This document shows, piece after piece, positions 1-64,000 of a stretch of 64,000 bases of DNA. The translations under genes and the position numbers were made by a program. The stretch covers positions 18,581,898-18,645,897 of the forward strand of contig CM065713.1 in NCBI GenBank assembly GCA_017654935.2, given 5' to 3'. The notes under the pieces are model-generated. The model did no database searches. It saw nothing but the letters and a program-made list of their open reading frames with translations, and was not told the origin of the DNA. The DNA is from Phymorhynchus buccinoides. Taxonomy: Eukaryota; Mollusca; Gastropoda; Neogastropoda; Raphitomidae. Numbering within the stretch: the stretch's first letter is position 1; each line of letters begins with the position of its first letter.

Positions 1-64
1 TTGAAATAAAATTAGAAGCACAAGCATTGCTACATAATTATCTTGAATAATAATGAAAAATAAA

Positions 65-94
<30 letters not shown>
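65..94. repeat. Poly(G) run of 30
   Basis: Uninterrupted G homopolymer. Length in such runs is uncertain in any sequencing method. Confidence 0.95.
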
Positions 95-95
<1 letters not shown>

Positions 96-904
96 ATGTA
101 CATAAGGGAAAAACAGTGCTATATGCCCAAAAGGTACTATCACTCTGGGTGGAAAGCCAGAAGGTACTGTTGTAAAAGGGGTAAAGAAGGCCGACAGTAG
201 TACTTTCAGTACCTTCTGACTTTTACCCCAGGAGAAATAGTATTTTCTGGGAATAATTCTGTTCAATTTAACTTTTTTTTAACCTCTTCCATAAAGTGAA
301 AATATAACGATTTTCATTATTGCTATTATAACGGGCGTCACTGTATTTTGTCATTTAAAAAACCCGATTTGTCATCCAGCAAGTAAAACAATGGCACGAA
401 TGAGAATTTTAAAAAAAAGTTATATGACGGCTTTTTTCACATTTGATCTTTGCTGGGTTAAATCTTAGAACAAGCACCTTTATTCTGAGTGGCGATCTCT
501 TCCAAATTGCCTTGAAATGGGTAAGTGATAGCGTCGGAATCACTTTAGGGATATTTTCATTGTATGGAAAGATTTGTAACTTGGCTTTGACTCCCCCTCC
601 CCCACCCCCCAAAAAAAACCCCAGCCTGTAAGCAAGTTACATTTTGAATATTCAAGAATGCGAAATTGGTGGTTTTGTCTTGCTTTCGGCATCGTTTTTA
701 GCTGTTTTATAATTTGCAATGTAGGTCACAGACATTAAAATGGCAAACGTTTAGCTAAGTAGGCTTTATGTGGGGGTTTTTGCTTGATTTTTCATTCTTC
801 TTGCGACTTGAAAATAACTCGATCTAATCCAATCCTTTACCCGATTCAAGGCAAAATTAGGAGGAAATAAACTGCTTAAGCAAATGTTAACATCATTCAT
901 TAGC
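95..904. other. Non-coding stretch, nothing recognised
   Basis: AT-rich sequence with a C/A-rich run at 590-620. I see no gene, RNA or repeat family that I can name. Confidence 0.5.
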
Positions 905-1290
905 TCACTGGAGCCGGCACATGAGAGTTGTCAAGAGGTTTGGATTTCTGCCTTGTAACCAACTTTCAAGAGTCACGTCGTAATCTACTTTTAGTTTGCT
1001 TTGACCTTTCGTCTTCAAATCAACCAATCATTGCAGACTTTACTTTCCTTTTTGGCTGCAGAGGTGTGTGTCGGAGATCGGAATGTGAAACTTGACTTCT
1101 TTCTGTGTGTACCATGCTTTGGTCAATAGGAAACGAAAGACCAAGATCATGAAAATCTGATACTTTACGATAAATTAGTTGCTAAACTTTTCCTGACAAT
1201 ATTGGTCCCCAACTCTTCATGTATGTTTGGCGACTGGTTTTCGAACCTAATCCAACGAAACTACGGTTGTAAGGGGAAGCAACTGGTCAG
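905..1290 (+). repeat. Diverged interspersed repeat, copy 1
   Basis: Shares with 5075-5510 the core CCAATCATTGCAGACTTTAC, the TGACCTTTC segment before it and GAAGCAACTGGT at the far end, in the same order. Two old copies of one dispersed repeat; no coding capacity. 1291-1517 holds nothing recognised. Confidence 0.6.
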
Positions 1291-1517
1291 TGCTGAGCGA
1301 GATATAAAAAAAAATGTGTGAAACTGTAAAAGTACTGATGAAGTGCAAACCTCTGCCAGGGGGTTTCACAAAAATCACAAGTGCTGACAGGAGTAAATTC
1401 TCTAAGTGCAGCAGGTATCGCACTTTACTGGCAACTCTTGACTTTAATACAAATTAACATACAAACGGCAGCTGTGTCTAACCTGGCAAGTCTTGTACAG
1501 CATATCGTAAACATCTG

Positions 1518-2138
1518 CCGTCATCATCATCATGGGCATCAACATCATAATCATCATCCTCGTCGCCATCAATACCATCATCATCATAATCCTCCTCGTC
1601 GTCATCGTCAATATCGTTGTTGCCATCAATACCGTCATCATCATAGTCCTCCTCGTCGTCATCGTCAATATCGTAATACCGTCATCATCATAATCCTCCT
1701 CGTCATCATCGTCAATATCGTTGTCCCCATCAATACCATCATCATAATCCTCCTCGTCATCGTCAATACCGTTGTCCCCATCAATACCGTCATCATCATA
1801 ATCCTCGTCATCGTCAATATCGTTGTCCCCATCAATGCCGTCATCATCATCATAATCCTCGTCATTGTCAATATTGTTGTCGCCATCAATACCGTCATCA
1901 TCATCGTCAATATTGTTGTCCCCATCAATGCCGTCATCCTCGTCATCGTCAATATTGTGGTCCCATCAATGCCGTCATCATAATCCTTGTCGTCATCGTC
2001 AATATTGTTGTCCCCATCAATACCGTCATCATCATAATCCTCCGTCGTCATCAATATTGTTGTCGCAATCAATACCGTCATCATCATCATAATCCTCGTC
2101 ATCATCAATATGGTTGTCCCCATCAATACCGTCATCAG
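1518..2138 (-). repeat. Imperfect ~48-51-bp minisatellite, Asp-rich in one minus-strand frame
   Basis: About a dozen diverged units built on CATCATCATAATCCTCGTC and ATCGTTGTCCCCATCAATAC. One minus frame reads DDDGIDGDNDIDDD-type acidic repeats over long stretches, but single-base gaps break the frame and the other frames are equally open. Most likely a non-coding minisatellite downstream of ETHE1; a coding exon of an acidic protein cannot be fully excluded. Confidence 0.75.
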
Positions 2139-2289
2139 AATCCAAGCACCACACGTTTACGAACAGTTATAAAGGCAGCAAACGGATACATGAAGTGTAA
2201 TGTAACAAGGGTGCTGTTAACTCTTTCTACACGAGGGCACGCTATATATCCCTTGCATAACCATTCAAAACGATGGTACACTATAGCGT

Positions 2290-2535
2290 GCATAGAATTA
2301 GAGAGAGAGGGGGAGTGTGTGGGTGTGAGTGGGTGCATGTTTTGTACAAGTGTATGTTTGTGTAAGTGTGTTTGTGTGCATTTCAGTGAGAATGTGTGTG
2401 TGTATGTGTGCAAGAACACGTTCACTCGCATGCGTGCACATGCATGTGCGTGAGTGTTTCAATGCTGATTGCAAAGCACTTTGTGCTCAATAAAAAGAGC
2501 TATGTAACTGTCAGTGTCTGTTTATTATTACTATT
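2290..2535 (+). repeat. GT/GA-rich tract followed by LINE/SINE-type 3' tail
   Basis: GA and TG microsatellite, then GCAAAGCACTTTGTGCTC and TTATTATTACTATT, the usual hairpin plus TAA-type end of CR1/L2-like retroelements. Only the tail is present. Confidence 0.5.
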
Positions 2536-3188
2536 AAAACATTGTTAGTTTACAACTCGGCAAGCAGCAGGTTTGATCAGTTCTATCTACATGTCTCCCA
2601 AACCGTACAGCAAAGCAAAACGAATTGTGTACAAAAACAAACACCTCCTCCAATGCCATCAAACTTGACCTATAGCACATACTGCTGTCCAACCGTTGAA
2701 TGAAAATCTGTTTACAGTTGCGAGAGGGGGGACGCGAGAGAGGACAAAATGCTCTTTTTTAGGAACTGAACATTTAAATTGGAAAAAAAGCCAAACAAAA
2801 CAACAATTTTTTTTAAACTGATGCAGGAAAAAAAAAAAAAAAAAAAAATATCACACACAAATCAAGCAGTTAATCACTAACAATTCATTAAAAATGAAAA
2901 TCATTAAAAAAAAGAGTTTATAAAAAAAAATAGCAATCACTGTCAAAAAGTGAACTAAAGTAAAGGATTAAAGGATTAAAAAACAAAAAGCAAAGAGTTG
3001 ATGAATTACGACGTTTACACGAGTGATCCCAAAAGGAAGAATTGAAGCGTTGCGCTTACACGAGATAGCGAAAAAGGATTCACAAGAAAAGGGAAAGCAA
3101 GGAGTGGAAGTGTCCTATACAGAAATTCCAGTCAGTTCATCAACCAATTGTCCTTCCCCTTGCTCATCCCAGGACATGTGTCGGCCAA
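2521..3188 (-). other. ETHE1: Probable ETHE1 3' UTR with candidate poly(A) signal
   Basis: The first canonical AATAAA on the minus strand after the ETHE1 stop is at 2526-2521, giving a 3' UTR of about 665 nt. The stretch is A-rich on the plus strand, including A-runs at 2829-2849 and 2900-2930, and has no reading frame. The AATAAA lies in a TAA-type repeat tail, so it may be coincidental. Confidence 0.35.
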
Positions 3189-3253
3189 TCAGGATTGCTG
3201 TTGCTCGTCGGCATCATACACACCACACACCAGGTTGGCTGGCAAAGCTTTGT
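3189..3253 (-). CDS. ETHE1: ETHE1 exon 7 (terminal coding part)
   Basis: Split codon GAC (Asp291), then [20 protein letters not shown] and TGA at 3191-3189. The block LPANLVCGV matches the human VPANMRCGV end; the last seven residues are longer and acidic/Gln-rich. Acceptor TGTTTTCAG. Too short to be found without splicing logic. Confidence 0.93.
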
Positions 3254-6200
3254 CTGAAAACACACATAACATGAGTTATTTTTCGAGTTACTTTCCATTC
3301 TGAGGACAGAATGAAACAAAGCTGTCAAGCTCACTCCTTTATCCTCAATAAAGATCATTTTGACTTGACTTGACTTGACTTGACTCGACACACACACATA
3401 ACTAAATAACAATGCATGACAAATAAGGTGTGAGACTTTAGCATAAATTGAGACGTTTCATTTTGTCCTTTATGGTGGCACTCACCTCGGGGACCTTCCC
3501 CAACGCCAGCTGTCCTCGCATCCCTGTGGCTGAGACAGGATGTGCCCTGGGCAAGGCATCTCCACTATGTGTGCTTGTGTGTGTTTTGGTGTTGTGGGTT
3601 GTGTGTGCACGCATGTGTGTGTCTTTGTTTTTGTGCGTGTCTGTGTGTCTGTCTGCGTGCATACGTTTTTGTGTGAGGGTGTTTGTGTATGTGTGTTGGT
3701 GTATGTGGTCAGTCTATGCGGCTCGGTTGCTGTGGCTTACCGAATGGGGTATGAACGAGTTGGCGTCGATAAATATGTGTGTGTGTGTGTGTGTGTCTGT
3801 GTGTGTTAGAGAGAGAGAGAGAGTTGCTTTGTATATGCGCTGTTGCTGGTTAATGCTGTTTTTGTTGTCTGTTGATGAATCATTGATTGTAAAGCGCTTT
3901 GGGCTCATCTGAGGTAAAGTGCTATATAAATGTACAATTATTATTATTATTATTAAACAAATTATACTATAGCCCAGCCTGGTGGTCATTATGAACTGGC
4001 GTACATACATAACATACGGACGAAAATGATCGGGGCCATAACACTTTTCAACTCGTTCCACAATTCAGAGCAGACTCGGAACTGGGGAACGCTACTGAGG
4101 CCTAATTCCGATTATTCTGAGTCCAAAACTTGTCTGAATCCATGTTTTCTCAATCCAAACCATGTTTTGGGGGTCATTTCTTTTAGTCACTTTTCCAGCC
4201 TTCGTTTCACTTACGTTTGACACTCCTTCAGTTTTTAATGTTAAAATGGAACAAAATCAAAAAATCATCCCTACACGAGCCTCAGAAAATACTGCAATAA
4301 GTTTTCATTAACAATGATAGTAATAAGGAGACTAGTAATTTCGATTTAACGGCGATTTCAAAGTGGAAATTAAACTTGGATCAACCAGTACTTTTGTCAA
4401 AACTGAATCACAAACAGTGGTGAGTTTTGCTGTATTTTTTATTTGCAATTTTTTTTCTAGGCAACCCCAGGCCAGGAATTAACCTTTACCAGACTTCCGG
4501 GGTCGCCCACGACCCATTGACACACAAAAAATGTTATATCTCTAAAACTATTTAAGCAATCTTCATGAAATTTCATGACTTTGTCAAAAATGTAAATGGC
4601 TTTAAGTGTGTTAAATTTCATTAATGTGCATAAAATATAAATGACGTAATATGACGCGTCATTTTAACATACTTGTCCAGATGGCGCGGGTCTCCTACGA
4701 CCCCTACTTTAAAGAGCAGAAATATGTCACTGCAGTGCATTGAGTATGGGTTGTGGGAGACCCGCGCCATCTGGAGAAGTATAAACACATGGTGACTCTT
4801 TGACGAGTATGGGTCCTGGAGAACCCGCATCATCTAGACAGGGATAAATACTGTTAAAATGCATGTAAAAATCTGTGGTTACGAGGAGACCCGCATCATC
4901 TGGACAGGGATAAACACTGTTAAAATGCATGTAAAAATCTGTGGTTACGAGGAGACCCGCATCATCTGGAGAGGGATAAAAATACTGTTAAAATGCATGT
5001 AAAAATCTGTGGGTACGAGGAGACCCGCATCATCTGGAGAAGTATAATCACAAGCAACTTCCAGTAAAGGTTAATGATGTTCGCCTCAAGGCAGTGAGTG
5101 ATGTCTTGAAGGGGTTTTAAGCGTTTGAATTCTGGCGTGTAAACAGCTTTCCAGTTGTGGCGTTAGTCTAATTTTAGTGTTCCCTGACCTTTCCTCTCTT
5201 AAAAGCGACCAATCATTGCAGACTTTACTTTGTGCTTTTGGCTAGATGGGAGGGGGGTGGGAGGAAATGTTGGGCTGTCCCAAATTCCTTCATTATACAG
5301 GTCTGTAAGTTGTTTCCGTTAATAGAAGACAAAACGATGGAGTCTGACATTTACCATCCATTGATTAATACATGGAGTTGCTTATCTGTTACAAACATAC
5401 TTTTCATAACTTACAGTACAAACAAAAAAAAGTTACACTATCTTTGGTGAATTATTTTACGAACCCAATCTCAGTCCCAGAAAGAAAAGCGGGAAGCAAC
5501 TGGTGACATGGTATTAGTATTATTAGTTTTAGGTACTTTATAGTCACAGAGGCGTCTGTGAAATTCGGGTTGCTCCCACTTTGGAGAGCGCGTCACAGCC
5601 AGAGGCGATTTTTGTGTGACTGATGAGGAAGGAAAGGGAGGGGGGTAAATTTGGACCAAATGACAACTTTTTCATTGCCACTGGGTTTAATGTGTGCATG
5701 GGCACATGGGACCTCGGTTTATCGTCTCATCCAAAAGACCGTAAGGCCTAGTGTAAAGTGAGAGGAAAAATCCCCTGTACCCAGGTTCGAACTCTGGTTC
5801 AAGAGATGGGAGTTGGCTTCAGAGACGCACATCTGTGTGTGAGAATTACCGTCATTTTCGGACTATAAGGCGATATTTTTTTCTCCAATTTCGACCTATG
5901 CGCCTAATAAACGTGGGCGCCCTATTAGTGAACAAAATCGTGAGAAGAGAGGCAACGATTGCCGTACTCAGTACAGTCTACTATGAGTCAGACATCGAAA
6001 GTGGTCACGAGTCGCCGATACGACGAATACTCACGTTAAAATGCTTCAAAATCCCTATTATCGCCTGAGATACCGTCCAACAGATGCCACAACCCTTCGT
6101 TGGATGTAAAAAGCATCGTTGTAGAGCTTAAAATGCCATAATTCTACCAGTTTTCGCGAAGAAAAGTCCAAACACAACAACCGGAAGTCGCAAAAACGGA

Positions 6201-9200
6201 AGTTTCGATTATTTGAGAAGGGAGCCAACTCTCATTTATGACAGCAGTAATGGCGGTCGGTAAGCGTTTACAGGACGTGTACGGGCTTCAAACTTCGACT
6301 TTCTTTTGCGAGGTGTGTATCGCCTTATAAACGAGGGCGCCTTTTACTTTAATTTTTTCTGATTTTTCTTGAAAATTGCCCTATTCGTCTTATACACAGC
6401 AGCGCCTAATGATCCGAAAAACATTGTAACCTTTTGGTATCTTCTAGTCACAGAGACGAGTCTCTATGGAATTCAGGCTGCTCCCACCTGGAGAGTGTGT
6501 CAGCTTGACGCGCAGCTTCTACGCTGGCCGCATGCATCAATTTTCACGAGTCATATAACGAATAGAACCTGTTCTATTTTCGAGCGTCAAGCTGCGTGAA
6601 CTGACCAATCGAAACGCAAGGAACCAAAAAACAAGGGACACCACTCCACGTTATGCGACCTACCAGACAATCATGGCGGACGACGGCGACACTGCTATCT
6701 TGATTGAGCCGTATCAAAGCCAGGAACACCTTTACAACACTGAGTTAAAGGCCTACCATGACCGAGATAAGACTCCTGAAAGTCTTCTTTCTTTCCATTC
6801 TTGCTGTTTACAAACAGAAGTGACATTACAGTTAACTTTTATTGGTTCCCTAAATGGAGATGACGCCTAGTATGCGACTGGCAATGCGTGCGTCGTACGT
6901 CAAGCATGCTTGCATCACTGACGCGCGTCATGATGTTGACGCCCAGTGTGCGACTGGCAACGCGTGCGTCGTACGCCAAACATGCTTGCATCACTGACGC
7001 GCGTCATGATGTTGACGCCCAGTGTGCGACTGGCAACGCGTGCGTCGTACACCAAACATGCAGCATCACTGACGCGCGTCATGATGTTGACACTGGTGTG
7101 CCAAGGGCCTGACACTGAAGTAACACGTCTGTTATTTCTTCCTTACCGATCTGCTTGGGGTAAGGTAGGTCGAGTTTCTTCATGATTTCAATAAACTCGC
7201 TGCGTGAGCGTGTCAGCCGGCGGTTGAACTTCAGTTCTTCATCCACGGTGCTGCTCGTCTGACCTGAAAACACCAAACGGTTACCGGTACCGTATTTCAC
7301 AAAGTAATGTACCGTATTTCACAAAGTAATGTACCCTATTTTTCGGACTACAAGGCGATCCTTTTTCCCCCCGACTTGACCCCTGTGCCTTGTAATGTGA
7401 CTAGCAAGACAGCAAGAAAATATAATACAGTGGAACGTCCCTTGTAATCTGACTAGCAAGACAGTAAGAATTGTAATGTGACTAGCAAGACAGTAAGAAA
7501 ATATAATACAGTGGAACGTCCCTTGTAATCTGACTAGCAAGACAGTAAGAATTGTAATGTGACTAGCAAGACAGTAAGAAAATATAATACAGTGGAATGT
7601 CCCTTGTAATGTGACTAGCAAGACAGTAAGAAAATATAATACAGTGGAACGTCCCTTGTAATGTGACTAGCAAGAAAATATAATACAGTGGAATGTCCCT
7701 TGTAATGTGACTAGCAAAACAGCAAGAAAATATAATACAGTGGAATGTCCCTTGTAATGTGACTAGCAAAACAGCAAGAAAATATAATACAGTGGAACGT
7801 CCCTTGTAGTGTGACTAGCAAGACAGCAAGAAAATATAATACAGTGGAATATCCCTTGTAATGTGACTAGCAAAACAGTAAGAAAATATAATACAGTGGA
7901 ATGTCCCTTGTAATGTGACTAGCAAAACAGCAAGAAAATATAATACAGTGGAACGTCCCTTGTAATGTGATTAGCAAGACAGCAAGAAAATATAATACAG
8001 TGGAACGTCCCTTGTAAGACCTTCAACAATCAGAGAGAGAAAATACTGTTTTACGTCCTCACGGCCTGGGACCTTCAACAATCATCCCAAAAGAGGTCTT
8101 ATAAGGGAGGGGTCTTATAAGGGAGGTAATTTTAATACTTACAAAGAAGGGCAATGTCTCAGAGAAGTAGGTCTTAAATGGGAGGGAGTCTTATAATGGG
8201 AGGTCTTATAAGGGAGGTTCCACTGTAACAAAATTGTAATTTTGTGTCAAATTCGGGGGGGGGTGTTTTATGATAAGGCGCGCCGTGTCTGTACAAAGCG
8301 GTGCAAGGCGCACCTCCCACAGTTGGGGTGTGTGCTCCCTGTGCAGTTCCGCCTTCAGTATAAGCTGGCTGTTCTATCCTTCCGTCACTTTGAACAGACC
8401 CTTCCGCCTTACCTCTCCAGAGCTCTTCACACCTACACTCCTTCCCGCTCACTCAGGTCCTCAAACACAAAACTTCTGAAAGTTCCAAAAACAAATCTAA
8501 AATCATTTGGTGACCGCAGTTTCAGTTTCAGTGCCCCTGCTGTTTGGAATTCCCTCCCAGTCGATCTCCGCCATGAACCAACTATCTCTACTTTCAAAGC
8601 TAAACTCAAGACACACTACTTTCAAAGCTCATTCGGTTTGTAAATGTTTCCTTCTTGATCTTGTACCTGGGTGAATGAATGGGTGATAATGTTTTGTGCG
8701 ACTGCGGGTGTATCAGTGAATGGAAGCGCCTTGAGTGTAAAATAATTATAGAAAGGCGCTATAGAAATACTATCAATTATTATTATTATTATTATGATAA
8801 GGCGCGCCGTGTCTGTACAAAGCGGTGCAAGGCGCACCTCCCACATTTGGGGTGTGTGTTTTATGATAAGGCGCGCCGTGTCTGTACAAAGCGGTGCAAG
8901 GCGCACCTCCCACATTTGGGGTGTGTTTTATGATAAGGCGCGCCGTGTCTGTACAAAGCGGTGCAAGGCGCACCTCCCACATTTGGGGTGTGTGTTTTAT
9001 GATAAGGCGCGCCGTGTCTGTACAAAGCGGTGCAAGGCGCACCTCCCACATTTGGGGTGTGTTTTATGATAAGGCGCGCCGTGTCTGTACAAAGCGGTGC
9101 AAGGCGCACCTCCCACATTTGGGGTGTGTTTTATGATAAGGTGCGCCGTGTCTGTACAAAGCGGTGCAAGGTGCACCTCCCACATTTGGGGTGTGTGTTT

Positions 9201-12200
9201 TATGATAAGGTGCGCCGTGTCTGTACAAAGCGGTGCAAGGCGCACCTCCCACATTTGGGGTGTGTGTTTTATGATAAGGTGCGCCGTGTCTGTACAAAGC
9301 GGTGCAAGGCGCACCTCCCACATTTGGGGTGTGTTTTATGATAAGGTGCGCCGTGTCTGTACAAAGCGGTGCAAGGTGCACCTCCCACATTTGGGGTGTG
9401 TTTTATGATAAGGTGCGCCGTGTCTGTACAAAGCGGTGCAAGGTGCACCTCCCACATTTGGGGTGTGTTTTATGATAAGGTGCGCCGTGTCTGTACAAAG
9501 CGGTGCAAGGCGCACCTCCCACATTTGGGGTGTGTTTTATGATAAGGTGCGCCGTGTCTGTACAAAGCGGTGCAAGGCGCACCTCCCACATTTGGGGTGT
9601 GTGTTTTATGATAAGGTGCGCCGTGTCTGTACAAAGCGGTGCAAGGCGCACCTCCCACATTTGGGGTGTGTTTTATGATAAGGTGCGCCGTGTCTGTACA
9701 AAGCGGTGCAAGGTGCACCTCCCACATTTGGGGTGTGTTTTATATAAGGTGCGCCGTGTCTGTACAAAGCGGTGCAAGGTGCACCTCCCACATTTGGGGT
9801 GTGTTTTATGATAAGGTGCGCCGTGTCTGTACAAAGCGGTGCAAGGCGCACCTCCCACATTTGGGGGTGTGTTTTATGATAAGGTGCGCCGTGTCTGTAC
9901 AAAGCGGTGCAAGGCGCACCTCCCACATTTGGGGGTGTGTGTTTTATGATAAGGTGCGCCGTGTCTGTACAAAGCGGTGCAAGGCGCACCTCCCACATTT
10001 GGGGGGTGTGTTTTATGATAAGGTGCGCCGTGTCTGTACAAAGCGGTGCAAGGCGCACCTCCCACATTTGGGGGGGGGTGTTTTATGATAAGGTGCGCCG
10101 TGTCTGTACAAAGCGGTGCAAGGCGCACCTCCCACATTTGGGGTGTGTGTTTTATGATAAGGTGCGCCGTGTCTGTACAAAGCGGTGCAAGGCGCACCTC
10201 CCACATTTGGGGTGTGTTTTATGATAAGGTGCGCCGTGTCTGTACAAAGCGGTGCAAGGCGCACCTCCCACATTTGGGGTGTGTTTTATGATAAGGTGCG
10301 CCGTGTCTGTACAAAGCGGTGCAAGGCGCACCTCCCACATTTGGGGTGTGTTTTATGATAAGGTGCGCCGTGTCTGTACAAAGCGGTGCAAGGCGCACCT
10401 CCCACATTTGGGGTGTGTTTTATGATAAGGTGCGCCGTGTCTGTACAAAGCGGTGCAAGGCGCACCTCCCACATTTGGGGTGTGTTTTATGATAAGGTGC
10501 GCCGTGTCTGTACAAAGCGGTGCAAGGCGCACCTCCCACATTTGGGGTGTGTGTTTTATGATACGGTGCGCCGTGTCTGTACAAAGCGGTGCAAGGCGCA
10601 CCTCCCACATTTGGGGTGTGTTTTATGATAAGGTGCGCCGTGTCTGTACAAAGCGGTGCAAGGCGCACCTCCCACATTTGGGGTGTGTGTTTTATGATAA
10701 GGTGCGCCGTGTCTGTACAAAGCGGTGCAAGGCGCACCTCCCACATTTGGGGGGTGTGTTTTATGATAAGGTGCGCCGTGTCTGTACAAAGCGGTGCAAG
10801 GCGCACCTCCCACATTTGGGGGTGTGTTTTATGATAAGGTGCGCCGTGTCTGTACAAAGCGGTGCAAGGCGCACCTCCCACATTTGGGGGGTGTGTTTTA
10901 TGATAAGGTGCGCCGTGTCTGTACAAAGCGGTGCAAGGCGCACCTCCCACATTTGGGGGGTGTGTTTTATGATAAGGTGCGCCGTGTCTGTACAAAGCGG
11001 TGCAAGGCGCACCTCCCACATTTGGGGGGTGTGTTTTATGATAAGGTGCGCCGTGTCTGTACAAAGCGGTGCAAGGCGCACCTCCCACATTTGGGGTGTG
11101 TGTTTTATGATAAGGTGCGCCGTGTCTGTACAAAGCGGTGCAAGGCGCACCTCCCACATTTGGGGTGTGTGTTTTATGATAAGGTGCGCCGTGTCTGTAC
11201 AAAGCGGTGCAAGGCGCACCTCCCACATTTGGGGTGTGTGTTTTATGATAAGGTGCGCCGTGTCTGTACAAAGCGGTGCAAGGCGCACCTCCCACATTTG
11301 GGGTGTGTTTTATGATAAGGTGCGCCGTGTCTGTACAAAGCGGTGCAAGGCGCACCTCCCACATTTGGGGTGTGTGTTTTATGATAAGGTGCGCCGTGTC
11401 TGTACAAAGCGGTGCAAGGCGCACCTCCCACATTTGGGGTGTGTTTTATGATAAGGTGCGCCGTGTCTGTACAAAGCGGTGCAAGGCGCACCTCCCACAT
11501 TTGGGGTGTGTGTTTTATGATAAGGCGCGCCGTGTCTGCACAAAGCGGTGCAAGGCGCACCTCCCACATTTGGGGTGTGTTTTATGATAAGGCGCGCCGT
11601 GTCTGTACAAAGCGGTGCAAGGCGCACCTCCCACATTTGGGGTGTGTTTTATGATAAGGCGCGCCGTGTCTGTACAAAGCGGTGCAAGGCGCACCTCCCA
11701 CATTTGGGGTGTGTGTTTTATGATAAGGTGCGCCGTGTCTGTACAAAGCGGTGCAAGGCGCACCTCCCACATTTGGGGTGTGTGTTTTATGATAAGGTGC
11801 GCCGTGTCTGTACAAAGCGGTGCAAGGCGCACCTCCCACATTTGGGGTGTGTTTTATGATAAGGTGCGCCGTGTCTGTACAAAGCGGTGCAAGGCGCACC
11901 TCCCACATTTGGGGTGTGTTTTATGATAAGGTGCGCCGTGTCTGTACAAAGCGGTGCAAGGCGCACCTCCCACATTTGGGGTGTGTGTTTTATGATAAGG
12001 TGCGCCGTGTCTGTACAAAGCGGTGCAAGGCGCACCTCCCACATTTGGGGTGTGTTTTATGATAAGGTGCGCCGTGTCTGTACAAAGCGGTGCAAGGCGC
12101 ACCTCCCACATTTGGGGTGTGTTTTATGATAAGGTGCGCCGTGTCTGTACAAAGCGGTGCAAGGCGCACCTCCCACATTTGGGGTGTGTTTTATGATAAG

Positions 12201-15200
12201 GTGCGCCGTGTCTGTACAAAGCGGTGCAAGGTGCACCTCCCACATTTGGCACAAATTTCTGATTTTATTACACCTGCATCTTACTATATTATTTGTCAGA
12301 TTATAGAATGCAGGGGTCTCAGTCAAGAAAGAAAAAGTATCGCCTAGTTATAGTCTGTAAAAACGAGTAACTGCCGAAAATCTTTTTCTTTTAAGAAAAA
12401 ACAAAAATTACAAAATGTAAAATAGAACTTGGAACAAGGTTATTTTGAAAGCCTTCAGTAATTTGTTTTTTTAATTGTTTTTATAAAATAGACCTGCTCA
12501 GAGTCAATGTGGCAAAACGTTCTGGAGATGTAAACCTCCTGACTGCAACACAAAACGATTAACCCCTTGACTGCCAGAGAAATTGCGAGACAAAAACATG
12601 TGTTTTTTAAATTACAAAATGACACATAGAAAGAATGAGAGAGAGAATACAATAGATAAAATAACAAACAGGAGAGAGAGCGAAAGAAAGAATGTCGGAG
12701 AGAAGGACAAGAACACAGATATAGAGAAAGAGAGAGAAGGACACAGAGAGAGCCATGCATAGAGACAGAGAGAGAGAGAGAACTGTGACCTGTGTAGTCG
12801 TGTGCAGGGAACACTTTGAAATGTCGAGGAAGAGAGAAAATCTTGGCGTGCACCGAGTCATACAGCTTGCCTGCATCCCCTGTTGACAAACAAACCCAAT
12901 GATTGATACGAGAGAGACAGACATCCCCTGTTGACAAACACAATGATTGATACAAGAGAGACAGACAGAGACAGAGGACTCGGAACACAGTCTAACAGAT
13001 ATTTACAGGGCTCACCTTTTTGTTTGACTATAGAGTATTTTCACCCCCAGGGTGAACTTATAGAGGGTGAAAAAACAACAACAAATAAACATAAAGGCAT
13101 TCAAATATTCAGTATTGTCAATAAAACATTGTATTGTATGCACAGGCAATATGAAGCAAACGTGCGTCTTTCACCCTCCCCTCTGTGTGTGTGCGTGTGC
13201 GCGCGCATGCATGCGTGTGTGTGTATTTTTGGAAAGCTAGTTAAATTGTCAGTCTTCTCTCTCTCTCTCTGTGAGTGCGCGCATGTGTGTGTTTGGAAAG
13301 CTATTGTCAGTGCCATCCCTCTGGTGCTCTGTCTCTCTCTCTCTGTGAGTGCGCGCATGTGTGTGTTTGGAAAGCTATTGTCAGTGCCATCCCTCTGGTG
13401 CTCTGTCTCTCTCTCTCTGTGAGTGCGCGCATGTGTGTGTTTGGAAAGCTATTGTCAGTGCCATCCCTCTGGTGCTCTGTCTCTCTCTCTCTCTGTGAGT
13501 GCGCGCATGTGTGTGTGTGGAAAGCTATTGTCAGTGCCATCCCTCTGTTTGGTGCTCTGTCTCTCTCTCTCTGTGAGTGCGCGCATGTGTGTGTTTGGAA
13601 AGCTATTGTCAGTGCCATCCCTGTTTGGTGCTCTGTCTCTCTCTCTCTGTGAGTGCGCGCATGTGTGTGTGTGGAAAGCTATTGTCAGTGCCATCCCTCT
13701 GTTTGGTGCTCTGTCTCTCTCTCTCTGTGAGTGCGCGCATGTGTGTGTGTGGAAAGCTATTGTCAGTGCCATCCCTCTTTGGTGCTCTGTCTCTCTCTCT
13801 CTGTAAATAATTTTGTTCTTTGTGTGTGTGTTGCATCTAGAGATTGTTTTTTCCTCTTTCACGATAAATGTTGCCAGTGTGTGTGTGTGTGTGTGCTGTG
13901 TGCGTGCGTGCATGTGTATGTGTATGTGAGTGTGTGTGTGGAAAGCTGTTGTGTGCCATGGCTGTGTGTATGTGTGTGGATAATTGGTATTTACAAATAT
14001 TTGCCATTCATATATTGATCTGGTGCTTTTTTTCTTCTAATATTTTTTCTTTGTTGTTGGTGAGATGTAAACAAGCCTGTATTGTGCTTATTCTTTTGCA
14101 ACATTAAAAAAGATTTGTTCGTTCGTTCGTTCTCTCTCTCTCTCTCTCTCTCCCTCCCTCCCTCCGTCTCTCTCACTAGTCTCGGGCCCCTCTCATAGAC
14201 ATAAACACCACACACGTTTTAGCTAAGAAAACAAAATTCCATTGCTTGAAGCACTCTTCAATGACCTTGGTAGAAGGTGAAGGACAGGACATGGTGTATG
14301 TGATTATTCCAGACTGGTTACACATTCAATGCCCTACTAGGACAATGTGTCTTCCATGGGGATTGTCTCCCACCCCCTCCCATATCAGCATCATTACCCA
14401 GTCCTCTTTCTGTACCACTCTCCGTCCTGCCTTTATTTCTGCAGTCCTTACCCAGTCCTCTTTCTGTACCACTCTCCGTCCTGCCTTTATTTCTGCAGTC
14501 CTTGCCCAGTCCTCTTTCTGTACCACTCTCCGTCCTGCCTTTATTTCTGCAGTCCTTACCCAGTCCTCTTTCTGTACCACTCTCCGTCCTGCCTTTATTT
14601 CTGCAGTCCTTACCCAGTCCTCTTTCTGTACCACTCTCCGTCCTGCCTTTATTTCTGCAGTCCTTACCCAGTCCTCTTTCTGTACCACTCTCCGTCCTGC
14701 CTTTATTTCTGCAGTCCTTACCCAGTCCTCTTTCTTTACCACTCTCCGTCCTGCCTTTATTTCTGCAGTCCTTGCCCAGTCCTCTTTCTGTACCACTCTC
14801 CGTCCTGCCTTTATTTCTGCAGTCCTTACCCAGTCCTCTTTCTGTACCACTCTCCGTCCTGCCTTTATTTCTGCAGTCCTTACCCAGTCCTCTTTCTGTA
14901 CCACTCTCCGTCCTGCCTTTATTTCTGCAGTCCTTACCCAGTCCTCTTTCTGTACCACTCTCCGTCCTGCCTTTATTTCTGCAGTCCTTGCCCAGTCCTC
15001 TTTCTGTACCACTCTCCGTCCTGCCTTTATTTCTGCAGTCCTTGCCCAGTCCTCTTTCTGTACCACTCTCCGTCCTGCCTTTATTTCTGCAGTCCTTACC
15101 CAGTCCTCTTTCTGTACCACTCTCCGTCCTGCCTTTATTTCTGCAGTCCTTACCCAGTCCTCTTTCTGTACCACTCTCCGTCCTGCCTTTATTTCTGCAG

Positions 15201-18200
15201 TCCTTACCCAGTCCTCTTTCTGTACCACTCTCCGTCCTGCCTTTATTTCTGCAGTCCTTACCCAGTCCTCTTTCTGTACCACTCTCCGTCCTGCCTTTAT
15301 TTCTGCAGTCCTTGCCCAGTCCTCTTTCTGTACCACTCTCCGTCCTGCCTTTATTTCTGCAGTCCTTACCCAGTCCTCTTTCTGTACCACTCTCCGTCCT
15401 GCCTTTATTTCTGCAGTCCTTACCCAGTCCTCTTTCTGTACCACTCTCCGTCCTGCCTTTATTTCTGCAGTCCTTACCCAGTCCTCTTTCTGTACCACTC
15501 TCCGTCCTGCCTTTATTTCTGCAGTCCTTGCCCAGTCCTCTTTCTGTACCACTCTCCGTCCTGCCTTTATTTCTGCAGTCCTTGCCCAGTCCTCTTTCTG
15601 TACCACTCTCCGTCCTGCCTTTATTTCTGCAGTCCTTACCCAGTCCTCTTTCTGTACCACTCTCCGTCCTGCCTTTATTTCTGCAGTCCTTACCCAGTCC
15701 TCTTTCTGTACCACTCTCCGTCCTGCCTTTATTTCTGCAGTCCTTACCCAGTCCTCTTTCTGTACCACTCTCCGTCCTGCCTTTATTTCTGCAGTCCTTA
15801 CCCAGTCCTCTTTCTTTACCACTCTCCGTCCTGCCTTTATTTCTGCAGTCCTTACCCAGTCCTCTTTCTGTACCACTCTCCGTCCTGCCTTTATTTCTGC
15901 AGTCCTTACCCAGTCCTCTTTCTGTACCACTCTCCGTCCTGCCTTTATTTCTGCAGTCCTTACCCAGTCCTCTTTCTGTACCACTCTCCGTCCTGCCTTT
16001 ATTTCTGCAGTCCTTGCCCAGTCCTCTTTCTGTACCACTCTCCGTCCTGCCTTTATTTCTGCAGTCCTTACCCAGTCCTCTTTCTGTACCACTCTCCGTC
16101 CTGCCTTTATTTCTGCAGTCCTTACCCAGTCCTCTTTCTGTACCACTCTCCGTCCTGCCTTTATTTCTGCAGTCCTTACCCAGTCCTCTTTCTGTACCAC
16201 TCTCCGTCCTGCCTTTATTTCTGCAGTCCTTACCCAGTCCTCTTTCTTTACCACTCTCCGTCCTGCCTTTATTTCTGCAGTCCTTACCCAGTCCTCTTTC
16301 TTTACCACTCTCCGTCCTGCCTTTATTTCTGCAGTCCTTACCCAGTCCTCTTTCTTTACCACTCTCCGTCCTGCCTTTATTTCTGCAGTCCTTACCCAGT
16401 CCTCTTTCTTTACCACTCTCCGTCCGGCCTTTATTTCTGCAGTCCTTACCCAGTCCTCTTTCTTTACCACTCTCCGTCCTGCCTTTATTTCTGCAGTCCT
16501 TACCCAGTCCTCTTTCTTTACCACTCTCCGTCCGGCCTTTATTTCTGCAGTCCTTACCCAGTCCTCTTTCTTTACCACTCTCCGTCCTGCCTTTATTTCT
16601 GCAGTCCTTACCCAGTCCTCTTTCTGTACCACTCTCCGTCCTGCCTTTATTTCTGCAGTCCTTGCCCAGTCCTCTTTCTGTACCACTCTCCGTCCTGCCT
16701 TTATTTCTGCAGTCCTATTTCAGATGTCCGTTTTGATCTGCTTGTCTCATGCCCCCCCCCCCCCCCCTCAATCTCTCATGTCTATCCTAACTCTCTCTCT
16801 CTCTCCTTCCCCCTCCCTGGCATGCCTAATTGGTCTCATGGGGCAAGTTTACTCACAAAGCTATGGGTGAGTTGAGAGCAACTTGTAATGGGAGATCAGC
16901 GCAGGCACTGGGTGGAATCATAGTGCGCGGCGCTGCCCTCCAGTGGCCATTTTAATACTTCGTTTCACCCCCAGTACACAACTTGTAATGCGTCTGTCAC
17001 ACATTTGACGCACAGAATGGGAGCCCTGATTAACTCATGATTAACTCATGAAAAGTGGTAGATCGCATGTCTATGACAGCTCTGCGACTGCTCTTGTGTT
17101 GGTAGGGCAGGTGCATCTCTGGGTCCCATCAGCGCCTTCAGATTTTTTTTTTCTTCATTGGAAACAGAATGTTCATACAGATCTTTGAGAGTTTTACCTA
17201 CAACAAAAACTAAACAAGTGAAGACAGGATTTTTCGAGAGAAAGGGAGAGACAGAAAGTGAGGGGGGAGGGAGATAGACACAGAGGGAGAGAATGAGTCC
17301 ATATGAACGGATGGACAGGCAAATTAGATTATAAATAGAACATTAATGCAAGTATATCACATTTATCAATATGTAACGGAATAACAACAGGACTTAAAAC
17401 ACAATGGCTTGAGAGAGTAACAAACATAAGTTTCTTGCTGGAGATGACAATTATTCCCAGTGTTTGAGCAACACCACTAACTGACAATAACAACAAAAAC
17501 AGAACCTCGACCCTTGTCAGAGATTTAATGAGTAAAAGTTATAAAAAAAGGTACCAAACACAAAACTTCTCTTAGCACAAAAATGGCAGCTGTGTGAAAG
17601 CATTGTATGGCGTATCATCAATATCTGTCATCATAAGGGATGTGCATTGTATGGCGCATCATCAATATCTGTCATCATAAGGGATGTGCCTTGTATGGCG
17701 CATCATCAATATCTGTCATCATAAGGGATGTGCATTGTATGGCGTATCATCAATATCTGTCATCATAGGGGATGTGCATTGTATGGTGTATCATCAATAT
17801 CTGTCATCATAGGGGATGTGCATTGTATGGTGTATCATCAATATCTGTCATCATAGGGGATGTGCATTGTATGGTGTATCATCAATATCTGTCATCATAG
17901 GGGATGTGCATTGTATGGTGTATCATCAATATCTGTCATCATAGGGGATGTGCATTGTATGGCGTATCATCACTATCTGTCATCATAAGGGATGTGCATT
18001 GTATGGCGTATCATCAATATCTGTCATCATAAGGGATGTGCCTTGTATGGCGTATCATCAATATCTGTCATCATAAGGGATGTGCATTGTATGGCGTATC
18101 ATCAATATCTGTCATCATAAGGGATGTGCATTGTATGGCGTATCATCAATATCTGTCATCATAGGGGATGTGCATTGTATGGTGTATCATCAATATCTGT

Positions 18201-21200
18201 CATCATAAGGGATGTGCATTGTATGGTGCATCATCAATATCTGTCATCATAAGGGATGTGCATTGTATGGTGTATCATCAATATCTGTCATCATAGTGGA
18301 TGTGCATTGTATGGTGTATCATCAATATCTGTCATCATAAGGGATGTGCATTGTATGGCGTATCATCAATATCTGTCATCATAGGGGATGTGCATTGTAT
18401 GGCGTATCATCAATATCTGTCATCATAGGGGATGTGCATTGTATGGTGTATCATCAATATCTGTCATCATAGGGATGTGCATTGTATGGCGTATCATCAA
18501 TATCTGTCATCATAAGGGATGTGCATTGTATGGTGTATCATCAATATCTGTCATCATAAGGGATGTGCATTGTATGGCGTATCATCAATATCTGTCATCA
18601 TAAGGGATGTGCATTGTATGGCGTATCATCAATATCTGTCATCATAGGGGATGTGCATTGTATGGCGTATCATCAATATCTGTCATCATAAGGGATGTGC
18701 ATTGTATGGCGTATCATCAATATCTGTCATCATAGGGGATGTGCATTGTATGGCGTATCATCAATATCTGTCATCATAAGGGATGTGCATTGTATGGCGT
18801 ATCATCAATATCTGTCATCATAAGGGATGTGCATTGTATGGCGTATCATCAATATCTGTCATCATAGGGGATGTGCATTGTATGGCGTATCATCAATATC
18901 TGTCATCATAGGGGATGTGCATTGTATGGTGTATCATCAATATCTGTCATCATAAGGGATGTGCATTGTATGGTGTATCATCAATATCTGTCATCATAAG
19001 GGATGTGCATTGTATGGCGTATCATCAATATCTGTCATCATAGGGGATGTGCATTGTATGGCGTATCATCAATATCTGTCATCATAGGGGATGTGCATTG
19101 TATGGCGTATCATCAATATCTGTCATCATAGGGGATGTGCATTGTATGGCGTATCATCAATATCTGTCATCATAGGGATGTGCATTGTATGGTGTATCAT
19201 CAATATCTGTCATCATAGGGGATGTGCATTGTATGGCGTATCATCAATATCTGTCATCATAAGGGATGTGCATTGTATGGTGTATCATCAATATCTGTCA
19301 TCATAAGGGATGTGCATTGTATGGCGTATCATCACTATCTGTCATCATAAGGGATGTGCATTGTATGGCGTATCATCAATATCTGTCATCATAAGGGATG
19401 TGCATTGTATGGCGTATCATCAATATCTGTCATCATAAGGGATGTGCATTGTATGGCGTATCATCACTATCTGTCATCATAAGGGATGTGCATTGTATGG
19501 TGTATCATCAATATCTGTCATCATAAGGGATGTGCATTGTATGGTGTATCATCAATATCTGTCATCATAAGGGATGTGCATTGTATGGCGTATCATCAAT
19601 ATCTGTCATCATAGGGGATGTGCATCATCAATATCTGTCATCATAGGGGATGTGCATCATCAATATCTGTCATCATAGGGGATGTGCATTGTATGGTGTA
19701 TCATCAATATCTGTCATCATAAGGGATGTGCATTGTATGGCGTATCATCAATATCTGTCATCATAGGGGATGTGCATTGTATGGTGCATCATCAATATCT
19801 GTCATCATAGTGGATGTGCATTGTATGGTGTATCATCAATATCTGTCATCATAGTGGATGTGCATTGTATGGCGTATCATCAATATCTGTCATCATAAGG
19901 GATGTGCATTGTATGGCGTATCATCACTATCTGTCATCATAAGGGATGTGCATTGTATGGTGTATCATCAATATCTGTCATCATAAGGGATGTGCATTGT
20001 ATGGTGTATCATCAATATCTGTCATCATAAGGGATGTGCATTGTATGGCGTATCATCAATATCTGTCATCATAGGGGATGTGCATTGTATGGCGTATCAT
20101 CAATATCTGTCATCATAAGGGATGTGCATTGTATGGCGTATCATCAATATCTGTCATCATAAGGGATGTGCATTGTATGGTGTATCATCAATATCTGTCA
20201 TCATAAGGGATGTGCATTGTATGGTGTATCATCAATATCTGTCATCATAAGGGATGTGCATTGTATGGCGTATCATCAATATCTGTCATCATAGGGGATG
20301 TGCATCATCAATATCTGTCATCATAGGGGATGTGTATCATCAATATCTGTCATCATAGGGGATGTGCATTGTATGGTGTATCATCAATATCTGTCATCAT
20401 AAGGGATGTGCATTGTATGGTGTATCATCAATATCTGTCATCATAGGGGATGTGCATTGTATGGTGTATCATCAATATCTGTCATCATAGTGGATGTGCA
20501 TTGTATGGTGTATCATCAATATCTGTCATCATAGTGGATGTGCATTGTATGGCGTATCATCAATATCTGTCATCATAAGGGATGTGCATTGTATGGTGTA
20601 TCATCAATATCTGTCATCATAGGGGATGTGCATTGTATGGTGTATCATCAATATCTGTCATCATAGGGGATGTGCATTGTATGGTGTATCATCAATATCT
20701 GTCATCATAGTGGATGTGCATTGTATGGCGTATCATCAATATCTGTCATCATAAGGGATGTGCATTGTATGGTGTATCATCAATATCTGTCATCATAGGG
20801 GATGTGCATTGTATGGTGTATCATCAATATCTGTCATCATAAGGGATGTGCATTGTATGGCGTATCATCAATATCTGTCATCATAGTGGATGTGCATTGT
20901 ATGGTGTATCATCAATATCTGTCATCATAGGGGATGTGCATTGTATGGTGTATCATCAATATCTGTCATCATAAGGGATGTGCATTGTATGGTGTATCAT
21001 CAATATCTGTCATCATAAGGGATGTGCATTGTATGGTGTATCATCAATATCTGTCATCATAGTGGATGTGCATTGTATGGCGTATCATCAATATCTGTCA
21101 TCATAGTGGATGTGCATTGTATGGTGTATCATCAATATCTGTCATCATAAGGGATGTGCATTGTATGGCGTATCATCAATATCTGTCATCATAGGGGATG

Positions 21201-24200
21201 TGCATTGTATGGCGTATCATCAATATCTGTCATCATAGGGGATGTGCATTGTATGGTGTATCATCAATATCTGTCATCATAGGGGATGTGCATTGTATGG
21301 CGTATCATCAATATCTGTCATCATAAGGGATGTGCATTGTATGGCGTATCATCAATATCTGTCATCATAAGGGATGTGCATTGTATGGCGTATCATCAAT
21401 ATCTGTCATCATAAGGGATGTGCATTGTATGGTGTATCATCAATATCTGTCATCATAGGGGATGTGCATTGTATGGTGTATCATCAATATCTGTCATCAT
21501 AGGGGATGTGCATTGTATGGCGTATCATCAATATCTGTCATCATAAGGGATGTGCATTGTATGGCGTATCATCAATATCTGTCATCATAAGGGATGTGCA
21601 TTGTATGGTGTATCATCAATATCTGTCATCATAAGGGATGTGCATTGTATGGCGTATCATCAATATCTGTCATCATAAGGGATGTGCATTGTATGGTGTA
21701 TCATCAATATCTGTCATCATTAGGGATGTGCATTGTATGGCGTATCATCAATATCTGTCATCATAGGGGATGTGCATTGTATGGCGTATCATCAATATCT
21801 GTCATCATTAGGGATGTGCATTGTATGGCGTATCATCAATATCTGTCATCATAAGGGATGTGCATTGTATGGCGTATCATCAATATCTGTCATCATTAGG
21901 GATGTGCATTGTATGGTGTATCATCAATATCTGTCATCATAAGGGATGTGCATTGTATGGTGTATCATCAATATCTGTCATCATAGGGGATGTGCATTGT
22001 ATGGCGTATCATCAATATCTGTCATCATAGTGGATGTGCATTGTATGGTGTATCATCAATATCTGTCATCATAGGGGATGTGCATTGTATGGTGTATCAT
22101 CAATATCTGTCATCATAAGGGATGTGCATTGTATGGCGTATCATCAATATCTGTCATCATAGGGGATGTGCATTGTATGGTGTATCATCAATATCTGTCA
22201 TCATAAGGGATGTGCATTGTATGGTGTATCATCAATATCTGTCATCATAGGGGATGTGCATTGTATGGTGTATCATCAATATCTGTCATCATAGGGGATG
22301 TGCATTGTATGGTGTATCATCAATATCTGTCATCATTAGGGATGTGCATTGTATGGTGTATCATCAATATCTGTCATCATAGGGGATGTGCATTGTATGG
22401 TGTATCATCAATATCTGTCATCATAAGGGATGTGCATTGTATGGCGTATCATCAATATCTGTCATCATAGGGGATGTGCATTGTATGGTGTATCATCAAT
22501 ATCTGTCATCATAAGGGATGTGCATTGTATGGCGTATCATCAATATCTGTCATCATAGGGGATGTGCATTGTATGGCGTATCATCAATATCTGTCATCAT
22601 TAGGGATGTGCATTGTATGGTGTATCATCAATATCTGTCATCATAGGGGATGTGCATTGTATGGCGTATCATCAATATCTGTCATCATAGGGGATGTGCA
22701 TTGTATGGTGTATCATCAATATCTGTCATCATTAGGGATGTGCATTGTATGGTGTATCATCAATATCTGTCATCATAGGGGATGTGCATTGTATGGTGTA
22801 TCATCAATATCTGTCATCATAGGGGATGTGCATTGTATGGCGTATCATCAATATCTGTCATCATAAGGGATGTGCCTTGTATGGCGTATCATCAATATCT
22901 GTCATCATAAGGGATGTGCATTGTATGGCGTATCATCAATATCTGTCATCATAGGGGATGTGCATTGTATGGCGTATCATCAATATCTGTCATCATAAGG
23001 GATGTGCATTGTATGGTGTATCATCAATATCTGTCATCATAAGGGATGTGCATTGTATGGTGTATCATCAATATCTGTCATCATAGGGGATGTGCATTGT
23101 ATGGCGTATCATCAATATCTGTCATCATAAGGGATGTGCATTGTATGGCGTATCATCAATATCTGTCATCATAAGGGATGTGCATTGTATGGCGTATCAT
23201 CAATATCTGTCATCATTAGGGATGTGCATTGTATGGTGTATCATCAATATCTGTCATCATAAGGGATGTGCATTGTATGGCGTATCATCAATATCTGTCA
23301 TCATAGGGGATGTGCATTGTATGGTGTATCATCAATATCTGTCATCATAGGGGATGTGCATTGTATGGTGTATCATCAATATCTGTCATCATAGGGGATG
23401 TGCATTGTATGGTGTATCATCAATATCTGTCATCATAGGGGATGTGCATTGTATGGTGTATCATCAATATCTGTCATCATAAGGGATGTGCATTGTATGG
23501 TGTATCATCAATATCTGTCATCATAGGGGATGTGCATTGTATGGTGTATCATCAATATCTGTCATCATAAGGGATGTGCATTGTATGGTGTATCATCAAT
23601 ATCTGTCATCATAAGGGATGTGCATTGTATGGTGTATCATCAATATCTGTCATCATAAGGGATGTGCATTGTATGGTGTATCATCAATATCTGTCATCAT
23701 AGGGGATGTGCATTGTATGGCGTATCATCAATATCTGTCATCATAGGGGATGTGCATTGTATGGTGTATCATCAATATCTGTCATCATAAGGGATGTGCA
23801 TTGTATGGTGTATCATCAATATCTGTCATCATAAGGGATGTGCATTGTATGGTGTATCATCAATATCTGTCATCATAGGGGATGTGCATTGTATGGTGTA
23901 TCATCAATATCTGTCATCATAAGGGATGTGCATTGTATGGTGTATCATCAATATCTGTCATCATTAGGGATGTGCATTGTATGGTGTATCATCAATATCT
24001 GTCATCATAGGGGATGTGCATTGTATGGCGTATCATCAATATCTGTCATCATAGGGGATGTGCATTGTATGGTGTATCATCAATATCTGTCATCATAGGG
24101 GATGTGCATTGTATGGTGTATCATCAATATCTGTCATCATAGGGGATGTGCATTGTATGGCGTATCATCAATATCTGTCATCATAGGGGATGTGCATTGT

Positions 24201-26310
24201 ATGGCGTATCATCAATATCTGTCATCATAAGGGATGTGCATTGTATGGCGTATCATCAATATCTGTCATCATAGGGGATGTGCATTGTATGGCGTATCAT
24301 CAATATCTGTCATCATAGGGGATGTGCATTGTATGGCGTATCATCAATATCTGTCATCATAGGGGATGTGCATTGTATGGCGTATCATCAATATCTGTCA
24401 TCATAAGGGATGTGCATTGTATGGCGTATCATCAATATCTGTCATCATAGGGGATGTGCATTGTATGGTGTATCATCAATATCTGTCATCATAGGGGATG
24501 TGCATTGTATGGTGTATCATCAATATCTGTCATCATAAGGGATGTGCATTGTATGGTGTATCATCACTATCTGTCATCATAGGGGATGTGCATTGTATGG
24601 CGTATCATCAATATCTGTCATCATAAGGGATGTGCATTGTATGGTGTATCATCAATATCTGTCATCATAGGGATGTGCATTGTATGGTGTATCATCAATA
24701 TCTGTCATCATTAGGGATGTGCATTGTATGGTGTATCATCAATATCTGTCATCATAAGGGATGTGCATTGTATGGCGTATCATCAATATCTGTCATCATA
24801 AGGGATGTGCATTGTATGGTGTATCATCAATATCTGTCATCATAAGGGATGTGCATTGTATGGTGTATCATCAATATCTGTCATCATAGGGGATGTGCAT
24901 TGTATGGCGTATCATCAATATCTGTCATCATAAGGGATGTGCATTGTATGGCGTATCATCAATATCTGTCATCATAGGGGATGTGCATTGTATGGCGTAT
25001 CATCAATATCTGTCATCATAGGGGATGTGCATTGTATGGTGTATCATCAATATATGTCATCATAAGGGATGTGCATTGTATGGCGTATCATCAATATCTG
25101 TCATCATAGTGGATGTGCATTGTATGGTGTATCATCAATATCTGTCATCATAGGGGATGTGCATTGTATGGCGTATCATCAATATCTGTCATCATTAGGG
25201 ATGTGCATTGTATGGTGTATCATCAATATCTGTCATCATAGGGGATGTGCATTGTATGGCGTATCATCAATATCTGTCATCATTAGGGATGTGCATTGTA
25301 TGGTGTATCATCAATATCTGTCATCATAGGGGATGTGCATTGTATGGCGTATCATCAATATCTGTCATCATTAGGGATGTGCATTGTATGGTGTATCATC
25401 ACTATCTGTCATCATAGGGGATGTGCATTGTATGGTGTATCATCAATATATGTCATCATAAGGGATGTGCATTGTATGGCGTATCATCAATATCTGTCAT
25501 CATAGGGGATGTGCATTGTATGGTGTATCATCAATATCTGTCATCATAAGGGATGTGCATTGTATGGTGTATCATCAATATCTGTCATCATAGGGGATGT
25601 GCATTGTATGGTGTATCATCAATATCTGTCATCATAGGGGATGTGCATTGTATGGTGTATCATCAATATCTGTCATCATAGGGGATGTGCATTGTATGGC
25701 GTATCATCAATATCTGTCATCATAGGGGATGTGCATTGTATGGTGTATCATCAATATCTGTCATCATAAGGGATGTGCATTGTATGGCGTATCATCAATA
25801 TCTGTCATCATAAGGGATGTGCATTGTATGGTGTATCATCAATATCTGTCATCATAGGGATGTGCATTGTATGGCGTATCATCAATATCTGTCATCATAA
25901 GGGATGTGCATTGTATGGCGTATCATCAATATCTGTCATCATAGGGGATGTGCATTGTATGGTGTATCATCAATATCTGTCATCATTAGGGATGTGCATT
26001 GTATGGTGTATCATCAATGTCTGTCATCATAGGGGATGTGCATTGTATGGCGTATCATCAATATCTGTCATCATAGGGGATGTGCATTGTATGGCGTATC
26101 ATCAATATCTGTCATCATTAGGGATGTGCATTGTATGGTGTATCATCAATGTCTGTCATCATAGGGGATGTGCATTGTATGGCGCATCATCAATGTCTGT
26201 CGTCATTAGGGTTGAGCTTTGTCTTCTTCCAGTAATGTCCACCTGCCGTTTATCAGCAATTATTGACATATGTATGGCGCATCATCAATGTCTGTCATCA
26301 TTAGGGTTGT

Positions 26311-26347
<37 letters not shown>

Positions 26348-29300
26348 TTTAGTGTGTCTGTCCTTGTTTTTAATGAGAACATCAAAGTGATTGACTGATT
26401 GTTTGATTGACTGACTGATTGGTTGATTGACTGACTGATTGGTTGATTGCCTGAATTGAGATTGATTGATTGACTGACTGGTTGATTAATTGACTGGTTG
26501 ATTGGTTGAGAGATTGGTTGACTGACTGACTGAATTGAGATTGATTGACTGATTGCATTACCTTGCTGGAAGTCTGTTCGCCCACAGCCCCTGATGAGAA
26601 CAGCGTCACCGGTGAACACCATATAGTGCGGCCGTAACACGTACGTCATGCACCCTGCGACACAACACAACAAACACCATACAGTGCTGTAACACATACA
26701 TCATACACCATAACACAACACAACAAACACCATACAGTGCTGTAACACGCACATCATACACCATAACACAACACAACAAACACCATACAGTGCTGTAACA
26801 CGTACATCATACACCATAACACAACACAACAAACACCATACAGTGCTGTAACACGTACATCATACACCATAACACAACACAACAAACACCATACAGTGCT
26901 GTAACACGTACATCATACACCATAACACAACACAACAAACACCATACAGTGCTGTAACACGTACATCATACACCATAACACAACACAACAAACACCATAC
27001 AGTGCTGTAACACGTACATCATACACCATAACACAACACAACAAACACCATACAGTGCTGTAACACGTACGTCACACACCCTGCTACACAATACAGTGAA
27101 CACCACCTGCCACACAATACAGTGAACACCACCTGCCACACAATACAGTGAACACCACCTGCCACACAATATAGTGAACACACCCTGCCACACAATACAG
27201 TGAACACAACCTGCCACACAATACAGTGAACACCACCTGCCACACAATACAGTGAACACACCCTGCCACACAATACAGTGAACACCACCTGCCACACAAT
27301 ACAGTGAACACACCCTGCCACACAATATAGTGAACACCACCTGCCACACAATACAGTGAACACCACCTGCCACACAATACAGTGAACACCACCTGCCACA
27401 CAATACAGTGAACACACCCTGCCACACAATACAGTGAACACACCCTGCCACACAATACAGTGAACACCACCTGCCACACAATACAGTGAACACACCCTGC
27501 CACACAATACAGTGAACACAACCTGCCACACAATACAGTGAACACCACCTGCCACACAATACAGTGAACACAACCTGCCACACAATACAGTGAACACAAC
27601 CTGCCACACAATACAGTGAACACAACCTGCCACACAATACAGTGAACACCACCTGCCACACAATACAGTGAACACAACCTGCCACACAATACAGTGAACA
27701 CAACCTGCCACACAATACAGTGAACACCACCTGCCACACAATACAGTGAACACAACCTGCCACACAATACAGTGAACACCACCTGCCACACAATACAGTG
27801 AACACCACCTGCCACACAATACAGTGAACACAACCTGCCACACAATACAGTGAACACAACCTGCCACACAATACAGTGAACACAACCTGCCACACAATAC
27901 AGTGAACACAACCTGCCACACAATACAGTGAACACAACCTGCCACACAATACAGTGAACACAACCTGCCACACAATACAGTGAACACAACCTGCCACACA
28001 ATACAGTGAACACCACCTGCCACACAATACAGTGAACACAACCTGCCACACAATACAGTGAACACAACCTGCCACACAATACAGTGAACACCACCTGCCA
28101 CACAATACAGTGAACACAACCTGCCACACAATACAGTGAACACACCCTGCCACACAATACAGTGAACACCACCTGCCACACAATACAGTGAACACAACCT
28201 GCCACACAATACAGTGAACACCACCTGCCACACAATACAGTGAACACAACCTGCCACACAATACAGTGAACACCACCTGCCACACAATACAGTGAACACA
28301 ACCTGCCACACAATACAGTGAACACAACCTGCCACACAATACAGTGAACACCACCTGCCACACAATACAGTGAACACAACCTGCCACACAATACAGTGAA
28401 CACCACCTGCCACACAATACAGTGAACACACCCTGCCACACAATACAGTGAACACCACCTGCCACACAATACAGTGAACACCACCTGCCACACAATACAG
28501 TGAACACACCCTGCCACACAATACAGTGAACACAACCTGCCACACAATACAGTGAACACAACCTGCCACACAATACAGTGAACACAACCTGCCACACAAT
28601 ACAGTGAACACCACCTGCCACACAATACAGTGAACACACCCTGCCACACAATACAGTGAACACCACCTGCCACACAATACAGTGAACACCACCTGCCACA
28701 CAATACAGTGAACACAACCTGCCACACAATACAGTGAACACAACCTGCCACACAATACAGTGAACACAACCTGCCACACAATACAGTGAACACAACCTGC
28801 CACACAATACAGTGAACACAACCTGCCACACAATACAGTGAACACAACCTGCCACACAATACAGTGAACACAACCTGCCACACAATACAGTGAACACAAC
28901 CTGCCACACAATACAGTGAACACAACCTGCCACACAATACAGTGAACACAACCTGCCACACAATACAGTGAACACAACCTGCCACACAATACAGTGAACA
29001 CACCCTGCCACACAATACAGTGAACACAACCTGCCACACAATACAGTGAACACAACCTGCCACACAATACAGTGAACACCACCTGCCACACAATACAGTG
29101 AACACAACCTGCCACACAATACAGTGAACACAACCTGCCACACAATACAGTGAACACAACCTGCCACACAATACAGTGAACACCACCTGCCACACAATAC
29201 AGTGAACACCACCTGCCACACAATACAGTGAACACAACCTGCCACACAATACAGTGAACACCACCTGCCACACAATACAGTGAACACCACCTGCCACACA

Positions 29301-32300
29301 ATACAGTGAACACACCCTGCCACACAATACAGTGAACACCACCTGCCACACAATACAGTGAACACAACCTGCCACACAATACAGTGAACACCACCTGCCA
29401 CACAATACAGTGAACACCACCTGCCACACAATACAGTGAACACAACCTGCCACACAATACAGTGAACACACCCTGCCACACAATACAGTGAACACAACCT
29501 GCCACACAATACAGTGAACACAACCTGCCACACAATACAGTGAACACCACCTGCCACACAATACAGTGAACACAACCTGCCACACAATACAGTGAACACA
29601 ACCTGCCACACAATACAGTGAACACAACCTGCCACACAATACAGTGAACACAACCTGCCACACAATACAGTGAACACAACCTGCCACACAATACAGTGAA
29701 CACAACCTGCCACACAATACAGTGAACACCACCTGCCACACAATACAGTGAACACAACCTGCCACACAATACAGTGAACACAACCTGCCACACAATACAG
29801 TGAACACAACCTGCCACACAATACAGTGAACACCACCTGCCACACAATACAGTGAACACCACCTGCCACACAATACAGTGAACACCACCTGCCACACAAT
29901 ACAGTGAACACAACCTGCCACACAATACAGTGAACACACCCTGCCACACAATACAGTGAACACCACCTGCCACACAATACAGTGAACACAACCTGCCACA
30001 CAATACAGTGAACACCACCTGCCACACAATACAGTGAACACAACCTGCCACACAATACAGTGAACACAACCTGCCACACAATACAGTGAACACAACCTGC
30101 CACACAATACAGTGAACACAACCTGCCACACAATACAGTGAACACAACCTGCCACACAATACAGTGAACACAACCTGCCACACAATACAGTGAACACCAC
30201 CTGCCACACAATACAGTGAACACAACCTGCCACACAATACAGTGAACACACCCTGCCACACAATACAGTGAACACAACCTGCCACACAATACAGTGAACA
30301 CCACCTGCCACACAATACAGTGAACACCATACTGTGCTGTAACACGTACATCATACACCCTGCCACACAATACAGTGAACACACCCTGCCACACAATACA
30401 GTGAACACAACCTGCCACACAATACAGTGAACACAACCTGCCACACAATACAGTGAACACAACCTGCCACACAATACAGTGAACACAACCTGCCACACAA
30501 TACAGTGAACACCACCTGCCACACAATACAGTGAACACCACCTGCCACACAATACAGTGAACACACCCTGCCACACAATACAGTGAACACAACCTGCCAC
30601 ACAATACAGTGAACACAACCTGCCACACAATACAGTGAACACAACCTGCCACACAATACAGTGAACACAACCTGCCACACAATACAGTGAACACCATACT
30701 GTGCCACACAATACAGTGAACACAACCTGCCACACAATACAGTGAACACAACCTGCCACACAATACAGTGAACACCACCTGCCACACAATACAGTGAACA
30801 CAACCTGCCACACAATACAGTGAACACAACCTGCCACACAATACAGTGAACACAACCTGCCACACAATACAGTGAACACAACCTGCCACACAATACAGTG
30901 AACACCACCTGCCACACAATACAGTGAACACCACCTGCCACACAATACAGTGAACACACCCTGCCACACAATACAGTGAACACCACCTGCCACACAATAC
31001 AGTGAACACAACCTGCCACACAATACAGTGAACACAACCTGCCACACAATACAGTGAACACAACCTGCCACACAATACAGTGAACACAACCTGCCACACA
31101 ATACAGTGAACACCACCTGCCACACAATACAGTGAACACAACCTGCCACACAATACAGTGAACACAACCTGCCACACAATACAGTGAACACAACCTGCCA
31201 CACAATACAGTGAACACAACCTGCCACACAATACAGTGAACACAACCTGCCACACAATACAGTGAACACAACCTGCCACACAATACAGTGAACACAACCT
31301 GCCACACAATACAGTGAACACAACCTGCCACACAATACAGTGAACACAACCTGCCACACAATACAGTGAACACCATACTGTGCCACACAATACAGTGAAC
31401 ACAACCTGCCACACAATACAGTGAACACCACCTGCCACACAATACAGTGAACACACCCTGCCACACAATACAGTGAACACAACCTGCCACACAATACAGT
31501 GAACACAACCTGCCACACAATACAGTGAACACAACCTGCCACACAATACAGTGAACACAACCTGCCACACAATACAGTGAACACAACCTGCCACACAATA
31601 CAGTGAACACAACCTGCCACACAATACAGTGAACACAACCTGCCACACAATACAGTGAACACACCCTGCCACACAATACAGTGAACACCACCTGCCACAC
31701 AATACAGTGAACACACCCTGCCACACAATACAGTGAACACCACCTGCCACACAATACAGTGAACACCACCTGCCACACAATACAGTGAACACCACCTGCC
31801 ACACAATACAGTGAACACCACCTGCCACACAATATAGCTTTTGGCATCATTTTGTTTTGGTAGGCTTGGTGTAACCAGAAAAAGTAAGAAAGAACACATT
31901 TCCATTTTAGTAAGCCTAGCCTATCATGTGCTCTTTCGCTCACAGTCGGTACTACTACCTGGGCTGAAACACAGAACTTCCATTGTCTTTTGATAACACT
32001 TTTGGTGTCGTCTGCTCTAAAGAGACTTGATATAATATTATAATGTGAAAAATGTGTGCATTAAAGAGTCCCTTTGGGATATTAGTGCTTCAGCGACGCA
32101 CAAATGTGTGTTATGGGAAACACTGTTTCACACACACACACACACACAAACAAGAACATACAGTATTTTTATACGGCGCTCAATCTTGATATAAATCAAA
32201 TCAAAGCGCACACACACATTAGCATTCATAACGCATTCAAACAAAACCGCAATACAAAGCGAACACACACGGATGACATAAATGGAATACAGCAGAAACA

Positions 32301-32598
32301 GACCTAATGGCAAGAGAGAGAGAAAGAGAGCGGAGCTTTAATGACGGGGGACACACACACAGAGGCACACGCGCACACACACGCAGGCACACACACGCAC
32401 GCACGCACACGCACACACACACACACGCACGCACACACACGCACGCACACACACGCACGCACACACGTAAGCACGCACACACACACACAGGTCAGTGATC
32501 ACTAACATTACACTGTCACTCACCGTTGGTGTGGCCCGGGGTGCTGTAGCACTCCAGATGGAATTGTCCGAAGGGAATGGTACTGCCCTCATTAACAT

Positions 32599-32646
<48 letters not shown>

Positions 32647-32752
32647 CAGTGATCACTAACATTACACTGTCACTCACCGTTGGTGTGGCCCGGGGTGCTG
32701 TAGCACTCCAGATGGAATTGTCCGAAGGGAATGGTACTGCCCTCATTAACAT

Positions 32753-32808
<56 letters not shown>

Positions 32809-34661
32809 CAGTGATCACTAACATTACACTGTCACTCACCGTTGGTGTGGCCCGGGGTGCTGTAGCACTCCAGATGGAATTGTCCGAAGGGAATGGTACT
32901 GCCCTCATTAACAAGCATGTCAGCGGTGGCGCCACTCACGGCCGCGATCACACTGCGGCAGTTGGGAAGATGCTTTTTTATCTTCCCTGATCCCGTCACA
33001 TGATCGGCGTGTACGTGTGTGTTCACTGGCCAAAACAACAACAAAGGCAATGTTGTTCAGAAAGGAGACGCACTTTCAAACAGTTCGCTCAAAACAATGC
33101 AGTTTTTTGCAAAACAGCCACACAAAAATGTGAATAGAAAACTAAATGAAAGCATTGTTAATAATAATATTTATACAAGCCAATGTCACAGTCAGCACAG
33201 ACAGACACACAGACTCATACAGGCAGGGAACCGAAAGATCATGATTATACAGAGCCCACTCGCCTTGCATGGGTGCTCCTGGAAAATGTCAACAATCCTG
33301 CAAGGGGGCGGCCCCGGTGGAGTGCAGGAGCAGCGCACACACACATTTACTGCTCTTTTTTTCACCCCTCTAGACCAGCACAAGAGCTACATTCCTTTAA
33401 ATATAGCAAATGCTTACATAGGCCCTTTTTATTGTACAAGTGTGTGTGTGTGTGTATGTGTGTGTGTGTGAAGCTCTTTCTCTCTTTCCCTCCTCTTTCT
33501 TGCCTTTAGGACCATTTCTCAAATGTGTGTGTGTGTTATCTTCTTGTTCGTCTTTGTTTAAATGCATTATGAATGTTTAACGTGTGTGTGCACTTCGATT
33601 TGATTTCTATCAAGATTTAGCGCCGGCTCTAGGCAATTTACAAATCCTTCAATTCAGGACATCCTGCAAGGAGGAGCATCCATGGCCTTGGCATGAGGCT
33701 GTGTCAGACCAAGGCTGTGTCAGACCAAGGCTGTGTCAGACCAAGGCTGTGTCAGACCAAGGCTGTGTCAGACCAAGGCTGTGTCAGACCAATTGACACA
33801 AGCCAGAACACCAAGGCCACATCAAAATGCTTGTTATGTTCTGCATAGTTATGCGGGGATTGTCTTTAGCCATAACAAGCTCCTAGCATAACATCGTCAG
33901 TCCAAAATCATCCGAAGTCGGAATGTGGCTGCCTACGTGGTGGGGCAATAAAAAAAACGGTCACACACGTAATGTTCTCATCCCTAGCTGGTGCATTTGT
34001 AGTTCCATATAATATTAGTGTTCAAGTGCTTCGGCTGTTGGGATGATCCCTGGAGTCTTTTAGCCAGGGAACGACAACAACATACAGACCCACTTTGTTG
34101 GCACCAGTGAGCCAAACATTCCATGTGTCACTAAATGGCAGATATAAGTGATTATAATCATTGTTTTATGATAAATCAACCTGGGACATGACGTAGCCCC
34201 TTAGCCCTATGTGTGACTGTATTGGGGGGGGTATGACACCAAATTGGCTGGAAATCATAAGGAAGCTTAATAATGTCTTCCCATACTAATCTGACATTTG
34301 ATAAAAAATCCATTCAGTAGTTTTTGACAAAATTGTAACACACACACACATGCACACACACACACATGTATGCACGCACGCACACACACACACACACAAA
34401 ATCGATTATCAATTCAGATGATCAATTCTCAGAATTCTGTGACAACAAATTATGATTATATTTTTCTGCCACAACCATAGATACGGCCTGATCAAAAGTG
34501 AGCAATTCACTCGAAAATTTGCCACAAATGATATGACGGGCGTTTGTGTTTTGTTTAGTCTGGTGCAACATCATTATAAACTATCCAACACTTTAGTCAG
34601 CAAAGGGGAAGTTTGTCACGGTCTGTTCGGTTCTCGGTTAATTTGCTTTTTTCTTTGCATG

Positions 34662-34744
<83 letters not shown>

Positions 34745-34955
34745 TGTGTCTAAAGAATATCTTATGAACTGCTGGATGGAATCGCTTCAAATAATAATCA
34801 TAATAATAATGGGAATTTATATAGTGCTCTTTCTCACATGAGCTCATGTGAGCTATGCTTTACATTGATAACAAGAACATTAAAGGCAAACAAATAATTA
34901 ATCATTAGAAAGTAAAATAAGCACGATGCTTGCACGCAACGTTCTCTTACTTCCT

Positions 34956-34986
<31 letters not shown>

Positions 34987-35308
34987 ACATACATACATGC
35001 ACGCACACACTCACATACAATTAATTATACAAGAGTAAAATAGTTACAATATGAACATTCTAAGAAACATAGACCACATTCACATTCTCAATCAAGTTTG
35101 GATACAATACTGCAACTTGAAATAATATCATCGACATACCAATTACATGACTAATTATAATAGACAAATTTTGCAAGAACAAAAATACCCTTCTACCTCA
35201 TTTACAAACATTAAAAGTTTACAAGACGTAGACATTCTACATACATGATACGAATTATAAAATAATTGTAAATACTTTTTTTTTTACAAGATTTCTGCAA
35301 TAAAACGG

Positions 35309-35343
<35 letters not shown>

Positions 35344-36320
35344 ACAAACACTAATCAATCATAATATGTCCGAAACAAGTGAGTTTTAAGGGCAGAGCGA
35401 AAGGCGGAGATAGAGTCAGATGAGCGGACATGTTGTGGGAAGGAATTCCATAAGTGAGGTGCTAAATAGTAGAAGGATCGTTCACCAAAAGATTTCGTGT
35501 GGACCCGAGGAACCTTGAGTGTGCAGCAGTCAGAGGAAGAACGTAGGGAGCGAGCAGGTGTGTAGACAGTTACTAGTTCGGAGAGATAGACAGGACCAGA
35601 GGAGTGAACAGCACCGAAACAAAGGCAAGCTATTTTATACTTGATTCTAGCCTCTACTGGAAGCCAGTGCAAGTTACGAAGATGAGGTGTTATATGATCA
35701 GAACGTGGAATCTTGAGAGTGAGGCGTGCTGCACTGTTTTGCAGTTTTTGAACACATTGCAGGAGATACTGAGGACAGCCACAGAGAAGAGAGTTGCAAT
35801 AGTCAATGCGGGAAAGAATAAAGGCAGAAATAAGAGTTTTCGTGGCTGCAAATGTTGTGTGTGGGTGTAACACCTAGAGTAGAAGACAGCAGTGCATGAA
35901 TTATGCATCAGGGGTGTCGCCGAGCGACATTCCCTCCATTTTTCTGCACCTGCATACAATTACTTCAAATTATGTGTGTACGTGTGTGTCGGGGGGGGTG
36001 GGGGATAATATAAAAACTAGAAGACATCAATGCATAAATTATGCCATGGGGACGTGTCCGGGTGGCAGATATACATTCCATTTTTTTTTCTGCACCCTCT
36101 ATACTAGTGTGAACCACAGCAAGAAATCAATTCACTTTTTTCTTGGGCCTTTTGGCTAAATCACTAATCTTCCTGACTCTGTTCACCTTCGGGACATTCA
36201 TGATGAGGGCAAGGTTATGTACAGCTGAAAGACTGATACCACCCATCTCTCTTCCTCCCCCATCCCCCACCCCTTCTTTTCACACCTATGCAACATACTC
36301 TCCCTCTTCGTACTCTCCTC

Positions 36321-36369
<49 letters not shown>

Positions 36370-39300
36370 GAAACATACAGTAACACTCTCTCTTTGTCTT
36401 AGACATACCCTCTCTTTGCCCTCTGTCTCTCTCTCATATTATCACACACAGTAAACACCTGAGCGCCCACTTTGAAAGCTTTGAAACCGTATAATATTTC
36501 AAATTTTATTCATTCTTTATCTCATACAGCCAACCACAGACTGAATTGTAAAGCTCCCTAGCGCCCTACAGGTTGGAACATTAATCATTAACACAATTCA
36601 CCTTGAAACCAAATGCTGATTTGTTCACACAATTAACCTAGAAAATGGGTTAAGTAAAAAGGAGATAGTAGGGGAGATAAAGAGAAAGGAAAGAGAGGTG
36701 AGAAGGGAGGAAGAGGGGAGGGGAGAGAGAGATAGAAAGGAGACAGACAGACAGACAGGTACACTGAGGGACAGACACAGGGAGAGTGAGGGTAAGCCTG
36801 CAGAGAGAGCGAGAAAGAAAGAGAGGAAGGAAGAGAGGGAGGGAGACAGACAGAGAGGAAGGAAGAGAGAGGGAGGGAGACAGACAGAGAGGAAGGAAGA
36901 GAGAGGGAGGGAGACAGACAGAGAGGAAGGAAGAGAGAGGGAGGGAGACAGACAGAGACAAGAGACAGGGAGACACGGAGAAAAAGGAGGAAGGGAGAGA
37001 ATTGGAGAGGAGGGAGGGGAAGAGAGGAGAGGAGAGAAAACATGTGAATTTGTGCATGCACTAACACATATATTCCTATCTCCACACACTGTCATACACA
37101 CACATATATATAATAATAATAATAATGGTTATTTATAGAGCGCTTAACTCCCTTTGCAGGGAGCTCAAAGCGCTGAACAAATGCCTAAACACTAACATAC
37201 AGATAAACATACACATTAAAGACAAGCCAAGAATAATCAACATGAAGACAAGTATCAATGAATATAAACATTAAAAATAAGTGAGACTGTTAATACAAAA
37301 TACATGTATTAATCTCTCTCGCCCTCCCTCCCCCCCACATGCATGCACGCGCGCGCACACACACACACACTGCAGGTTAATATCATCAAGGACTACATGG
37401 ATTACAGGTGAGAGTATGAGGTTTCAAAAAGATGAGTTTTCAGAGAAGTTTTGAAAGACTGGACAGAGGAAGAGTGGCAAACACTGTGTGGTAAGCTATT
37501 CTAGACTGAGGGAGCAGAGTACGAGAAAGAAGATTCACCGAAGGATTTAGTTTTAATACGGGGAGTGGAGAGCAGGCATGAGTCGGAGGAAGATCTGAGT
37601 TGTCGGGTGGGAGTGTAGGTTTGTACAATGTCAGTGAGATACTCAGGGGCAGTTCCATTAATAGAGTTGAAGGTGAGGCATGTGACCTTGTACTGAATTT
37701 GAGCAGAAATTGGAAGCCAGTGAAGAGTGTGAAGTAGCGGGGTGATATGCTGTGTCTTTTTTGCTTTGAAAATCAATCTTGAAGCTGCGTTCTGAACTTT
37801 CTGGATTGAGGACTGCGGGCAACCAAATAACAGAGAGTTACAATAGTCTAGCCTAGACAAGATGAGAGAACAGACGAGAGTTTGTGTTGCCTGAGTGATA
37901 AGAAGATGGCGAATGGAACTTATCTTAAGAATCTGTAGATAGGCTATTTTGCAGACATTGTTCACATGTGTTTTCATTGTAAGGTTGGAATCGATAGTGA
38001 CGCCCAGGTTTTTGACAGAAGGAACAAAATCAATATCTGAGTCACCATTTCTTAAATACACACCCATACACACATACACTTACACAACACACTCTCCCTT
38101 TCCGCTAACGTGAGCGCACGTGCACGCACGCACGCGCACACACACACACACTTAAGCGTACAGAGGTACACATGCACCCCCCCCCCTCCACATGCATGTA
38201 TACATATAAAAATAACCGTACGTGTTGTCTATGTCCTAGTAAACTATAAATAACTGAACTCTGTGTATAAAACTTTTAAAGTGAAGGGGTTAAGATTTTA
38301 AGACCAGCCACAAAGATTTCACTACAATTAATAAACAATATACGATATCAGGCATTGACCATACCCGCATTAATTAAGATTTAAAATCTCTCGTCTTATC
38401 TCCCCTGAATGCTGCCTATTAATCAGGACCATAACTGATTACATCTAATTGATCCTTCTATGAGAACATTGACCAATGACTGCATTAACGTTGTCATGAT
38501 TTTTATACATACAAAGAGACATAACTGCAGGCCTCTTTTATTCACCGATCCATTTACCCACCCAGCCATCTATCCATCGATCCACGCTCACCTGCGTGCG
38601 CACACACTCACACACCAATACGCATACACACACACACACACAGTTACATGCGTACAAGCATCATCATTTAAAGGAACAACCCCTCCTGGCAGATCAGAAG
38701 CTGGAATGTCAAGGAGGAACTAGTCCCACACACGTACACTAAGTCCTTCAGGATAATTGTCTTAAGCTTTAAAAAAAAAAAAAAAATGTATTGAACATTT
38801 TTTTCATAATTTTACACATTTTCTTGAAGAAACACAGACGCACACACGCACATGTAATAGAAGTTACAGTGAGGATAAGGGCGACGACAACTACAGCAGC
38901 AACTACAAGCAAAGGCAACATTATGATATCAACAATAACAAGAGAAGAATGGTAGTCGCAAAAATAGCAACAGTAGTATCAGCCACATCGTCATCCCCAT
39001 CGTCTTCATAACATTGACAATAACAAGTAACAATTTGATAATATATACTATAGTAATTATAGCATTTCCTTTGTGACTACTAATATTAACAATAAGATTT
39101 ATAATGGGGGGGGGGGGGGGTGCGCACGCACGCGCACACACACACACACATACACAACATCATATGATAAACAGACCATACCTGGGGTGGTAGGGAAGAA
39201 GTAATACTAACACTTGAAACGGGTCTTTGCAACAAGAAAGGGACAATTGATTAGATTAGAAAGCACTCTAGTCTCAAACAATAAAACACTCGAGTCTCAA

Positions 39301-40774
39301 ACTATCCTAATATCAATAGGGTGAGAGAGAGAAGCAAGCTAGAGACTAAGCGTTACATGTAGTGCACACCCATTGCACATCGCAAAAAGGAAGCTAAGGT
39401 ATAATAGGGGAGTAAGGAAACCAGTTTTCTTCAAACCGTCTTAAACCATAATTAAGAAAGGGCCAAATATTTTTCTAAGTTAAATCTGTATCTTAATACT
39501 GTAAGAAAAACATGTAGGTCAGGAAGGGCATTTTGTCATTTACATCTGTAAACTTAAGCTTGTGTCTCCAGAATCTCTCCCTTGTTCTCCTTCGAGCCGC
39601 GTCTTCAGTCTGGATCAGTTCAATCTCTGTGACCCTACGGTCGAGCACTGAATGGTCACCACTTTGGAAATGACGGGCCAAAAGAGTTTCCTTTTTGCCT
39701 TTGTCAATTTGTAGGCGCAGGGCATGCTGGTCAGCAGCCTTCCTCCAGGAGGGGTAAGAGCCGATGCCTGATCAGTGGGCGTGGAATCATCGCTGCAGAA
39801 TCTGCCCCGTCTCCCCAACGTACTGGACGCTGTTGCAGTGTGCGCAGTCCACCAAGGACACCAGGTTGGTGCTCTTGCACCCAACACTGTCCCTGATGGC
39901 GTACTGGTGACCCGCGCGCACACTCCTGAAGGTGGTGGTCTCCTGGAGGTGGTGGTCTCCTGGAGGTGGTGGTCTCCTGAAGGTGGTGGTCTCCTGAAGG
40001 TGGTGGTCTCCTGAAGGTGAAAAGGTGGTGGTCTCCTGAAGGTGGTGGTCTCCTGAAGGTGGTGGTCTCCTGAAGGTGGTGGTCTCCTGAAGGTGGCCTC
40101 CTGAAGGTGGTGGTGGTCTCCTGAAGGTGGTGGTCTCCTGGAGGTGGTGGTCTCCTGGAGGTGGTGCAGACCTGTTTACCCCCTACACAAGTCTTGAGTA
40201 GTCTGGGTAGCTGAAATGAGTAGTTTTGGTGCAAAATGTGTAGTTTTATTCATTAAACCATCACTCTCTCGCCTTGATTACTGCAATTCTCTGCTCGTAG
40301 GTCTTTCTAATGACAAACTGTGTAAGCTTCAAAAAATACAAAATCATGCTGCAAGACTTGTCTTGCGAAAGTCGAGACATGATCGATGCAACCCCTCTTC
40401 TGTGTGCCCTTCACTGGCTGCCTGTTAAGGCCAGAATTGAGTACAAACTAGCCACTCTCTGCTTTCAATGCCTCAACTCTGAATGTGTGCCCTCGTATCT
40501 TTCTGACCTCCTTCAGCCTTACATGCCTTCTAGAGCACTGAGATCACAAGACTCTTCTCTGCTTACTGTCCCTAGATACTCTTTGAATTCCTGTGGTAAA
40601 AAATCTTTCTCTGTGTCTGGACCTACAACTTGGAACTCTCTACCTCTTTCTATCAGAAAAAACACCTCCCTCCAAATCTCAGCTGAAAACCCACCTCTTC
40701 CATAAATACCTTGACTGATCCCCCAGAGTGAAGAAAATGATGATTTGGATATGCATGTATGTGTGCTTGCATGC

Positions 40775-40860
<86 letters not shown>

Positions 40861-41878
40861 GGCGCGCATGTATGTTTGTATTGGGAGTATATGTGTATGC
40901 CCGCATCTGTTGGTGTGGGCGTGTAATTTTGCGTTCTTATGTTGTTTTTAGTCGGCTCATCTTAATCTGTTGTTATCTTAGGAATGTCTTGTCTATTGTG
41001 GGTATGTGCATCATTTTACATGTATATTGCTTATGTATGATCCTATTAAAAATGCTTTATATAGTTATTATGTTTTAACACGCAATATTTAACTATCTCC
41101 GAATGTGTAGTCTATTGTAAGTTTGTAAATCATATTATCTTACATTTTCATGTGTGCTATTACGAAGTGTATGTCATATGCCTATCATGTTTTAGTAAGT
41201 AAGTTTTAATCTTTGTTATCGTATGAATGTGTTGTCGGTTGTGGTATGTGGACCATGTTATCTTGTATTGTCTTATCAAGTGTATACTATTTGTTATTTT
41301 CTTATCTTAGTCTGTTTTATTTATATTTCAATTTGTAAAGCACACAGAGCATACTGATAGTGTGGATTGATAGCGCTATATCAAATAAAATCATTATGAA
41401 ATAATGTTCACTGAAAATGAGTAATCAAGAATTAAAGAACATTATTTTCAGTTTTGAATAGTAGAGATCCAAATTGAGTAGAATACTCGAAAAGAGTAGA
41501 GTAAACAGGTATGGTGGTGGTCTCTTGGAGGTGGTGGTCTCCTGAAGGTGGTGGTTGAGGTGTTGGTCTCCTGGAGGTGGTGGTCTCCTGGAGGTGTTGG
41601 TCTCCTGAAGGTGGTGGTCTCCTGGAAGTGGTGGTCTCCTGAAGGTGGTGGTCTCCTGGAAGTGGTGGTCTACTGGAGGTTGTGGGTAATAATCAAAGGC
41701 ACTCTTTGGGAAGTTTTGGGCTTGTGGGTGCAGGCCAGCACCTGCTGTCTATCCAAGGCTGCAACCTTGTCCACAGCTGCCTGCACCAGTCTCTCTCATA
41801 TTCTCACACACACATGTGCCTATACTCTCTCTCTCTCTCTTTCAAATTCTTTCAATTCAAATTCTAACAGTAACACAT

Positions 41879-41944
<66 letters not shown>

Positions 41945-43552
41945 CCCCCCCCCCTCTCTCTCTCTCTCTCTCAACCTCTCACACACACTCTCTCTTGACC
42001 TTCTACGTATCTCTCTCTCTCTCCGAGTCCTCTGTCTCTCTCTATCTCTCTCCTGGGGGAGAGGGTGGAAAAAAGGGTGGAAAAAAGCATGTAACTTGCT
42101 TATCTCATGTTCCCTGGTTACAATTTTTATTCCGTCACCAAAGGTGATCGGACTATTGCGATGGGCTGGTTTGTATGGTTTTTTGTTTTTTTTTAATATG
42201 TGTTTTTCTGTCTGTCCCAAGGATATCTCACGAACCGCTTGACCGAATCGCGTCAAATTTTGTGTGAAGGTGTGTCACCTTAATAGGAAGAGATCCGCGC
42301 AAACCATTTTGCCGTCGTGACCTTGACGTACGACCTTGAAAACTGAAAATCTATTTTTAACCATATCTCGGGCACCGATCGACATAGGATGTTGAAACTT
42401 GGCATGAAGGTGGTTTGGCTTATGCCCATTCTGATGATGGCATACCGGTCAAGGTCAAGGTCAAGGTAAAAAAAGATCGCTGGAGCCTGAAAATTGGAGG
42501 GTCATTTTTTCTCCTTCTGTCTGTCCCAAGGATATCTTTTGAACAGGTTGACAGAATCACGTCAAATTTTGTGTGCTGGTGTGTCACCATGAGAGGAAGG
42601 CATCCGCGCAAAATGCTTTGCCGTCGTCACCTTGACCTTGGCGTACGACCTTGAAAACCGAAAATCTTTCAGGGGCCATAACTCCCACACCGTTAGTGTT
42701 AGAGTCTTCAAATTTGGCATGTAGGTACTTTGGCTTATGCCCGTTCTGATAGTGGCATACCGATCAAGGTCAAGGGAGATAGGTAAGCCTTGAAAGTGGT
42801 AGGGTCTACAAATTGGGTTTTACGCCATATTTTCCACATTTGTACTTGACAGAAGCTCTTCAGATTGTGTGTGGTACTGTATACCCTAGAGAAGAACACA
42901 TCCGAGCATAAATGATCACCATGCTGATCTTGACCTTGAAGTGTGACCTTGAAAACTGAAATTTCCTTCTTTGCGCTATATGTTTCTTCTTCAAGCTGTA
43001 TCTCGTGAACTAGAAGACAAAATCCCTTCCAATTTTGTGTCAGGGTGTGACTGCTACGGGGTGTCGCAAGTGCGTGGCATTGTTGGTGACGGACATGTCT
43101 GCCGCTCAGCGACGCCCATGTTTTTAATCGTTTTGGGTTGGGGGTTTTCTCTCTCCGAGTCTCTGTCTCTCTCTTTCTCAGGTAAAGAACCTCACAGCGA
43201 AGCGACCTTATGTAGTGAAGTTCAACTACCCTAAAAAGCCACACTGCATGTCATACAAATATGCAATCATAAATCAATAAAATGACAATAAAATTGTCAG
43301 ACAGGCTGCACAAAATGATGGTGTTTAGCACGTCATTGTCAGCCCCAGGGACTGGCTCGTGTCATTAAACCATAAAGTGTCACCTCTCTCTCTGTCCGTC
43401 TCTCTCTCTCTTACTGTCTCTGTCTCTCTCTTATAGTACATGCACCATAGAAATAAGTTTGGTGTGCAACTTGTCTGCCTGCCTGTGTGTGCGTGCGAAT
43501 GCTTGTGTGTGTGCGTTTATGGGTGTGTGCGTGCATCTGCTTGCCTGTGTGA

Positions 43553-43623
<71 letters not shown>

Positions 43624-45910
43624 CGTGTGTGTGTGTGTGTGTGTGTATGTGTCTATAATGGGCTATTCTGTGTGTATACTGCAATCACACAACTTAGCAC
43701 AAAGTTACACTTGGAAGGGAAACTGTTTGCTTTAAGATAAGCTACCTGGGACAGTGTTAAATTTGTCTGTGATTTGCCCCTGGGCATGCTTGGGGCTTTT
43801 CCAGTACAAACAGTTCCCCTGCCTTCTGGAAATCATTCTCTTGGACTCTGCCTCTCATTTGCCTACTGTCATTCTCCTGCCTTTTTTCTTCTAGAAAATC
43901 TTTTAAACTGTTTTTGTTTTTCCTTTGAGCTGTTTTGAAATGAGAGTGTTGGCTGAAGGCAGTGAGGACAGCAGGTAGCTGACAACTGGACGCACGTGTG
44001 TCTTACTCTTACCCAGCATGGCCCTGGCTGGGAGCACACATTCTGATTTTTATTGGGATTGCTTCAGTACTTTAGGCTTCAGACACTCTAACAAAAAAAC
44101 AACAACATGGGTTCGCACAGAAACACACACACACACACACACACACACATGGAGAAACTCACATACGTCCCATCCCCTCATTGCTCGATCTATCCGCTGC
44201 GTTCGACACGATAGACCACGATATTCTTCTGAACAAATTGCATGCTACGTTTGGGTGTGATAGTATTGTTATGGACTGGTTCAGGTCATACTTGTGTGGT
44301 CGCACTCAGTCTGTCTATATCAAACAGCAAAAATCCAGCCCCTCAGTATTAAAGTATGGAGTGCCACAGGGATCAGTCTTGGGCCCAGTCTTGTTCACTA
44401 TGTACACACAGCAGGTTAGCCTAGTTATTAGACAGACATTATCTCATTACCATTTCTTTGCCGACGATTCGCAAATGCATGATTCTGCCTCTCCTTCTAA
44501 TATTCCTCGCCTAACCTCTGACATTACATCTTGTATGGAGAATGTAGCATCATGGATGAAACATAACAAGCTAAAAATGAATGACGATAAAACCGAACTG
44601 ATTTTGATTGGAACCAAACACAAACTTGAACAAACTCCTGTTAGTTCTGTTGTTGTGTCCGGTTGTGAAATTCCATTTTCATCTTCGGTTTGCAATCTGG
44701 TTGCATATCTTGATCCTTCTCTTACCATGGACACTCACGTTAATCAGTTATGTAAGGCTCTCCACTTTCAGCTTTGCAAATTAAGTAAAATCCGCCCTTT
44801 CCTGTCTGTTGACGCTGCTAACAAACTCGCTGTTGCTTCCATCCTCTCTCGCCTTGATTACTGCAATTCTCTGCTCGTAGGTCTTTCTAATGACAAACTG
44901 TGTAAGCTTCAAAAAATACAAAATCATGCTGCAAGACTTGTCTTGCGAAAGTCGAAACATGATCATGCAACCCCTCTTCTGGCTGCCTGTTAAGGCCAGA
45001 ATTGAGTACAAACTAGCCACTCTCTGCTTTCAATGCCTCAACTCTGAATGTGTGCCCTCGTATCTTTCTGACCTCCTTCAGCCTTACATGCCTTCTAGAG
45101 CACTGAGATCACAAGACTCTTCTCTGCTTACTGTCCCTAGATACTCTTTGAATTCCTGTGGTAAAAAATCTTTCTCTGTGTCTGGACCTACAACTTGGAA
45201 CTCTCTACCTCTTTCTATCAGAAAAAAACACCTCCCTCCAAACCTTCAAATCTCAGCTGAAAACCCACCTCTTCCATAAATACCTCAACTGATCCCCCAG
45301 AGTGAGGAAAATGATGGTTTGGATATGCATGTATGTGTGCTTGCATGCGTACATGTGTGTGTGTGTGTGTGTGTGCAGGGCGCGCATGTATGTTTGTATT
45401 GGGAGTATATGTGTATGCCCGCATCTGTTGGTGTGGGCGTGTAATTTAGCGTTCTTATGTTGTTTTTAGTCGGCTCGTCTTAATCTGTTGTTATCTTAGG
45501 AATGTTGTCTATTGTGGGTATGTGCATCATTTTACATGTATATTGCTTATGTATGATCCTATTAAAAATGCTTTATATAGTTATTATGTTTTAACACGCA
45601 ATATTCAACTATCTCCGAATGTGTAGTCTATTGTAAGTTTGTAAATCATATTATCTTACGTTTTCATGTGTGCTATTACGAAGTGTATGTCATATGCCTA
45701 TCATGTTTTAGTAAGTAAGTTTTAATCTGTTGTTATCGTATGAATGTGTTGTCGGTTGTGGTATGTGGACCATGTTATCTTGTATTGTCTTATCAAGTGT
45801 ATACTATTCGTTATTTTCTTATTTTAGTCTGATGTTTTATTTATATTTCAATTTGTAAAGCGCATAGAGCATACTGATAGTGTGGATTGATAGCGCTATA
45901 TCAAATAAAA

Positions 45911-45951
<41 letters not shown>

Positions 45952-48900
45952 TGTAAATTTTAGGTCAAGGTCATGACATTGTTACCTGCAAATTTGAGTT
46001 CACGACCAAGGTTATGACATTTTTACCTGTGAACTTCAGGTCAAGGTCATGACATTATAACCTGCAAATTTGAGATCAAGGCCAAGGTCATGACATTGTT
46101 ACCTGCAAACTTGAGGTCAAGGTCATAACATTGTTAGCTGCAAATTTAAGGTTAAGGCCAAGGTCATGACATTGCTACCTGCGAACATGAGGTCAAGACA
46201 TTGTTAGCTGCAAATTTAAGGTCAAGGCCAAGGTCATGACACTGTTACCTGTGAATTTGAGTTCACGACCAAGGCTATGACATTGTTATCTGTGAACTTG
46301 AGGTCAAGGTCATGACAGTTACCTGCAAATTTGAGGTCAAGGCCAAGGTCGCGCACCACGTTGACATCTCGCTCGACCATCTCGTAGACCGGGTCAATAA
46401 GCACCGCCTCTCGAGAGTCAGGGTCAGCGAGCACGTAGGTGTACGTGTACGATTTGTAGTCCAGCAACTGAAAAAATAACCCCCAGGGGAAAATGAATTG
46501 TGAGAGTGAGCATGTAATGTATGTGAGTGACAACGATCAGTCTACTTTAACCCCTTCTAATAGTTGCGCATGCAAGAAAATTGAAGGTGATTATGCAAAA
46601 TAGACAGCCACGTAAGATTATAATTAAGGCCAGGGTGGCAGGCCTGATGGTGCCAGGTGGCAGGCCTGATAATGTAAGATTATAATTAAGGCCAGGGTGG
46701 GTGGTGAGGTGGCAGGCCAGGGTGGGTGGTGAGGTGATAATGTAAGATTATAATTAAGGCCAGGGTGGGTGGTGAGGTGGCAGGCCTGATAATGTAAGAT
46801 TATAATTAAGGCCAGGGTGGGTGGTGAGGTGGCAGGCGTGATAATGTAAGATTATAATTAAGGCCAGGGTGGGTGGTGAGGTGGCAGGCCTGATAATGTA
46901 AGATTATAATTAAGGCCAGGGTGGGTGGTGAGGTGGCAGGCCTGATAATAAGATTATAATTAAGGCCAGGGTGGGTGGTGAGGTGGCAGGCCTGATAATG
47001 TAAGATTATAATTAAGGCCAGGGTGAGGTGGCAGGTGAGGTGGCAGGCAGGTGATAATGTAAGATTATAATTAAGGCCAGGGTGGGTGAGGTGGCAGGTG
47101 ATAAGGTGGCAGGCCAGGGTGGGTGGTGAGGTGGCAGGCCTGATAATGTAAGATTATAATTAAGGCCAGGGTGGGTGGTGAGGTGGCAGGCCTGATAATG
47201 TAAGATTATAATTAAGGCCAGGGTGGGTGGTGAGGTGGCAGGCCTGATAATGTAAGATTATAATTAAGGCCAGGGTGGGTGGTGAGGTGGCAGGCCTGAT
47301 AATGTAAGATTATAATTAAGGCCAGGGTGGGTGGTGAGGTGGCAGGCCTGATAATGTAAGATTATAATTAAGGCCAGGGTGGGTGGTGAGGTGGCAGGCC
47401 TGATAATGTAAGATTATAATTAAGGCCAGGGTGGGTGGTGAGGTGGCAGGCCTGATAATGTAAGATTATAATTAAGGCCAGGGTGGGTGGTGAGGTGGCA
47501 GGCCTGATAATGTAAGATTATAATTAAGGCCAGGGTGGGTGGTGAGGTGGCAGGCCTGATAATGTAAGATTATAATTAAGGCCAGGGTGTGGTGAGGTGG
47601 CAGGCCTGATAATGTAAGATTATAATTAAGGCCAGGGTGTGGTGAGGTGGCAGGCCTGATAATGTAAGATTATAATTAAGGCCAGGGTGTGGTGAGGTGG
47701 CAGGGTGATAATGGATTATAATTAAGGAGGGTGTGGTGAGGTGGCAGGCCTGATAATGTAAGATTATAATTAAGGCCAGGGTGGGTGGTGAGGTGGCAGG
47801 CCTGATAATGTAAGATATATTAAGGCCAGGGTGGGTGGTGAGGTGGCAGGCCTGATAATGTAAGATTATAATTAAGGCCAGGGTGGGTGGTGAGGTGGCA
47901 GGCCTGATAATGGGGGAAAGGCAGGGTGGGTGGTTTCTGATGAAAATATTATAAGGGCCAGGGCTCCTGTGCAGGGGCAGGCATTTGGAAAAGGGTCTAT
48001 CTGAAAATACTATAAAAAAAAAGGCACCCTCCATTTGGAATGTGCAGGGGCCCCCATTTGGAGGTCTATGGAGTACAGTAAACAAAAAGGACCCTCACAG
48101 AATGTGCAGGGGCCCCCATTTGGGGGTCTATGGAGTACAGTAAACAAAAAGGACCCTCACAGAATGTGCAGGGGCCCCCATTTGGGGGTCTATGGAGTAC
48201 TATAAACAAAAAGGACCCTCACAGAATGTGCAGGGGCCCCCATTTGGGGGTCTATGGAGTACTATAAACAAAAAGGTCCCTCACAGAATGTGCAGGGGCC
48301 CCCATTTGGGGTCCTTTGAAGTACTATAAACAAAAAGGACCCTCACAGAATGTGCAGGGGCCCCCATTTGGGGGTCTATGGAGTACTATGAACAAAAAGG
48401 ACCCTCACAGAATGTGCAGGGGCCCCCATTTGGGGGTCTATGGAGTACAGTAAACAAAAAGGACCCTCACAGAATGTGCAGGGGCCCCCATTTGGGGGTC
48501 TATGGAGTACAATAAACAAAAAGGACCCTCACAGAATGTGCAGGGGCCCCCATTTGGGGGTCTATGGAGTACTATAAACAAAAAGGACCCTCACAGAATG
48601 TGCAGGGGCCCCCATTTGGGGTCCTTTGAAGTACTATAAACAAAAAGGACCCTCACAGAATGTGCAGGGGCCCCCATTTGGGGGTCTATGGAGTACTATG
48701 AACAAAAAGGACCCTCACAGAATGTGCAGGGGCCCCCATTTGGAGGTCTATGGAGTACAGTAAACAAAAAGGACCCTCACAGAATGTGCAGGGGCCCCCA
48801 TTTGGGGGTCTATGGAGTACTATAAACAAAAAGGACCCTCACAGAATGTGCAGGGGCCCCCATTTGGGGGTCTATGGAGTACTATAAACAAAAAGGACCC

Positions 48901-51900
48901 TCACAGAATGTGCAGGGGCCCCCATTTGGGGTCCTTTGAAGTACATAAAACGAAAAGGAACCTGACAGAATGGGCAGGGGGTCCCAGGGGTGCACTATAA
49001 TAAAATGGTCAAAATAACAAACCATGATGTTGGTAATGGCATTCCAAGTTACGATCTCCAGTGACCTTTCACCATCCATTGCTGTCATTGCTTCTAGGCC
49101 TTAATTCATTGAACTGACCAATCGATTCCCCCACATTTTCCATCGTCTATTCTCTCTCCCCGACTGATTCGTTGCCTACCGTGTGCGCGTGTGTATGCAT
49201 ACACATACAGCCATTCTGAAAACTTCTATCTAGCTACTTATCACACGCACTGTAAATGTTATTTCAATATGCAATATAATGGGAACCTTCTGTCCTTCCC
49301 ATTACCGTATACCCTATATACCCTAAGTAAAGGGGTCCCTGGCAGGGCCGGATCTAGGGGGGGTGCTTTGGGTGCTGCAGCACCCCCCCTCGGCTGTCAA
49401 TGCTCTTAAGAAGTTCTGTTCTGAGCTCACAGGAGATGCCACAAAACAGTTTTAAAATGTTGAAAACTCGTTTTCGGTAAAGGGGGGCTTCGCCCACCTG
49501 GACCCCCCACCAGGGCTTTGCCCCTGGACCCCACTAGGCGGCCCCTGGACCCCCCACCAGGGCTTTGCCCCTGGACCCCCCACCAGGGCTTTGCCCCTGG
49601 ACCCCACCGGGGCCTAGGCGGCCCCTGGACCCCGGCCTAAAAAAAGTTTCAAGCACCCCCCCTTTAAAAGTCTGTGATCCGGTCCTGCCTGGGACCTCTA
49701 GTCTTGCAGGTTGATTGGGGGCCCTGTAGGGTTTCCGATGTTGGTGTGATCAAGGGATTAAAAGCCCTTTATATTATAGTGGTCAATAGTAGGCAATTGT
49801 TCTTCAAGATGAATATGTACAACTTCAAACTTGGGAGAAGGGCATCTCCGGTCCTCAAGCTTAAATTAAAACCCCTTCTGACATTTGATTTTCTGTATGA
49901 GACTTGAAGGAAAAACCCAGCAACACCGTTGTAAAAGATGAGCAATATCTCAGTTTATTTTTCAAACCTTTTACAGAGCTAAAAGTTTGAAATTTGATTT
50001 TGTGTATTCATGGGGGAAGGAGGGTGATGGGGTGTAGAGGAGGGACAGAAGGGACCAAACTCAAAGTGGTGCCGGATTCCTCTGGTTTGTGACATTGATC
50101 TTACACTTTACAGCCATCGATGAAGCGCTTAAACCAGTCTCTATAGTCTATGCCTCACCCCTTTAAAAGAAACAGAAAAATAAATATTCTTTTCAGTAAT
50201 ATCAGTATATAGCCACACACTGACATAGTCATGATTATTTGATGATAGTGATATTACGCAACCCAAAATGTCTTACATCACCTTAAGCTTCTTTGGCTCT
50301 CTCTCTCTCTCTCTCTCTCTCTTTCTGTGTGTGTGTGTGACTGTGTGTGTGTGTGCGTGTGCACACGCGCGTGCTGCAAATTTTAGCTGAGCTTTCCATT
50401 CTAAGTAAGTTGCTAAGTATAACGCATGTTGCACATAATAAAAACACCAGGAGACAAACGACAAATCAGTAAAAACAAAAAATATACTGGAATCATAAAT
50501 TTGTAAATGACACTTATTTCAATATTTGTCCACTTTATTACACAATAAAGCAAAAACATGTCTGTTGATGAAGATATTTTCAACCAAAATCTGGCACATC
50601 TAGGCCAAAAGGTCAAAGCCAAAGCCAAATAAATCGATTTTTGTAAAGCTATGCAGTAGGGTTATTCAGAGAATACAAAAGGTCAATGATGTATGCCAGT
50701 CAGACGTTTTCAACCACTACCAGATAGCAGAGGGGGCAGAATGATGCTATTCAGGTGGGCTGGGCTAGAATTTGATTATAGTGGAGATGCCTTGCCCAGG
50801 GTACATTCCTACACTCTCGGCCAAAGGGATTTGAGGACAGTTGGGGCTGGGAAAGGTCCCCAAATAGAGCCAGTGCAACAGCCCCCTTGACTGACAGTCA
50901 TAGTCATACATTGTCTTCCACACAAGACTACACAGCCCCCTTGACTGACAGTCATAGTCATACATCGTCTTCCACAACAATATTCAGCCCCCTTCACCAG
51001 TGAGTCTAATGTCTTCCACAATATTCAGAATCACCATGAGTAATTGAACATTGTACACCCAACAATGTGAATGATCGAGAACACATTTTGGTTTTCAAGG
51101 TTAAAATTCAAGGTCAAGGTCAGCATGTTTACGGTTTTTTCTACTGGACCATCCCTACACCCTGATATATCATCCCACAAAATGTGAAGCCATTCTGTCC
51201 ATTGGTTCATGAGATACAGCTTGGACATGAAATATAGCACAAAGGAAAATTTGATTTAGTGAGTCTCCCTTGGCAGAGGTTTGCACAGAAAGTTCAAACT
51301 TCAGGATCTGAATAGCCTAGTTGCGTGATGCTGATCAAGAATATATATAGTTATATGGGTCTATGGCCAGCAGTTCGGGCACAATCGCCTGGACAAACAG
51401 ACAGACACACACAAACAAGCTGATTATAGTTAGTGAATGGATAGGAGAGAGAAGGAGGGGGGGAAGCAGACGGACAGAGAGAGAATAAGAAGGGAAAAAA
51501 GAAGAAGGAGCAGACTCAGTCTAAAAGATATAATAATAAATCTATTCTATGCCAGTTCTAGTCTTCTTCTTCTTCTCGTCAATCGGCCACCTTCATCAGG
51601 TTGAAGATTTTGACGATATTGAAAACAAAACGAAGGTCACGTGCAGTGCCAGGTCACAACAGAAATAGGAAAACAAGTAGATATAATGAATAAATAAATA
51701 ATAAATACATTATACATAAAAAGGATGGGTAGTCAGTAGTCAAAGACAATGAAAGGCTTGTTTATCTACGATTACCTAGCTTAGAAGTTAGAATATAGAA
51801 GGCTCAGGGGTGATATTAATCCGACTGATATGATAGAAGTTTACAAGATTTGCAGGGCAGGATCCAGGGGGGGTTACCTAGGTTCCATAACCCCCTCCCT

Positions 51901-54030
51901 CCCCCCCACCAAAAAAAAAGAAGGAGAGTGATTGACTCGTTGAGAAAGAAGTCGTTACTGTTTGATTGTCCTTAGGTACCATTTTAAAGGGGTTTTCACA
52001 CTTTTTTTATTTTTATAAAAGCTTCACGGGCATTGACCCCTGACCCCCACCATAGGCATTGCCCCCGGACCCCCACCATGGGCGTTGACCCCTGACCCCC
52101 ACCATGGGCATTGCCCCCGGACCCCCACCATGGGCGTTGACCCCTGACCCCCACCATGGGCATTGCCCCCGGACCCCCACCATGGGCGTTGACCCCTGAC
52201 CCCCACCATGGGCATTGCCCCCTGACCCCCATGGGCATTGACCCCTGACCCCCACCATGGGCGTTGACCCCTGACCCCCACCATGGGCGTTGACCCCTGA
52301 CCCCCACCGCACCATGGGCGTTGCCCCCTGACCCCCCACCATGGGTGTTGCCCCCTGACCCCCACCATGGGCATTGACTCCTGACCCCCACCATAGGCGT
52401 TGCCCCCTGACCCCACCATGGGCATTGCACCCTGACCCCCCACCATGGGCATTGACCCCTGACCCCCACCATGGGCATTGACCCCTGACCCCCACCATAG
52501 GCGTTGACCCCTGACCCCCACCATTGGCGTTGCCCCCTGACCCCCACCATGGGCGTTGACCCCTGACCCCCACCATGGACGTTGACCCCTGACCCCTCAC
52601 CATGGGTGTTGACCCCTGACCCCCACCATGGGCGTTGCCCCCCCTGACCCCCACCATGGACGTTGACCCTGGACCCCACTGGGTGCCTACACCAGCCCCC
52701 AGACCCCCGCCCTTGTTGGTAACCCCCCCTCTAATGTATCCCAGGTCCGGCCCTGATTTGTCATCATTTATACGATTATTCTACTACTACAGTGGAACCT
52801 CCCTTATAAGACCTCCCATTATAAGACTCCCTCCCACGTAAGACCTACTTGCATGAGACATTGCCCTTCTTTGTATTTAAATTGTAAGTATTAAGATTAC
52901 CTCTCTTTTAGACCCCTCCCTTATAAGACCTCATTTGGGATGAATTTTGAAGGTCTTATAAGGGAGGTTCCACTGTAGTACTAACAGCCTACTAACTCTT
53001 TGTGGGGGTGATAGAACCCGTGACCATAAATTCAAACTATACAAAAAACATACTAACACCAGACTAGCACAAAACGTTTTTACTATAATTATAGTATAAA
53101 CAGAGTGATAAATGCATGGAATAACCTGCCTGATGAAGCAGTCAATGCAAAGTCATTAAATTCATTCAAAAATGTTATCAATCAAATCAAAACAAATCAT
53201 TTATTGTCCTTTTAAAACAGTGCATAAAAGAACATTTGCTGCTGTCACCAGACAAACAAACAAACAAGTACAGTAAAAACAATGACATTGTATCATGTCA
53301 CAAAACATTATAATAATTAAATTATATTATATATTACATTAAATTAGTCATTATAAACATTATGTTAATTATATACATAACTAACATAGACTAACTGATC
53401 TAACCTAAAAAAAAAAGTAAATTAAAGTATGACTGGGAGACATCACAAGGCCCACACAAGCACACACACACAGATACACACACACAGGCGCACGCATACA
53501 CACACACACACATCTTCAATGATCTTGGGGATATAAATAACTGTTCGAATAAAAGTAGTAACAATGCCAATTACATTTACAGTAAATAAAAAATAAGGAC
53601 AAGGATAATAGACAAGGTTTTTTTCAAAACAAAATGTATTCAGTAAATATACAGAGTTAAAAATAACAAGGGCGTCGCCGAGCGGCAGACATGTCCGTCA
53701 CCAGCAATGCCATGCACTTGCGACACCCCGTAGAGTGTCACATCCTGACACAAAATTGGAAGGGATTCTGTCTTCTAGTTCACGAGATACAGCTTGAAAA
53801 AGAAACATATAATAATAATAATAATAATAATGAGCATTTATATGCGCTTAATCTTAAACAAGCCCTAAGCGCTTACAATAATAAACAAATAAATGAATAC
53901 CCCCCCCCCCCCCCCCCCCCCCACAAAACAAAGACAAACAACAACAGCAACAACAACAAGCAGTAGAAAATATGAGAATGTCAAACATTTCCTCGCATAC
54001 ACACACACATGCACGCGCACACACAAACAA

Positions 54031-54084
<54 letters not shown>

Positions 54085-57000
54085 GCGCAAAGAAGGAAAT
54101 TTCGGTTTTCAAGGTCACACTTCAAGGTCAAGGTCAGCATGGTGATAATTTATGCTCGGATGTTTTCTTCTCTAGGGTATACAGTACCACACACAATCTC
54201 AAGCGCTTCTGTCAAGTACCAATGTGGAAAATATGGCTTAAAACCCAATTTGTAGACCCCTACCACTTTCAAGGCCTACTGATCGCCCGGACCGTGACCT
54301 TGACCTTGATCGGTATGCCACCATCAGAACGGGCATAAGCCAAAGTACCTTCATGCCAAATTTGAAGACTCTAACACTAACGGTGTGGGAGTTATGGCCC
54401 CTTAAAGATTTTCGGTTTTCAAGGTCGTACGCCAAGGTCAAGGTCACGACGGCAAAATGGTTTGCGCGGATGCCTTCCTCTCATGGTGACACACCAGCAC
54501 ACAAAATTTGACGTGATTCTGTCAACCCGTTCGAAAGATATCCTTGGGACAGAAAGAAGGAGAAAAAAATGACCCTCCGATTTTCAGGCTCCAGTGATCT
54601 TTTTTACCTTGACCTTGATCGGTATGCCATCATCAGAACAGGCATAAGCCAAACCACCTTCATGCCAAGTTTCAACATCCTATGTTGATCAGTGCCCGAG
54701 ATATGGCTAAAAATAGATTTTCGGTTTTCAAGGTCGTACGTCAAGGTCAAGGTCACGACGGCAAAATGGTTTGCGCCGATCTCTTCCTATTAAGGAGGCA
54801 CACCTTCACACAAAATTTGACGCGATTCGGTCAAGCGGTTCGGGAGATATCCTTGTGACAGACAGAAAAAAAAAAAAAAAAAAAAAAAAAAAGAAAAAAA
54901 AATACAAACCAGCCCATCGCAAAGTCCGTTCACCTTCGGTGACGGACAATAAAACACAGATGCCTTAGTAGTCATCATTGAATGAAGCCTAACCAAATGA
55001 AAAAGAAAAAAAATCAAAACCATATTTAGAGGGCAAAAGGCTAAACAAAATACCCGTGCCGTTTATCATTATAAACAAAAATATCATGCTATGCTATGCC
55101 TATGGAATATGTAATAATGTACTAAATTGGATAAAGAATTCTTTGAAAGACAGGTCACAACATGTTAGAGTGGGTCTTAAAGACCCCCCACGTCATGTGT
55201 CACATTCCCTCTTATGCTAGGAAGATTTCTTAAGATTTCTTACCAGCTATAAGAGGGAAAACACGTGAAAACCATGATTTTGACATGTGACGTGGTGGGT
55301 CTTTAACAAATCAAAAGAATCTTCTGTTCATAGTAGTATTCCTCAGGGTAGCATCCTGGGACCTGTTCTCTTTACAATATTTATTAATTACCTACCTAAT
55401 AATATAGACAGTGCCTGTAACTAGTGTAAGATCTTTGCGGATCATACCAAAATCATCTTGTTCTACTTCTCTCCAAAATGACATTGTTAAATTGCAAGAT
55501 TGGTCCAATAAGTGGAATTTGTATTTTAATGTATCTAAATGTGGTGTTTTGCATGTGGGTAAGAACAATCCTGAATGTGACTATGAAATGACACTAAGGC
55601 ATACAATAATGTAGAAAACAATGATGAATCAAGAAAAAGAGTTCAAATGTGCATTGATAACTTAGTTACATGGGCTGATACTTGGCTCATGAAATTTAAT
55701 AGTCAAAGGTGTAAGGTTATGCACCTCGGTAAAAAAAATCCAAAGCATACATATTATATGAAAGATAGTGAAGATAAACGGGTGCTGGAACCTACAGATG
55801 TTGAGAAAGATCTTGGGGTGTTTGTGGACCCGGGCTTGACTTTCGAACCTCACATAAATAATATTGTATTAAAAGCAAACAGGATGTCCGGTCTGCTTGT
55901 TACTAACAAATCAAAAGTTATGATTCCTTTATTTAAGACTTTGGTGAGACCTATGTTAGAGTATGGAAATCCTGTATGGTATCCACATTTGAGAAAACAC
56001 ATTGATATGCTAGAGGGAGTTCAGAGGAGGTTTACAAAAAAGATTGTTGGTACAAATGATATGACCTATGAGGAAAGGCTTATTTATCTGCGGATACCTA
56101 GCCTAGAGTATAGAAGGCTCAGGGGTGATATGATTGAAGTTTATAAAATATGTCACCATTTATACGATTATTCCACTACTAACAGCCTACTAACTCTTTG
56201 TGAGGGTGATAGAACCCGTGGCCATAACTTTAAGCTGTACAAAAAAGATACTAACACCAGACTAGCACAAAACATTTTTACTAACAGAGTAATAAATGCA
56301 TGGAATAACCTTCCCGATGAAGCAGTTAATGCAAAGTCATTAAATTCATTCAAAAATATCATAGACAAGTTTTTCCAAAACAAAATGTATTCAGTTAATA
56401 TACAGATTTAAATGAATAAAACACAGATGCCTTAGTAGTCATCAGTGAATGAAGCCAAACCAAATAAAAATCAAAAACATATTTAGAGGGCAAAAGGCTA
56501 AACAAAATAGCCTATGGCTATAGTGCCATTTATGCTATGCTATGCTAAATGAGACTAAATAATGGTGTCCAGCCAATAGCTGCTATTACAGAGGTGTTAA
56601 AAAAATGTTACTAACAGTAACACAAGAAAATGTTACTTTACTAACAGAGTTGCTGTTTACTGGAATGATCTTGACACTAACATTAAGTTTGCACAAAATA
56701 GTAATACTTTAACAAATCTTAAGTTCTACTTCTAGACAATCTTCCTAAATTTCAGACATTTTTTGTGATTTTCATTGATTTGATTTTTCAAAAACTTGCT
56801 CAGACCAATTGAAAACAAAATCATATTAATAAGTCATCGGTAAAGGTAAAGATGTGCCACCCCCCATGCATTTCTCGGTTAATTGTATTTTTCCGTTTTT
56901 GCCTTTCTTACCATACATAAAGCTGTATTTTAGGAACATTTTTAGCTAATTACCTTTTTGGAATACTAACCCTAACCCTAACCCTAAACCTACCCCCCAC

Positions 57001-57617
57001 TATGTACTGCAGTACACCGCGATTTGTCACAGTTGTGGTTCGTTGCGTTTTTCCGTCTTATACGGTGGGGGGTAGGGTTAGGGTTAGGGCTAGGGTTAGG
57101 GTTAGGGTTAGTATTCCAAAAAGGTTATTAGCTAAAAATGTTCCTAAAATACAGCTTTATGTATGGTAAGAAAGGCAATAACGGAAAAATACAATTAACC
57201 GAGATAGGTAGGGGGGGGTGGCACATCTTAACCTTTACCAAGTCATTTAATATTGAGGGGACGATTTAATAGGCCGCGAGGCCTAGGCTGATGAAGCCTG
57301 TCCGGGTGTCCCTACCTACCTAGTATAAATGCCAATTAATTTTATTTATTTCACTTGTGACTTTAGGCTACACTTACTTGTCGAAATATTATTTCCTGGC
57401 TCTTGTCAGAAGTGCTGCTGCTCATCTTGGCAGAATTATTCTGGCCACCAACAAGATTCTGTGTGGGTTCAACAAAGCTTGAAGATGCAGCATAAGTACG
57501 ATACATAGCCTTTGTCTTGATCGGAACTTTGACCTTGACCTTCGTCGAATGAACGGATCCAACAATACCCAAAGATCGACGAAACATGGCTAAAAGCCCC
57601 CTGTTGTTAAACGACAT
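3189..57617 (-). CDS. ETHE1: ETHE1 persulfide dioxygenase, seven exons, spliced
   Basis: Mitochondrial iron enzyme of the metallo-beta-lactamase fold that oxidises glutathione persulfide to sulfite in sulfide detoxification. Joined segments in sense order: 57617-57378, 46467-46323, 33025-32840, 26654-26562, 12879-12790, 7263-7147, 3253-3189, giving 936 nt, 311 residues plus TGA. Every border has GT/AG and phases agree (intron 1 phase 0, introns 2-6 phase 1). Seen in the product: HVHADH at 132-137, PGHT with His188, FTGD with Asp207, PAHDY with His248. These fall exactly 53 residues after human ETHE1 ligands His79, His135, Asp154 and His195, so the core has no indels against the human protein; the extra 53 residues are N-terminal. 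No frameshift or stop is present, so the gene looks functional. Exons 3 to 6 (186, 93, 90, 117 nt) are symmetric 1-1 exons. Identification is very secure; the start and UTRs are less so. Confidence 0.95.
3290..3395 (+). repeat. SINE-like tail with (CTTGA)n
   Basis: Ends TCAATAAAGATCATTTTGA followed by about five CTTGA pentamers, then CA repeats. Typical of a short retroelement end. Intronic (ETHE1 intron 6). Confidence 0.45.
3475..3570 (-). repeat. Dispersed repeat, second copy at 50775-50868
   Basis: The minus strand shares TGGAGATGCCTTGCCCAGGG and GGGAAGGTCCCC, in order and spacing, with the plus strand at 50775-50868. Function unknown; not coding as far as I can see. Confidence 0.6.
3580..3955 (+). 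repeat. TG/GA microsatellites then LINE/SINE 3' tail
   Basis: Long GT-rich and GA tracts to about 3825, then AAAGCGCTTTGGGCTC, AGTGCTATATAAATGTA and (ATT)n ending at 3953. This is a CR1/L2-type 3' terminus. 3956-4478 holds no feature I can name. Confidence 0.65.
4479..5074. mobile_element. Non-autonomous piggyBac-like element
   Basis: Flanked by TTAA on both sides (4479-4482 and 5071-5074), the piggyBac target duplication. Termini are CCTTTACCAGA on the left and, inverted, CCTTTACTGGA on the right (seven perfect end bases, then partial match). Inside is an arm GGCGCGGGTCTCC/GGAGACCCGCGCC and no transposase. TTAA plus CCT ends make piggyBac the best family; length 588 bp. Confidence 0.6.
4745..5045. 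repeat. ~62-64-bp minisatellite inside the piggyBac-like element
   Basis: Four to five units with GAGACCCGCATCATCTGGA, GGGATAAACACTGTTAAAAT and GCATGTAAAAATCTGTGG. The units carry the element's own inverted arm (GGAGACCCGC), so the array arose by local copying of the element. Confidence 0.75.
5075..5510 (+). repeat. Diverged interspersed repeat, copy 2
   Basis: Second copy of the repeat at 905-1290 (see there). It abuts the right TTAA of the piggyBac-like element. Confidence 0.55.
5525..5825 (+). repeat. SINE-like mollusc repeat with tRNA B-box-like motif
   Basis: Contains GTCACAGAGGCG, GGTTGCTCCCACTTTGGAGA and GGGACCTCGGTTTATCGTCT, a combination I recall from dispersed repeats in many mollusc genomes. 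GGTTCGAACTC at 5784-5794 fits a Pol III B box. A fragment of the 5' part recurs at 6440-6500. Confidence 0.5.
5847..6428. mobile_element. TIR element with TTTTCGGA ... TAAGGCG ends
   Basis: Left end TACCGTCATTTTCGGACTAT, right end inverted TACAATGTTTTTCGGATCAT, each followed by (T)AAGGCG. About 26 bp of imperfect terminal inverted repeat, 582 bp long, no transposase. A fragment with the same left end lies at 7300-7365 beside the 52-bp array. Confidence 0.55.
6430..6600. repeat. SINE-like fragment plus 11-bp hairpin
   Basis: 6440-6500 repeats part of the 5525-5600 sequence (GTCACAGAGACG, GGCTGCTCCCACCTGGAGAG). CAGCTTGACGC at 6501-6511 and its exact complement GCGTCAAGCTG at 6584-6594 could form a stem. 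Confidence 0.45.
6673..6765 (+). pseudogene. MADF-domain-like fragment
   Basis: ATG-initiated frame (to TAG at 6868-6870) starting [16 protein letters not shown] and containing [14 protein letters not shown], which fits the first half of a MADF DNA-binding domain (pattern LYd...k.Y.drdk). After residue 33 the similarity stops. It may be the first exon of a MADF gene or, more likely, the leftover of a DNA transposon accessory gene, lying antisense in ETHE1 intron 6. Confidence 0.35.
6862..7092. repeat. 76-bp minisatellite, three units
   Basis: Units start at 6862, 6938 and 7014, each with GTGCGACTGGCAACGCGTGC, TGCATCACTGACGCGCGTCA and TGATGTT. The array ends 54 bp from the exon 6 donor. Confidence 0.9.
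7147..7263 (-). CDS. ETHE1: ETHE1 exon 6
   Basis: Encodes [17 protein letters not shown] and [17 protein letters not shown], aligning with the human STVEEERTLNPRLT and LNLPKPQQI segments near the C-terminus. Acceptor GGTGTTTTCAG, donor ATCG/GTAAGG. 117 nt, phase 1-1. Confidence 0.95.
7389..7998. repeat. 52-bp minisatellite, about 12 units
   Basis: Unit made of TTGTAATGTGACTAGCAAGA, CAGCAAGAAAATATAATA and CAGTGGAACGTCCC; some units are shortened. The CAGTGGAACGTCCCTTGTAA part equals the left terminus of the adjacent element at 7999-8225, so the unit is that terminus plus its flank. Confidence 0.9.
7999..8225. mobile_element. hAT-like MITE with CAGTGGAACC termini, copy with internal duplication
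   Basis: Same family as the 186-bp element at 52790-52975 in inverse orientation. Left end CAGTGGAACGTCCCTTGTAA, right end GGGAGGTTCCACTG. An internal segment with ACCTTCAACAATC is present twice. No coding capacity. Confidence 0.65.
8262..8337. repeat. Isolated first unit of the 67-bp array
   Basis: One unit (GTTTTATGATAAGGCGCGCC ... GGCGCACCTCCCACAGTTGG) separated from the main array by the LINE fragment 8341-8790. The array therefore predates the LINE insertion. Confidence 0.85.
8341..8790 (+). pseudogene. 5'-truncated CR1/L2-like LINE, C-terminal RT end
   Basis: Open frame from about 8359 to TAA 8641-8643 with [41 protein letters not shown] and [12 protein letters not shown], the shared C-terminal end of CR1/L2-group reverse transcriptase ORFs. 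The 3' UTR has GCGCCTTGAGTGTAA, AAGGCGCTATAGAAATA and (ATT)n. Only about 450 bp remain, intact in frame, so the insertion is fairly young. Confidence 0.85.
8791..12250. repeat. 67-bp minisatellite, about 51 units
   Basis: Unit: TTTTATGATAAGGTGCGCCG, TGTCTGTACAAAGCGGTGCA, AGGCGCACCTCCCACATTTG, GGGTGTG. Length varies 66-70 through the G and TG runs. Each unit holds the exact inverted pair AGGTGCGCC/GGCGCACCT. The GCGCGCC variant is found at both ends (8791-9130, 11520-11700), the GTGCGCC variant in the middle. Frames through the array are open on both strands only because three units make 201 bases. Confidence 0.95.
12251..12789. other. Unique intron 5 sequence with GA-rich tract
   Basis: AT-rich unique sequence, then a GA-rich stretch 12640-12780 next to the exon 5 donor. 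Nothing coding seen. Confidence 0.6.
12790..12879 (-). CDS. ETHE1: ETHE1 exon 5
   Basis: Encodes [17 protein letters not shown] and the PAHDY metal-site motif (His248). Acceptor TTGTCAACAG, donor ACAG/GTCACAG. 90 nt, phase 1-1. The junction is G (exon 4) plus GG, keeping FQQG. The acceptor is tandemly duplicated 48 bases upstream in frame; see the separate entry. Confidence 0.95.
12880..12966 (-). promoter_or_regulatory. ETHE1: Duplicated, in-frame alternative 3' splice site for ETHE1 exon 5
   Basis: The acceptor region of exon 5 is tandemly duplicated: copy one about 12875-12921, copy two about 12922-12966, sharing ATCCCCTGTTGACAAACA and CAATGATTGATAC on the plus strand. The second copy has the same TTGTCAACAG acceptor, with exon sequence starting at 12927. 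Using it would add 48 nt with no stop, inserting [16 protein letters not shown] after FQQG. Whether both sites are used cannot be told from DNA. Confidence 0.7.
13165..13935. repeat. 74-79-bp minisatellite, about 7 units, between GT tracts
   Basis: Units start near 13271, 13345, 13419, 13495, 13574, 13648 and 13726, with GTGAGTGCGCGCATGTGTGT, GGAAAGCTATTGTCAGTGCC, ATCCCTCTGGTGC and (CT)n. A diverged ancestral unit lies at 13180-13250 and a partial one at 13925-13960. 12967-13164 shows nothing recognised. Confidence 0.9.
14110..14165. repeat. GTTC and CT microsatellite
   Basis: Short GTTC run followed by (CT)n and (CCCT)n. Confidence 0.9.
14398..16713. repeat. 54-bp minisatellite, 43 units
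   Basis: Unit: CTTACCCAGTCCTCTTTCTG, TACCACTCTCCGTCCTGCCT, TTATTTCTGCAGTC. Variants: TTGCC for TTACC, TTTACC for TGTACC (clustered 16240-16600), CCGGCC for CTGCC. Since 54 is a multiple of three, all three plus frames and one minus frame stay open (18-residue repeats such as [18 protein letters not shown]), without being evidence of a gene. On the ETHE1 sense strand each unit has AATAAA, and most have GGGTAAG. Confidence 0.95.
16714..17600. other. Unique intron 4 sequence
   Basis: C-run at 16753-16767, CT tract, then non-repetitive sequence. No gene or RNA recognised. Confidence 0.6.
17601..26210. repeat. 44-bp satellite-like array, about 196 units, 8.6 kb
   Basis: Unit: GGGATGTGCATTGTATGGCG, TATCATCAATATCTGTCATC, ATAA. 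Units differ at a few sites: GCG/GTG, ATAA/ATAG/ATTA, CAATAT/CACTAT. Short units lacking TTGTATGG(C/T)GTA occur as pairs near 19617-19680 and 20297-20358. No spacers separate the repeats. Largest repeat of the window, in ETHE1 intron 4. Confidence 0.97.
26211..26384. repeat. Diverged edge and likely seed of the 44-bp array
   Basis: Two diverged units (ATGTATGGCGCATCATCAAT, GTCTGTCATCATTAGGGTTG) separated by about 60 bp of unique sequence, then a GA run 26314-26345. Confidence 0.6.
26385..26556. repeat. GATT/GACT tetranucleotide array next to the exon 4 donor
   Basis: Imperfect repeats of GATT, GACT and GGTT. It begins about five bases inside intron 4. Confidence 0.9.
26562..26654 (-). CDS. 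ETHE1: ETHE1 exon 4
   Basis: Encodes [13 protein letters not shown] then [18 protein letters not shown], with the iron ligand Asp207 in FTGD and the hallmark [11 protein letters not shown] block. Acceptor GTGTCGCAG, donor CAAG/GTAATG. 93 nt, phase 1-1. The acceptor and the first 38 or so coding bases are the terminal unit of the 53-bp array that fills the preceding intron, yet the coding copy itself is intact. Confidence 0.96.
26626..27080 (-). repeat. 53-bp array derived from the ETHE1 exon 4 acceptor and first 38 coding bases
   Basis: Seven 53-bp units (26684-27064) align with the real exon 4 edge at 26626-26683: shared ACACAACACAACAAACACCA, GTAACACGTAC, TCAT and CACC on the plus strand. 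In the exon frame units read [12 protein letters not shown] against the real [13 protein letters not shown]. The distal unit at 27060-27080 still has AG/GGTGTGTGACGTAC, that is, an acceptor. The true exon edge is the last member of the array. Confidence 0.9.
27081..31835 (-). repeat. 26-bp array, about 183 units, acceptor-derived
   Basis: Unit CACAATACAGTGAACACAAC plus CTGCCA, with three interchangeable forms (AACACAACC, AACACCACC, AACACACCC). On the sense strand each unit ends TGTATTGTGTGGCAG/G, resembling the real exon 4 acceptor TTGTGTCGCAG/GG. Longer 53-bp-type text returns at 30325-30360, and CCATACTGTGCC junctions at 30690 and 31370. Minus-strand frames are open for over 1,600 codons only because 26 times 3 has no stop. 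Confidence 0.93.
31836..32490. repeat. Unique intron 3 remnant, LINE 3' UTR fragment and CA arrays
   Basis: 31836-32120 is the only unique part of intron 3. 32155-32350 shares TTGATATAAATCAAATC, GCGCACACACAC and GCATTCA with 58985-59120, a LINE 3' UTR in minus orientation. 32350-32490 is CA/CG-rich. Confidence 0.7.
32491..32751 (-). pseudogene. Two extra copies of ETHE1 exon 3 (3' half plus donor)
   Basis: Copies 32645-32751 and 32491-32597 match the true locus 32807-32913 over 107 bp without a difference that I can see. Each includes the coding end from the LVNEG codons to PGHTN, the donor GTGAGTG (at 32677 and 32523) and 32 intron bases. They lack the HxHxDH half and any acceptor, and are joined by (CA)n of different lengths. 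Confidence 0.95.
32840..33025 (-). CDS. ETHE1: ETHE1 exon 3 (metal-binding HxHxDH exon)
   Basis: Carries the HVHADH signature (residues 132-137) and PGHT (His188), two of the metal-ligand motifs. Acceptor TTGGCCAG, donor AACG/GTGAGTG. 186 nt, symmetric phase 1-1. Its 3' half plus donor is present in two further unmodified copies in the following intron (32645-32751 and 32491-32597). Confidence 0.96.
33026..33640 (+). repeat. Intron 2 start, then LINE 3' UTR fragment
   Basis: 33026-33430 is unrecognised. 33431-33470 is (TG)n. 33480-33640 is the plus-orientation counterpart of the LINE 3' UTR at 58985-59120 (CCATTTCTCAAA, AAATGCATTATGAATGTT, TTTGATTTCTATCAAGAT). Confidence 0.6.
33697..33792. 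repeat. 16-bp minisatellite, six units
   Basis: GGCTGTGTCAGACCAA repeated six times without visible change. Confidence 0.97.
33793..34787. other. Non-coding intron 2 stretch with microsatellites
   Basis: 34220-34345 resembles the 3' end of a retroelement (ACACCAAATTGGCTGGAAAT ... AGTTTTTGACAAAATTGTAA followed by CA repeats). 34665-34742 is (CT)n(GT)n. No gene seen. Confidence 0.5.
34788..35873 (-). pseudogene. 5'-truncated CR1/L2-like LINE, copy with intact C-terminus
   Basis: Minus frame 35873-35355 (172 codons) has [79 protein letters not shown] and [10 protein letters not shown], the C-terminal third of the RT ORF. The 3' UTR runs through a C34 run (35310-35343) and CA repeats to a GCTCTTTCTC/ATATAGTGC tail with (TAA)n at 34790-34815. 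EN and the RT core are missing. Confidence 0.88.
35310..35343. repeat. Poly(C) run of 34
   Basis: Uninterrupted C run within the LINE 3' UTR. Confidence 0.95.
35877..36100. repeat. Diverged ~137-bp tandem duplication
   Basis: Two copies share TAGAAGACA(T/G)CA, GCAT(A/G)AATTATGC, TTCC(C/A)T and CATTTTT(T)CTGCACC. Confidence 0.55.
36101..37104. repeat. CT tract and purine-rich 36-bp array
   Basis: 36310-36365 is (CT)n. 36655-37030 is almost pure purine with about four units of GAGAGAGGAAGGAAGAGAGA plus GGGAGGGAGACAGACA. The frames open over it are low-complexity only. Confidence 0.85.
37105..38080 (-). pseudogene. 5'-truncated CR1/L2-like LINE with a TGG to TAG stop
   Basis: Minus frame from about 38062: [63 protein letters not shown] and [15 protein letters not shown], then TAG (37503-37501) where family members have Trp, and the same frame goes on NSLPHSV ... 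[10 protein letters not shown]. The tail AGCGCTTTGAGCTC and (TTA)n ends at 37110. One nonsense change in an otherwise intact fragment. The C-terminal part differs from the neighbouring LINE at 35355-35873, so it is another family. Confidence 0.88.
38081..39489. other. Non-coding intron 2 stretch with CA, poly(A) and poly(G) tracts
   Basis: Contains CA/CG-rich tracts (38105-38150, 38590-38640, 39122-39150), an A-run at 38771 and a G-run at 39107-39120. Nothing else recognised. Confidence 0.6.
39490..39905 (-). pseudogene. Penelope-like element: GIY-YIG endonuclease remnant
   Basis: Reading down from 39905 the minus strand gives [24 protein letters not shown], then [18 protein letters not shown] and [11 protein letters not shown]. 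CxxC followed by YVGETG is the GIY-YIG signature; ARHF..GDHS and R..FW.HKLK are its C-terminal blocks in Penelope-like retroelements, where the nuclease follows the reverse transcriptase. Two in-frame TGA codons stand where Arg (CGA) is likely, consistent with CpG decay. The GIY-YIG fold is secure; assignment to Penelope rests on motif style and the linker piece at 41695-41790. Confidence 0.75.
39925..40165. repeat. 17-bp GGTGGTGGTCTCCTGAA minisatellite, left part
   Basis: About 14 units of GGTGGTGGTCTCCTGAA or -TGGA. It continues at 41510-41690 and was split by the insertion 40171-41509. It sits between the GIY-YIG part and the linker of the Penelope-like remnant. Confidence 0.93.
40171..41509. 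mobile_element. TIR element (CCTGTTTAC ends) split by a LINE
   Basis: Left CCTGTTTACCCCCTAC, right inverted CCTGTTTACTCTACTC. The element body is 40171-40257 plus 41400-41509; the LINE lies inside. It interrupts the 17-bp array. No target duplication is clear. Confidence 0.5.
40258..41400 (+). pseudogene. CR1/L2-like LINE, 3' portion (copy A)
   Basis: From [17 protein letters not shown] onwards nearly identical to 44838-45930 (copy B). Frame 1 covers [16 protein letters not shown]; after a shift 40310-40705 reads [31 protein letters not shown] and [18 protein letters not shown]. It keeps the 14 bp GTGTGCCCTTCACT that copy B lacks. Its GT microsatellite (40780-40858) is much longer than that of copy B. 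The tail is TAGCGCTATATCAAATAAA. Confidence 0.88.
41510..41690. repeat. 17-bp minisatellite, right part
   Basis: Continuation of the array at 39925-40165, with more TTGGAGG and GGTGTTGG variants. Confidence 0.9.
41695..41790 (-). pseudogene. Penelope-like element: RT-to-nuclease linker remnant
   Basis: Minus strand reads [18 protein letters not shown], then [10 protein letters not shown], matching the RVPLVVTYHP-type block found between RT and GIY-YIG in Penelope-like ORFs. In the same orientation as 39490-39905 and separated from it by the 17-bp array and its insertion. Confidence 0.55.
41815..42050. repeat. CT microsatellite
   Basis: Long (CT)n broken by a C-run at 41943. Confidence 0.95.
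42125..43115 (+). repeat. AGGTCA-rich dispersed element, copy 1
   Basis: About 1 kb starting CCGTCACCAAAGGTGATCGG and ending GGTGACGGACATGTCTGCC. It has three related blocks, each with TGTCTGTCCCAAGGATATC, CAAATTTTGTGTG, CCTTGACCTT and GACCTTGAAAACTGAAA. The CCGTCAC/GTGACGG ends may be short inverted termini. An inverse copy is at 53672-54950. No ORF resembles a known protein. Confidence 0.75.
43116..44150. other. Non-coding intron 2 stretch with GT and CT microsatellites
   Basis: 43385-43435 (CT)n, 43550-43655 (GT)n, 44120-44150 (CA)n. No gene recognised. Confidence 0.7.
44160..45948 (+). pseudogene. CR1/L2-like LINE with RT domain (copy B)
   Basis: Starts inside the RT domain: [18 protein letters not shown] (motif A, catalytic Asp), [14 protein letters not shown] (motif B), [11 protein letters not shown] (motif C), [14 protein letters not shown]. 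270 codons are open to 44993, where loss of 14 bp shifts the frame; the C-terminal part follows at 44995-45279 ([16 protein letters not shown] ... [10 protein letters not shown]). 3' UTR about 650 bp, then TAGCGCTATATCAAATAAA and (ATT)n at 45912-45948. EN and RT blocks before motif A are missing. It abuts the exon-2-derived array. Confidence 0.92.
45949..46322 (-). repeat. Array derived from the ETHE1 exon 2 donor end, ten units
   Basis: Ten diverged units of 29-41 bp (plus strand ACCTGCAAATTTGAGGTCAA, GGCCAAGGTCATGACATTGT) run directly into the true exon edge at 46323. On the sense strand units repeat CTTGGCCTTGACCTC, AAATTTGCAG and GTAACAATGTCAT, the last 28 coding bases plus the donor. Seven of ten keep CAG/GT. 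Confidence 0.9.
46323..46467 (-). CDS. ETHE1: ETHE1 exon 2
   Basis: 48 codons plus one base. Encodes [13 protein letters not shown] then [11 protein letters not shown], the first conserved block of ETHE1, and ends in DLGLDLKFA. Acceptor is TTTTTTCAG; donor is GCAG/GTAACTG. The last 28 bases of this exon and the donor are copied about ten times into the following intron (45949-46322). Confidence 0.95.
46468..46614. other. Unique 3' end of intron 1
   Basis: Short unique sequence between the exon 2 acceptor and the 52-bp array. Confidence 0.6.
46615..47935. repeat. 52-bp minisatellite, about 24 units
   Basis: Unit: TGTAAGATTATAATTAAGGC, CAGGGTGGGTGGTGAGGTGG, CAGGCCTGATAA. Irregular shortened units at 46640-46740, 47020-47110 and 47580-47740. 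Confidence 0.95.
48005..48990. repeat. 62-bp minisatellite, about 15 units
   Basis: Unit: AGGACCCTCACAGAATGTGC, AGGGGCCCCCATTTGGGGGT, CTATGGAGTACTATAAACAA, AA. Two blocks around 48300-48420 and 48600-48720 repeat the same order of variants (GGGGTCCTTTGAAG then CTATGAAC), suggesting a larger-unit duplication of about 310 bp. Confidence 0.93.
48991..49342. other. Unique intron 1 stretch
   Basis: No gene or repeat recognised. Confidence 0.6.
49343..49687. mobile_element. hAT-like non-autonomous element, 345 bp, 5-bp TSD
   Basis: Ends CAGGGCCGGATCTAGG and, inverted, CAGGACCGGATCACAG. Flanked by CCTGG at 49338-49342 and 49688-49692. Inside: GGTGCTGCAGCACCCCCC and several units of GGACCCCCCACCAGGGCTTT. 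CAGGG ends with a 5-bp duplication fit the 5-bp-TSD hAT lineage as I recall it. No transposase. Confidence 0.7.
49693..50774. other. Non-coding intron 1 stretch
   Basis: (CT)n(GT)n at 50296-50356. Otherwise unrecognised. Confidence 0.6.
50775..50868 (+). repeat. Dispersed repeat, copy of 3475-3570
   Basis: See 3475-3570. Followed at 50881-50990 by two direct copies of CCCCCTTGACTGACAGTCAT plus AGTCATACAT. Confidence 0.6.
51075..51245 (-). repeat. AGGTCA-rich repeat fragment
   Basis: GGTTTTCAAGG, TTCAAGGTCAAGGTCAGCAT and GAGATACAGCTTG are shared with the element at 53672-54950, but the middle differs. Confidence 0.6.
51246..51747. other. Non-coding intron 1 stretch
   Basis: GA-rich tract 51430-51500, TTC run near 51570; otherwise unrecognised. 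Confidence 0.6.
51853..52755. mobile_element. hAT-like non-autonomous element, 903 bp, 5-bp TSD
   Basis: Ends CAGGGCAGGATCCAGG and, inverted, CAGGGCCGGACCTGGG. Flanked by ATTTG at 51848-51852 and 52756-52760; the empty-site sequence is confirmed by the uninterrupted CR1 copy. Same family as 49343-49687, but much of it is an internal 26-bp array. Confidence 0.85.
52029..52675. repeat. 26-bp minisatellite inside the hAT-like element, about 25 units
   Basis: Unit CATTGACCCCTGACCCCCAC plus CATGGG, with G/A and GACC/CCCC variants. Frames open on the minus strand are array artefacts. Confidence 0.95.
52790..52975. mobile_element. hAT-like MITE, 186 bp, 8-bp TSD
   Basis: Long terminal inverted repeat beginning CAGTGGAACCTCCCTTATAA at both ends. 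Flanks TACTACTA (52782-52789) and TAGTACTA (52976-52983) match 7 of 8. The intact CR1 copy shows the empty site CCACTACTAACAGCC. 8-bp duplication and CAG ends fit hAT. Relatives at 7999-8225 and 57995-58085. Confidence 0.88.
53179..53609. mobile_element. Unclassified 431-bp insertion in the CR1 copy
   Basis: Defined only by its absence from the CR1 copy at 55608-56411. The left end CAATCAAATCAAAACAAATC on the inverse strand looks like a retroelement tail. CA repeats in the middle. No clear target duplication. Confidence 0.5.
53672..54950 (-). repeat. AGGTCA-rich dispersed element, copy 2 (inverse)
   Basis: Inverse copy of 42125-43115, from GGCAGACATGTCCGTCACC to the GGTGACGGAC end, interrupted by 53812-54082. 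Many AAGGTCAAGGTCA stretches. An A-run at 54868-54892. Confidence 0.8.
53812..54082 (-). mobile_element. Retroelement 3' fragment inserted in the AGGTCA element
   Basis: Starts with (ATA)n and ATTTATATGCGCTTAATC ... AAGCGCTTAC, a LINE/SINE tail in minus orientation, then a C-run (53899-53922), ACA-rich sequence and (CA)n. Absent from the other copy, whose sequence continues from AAACATAT to AGCGCAAAG. Confidence 0.7.
54946..55105 (+). repeat. CR1-like LINE 3' UTR fragment
   Basis: AATAAAACACAGATGCCTTA, TATTTAGAGGGCAAAAGGCT and the ATGCT repeat end match 56415-56545. Confidence 0.85.
55318..55605 (+). pseudogene. CR1-like LINE RT fragment (motifs B to D)
   Basis: [20 protein letters not shown] (motif B), [10 protein letters not shown] (motif C with the second catalytic Asp replaced by His), [19 protein letters not shown] and [13 protein letters not shown], across several frame breaks. 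The last block is homologous to the first block of the next entry, so two LINE copies are joined here. Confidence 0.8.
55608..56545 (+). pseudogene. CR1-like LINE C-terminal part, open for 255 codons
   Basis: Frame 55647-56411: [92 protein letters not shown] and the [20 protein letters not shown] end. The pattern [16 protein letters not shown] is typical of CR1-group RT ORFs. 5'-truncated, lacking EN and RT motifs A-C. 3' UTR to (ATGCT)n at about 56545. Confidence 0.92.
56590..56745 (+). pseudogene. LINE C-terminal scrap
   Basis: [18 protein letters not shown] then [10 protein letters not shown] fits the end of CR1-type ORFs (FTNRV..WN.LP). Different family from the preceding copy. Confidence 0.55.
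56838..57239. mobile_element. Foldback element with telomere-like arms, 402 bp, 7-bp TSD
   Basis: Two inverted arms of about 170 bp around a loop of about 60 bp. The left arm has GATGTGCCACC, TTAGGAACATTTTTAGCTAA and AATACTAACCCTAACCCTAA; the right arm is its complement with (TTAGGG)n. Flanked by AAGTCAT at 56831-56837 and 57240-57246. No coding capacity. Lies in ETHE1 intron 1, 139 bp inside the exon 1 donor. Confidence 0.88.
57378..57617 (-). CDS. ETHE1: ETHE1 exon 1 (coding part, 80 codons)
   Basis: Starts at ATG 57617-57615, preceded in frame by TGA at 57629-57627, so the frame cannot extend further upstream in this exon. The N-terminus is rich in Arg, Lys and Ser with few acids ([16 protein letters not shown] from residue 11), as expected of a mitochondrial presequence. 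Met11, Met38 and Met65 are alternative starts; Met65 would give a cytosolic-like form close to the human start of the fold. The exon ends EIIFRQ before GTAAGT, matching the human LLRQ segment at the first strand of the fold. Phase 0 donor. Confidence 0.9.
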
Positions 57618-57995
57618 TGTTGTTGTTCAGCTGATTTCAATTATGCTAAATGATGATCAAAGCCACTAGCCATAGGCCTATAACTGCAGTGCCCAAACAG
57701 CGACTTGAGTGTTGTCTGCAAACGAGCGATGATAGGCACAACGCGCATGTCCAACGACCCCGAAGCAATAAAAATTATATCCTTCTTTGCCCGAAGCACG
57801 AACGCGTGTACGAACGCACGAAGCACGTGGAGGTTAGGTGTACGTGTGTCATTTGCATAGTTTGAGCAAGTAAAGGACGTCCTTGTAGGTTTGGTTTGTG
57901 TTATTGCCACAGGCGCACGAAGTGTAAATACAATATTGAAAATAACAATGAGCACAATCATGACTATTTTTCTGTTCAGTTGACAGTCACACACG
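57618..57995 (-). promoter_or_regulatory. ETHE1: ETHE1 5' UTR and presumed promoter region
   Basis: Immediately upstream of the start codon. Seen: an E-box CACGTG at 57824-57829, an octamer ATTTGCAT at 57851-57858 and an AT-rich TATA-like stretch near 57770-57783. The region is unique and moderately CpG-rich compared with neighbours. Assignment as promoter is by position only; a 117-codon open frame here resembles nothing I know. Confidence 0.35.
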
Positions 57996-58085
57996 CGCGT
58001 GCAGGGAGGTTACAAAAGAAGGGCAATGCCTCAGAGAATAGCTAGGTCAGTGGGAGGGGTCTTATAAGGGAGGTTCCACTGTATC
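57995..58085. mobile_element. Fragment of the CAGTGGAACC MITE family
   Basis: AAGAAGGGCAATGCCTCAGA, GGTCTTATAAGGGAGGTTCC and ACTG match the right half of 7999-8225. The left end is missing. Confidence 0.75.
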
Positions 58086-58244
58086 TCCAAAAGAGAATTC
58101 AGATTAGGTGTAACAACATGACAGAAATGCAACATAACTGAAAGAACATTAATCAAACGTGTGAAACAAAATTATATCAACCAAATAATTATCATTAAAA
58201 TTCAATGGACATCAACTTAGAAATGTGCACATTTAAAACACACA

Positions 58245-58440
58245 CACAACAACAACATACAGTATTCATACGGCGCTAAATCTTGATATAAATCTACTAA
58301 TATTTATGCACATTTTTTCACAAACAATGAAACAGGGTTATTAACAATTGGAATTCTCTACCAAATGATACTGCAACCGCAGGAACATTCAATAGTTTTA
58401 AAAACAAATTAAATAATGAATACGTGGCGTTGAGGTTTAA
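58245..58440 (+). pseudogene. LINE tail piece and LINE C-terminal scrap
   Basis: 58255-58305 holds ACATACAGTATTCATACGGC and TTGATATAAATC, related to 32155-32200. 58322-58426 reads RVINNWNSLPNDTATAGTFN then SFKNKLNNEY, the end of a CR1-type ORF. Confidence 0.6.
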
Positions 58441-58984
58441 CCGAGGCGTGGTTACCGCTACACCTATCTGTATTTTTAAAAACTCGGGACTTTACTTGTG
58501 TTGCACTGCTCCGGGCATTGCAGCCAGTATTGTTCCCACCATCTTTGTATTTTACAAATGTCCCATATGTGTCTGTGACAGACCGAGAGGACGTAAAACA
58601 TCATTTTCATCATAGATAATTTTTGGGAAGATTATTGCTTCCATGCTAACATAAGAATTCAGTAATAATTAGTATGCAGATCAGTTTGCTTGTTTTCACT
58701 GTATGTTGTACTCTTTAAAAAAAATATAAAAAAATAATAATAACAAAAACAAAAAACAAAAAGTGTTCAATTTCGTTTCCTTATAAACTAAAAGGAAATA
58801 GCAGGCCAAAGGCTATTTAAAAGCCTATATAGAAACCATTCTCTTTTGATTTATTAACCTGGTCGACTCAATGGCTGAGGAAGGCTTTCAGGGTTTTTTA
58901 CTGGTAAAATAAAGCCGAAAATTTATTTATTTTCATAACGAAAAGGCTTGTTGTTTTGTGTTCTTTTTTTAAATTATAATATGA
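58441..58984. other. Non-coding stretch
   Basis: AT-rich, with an A-rich segment at 58719-58760. No feature recognised. Confidence 0.6.
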
Positions 58985-59345
58985 TATGATGATATAAAAT
59001 CAAATCGAAGCGCACACACACGTTAACATTCATATAATGCATTTAAATAAAGATGAGCAAGAAGATAAACACACACACACACGTTTGAGAAATGGTCCTA
59101 AAGGCAATAAAGAGGAGGGAAAGAGAGAAAGAGCTTCAATGACGGGGAAACAGGTGCCCGGGTTTTGAGGTTTGATTTGAAAGCAGAGGATCAGTCGCTG
59201 ACGGAGGGCGGAGAGAGGAAGTTTGTTCCAGGAGATTGGTCATGAAACAGCAAAAGAGCGTCGAGGAGGAGAAGATGAGATTTACGTCCAGTTGGTCGCA
59301 GATCCTTATGGTCCTGAGGACGAAGTCTTCCTGTTGAGATGATGA
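58985..59345 (-). pseudogene. LINE 3' end (minus)
   Basis: The minus strand from 59345 contains a decayed ORF end (RQRLILCFQIK-type) and then the 3' UTR shared with 32155-32350 and 33480-33640 (CATTGAAGCTC, AAATGCATTATATGAATGTT, CTTCGATTTGATTT). Confidence 0.5.
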
Positions 59346-59544
59346 TGGACACAGATAGCACGCCGCTCAAATGCCGACGTCGGCAAATCATCGGTTGCCG
59401 ACGTCGGCTACCTGTCGTTTGTGTCCATCCTGTCGACGCCGAGGCGACGCGTCGGCCCAACGTCGGCCCGACGTCATTGACCGACCATGGGATATTTTCA
59501 GGTGGCATGCCGACGTTCATTCACCCTGAATCCGAGCCTTTGCC
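59346..59544. other. Short stretch rich in CCGACGTCGG-type palindromes
   Basis: TGCCGACGTCGGCA at 59371-59384 and GCCGACGTCGGC at 59398-59409, followed by further CGTCGGCCC motifs. CpG-rich island among AT-rich repeats. Confidence 0.5.
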
Positions 59545-60350
59545 GATGATAATGTTGGTGGTTGTAAAAGTGACGATGATAATAATGTCACGTAATAATG
59601 AGGATGATAATGTTACTTTGTGCGATAATAATGGTGATGATGAGGATAATGTTGATGGACGTAATAATCAGATGATGATGATGTTGTTAATAATGTTGGA
59701 TGTGACAATGACGATGATGATAATATCGCTGGGTGTCATGATGATGACGATAAAGTAGTCGTGTGGTTTAATAATGACGATGATTATGTGGGTGGAAGTC
59801 ATAATGATGATAATGTGGGTGAGTGATCATAATGATAATGTTGATAATGTGGGTGAGAGTCATAATGATGATGATGATAATGTGGGTGAGTGTCATGATG
59901 ATGATGTTGATAATGTTGGTGGATGTCATAATGATGATGATGTTAATGTGGGTGGGTGCCATAATGATGATGATGTTAATGTGGGGGGGTTACAATGATG
60001 ACGATGCTAATGTGGGTGGATGTCATAATGATGATGATAATTTGGGTGAGTGTCATAACGGGGATGTTGTTAATGTGGGTGGGTGTCATAATGGTGATGA
60101 TGATAATGTTGGTGAGTGTCATAATGATGATGAGGTTAATGTGGGTGGGTGTCATAATGATGATGATGATAATGTTGGTGGGTGTCATAATGATAATGAC
60201 GATGATAATAATGTTGGTGGGTGTCATAATGATGATGATAATGTAGCGGTGTGGGTTAATGACGATGATACTAATGTTGGTGGGTGTCATAAAGATGATG
60301 ATGATAATGTTAGTGGGTATATCATAATGTTGATAATGATGATGATGATG
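59545..60350. repeat. 30-33-bp minisatellite, about 22 units
   Basis: Unit GTGTCATAATGATGATGATG plus ATAATGTTGGTGG. One plus frame reads GGCHNDDDDNV-type repeats, others are equally open. It ends just before the LINE. Confidence 0.9.
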
Positions 60351-60376
60351 ATGATTGTGGTGATGGTGATGATGAT

Positions 60377-63300
60377 GATAATAACAAAGATAATGATAAT
60401 AACAACCAGCAGGACAATTCTCATAGAATAATACAAAACCAGTCCGATAGCCACAACACCCCCAATATTAGCAACGCTGATGGAAATAATGACAAACCTG
60501 ACAATAATAACAGTGATGCTGAAGAAAACGATCCCACTTTCCATAACGAGGAAAGAGAAGAAGATGACCCCAGTGAGAGTGAAAGGTCAGCTAGATGCCT
60601 GAAGTGTGTTGCACTTTAATGTGTGCGGTTTTCTATCTAAACAGGCTTTTCCTGAATTTTCAGAGTTATTGAATAACTATGACGTTATCTGCATCTCTGA
60701 AAGCAAACTTGCAGATGTTGACACAGTACAAATAGATGGTTACACGGCATTTTATAAAAACAGAAATAGATACAGAAGAAAATCTGGAGGCATCCTAGTA
60801 CTAATAAGAGATTGTTTTGTTCAGCATATTACTGTTTTTGAGGAAACACGATTCAAGAATAACGTTAGTAATGAAGCAAGAAGTAGTCATAAGTTTGTGG
60901 ATTTTGAGATGTGTCGTAGTGCGTTGTTCTTTGCTTTTCATGACTCTGTTTGGGGAAAGAAAGTCGTGTTTTGTGCTGTCTACATTGAGCCAGAAGGTTC
61001 GCCATATTTTAACCGTAATATTTATAATGATTTACAGGAAACTATTTTGCAAATCGGAATTGGCAGTGTTTGTCTTCTTGGAGACTTTAATTCTAGAACT
61101 GGTCAGCTGAATGAATTGTTTGTCAATAATTTATTTCTTGATGGTGTTTTTAACAACGATAACAACTATCCCGAAAGAACATCTGAAGATAGGCAGACAA
61201 ATAGCATGGGGCATGAATTATTAGGTTTCTGTAGAGCATGTCAGCTTATTATTGTTAATGGCTGAATTGGTAGAGATTGTGGTAAAGGTAAGCTGACTTG
61301 TAGTAAGAATGCTTCTGTTGTGGATTACGGTGTAGTTTCTTATGATTTATATGAACGTGTTGAGGACTTTTGCGTGCATGAATTTAATGAATTGTTTTCA
61401 AATATCCATTGTCCAATTAGTATAAATTTTGTGGCAGAATCCATAGATAAGAAAGAGAAAGCAGTCCATGAGCCAAGTACCAATGATCCTAATTCGTATT
61501 TTGTGAAATGGAATAATGATCTAAAACTAAATTTTGTTGACGATTTAGACGTTGAAAAAATAACATTGGTAGAGCACGAGCTCGATGGCCTGCTTTCAAA
61601 CTAAGAGAATATTACTTTAAACAGTGTAGATGAGATTGTCGGTAGAGTTAACAATATTCTAATTGAAAGTGCAAGTACACTACACATGGTAAAAAAAGAG
61701 AAAGAAATATCGTGGCCCATCTAAAAAGATAAAAAAAGGATAAATCATGGTATAATGTGGAATGCAGGATTAAGAGTAGAATTTTTTCGCGATGTAGGAG
61801 AAGAAGTTTACTAATGAAAAATGATTTGTTTTTGAGGGCAGAAAAAGAACGTGCTGCCAAGTCATATAAAAAGACAGTTAAAAAAACAGGCGAGAAAACA
61901 TAACCATGAAATGGCAAGACGATTACGTGAAACAAAGTAAAGACCCCAAGGATTATTGGGCCATAATAAATGGGAAAAAGAATAAATCTAACCCTAGCCA
62001 ACCTAGCTGTCAGGCCTTTTTTGAGCTGTTTAAAAATATGAATACAGTTGAAGAGGAGGCTGATGATGCCCCTGACAATGGAGTTGATTCTGATAATGTT
62101 AATGCTCTGTTAGATAATTTAATTACTGAAAATGAGGTTCTAAATTGCATAAAGAAGTTAAAGAGCAATAAAGAATGCGGGTTAGATAATATAGTAAATG
62201 AATTCCTTAAAACTTCAGCAGAGAAAATGTTAGGTGTTTTTGTGAAACTATTTAATCTGATATTAATTACCGGTAAAGTGCCAACTGATTGGGTAATTGG
62301 GGTTATACAGCCAATATTCAAAAACAAAGGTTCCCCTGCAGATCCCAACAACTATCGTGGTATAACCATACTGTCCTGTTTTGGGAAACTGTTTACAAGT
62401 ATCCTGAACGAACGCCTAAAGGTATACATTGAAACATTTCACTTAATTGGCATGGAACAAGCTGGGTTTAGAAACACTGGATCACTTGTTTACTTTGTAC
62501 GGGCTGATTAATATTTTGTTGTTTAAGAAAAAGCGCTTGTATTGTGCATTTCTGGATTATGAAAAAGCTTTCGATAAAGTTAATAGGGCATTTTTGTGGC
62601 AAAAACTTATAGACAATGGTATCAGCGGTCGGTTATTAAAAGTAATACAAAATATGTATTCCCAAGCTAAATCATGTGTTGCGGTTAATAGTGAATTTTC
62701 TGACTTTTTCTTCTCGGAAGTTGGAGTGAGGCAAGGAGAAAACCTGTCGCCTGTATTGTTTGCCATGTTCCTGAATGACATGAAAGTTTTTATGTCTAGA
62801 AATATGACTGGTCTTACCATAGTTGCTAGAGAAGCAGATATATTAGGTATGAACGAACATGAAATTAACATTTTGTTAATACTATTTTTATTGTTGTATG
62901 CAGACGACACTGTCATATTTTCTGAAACTCCAATAGGATTGCAAAGAGGCTTAGATAATATTCAACGCTATTGTCAAAAATGGAATTTGAAATTAAATGC
63001 CAAGAAATGTAATGTTCTTATTTTTTCTAAGGGTAAGGTTAGACGTTTTCCCGACTTTCTTATAGTGACTGAAAAATTAGAGGTTGTTCAGAACTTTATG
63101 TACTTAGGGTTAAAGTTAAATTATAATAACAAAATGAATGTCGCACAACGTGATCTTTATGACCGAGCTTCCCGAGCCATGTTTGCTTTGTTGAGGAAAG
63201 CTAAATTATTGATACTTCCTGCAGATCTAACTATTGACCTATTTGATAAAACTGTACTTCCTATCCTTACATATGGTTGTGAAATTTGGGGCTTTGATAT

Positions 63301-64000
63301 GAATGATATTATTCAGAGACTGCAGTTAAGATTTTACAAGTTGGTTCTGAAAGTAAGACAGTCGACTCCTTCTCTCATGATTTTTGGGAAACGGGTAAAT
63401 TCCCTGTTGGTGTAACTGTTAAATGTAGAATGTTATCATTTTGGTTTAACCTTGTAACAAACCACCAGACAGAAAAAATTATCAGTTCTTGTTTATAAAT
63501 GCCTATTGAAAATGTACGAGTCAAATGTTTATGAAAACAGATACATCAAATATATCCATACACTACTAAATGAAACTGGCTTGAGTAGTTTTTGGTTGAA
63601 TCAAACCTTTCTTGATGCAAATCCATTGTGGTTCAAGGAGAAGGTGAAAAGATGCTTAAAAGACACCTTTTTACAATCTTGGTATATGCATGTAGATAAT
63701 GACGAATTATATTTAAATTACAGAATGTTTAAAACCTCTTTTTGTGTTGACCCATATTACTTAGTCTTGCCATATAGCTATATGATTACTGTGTTAAAAT
63801 TCAGAACTACTAATAATAACTTGCCTGTGAACACATTGCGTTATACTGGTACACCCAGACATGAAATAATTTGTAAAAAATGTAATGTACATGATGTGGC
63901 AGATGAGTTTCACTACTTGTTTGTTTGTCCTTTCTTTGACACTGACAGGAGAAGGTACCTCCCTAAGTATTTTTTTACTCGCCCTAATGCTTATAAATTC
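60377..64000 (+). pseudogene. Non-LTR retrotransposon with AP endonuclease and RT, decayed, runs off the window
   Basis: Order: Asn/Asp-rich region (60377-60619, other frame); endonuclease 60609-61604 with HFNVCGFLSK, VICISESKL (catalytic Glu), LLGDFNSRTG (catalytic Asp/Asn) and a degenerate terminal NIHCPIS in place of SDH; RT 61906-63415 with NNYRGITILSCFGKLF, DYEKAFDKV, GVRQGENLSP, LLYADDTVIF (62897 on) and PILTYGCEIWGF; C-terminal CKKCNVHDVADEFHYLF near 63870, a Cys/His motif usual at LINE ends. Broken by TGA at 61263-61265 (CGA to TGA likely), TAA at 61602, a noisy gap 61605-61905, a frameshift near 62490 and TAA at 63413. Clade not assignable by eye. It is the only copy here with an endonuclease. 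Confidence 0.92.

Follow-up and report, generated by a model that had tools for sequence, protein, structure and literature searches.

How would splicing find the correct ends of two exons when the intron between them consists mostly of copies of those ends? This is the question raised by intron 3 of ETHE1, the persulfide dioxygenase gene, active in sulfide detoxification, that lies on the minus strand of the window (the whole stretch of DNA analysed here, 64,000 nucleotides long). How did such an intron arise? Is it peculiar to one place in the gene, or is it the most conspicuous case of something that happened repeatedly? And are the copies used by the cell, or are they tolerated?

The gene itself looks sound. 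Exons 2-7 were located by tblastn with mollusc homologues and then joined, and the frame was checked. All on the minus strand, they are exon 2 (46467-46323), exon 3 (33025-32840, 186 nt, ending in the true donor ACCAACG|gtgagt), exon 4 (26654-26562, 93 nt, beginning at the true acceptor gtcgcag|GGTGCATGA), exon 5 (12879-12790, 90 nt), exon 6 (7263-7147, 117 nt) and the coding part of exon 7 (3253-3190, its end being approximate). A probable exon 1, on the same strand, ends at 57378 with a donor U1 score of -5.1. Once joined, exons 2-7 give an open frame, and the true sites are intact, as the original prediction had it; the symmetry it reported for exons 3-6 is also there, all four lengths being multiples of 3. 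The product carries the Pfam domain PF00753 (Lactamase_B) and its best solved chain is 4chl, a persulfide dioxygenase ETHE1. The best protein matches come from Littorina saxatilis (74% identity) and Batillaria attramentaria (76%), with 172 residues searched; these two species, with the closest ETHE1 proteins, are caenogastropods, and the source animal probably belongs to the same group. The gene is rich in repeats: tandem arrays with a period of 10 or more occupy 27.9 of its 54.3 kb, about half.

Copies of exon edges in intron 3 and beyond

Intron 3 (32839-26655, minus strand) measures 6185 bp, and approximately 88% of it derives from its own two edges, the donor edge of exon 3 and the acceptor edge of exon 4, in agreement with the earlier claim that it is mostly built from them. 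The donor side contributes 274 bp, ~4% of the intron, in two minus-strand copies. The first (32751-32600) is identical over 152 nt, holds 74 nt of exon end followed by intron start and has its donor at 32678; the second (32597-32476) is identical over 122 nt, with its donor at 32524. The two extra donors described as perfect-looking are thus exact copies, lying 162 and 316 nt past the true one.

The acceptor side makes up far more of the intron, with arrays covering 26655-31834 (5180 bp, 84%). Next to exon 4, TRF reports a 53-bp tandem array (26634-27080, minus strand) that takes in the true acceptor together with ~21 nt at the start of the exon, and physically spans the boundary at 26654/26655. 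The 7 inner 53-bp copies, from the junction copy to exon 4, align by BLAST to the 80 bp of the exon 4 edge with 85-86% identity (E 1e-21 to 5e-20). All 7 have lost the acceptor AG, with TATGG replacing CGCAGG, and 8 sites within this array carry GTGTTACAG instead. Further into the intron a 26-bp array (27074-31834, minus strand) takes over; 176 of its spacings measure exactly 26 bp and three measure 55 bp, and the unit comes in three variants. The true acceptor is one of 181 GTGTNGCAG sites, which leaves 180 decoys, and there are 195 AGs in 31860-26655, which bears out the figure of close to 190 acceptor-like sites. What follows the AG at the 181 sites is GTTGTG in 101, GTGGTG in 56, GGTGTG in 22 and GGTGTA in 1, the true acceptor being the last. 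Only 5 distinct sequences occur among 176 units, which with two exceptions vary in no bases other than 2 and 3 past the AG. The same interval, 31860-26655, holds 157 AGGT sites. The commonest variant is scarcer near exon 4, with 9 of the last 30 units compared with 17-20 of 30 elsewhere.

Edge duplication, predicted for intron 3, is present there but is not peculiar to it. The donor of exon 2 sits in an array (45943-46350, minus strand) made of the true donor and 10 downstream copies of ...CTCAAATTTGCAG|GTAAC. These extra copies, each comprising the last ~28 nt of the exon plus the donor, run from 46290 to 45951 (one lies at 46062) and 7 of the 10 keep the GT. The acceptor edge of exon 5 has one extra copy (12874-12967, minus strand), which extends 6 nt into the exon. 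If used, this extra acceptor would start exon 5 at 12927, adding 48 nt (16 residues) in frame and free of stops.

How general is this along the gene? A boundary-spanning copy was defined as a BLAST match with 6 nt or more to either side of the boundary and E<1e-3, with only the exact self place excluded. By this definition the exon 2 donor has 7 copies (82-89%), the exon 3 donor 2 (100%), the exon 4 acceptor 9 (79-86%) and the exon 5 acceptor 1 (89%), and at all four duplicated edges TRF arrays physically contain the true boundary. Spanning tandem copies therefore occur at 4 of the 12 ETHE1 boundaries tested, with unit sizes of 26, 53-55, 41/76 (TRF), 44 and 154-162 bp. The acceptors of exons 2, 3, 6 and 7 and the donors of exons 4, 5 and 6 have no spanning copy in the window at E<1e-3, nor does the exon 1 donor with matches considered up to E 1. 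The edges of exon 6 and the acceptor edge of exon 7 match nothing else in the window at E<1e-3. Non-spanning matches number 3 for the exon 4 donor and 49 for the exon 5 donor; among the matches listed, all lie wholly in the intron half.

Site choice, seeding and rival readings

Could the true sites simply be the better ones? Predicted U1 pairing is -8.9 for the true exon 3 donor and for both of its copies alike. For exon 2 the true donor scores -8.0 and the GT-bearing copies -5.6 to -8.3, with 5 of these 7 equal to or stronger than the true site (-8.0 to -8.3 against -8.0). Even units of the 26-bp array compare well with real donors: CAGGUGGUG, at -7.4, is stronger than the true donors of exon 4 (-6.6), exon 5 (-5.6) and exon 1, and the commonest variant CAGGUUGUG, at -5.8, is stronger than the last two. 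On the acceptor side, a TTCAC resembling yUnAy, a branchpoint-like motif, lies 17 nt upstream of 179 of the 180 decoys, whereas the true exon 4 acceptor has no yUnAy-like motif within 40 nt. The polypyrimidine tract has 10 T of 17 at the true acceptor and 8 T of 17 at 179 of the 180 decoys, a small difference. Predicted site strength does not explain why the true sites would be chosen.

Intron 3 has 235 AGs besides the true one, and with any of them as acceptor, translation would meet a stop before exon 4 is read through. Splicing from either extra exon 3 donor would bring in a stop at codon 3 of the added stretch. The rule that errors are nonsense is confined to the intron 3 sites tested, because the extension from the exon 5 decoy is open and in frame.

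The reading that best accommodates these data, to which we give a probability of roughly 0.83, is that ETHE1 carries minisatellites spanning its exon-intron boundaries, of the type called mirages, in a gene rich in repeats, and that they are tolerated with the extra copies being intronic and the exon-proximal site being used. With tandem arrays making up about half of the gene, slippage or unequal exchange would occasionally start a repeat that straddles a boundary. Since the copy next to the exon goes on providing both splice site and coding sequence, the extra copies would settle on the intron side, and the repeat would be tolerated and able to expand. Exon-proximal sites would most likely be chosen through exon definition, with errors in intron 3 giving nonsense.

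Is plain chance enough to place repeats on four boundaries? In a model with 37 tandem seeds placed randomly in the collapsed gene, 0.69 boundaries are expected to be hit against the 4 observed, and 4 or more were hit in 0.66% of 20000 trials (P 0.0066; 12 boundaries, 37 arrays), a post hoc figure that includes the two edges that prompted the test. An alternative run expects 0.59 hits and gives P 0.003 (11 boundaries, 29 arrays), equally post hoc and with the same two prompting edges included. Two or more hits are obtained by chance with P 0.16, therefore the two newly found edges, at exons 2 and 5, would not be significant on their own. The post hoc excess over the random-seeding model (P 0.0066) counts against plain neutral seeding. 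A bolder proposal would be that splice boundaries are preferred birthplaces of minisatellites in this lineage and that introns grow by copying their own exon edges, with the 157 AG|GT sites, nearly all preceded at 17 nt by the branchpoint-like motif, acting as recursive or dual-site stepping stones, or the copies acting as a source of in-frame exon ends such as the 16 residues at exon 5. We regard this as unlikely, though of the alternatives it keeps the most ground.

Slightly less credit goes to the idea that the array itself is functional, its AG|GT 26-bp units being tandem dual-specific or recursive splice sites that serve stepwise removal of the intron or rare isoforms, as in UBC. The 157 AGGT sites are in its favour, as is the U1 pairing, in which both GT-bearing variants beat two true donors and CAGGUGGUG beats three. 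So is the TTCAC at its regular distance from nearly every decoy, and the human UBC gene does use tandem AGGT arrays (PMC10809524). Against this, CAGGUUGUG, which occupies 101 of the 181 sites, comes out at the 5% level in a sample of 1500 GU sites from the ETHE1 gene, and many other GU sites equal it. Moreover, all extended exon 4 products are nonsense, and the order of units contains no repeated blocks beyond chance, as a young neutral array would show: the longest non-overlapping repeated run is 11 units, and shuffled orders average 10.1, with 31% reaching 11.

Might the array be an artefact of assembly, with its copy number collapsed or inflated, or a chimera? Five kilobases of 26-bp units are error-prone, and the near identity of the units (5 sequences in 176) would suit such an explanation. 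However, the absence of blocks in the variant order (11 units against a shuffled mean of 10.1) argues against it, and the edge copies of exons 2, 3 and 5 sit in short arrays. An assembly error appears improbable, but the copy number of the 5-kb array may be off.

Origin of the intron and of its 26-bp unit

The RdRp gene of potato is reportedly a case of intron gain by tandem genomic duplication. Could intron 3 itself have been born in this manner, by duplication of a coding segment bearing AGGT, as in the intron gain associated with Rogers? Tandem duplication at splice edges is a proposed source of new introns (PMC3087553), and ETHE1 shares with that model a tandem duplication involving splice signals. 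But the model requires homologous donor and acceptor edges, and those of intron 3 are not homologous copies of each other at E<1e-3. At that threshold the exon 3 donor edge matches just its own two copies, and the exon 4 acceptor edge has 9 spanning matches, every one of them within its own array. Unlike in the Rogers model, the duplications in ETHE1 enlarge an existing intron, and birth of intron 3 by this route is very improbable.

Does the 26-bp unit really come from the exon 4 edge, or does it match no better than random GT-rich DNA, a doubt the original prediction had itself raised? Taken alone, the unit is marginal: its three variants are equalled at the exon 4 edge by fractions of 0.0225, 0.1585 and 0.034 of their own shuffles (2000 each). 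Yet the exon 4 edge fits the unit better than any of 2927 other positions in the window. Two longer copies, both on the minus strand, are decisive. One is a 55-bp copy of the exon 4 edge embedded within the 26-bp array (30323-30382; 79% over 63 columns, E 3e-10), which scores 96 against that edge where the shuffle maximum is 38. The other is the junction copy, where the 53-bp array meets the 26-bp array (27044-27105; 82% over 65 columns, E 6e-13), which keeps the AG. The 26-bp array is linked to the exon 4 edge because of these two copies, and although the unit alone barely outdoes its shuffles, an unrelated GT-rich minisatellite merely adjoining exon 4 is, given them and the 2927 positions, the least probable of all the readings.

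The embedded copy also suggests how the shorter unit may have formed. The variants CAG|GGTGTG and CAG|GTGGTG equal the 55-bp copy minus exactly 29 bp, the deletion that gives CAG|GGTGTG having a 2-nt GT match at its break, and a single base separates the commonest variant, CAG|GTTGTG, from each of them. Within the reading of tolerated boundary-spanning minisatellites, a copy of the exon 4 edge of ~55 bp would have lost 29 bp, and the resulting 26-bp unit would have been amplified to ~180 nearly identical copies. In this order of events the 55-bp copy would have preceded the 26-bp unit.

The copies have diverged to different degrees at the four edges: those of exon 3 are exact, while identity is 89% at exon 5, 82-89% at exon 2 and 79-86% at exon 4. 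They may represent stages of intron lengthening and possibly of the birth of exon ends. ETHE1 is also a natural test case for splice-site choice by the spliceosome, with exact duplicate donors 162 and 316 nt past exon 3 and nearly 190 acceptor-like sites before exon 4.

Mirages and other known systems

Is there a precedent for this architecture? The original prediction knew of no described intron with this build, and on this point it does not hold. In PMC3087553, tandem repeats across exon-intron boundaries of amphioxus Adh3 and globin genes are described under the name of mirages. There they occur at either edge, in BflGb6, with 6 and 3 units in its two haplotypes, and in BflGb9, and the unit size is reported as 10-160 bp (PMC3087553). 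The RT-PCR and Adh3 data given there suggest that splicing is undisturbed, and length instability is noted. PGBD5 is added, and troponin C cited, in PMC3902484. Our search of open-licence literature found no mollusc mirage, which does not imply that none has been published.

ETHE1 resembles the amphioxus cases closely. A tandem unit of minisatellite size, within or close to the reported range, spans the boundary at 4 of 12 boundaries, at donor as well as acceptor edges. AG or GT is kept in many but not all copies (GT in 7 of 10 at exon 2; at exon 4, 180 decoys keep GTGTNGCAG and 7 of 7 inner copies lost the AG), and the true site and the coding frame are preserved, leaving the gene intact. The differences are of extent. 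In contrast to the amphioxus genes, the repeats of ETHE1 are found at four boundaries of one gene and at both ends of one intron, in a snail-like genome; the exon 4 edge is present in nearly 190 copies compared with the 6 and 3 units of BflGb6, and a secondary 26-bp unit has formed.

Two human systems are instructive too. In UBC, tandem AGGT sites serve as both donor and acceptor, as stated in PMC10809524. ETHE1 shares with UBC the regular tandem spacing of AGGT sites (157 in 31860-26655), and the predicted U1 pairing is compatible with their use. However, the UBC sites bound coding monomers and their use has been demonstrated, whereas the ETHE1 array is intronic, with a 26-bp unit and putative sites. 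In other human genes, variable tandem repeats at an exon-intron boundary may form new introns (PMC2812944). The closest relatives of the ETHE1 repeats are the mirages: the case belongs to that kind, apparently in a phylum new to it, and is larger, with four edges involved. Mirage minisatellites would extend from lancelets to a mollusc, where a single conserved gene would carry them at several of its edges and in greater size.

Edge copies at exons 2 and 5

The donor edge of exon 2 of ETHE1, the minus-strand persulfide dioxygenase gene, is followed downstream by ten extra copies of itself (45943-46350, minus strand), in which exon sequence ending in CTCAAATTTGCAG is joined to GTAAC, and the GT is kept in seven of the ten. 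At exon 5 it is the acceptor edge that is duplicated (12874-12967, minus strand); by its sequence, use of the upstream acceptor would add 16 residues, in frame and stop-free.

Tandem repeats and other features across the window

Tandem Repeats Finder (TRF) assigns 47% of the 64,000-nt window to tandem repeats. Among them, long arrays of 54-bp and 44-bp units in intron 4 and of a 67-bp unit in intron 5 span no exon edge, and a TGAT-rich 20-bp array (26388-26555), starting about 7 nt past the exon 4 donor, lies close to that boundary without crossing it. Intron 4 also holds an open stretch behind an acceptor-like AG (17050-17203, minus strand), for which no Pfam match was found. Elsewhere, reading frames at 61882-62508, 35358-35873, 8212-8640 and 44881-45276 resemble, as judged by eye, reverse transcriptase or other transposon remnants.

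Exon 1 and the position of intron 3

The probable exon 1 (57378-57626, minus strand) encodes a long N-terminal stretch, which may be a mitochondrial leader. How does the gene compare with its human counterpart? The position of intron 3 (32839-26655) may be lineage-specific, since the human ETHE1 exon 3/4 junction presumably lies about 37 nt upstream of it.
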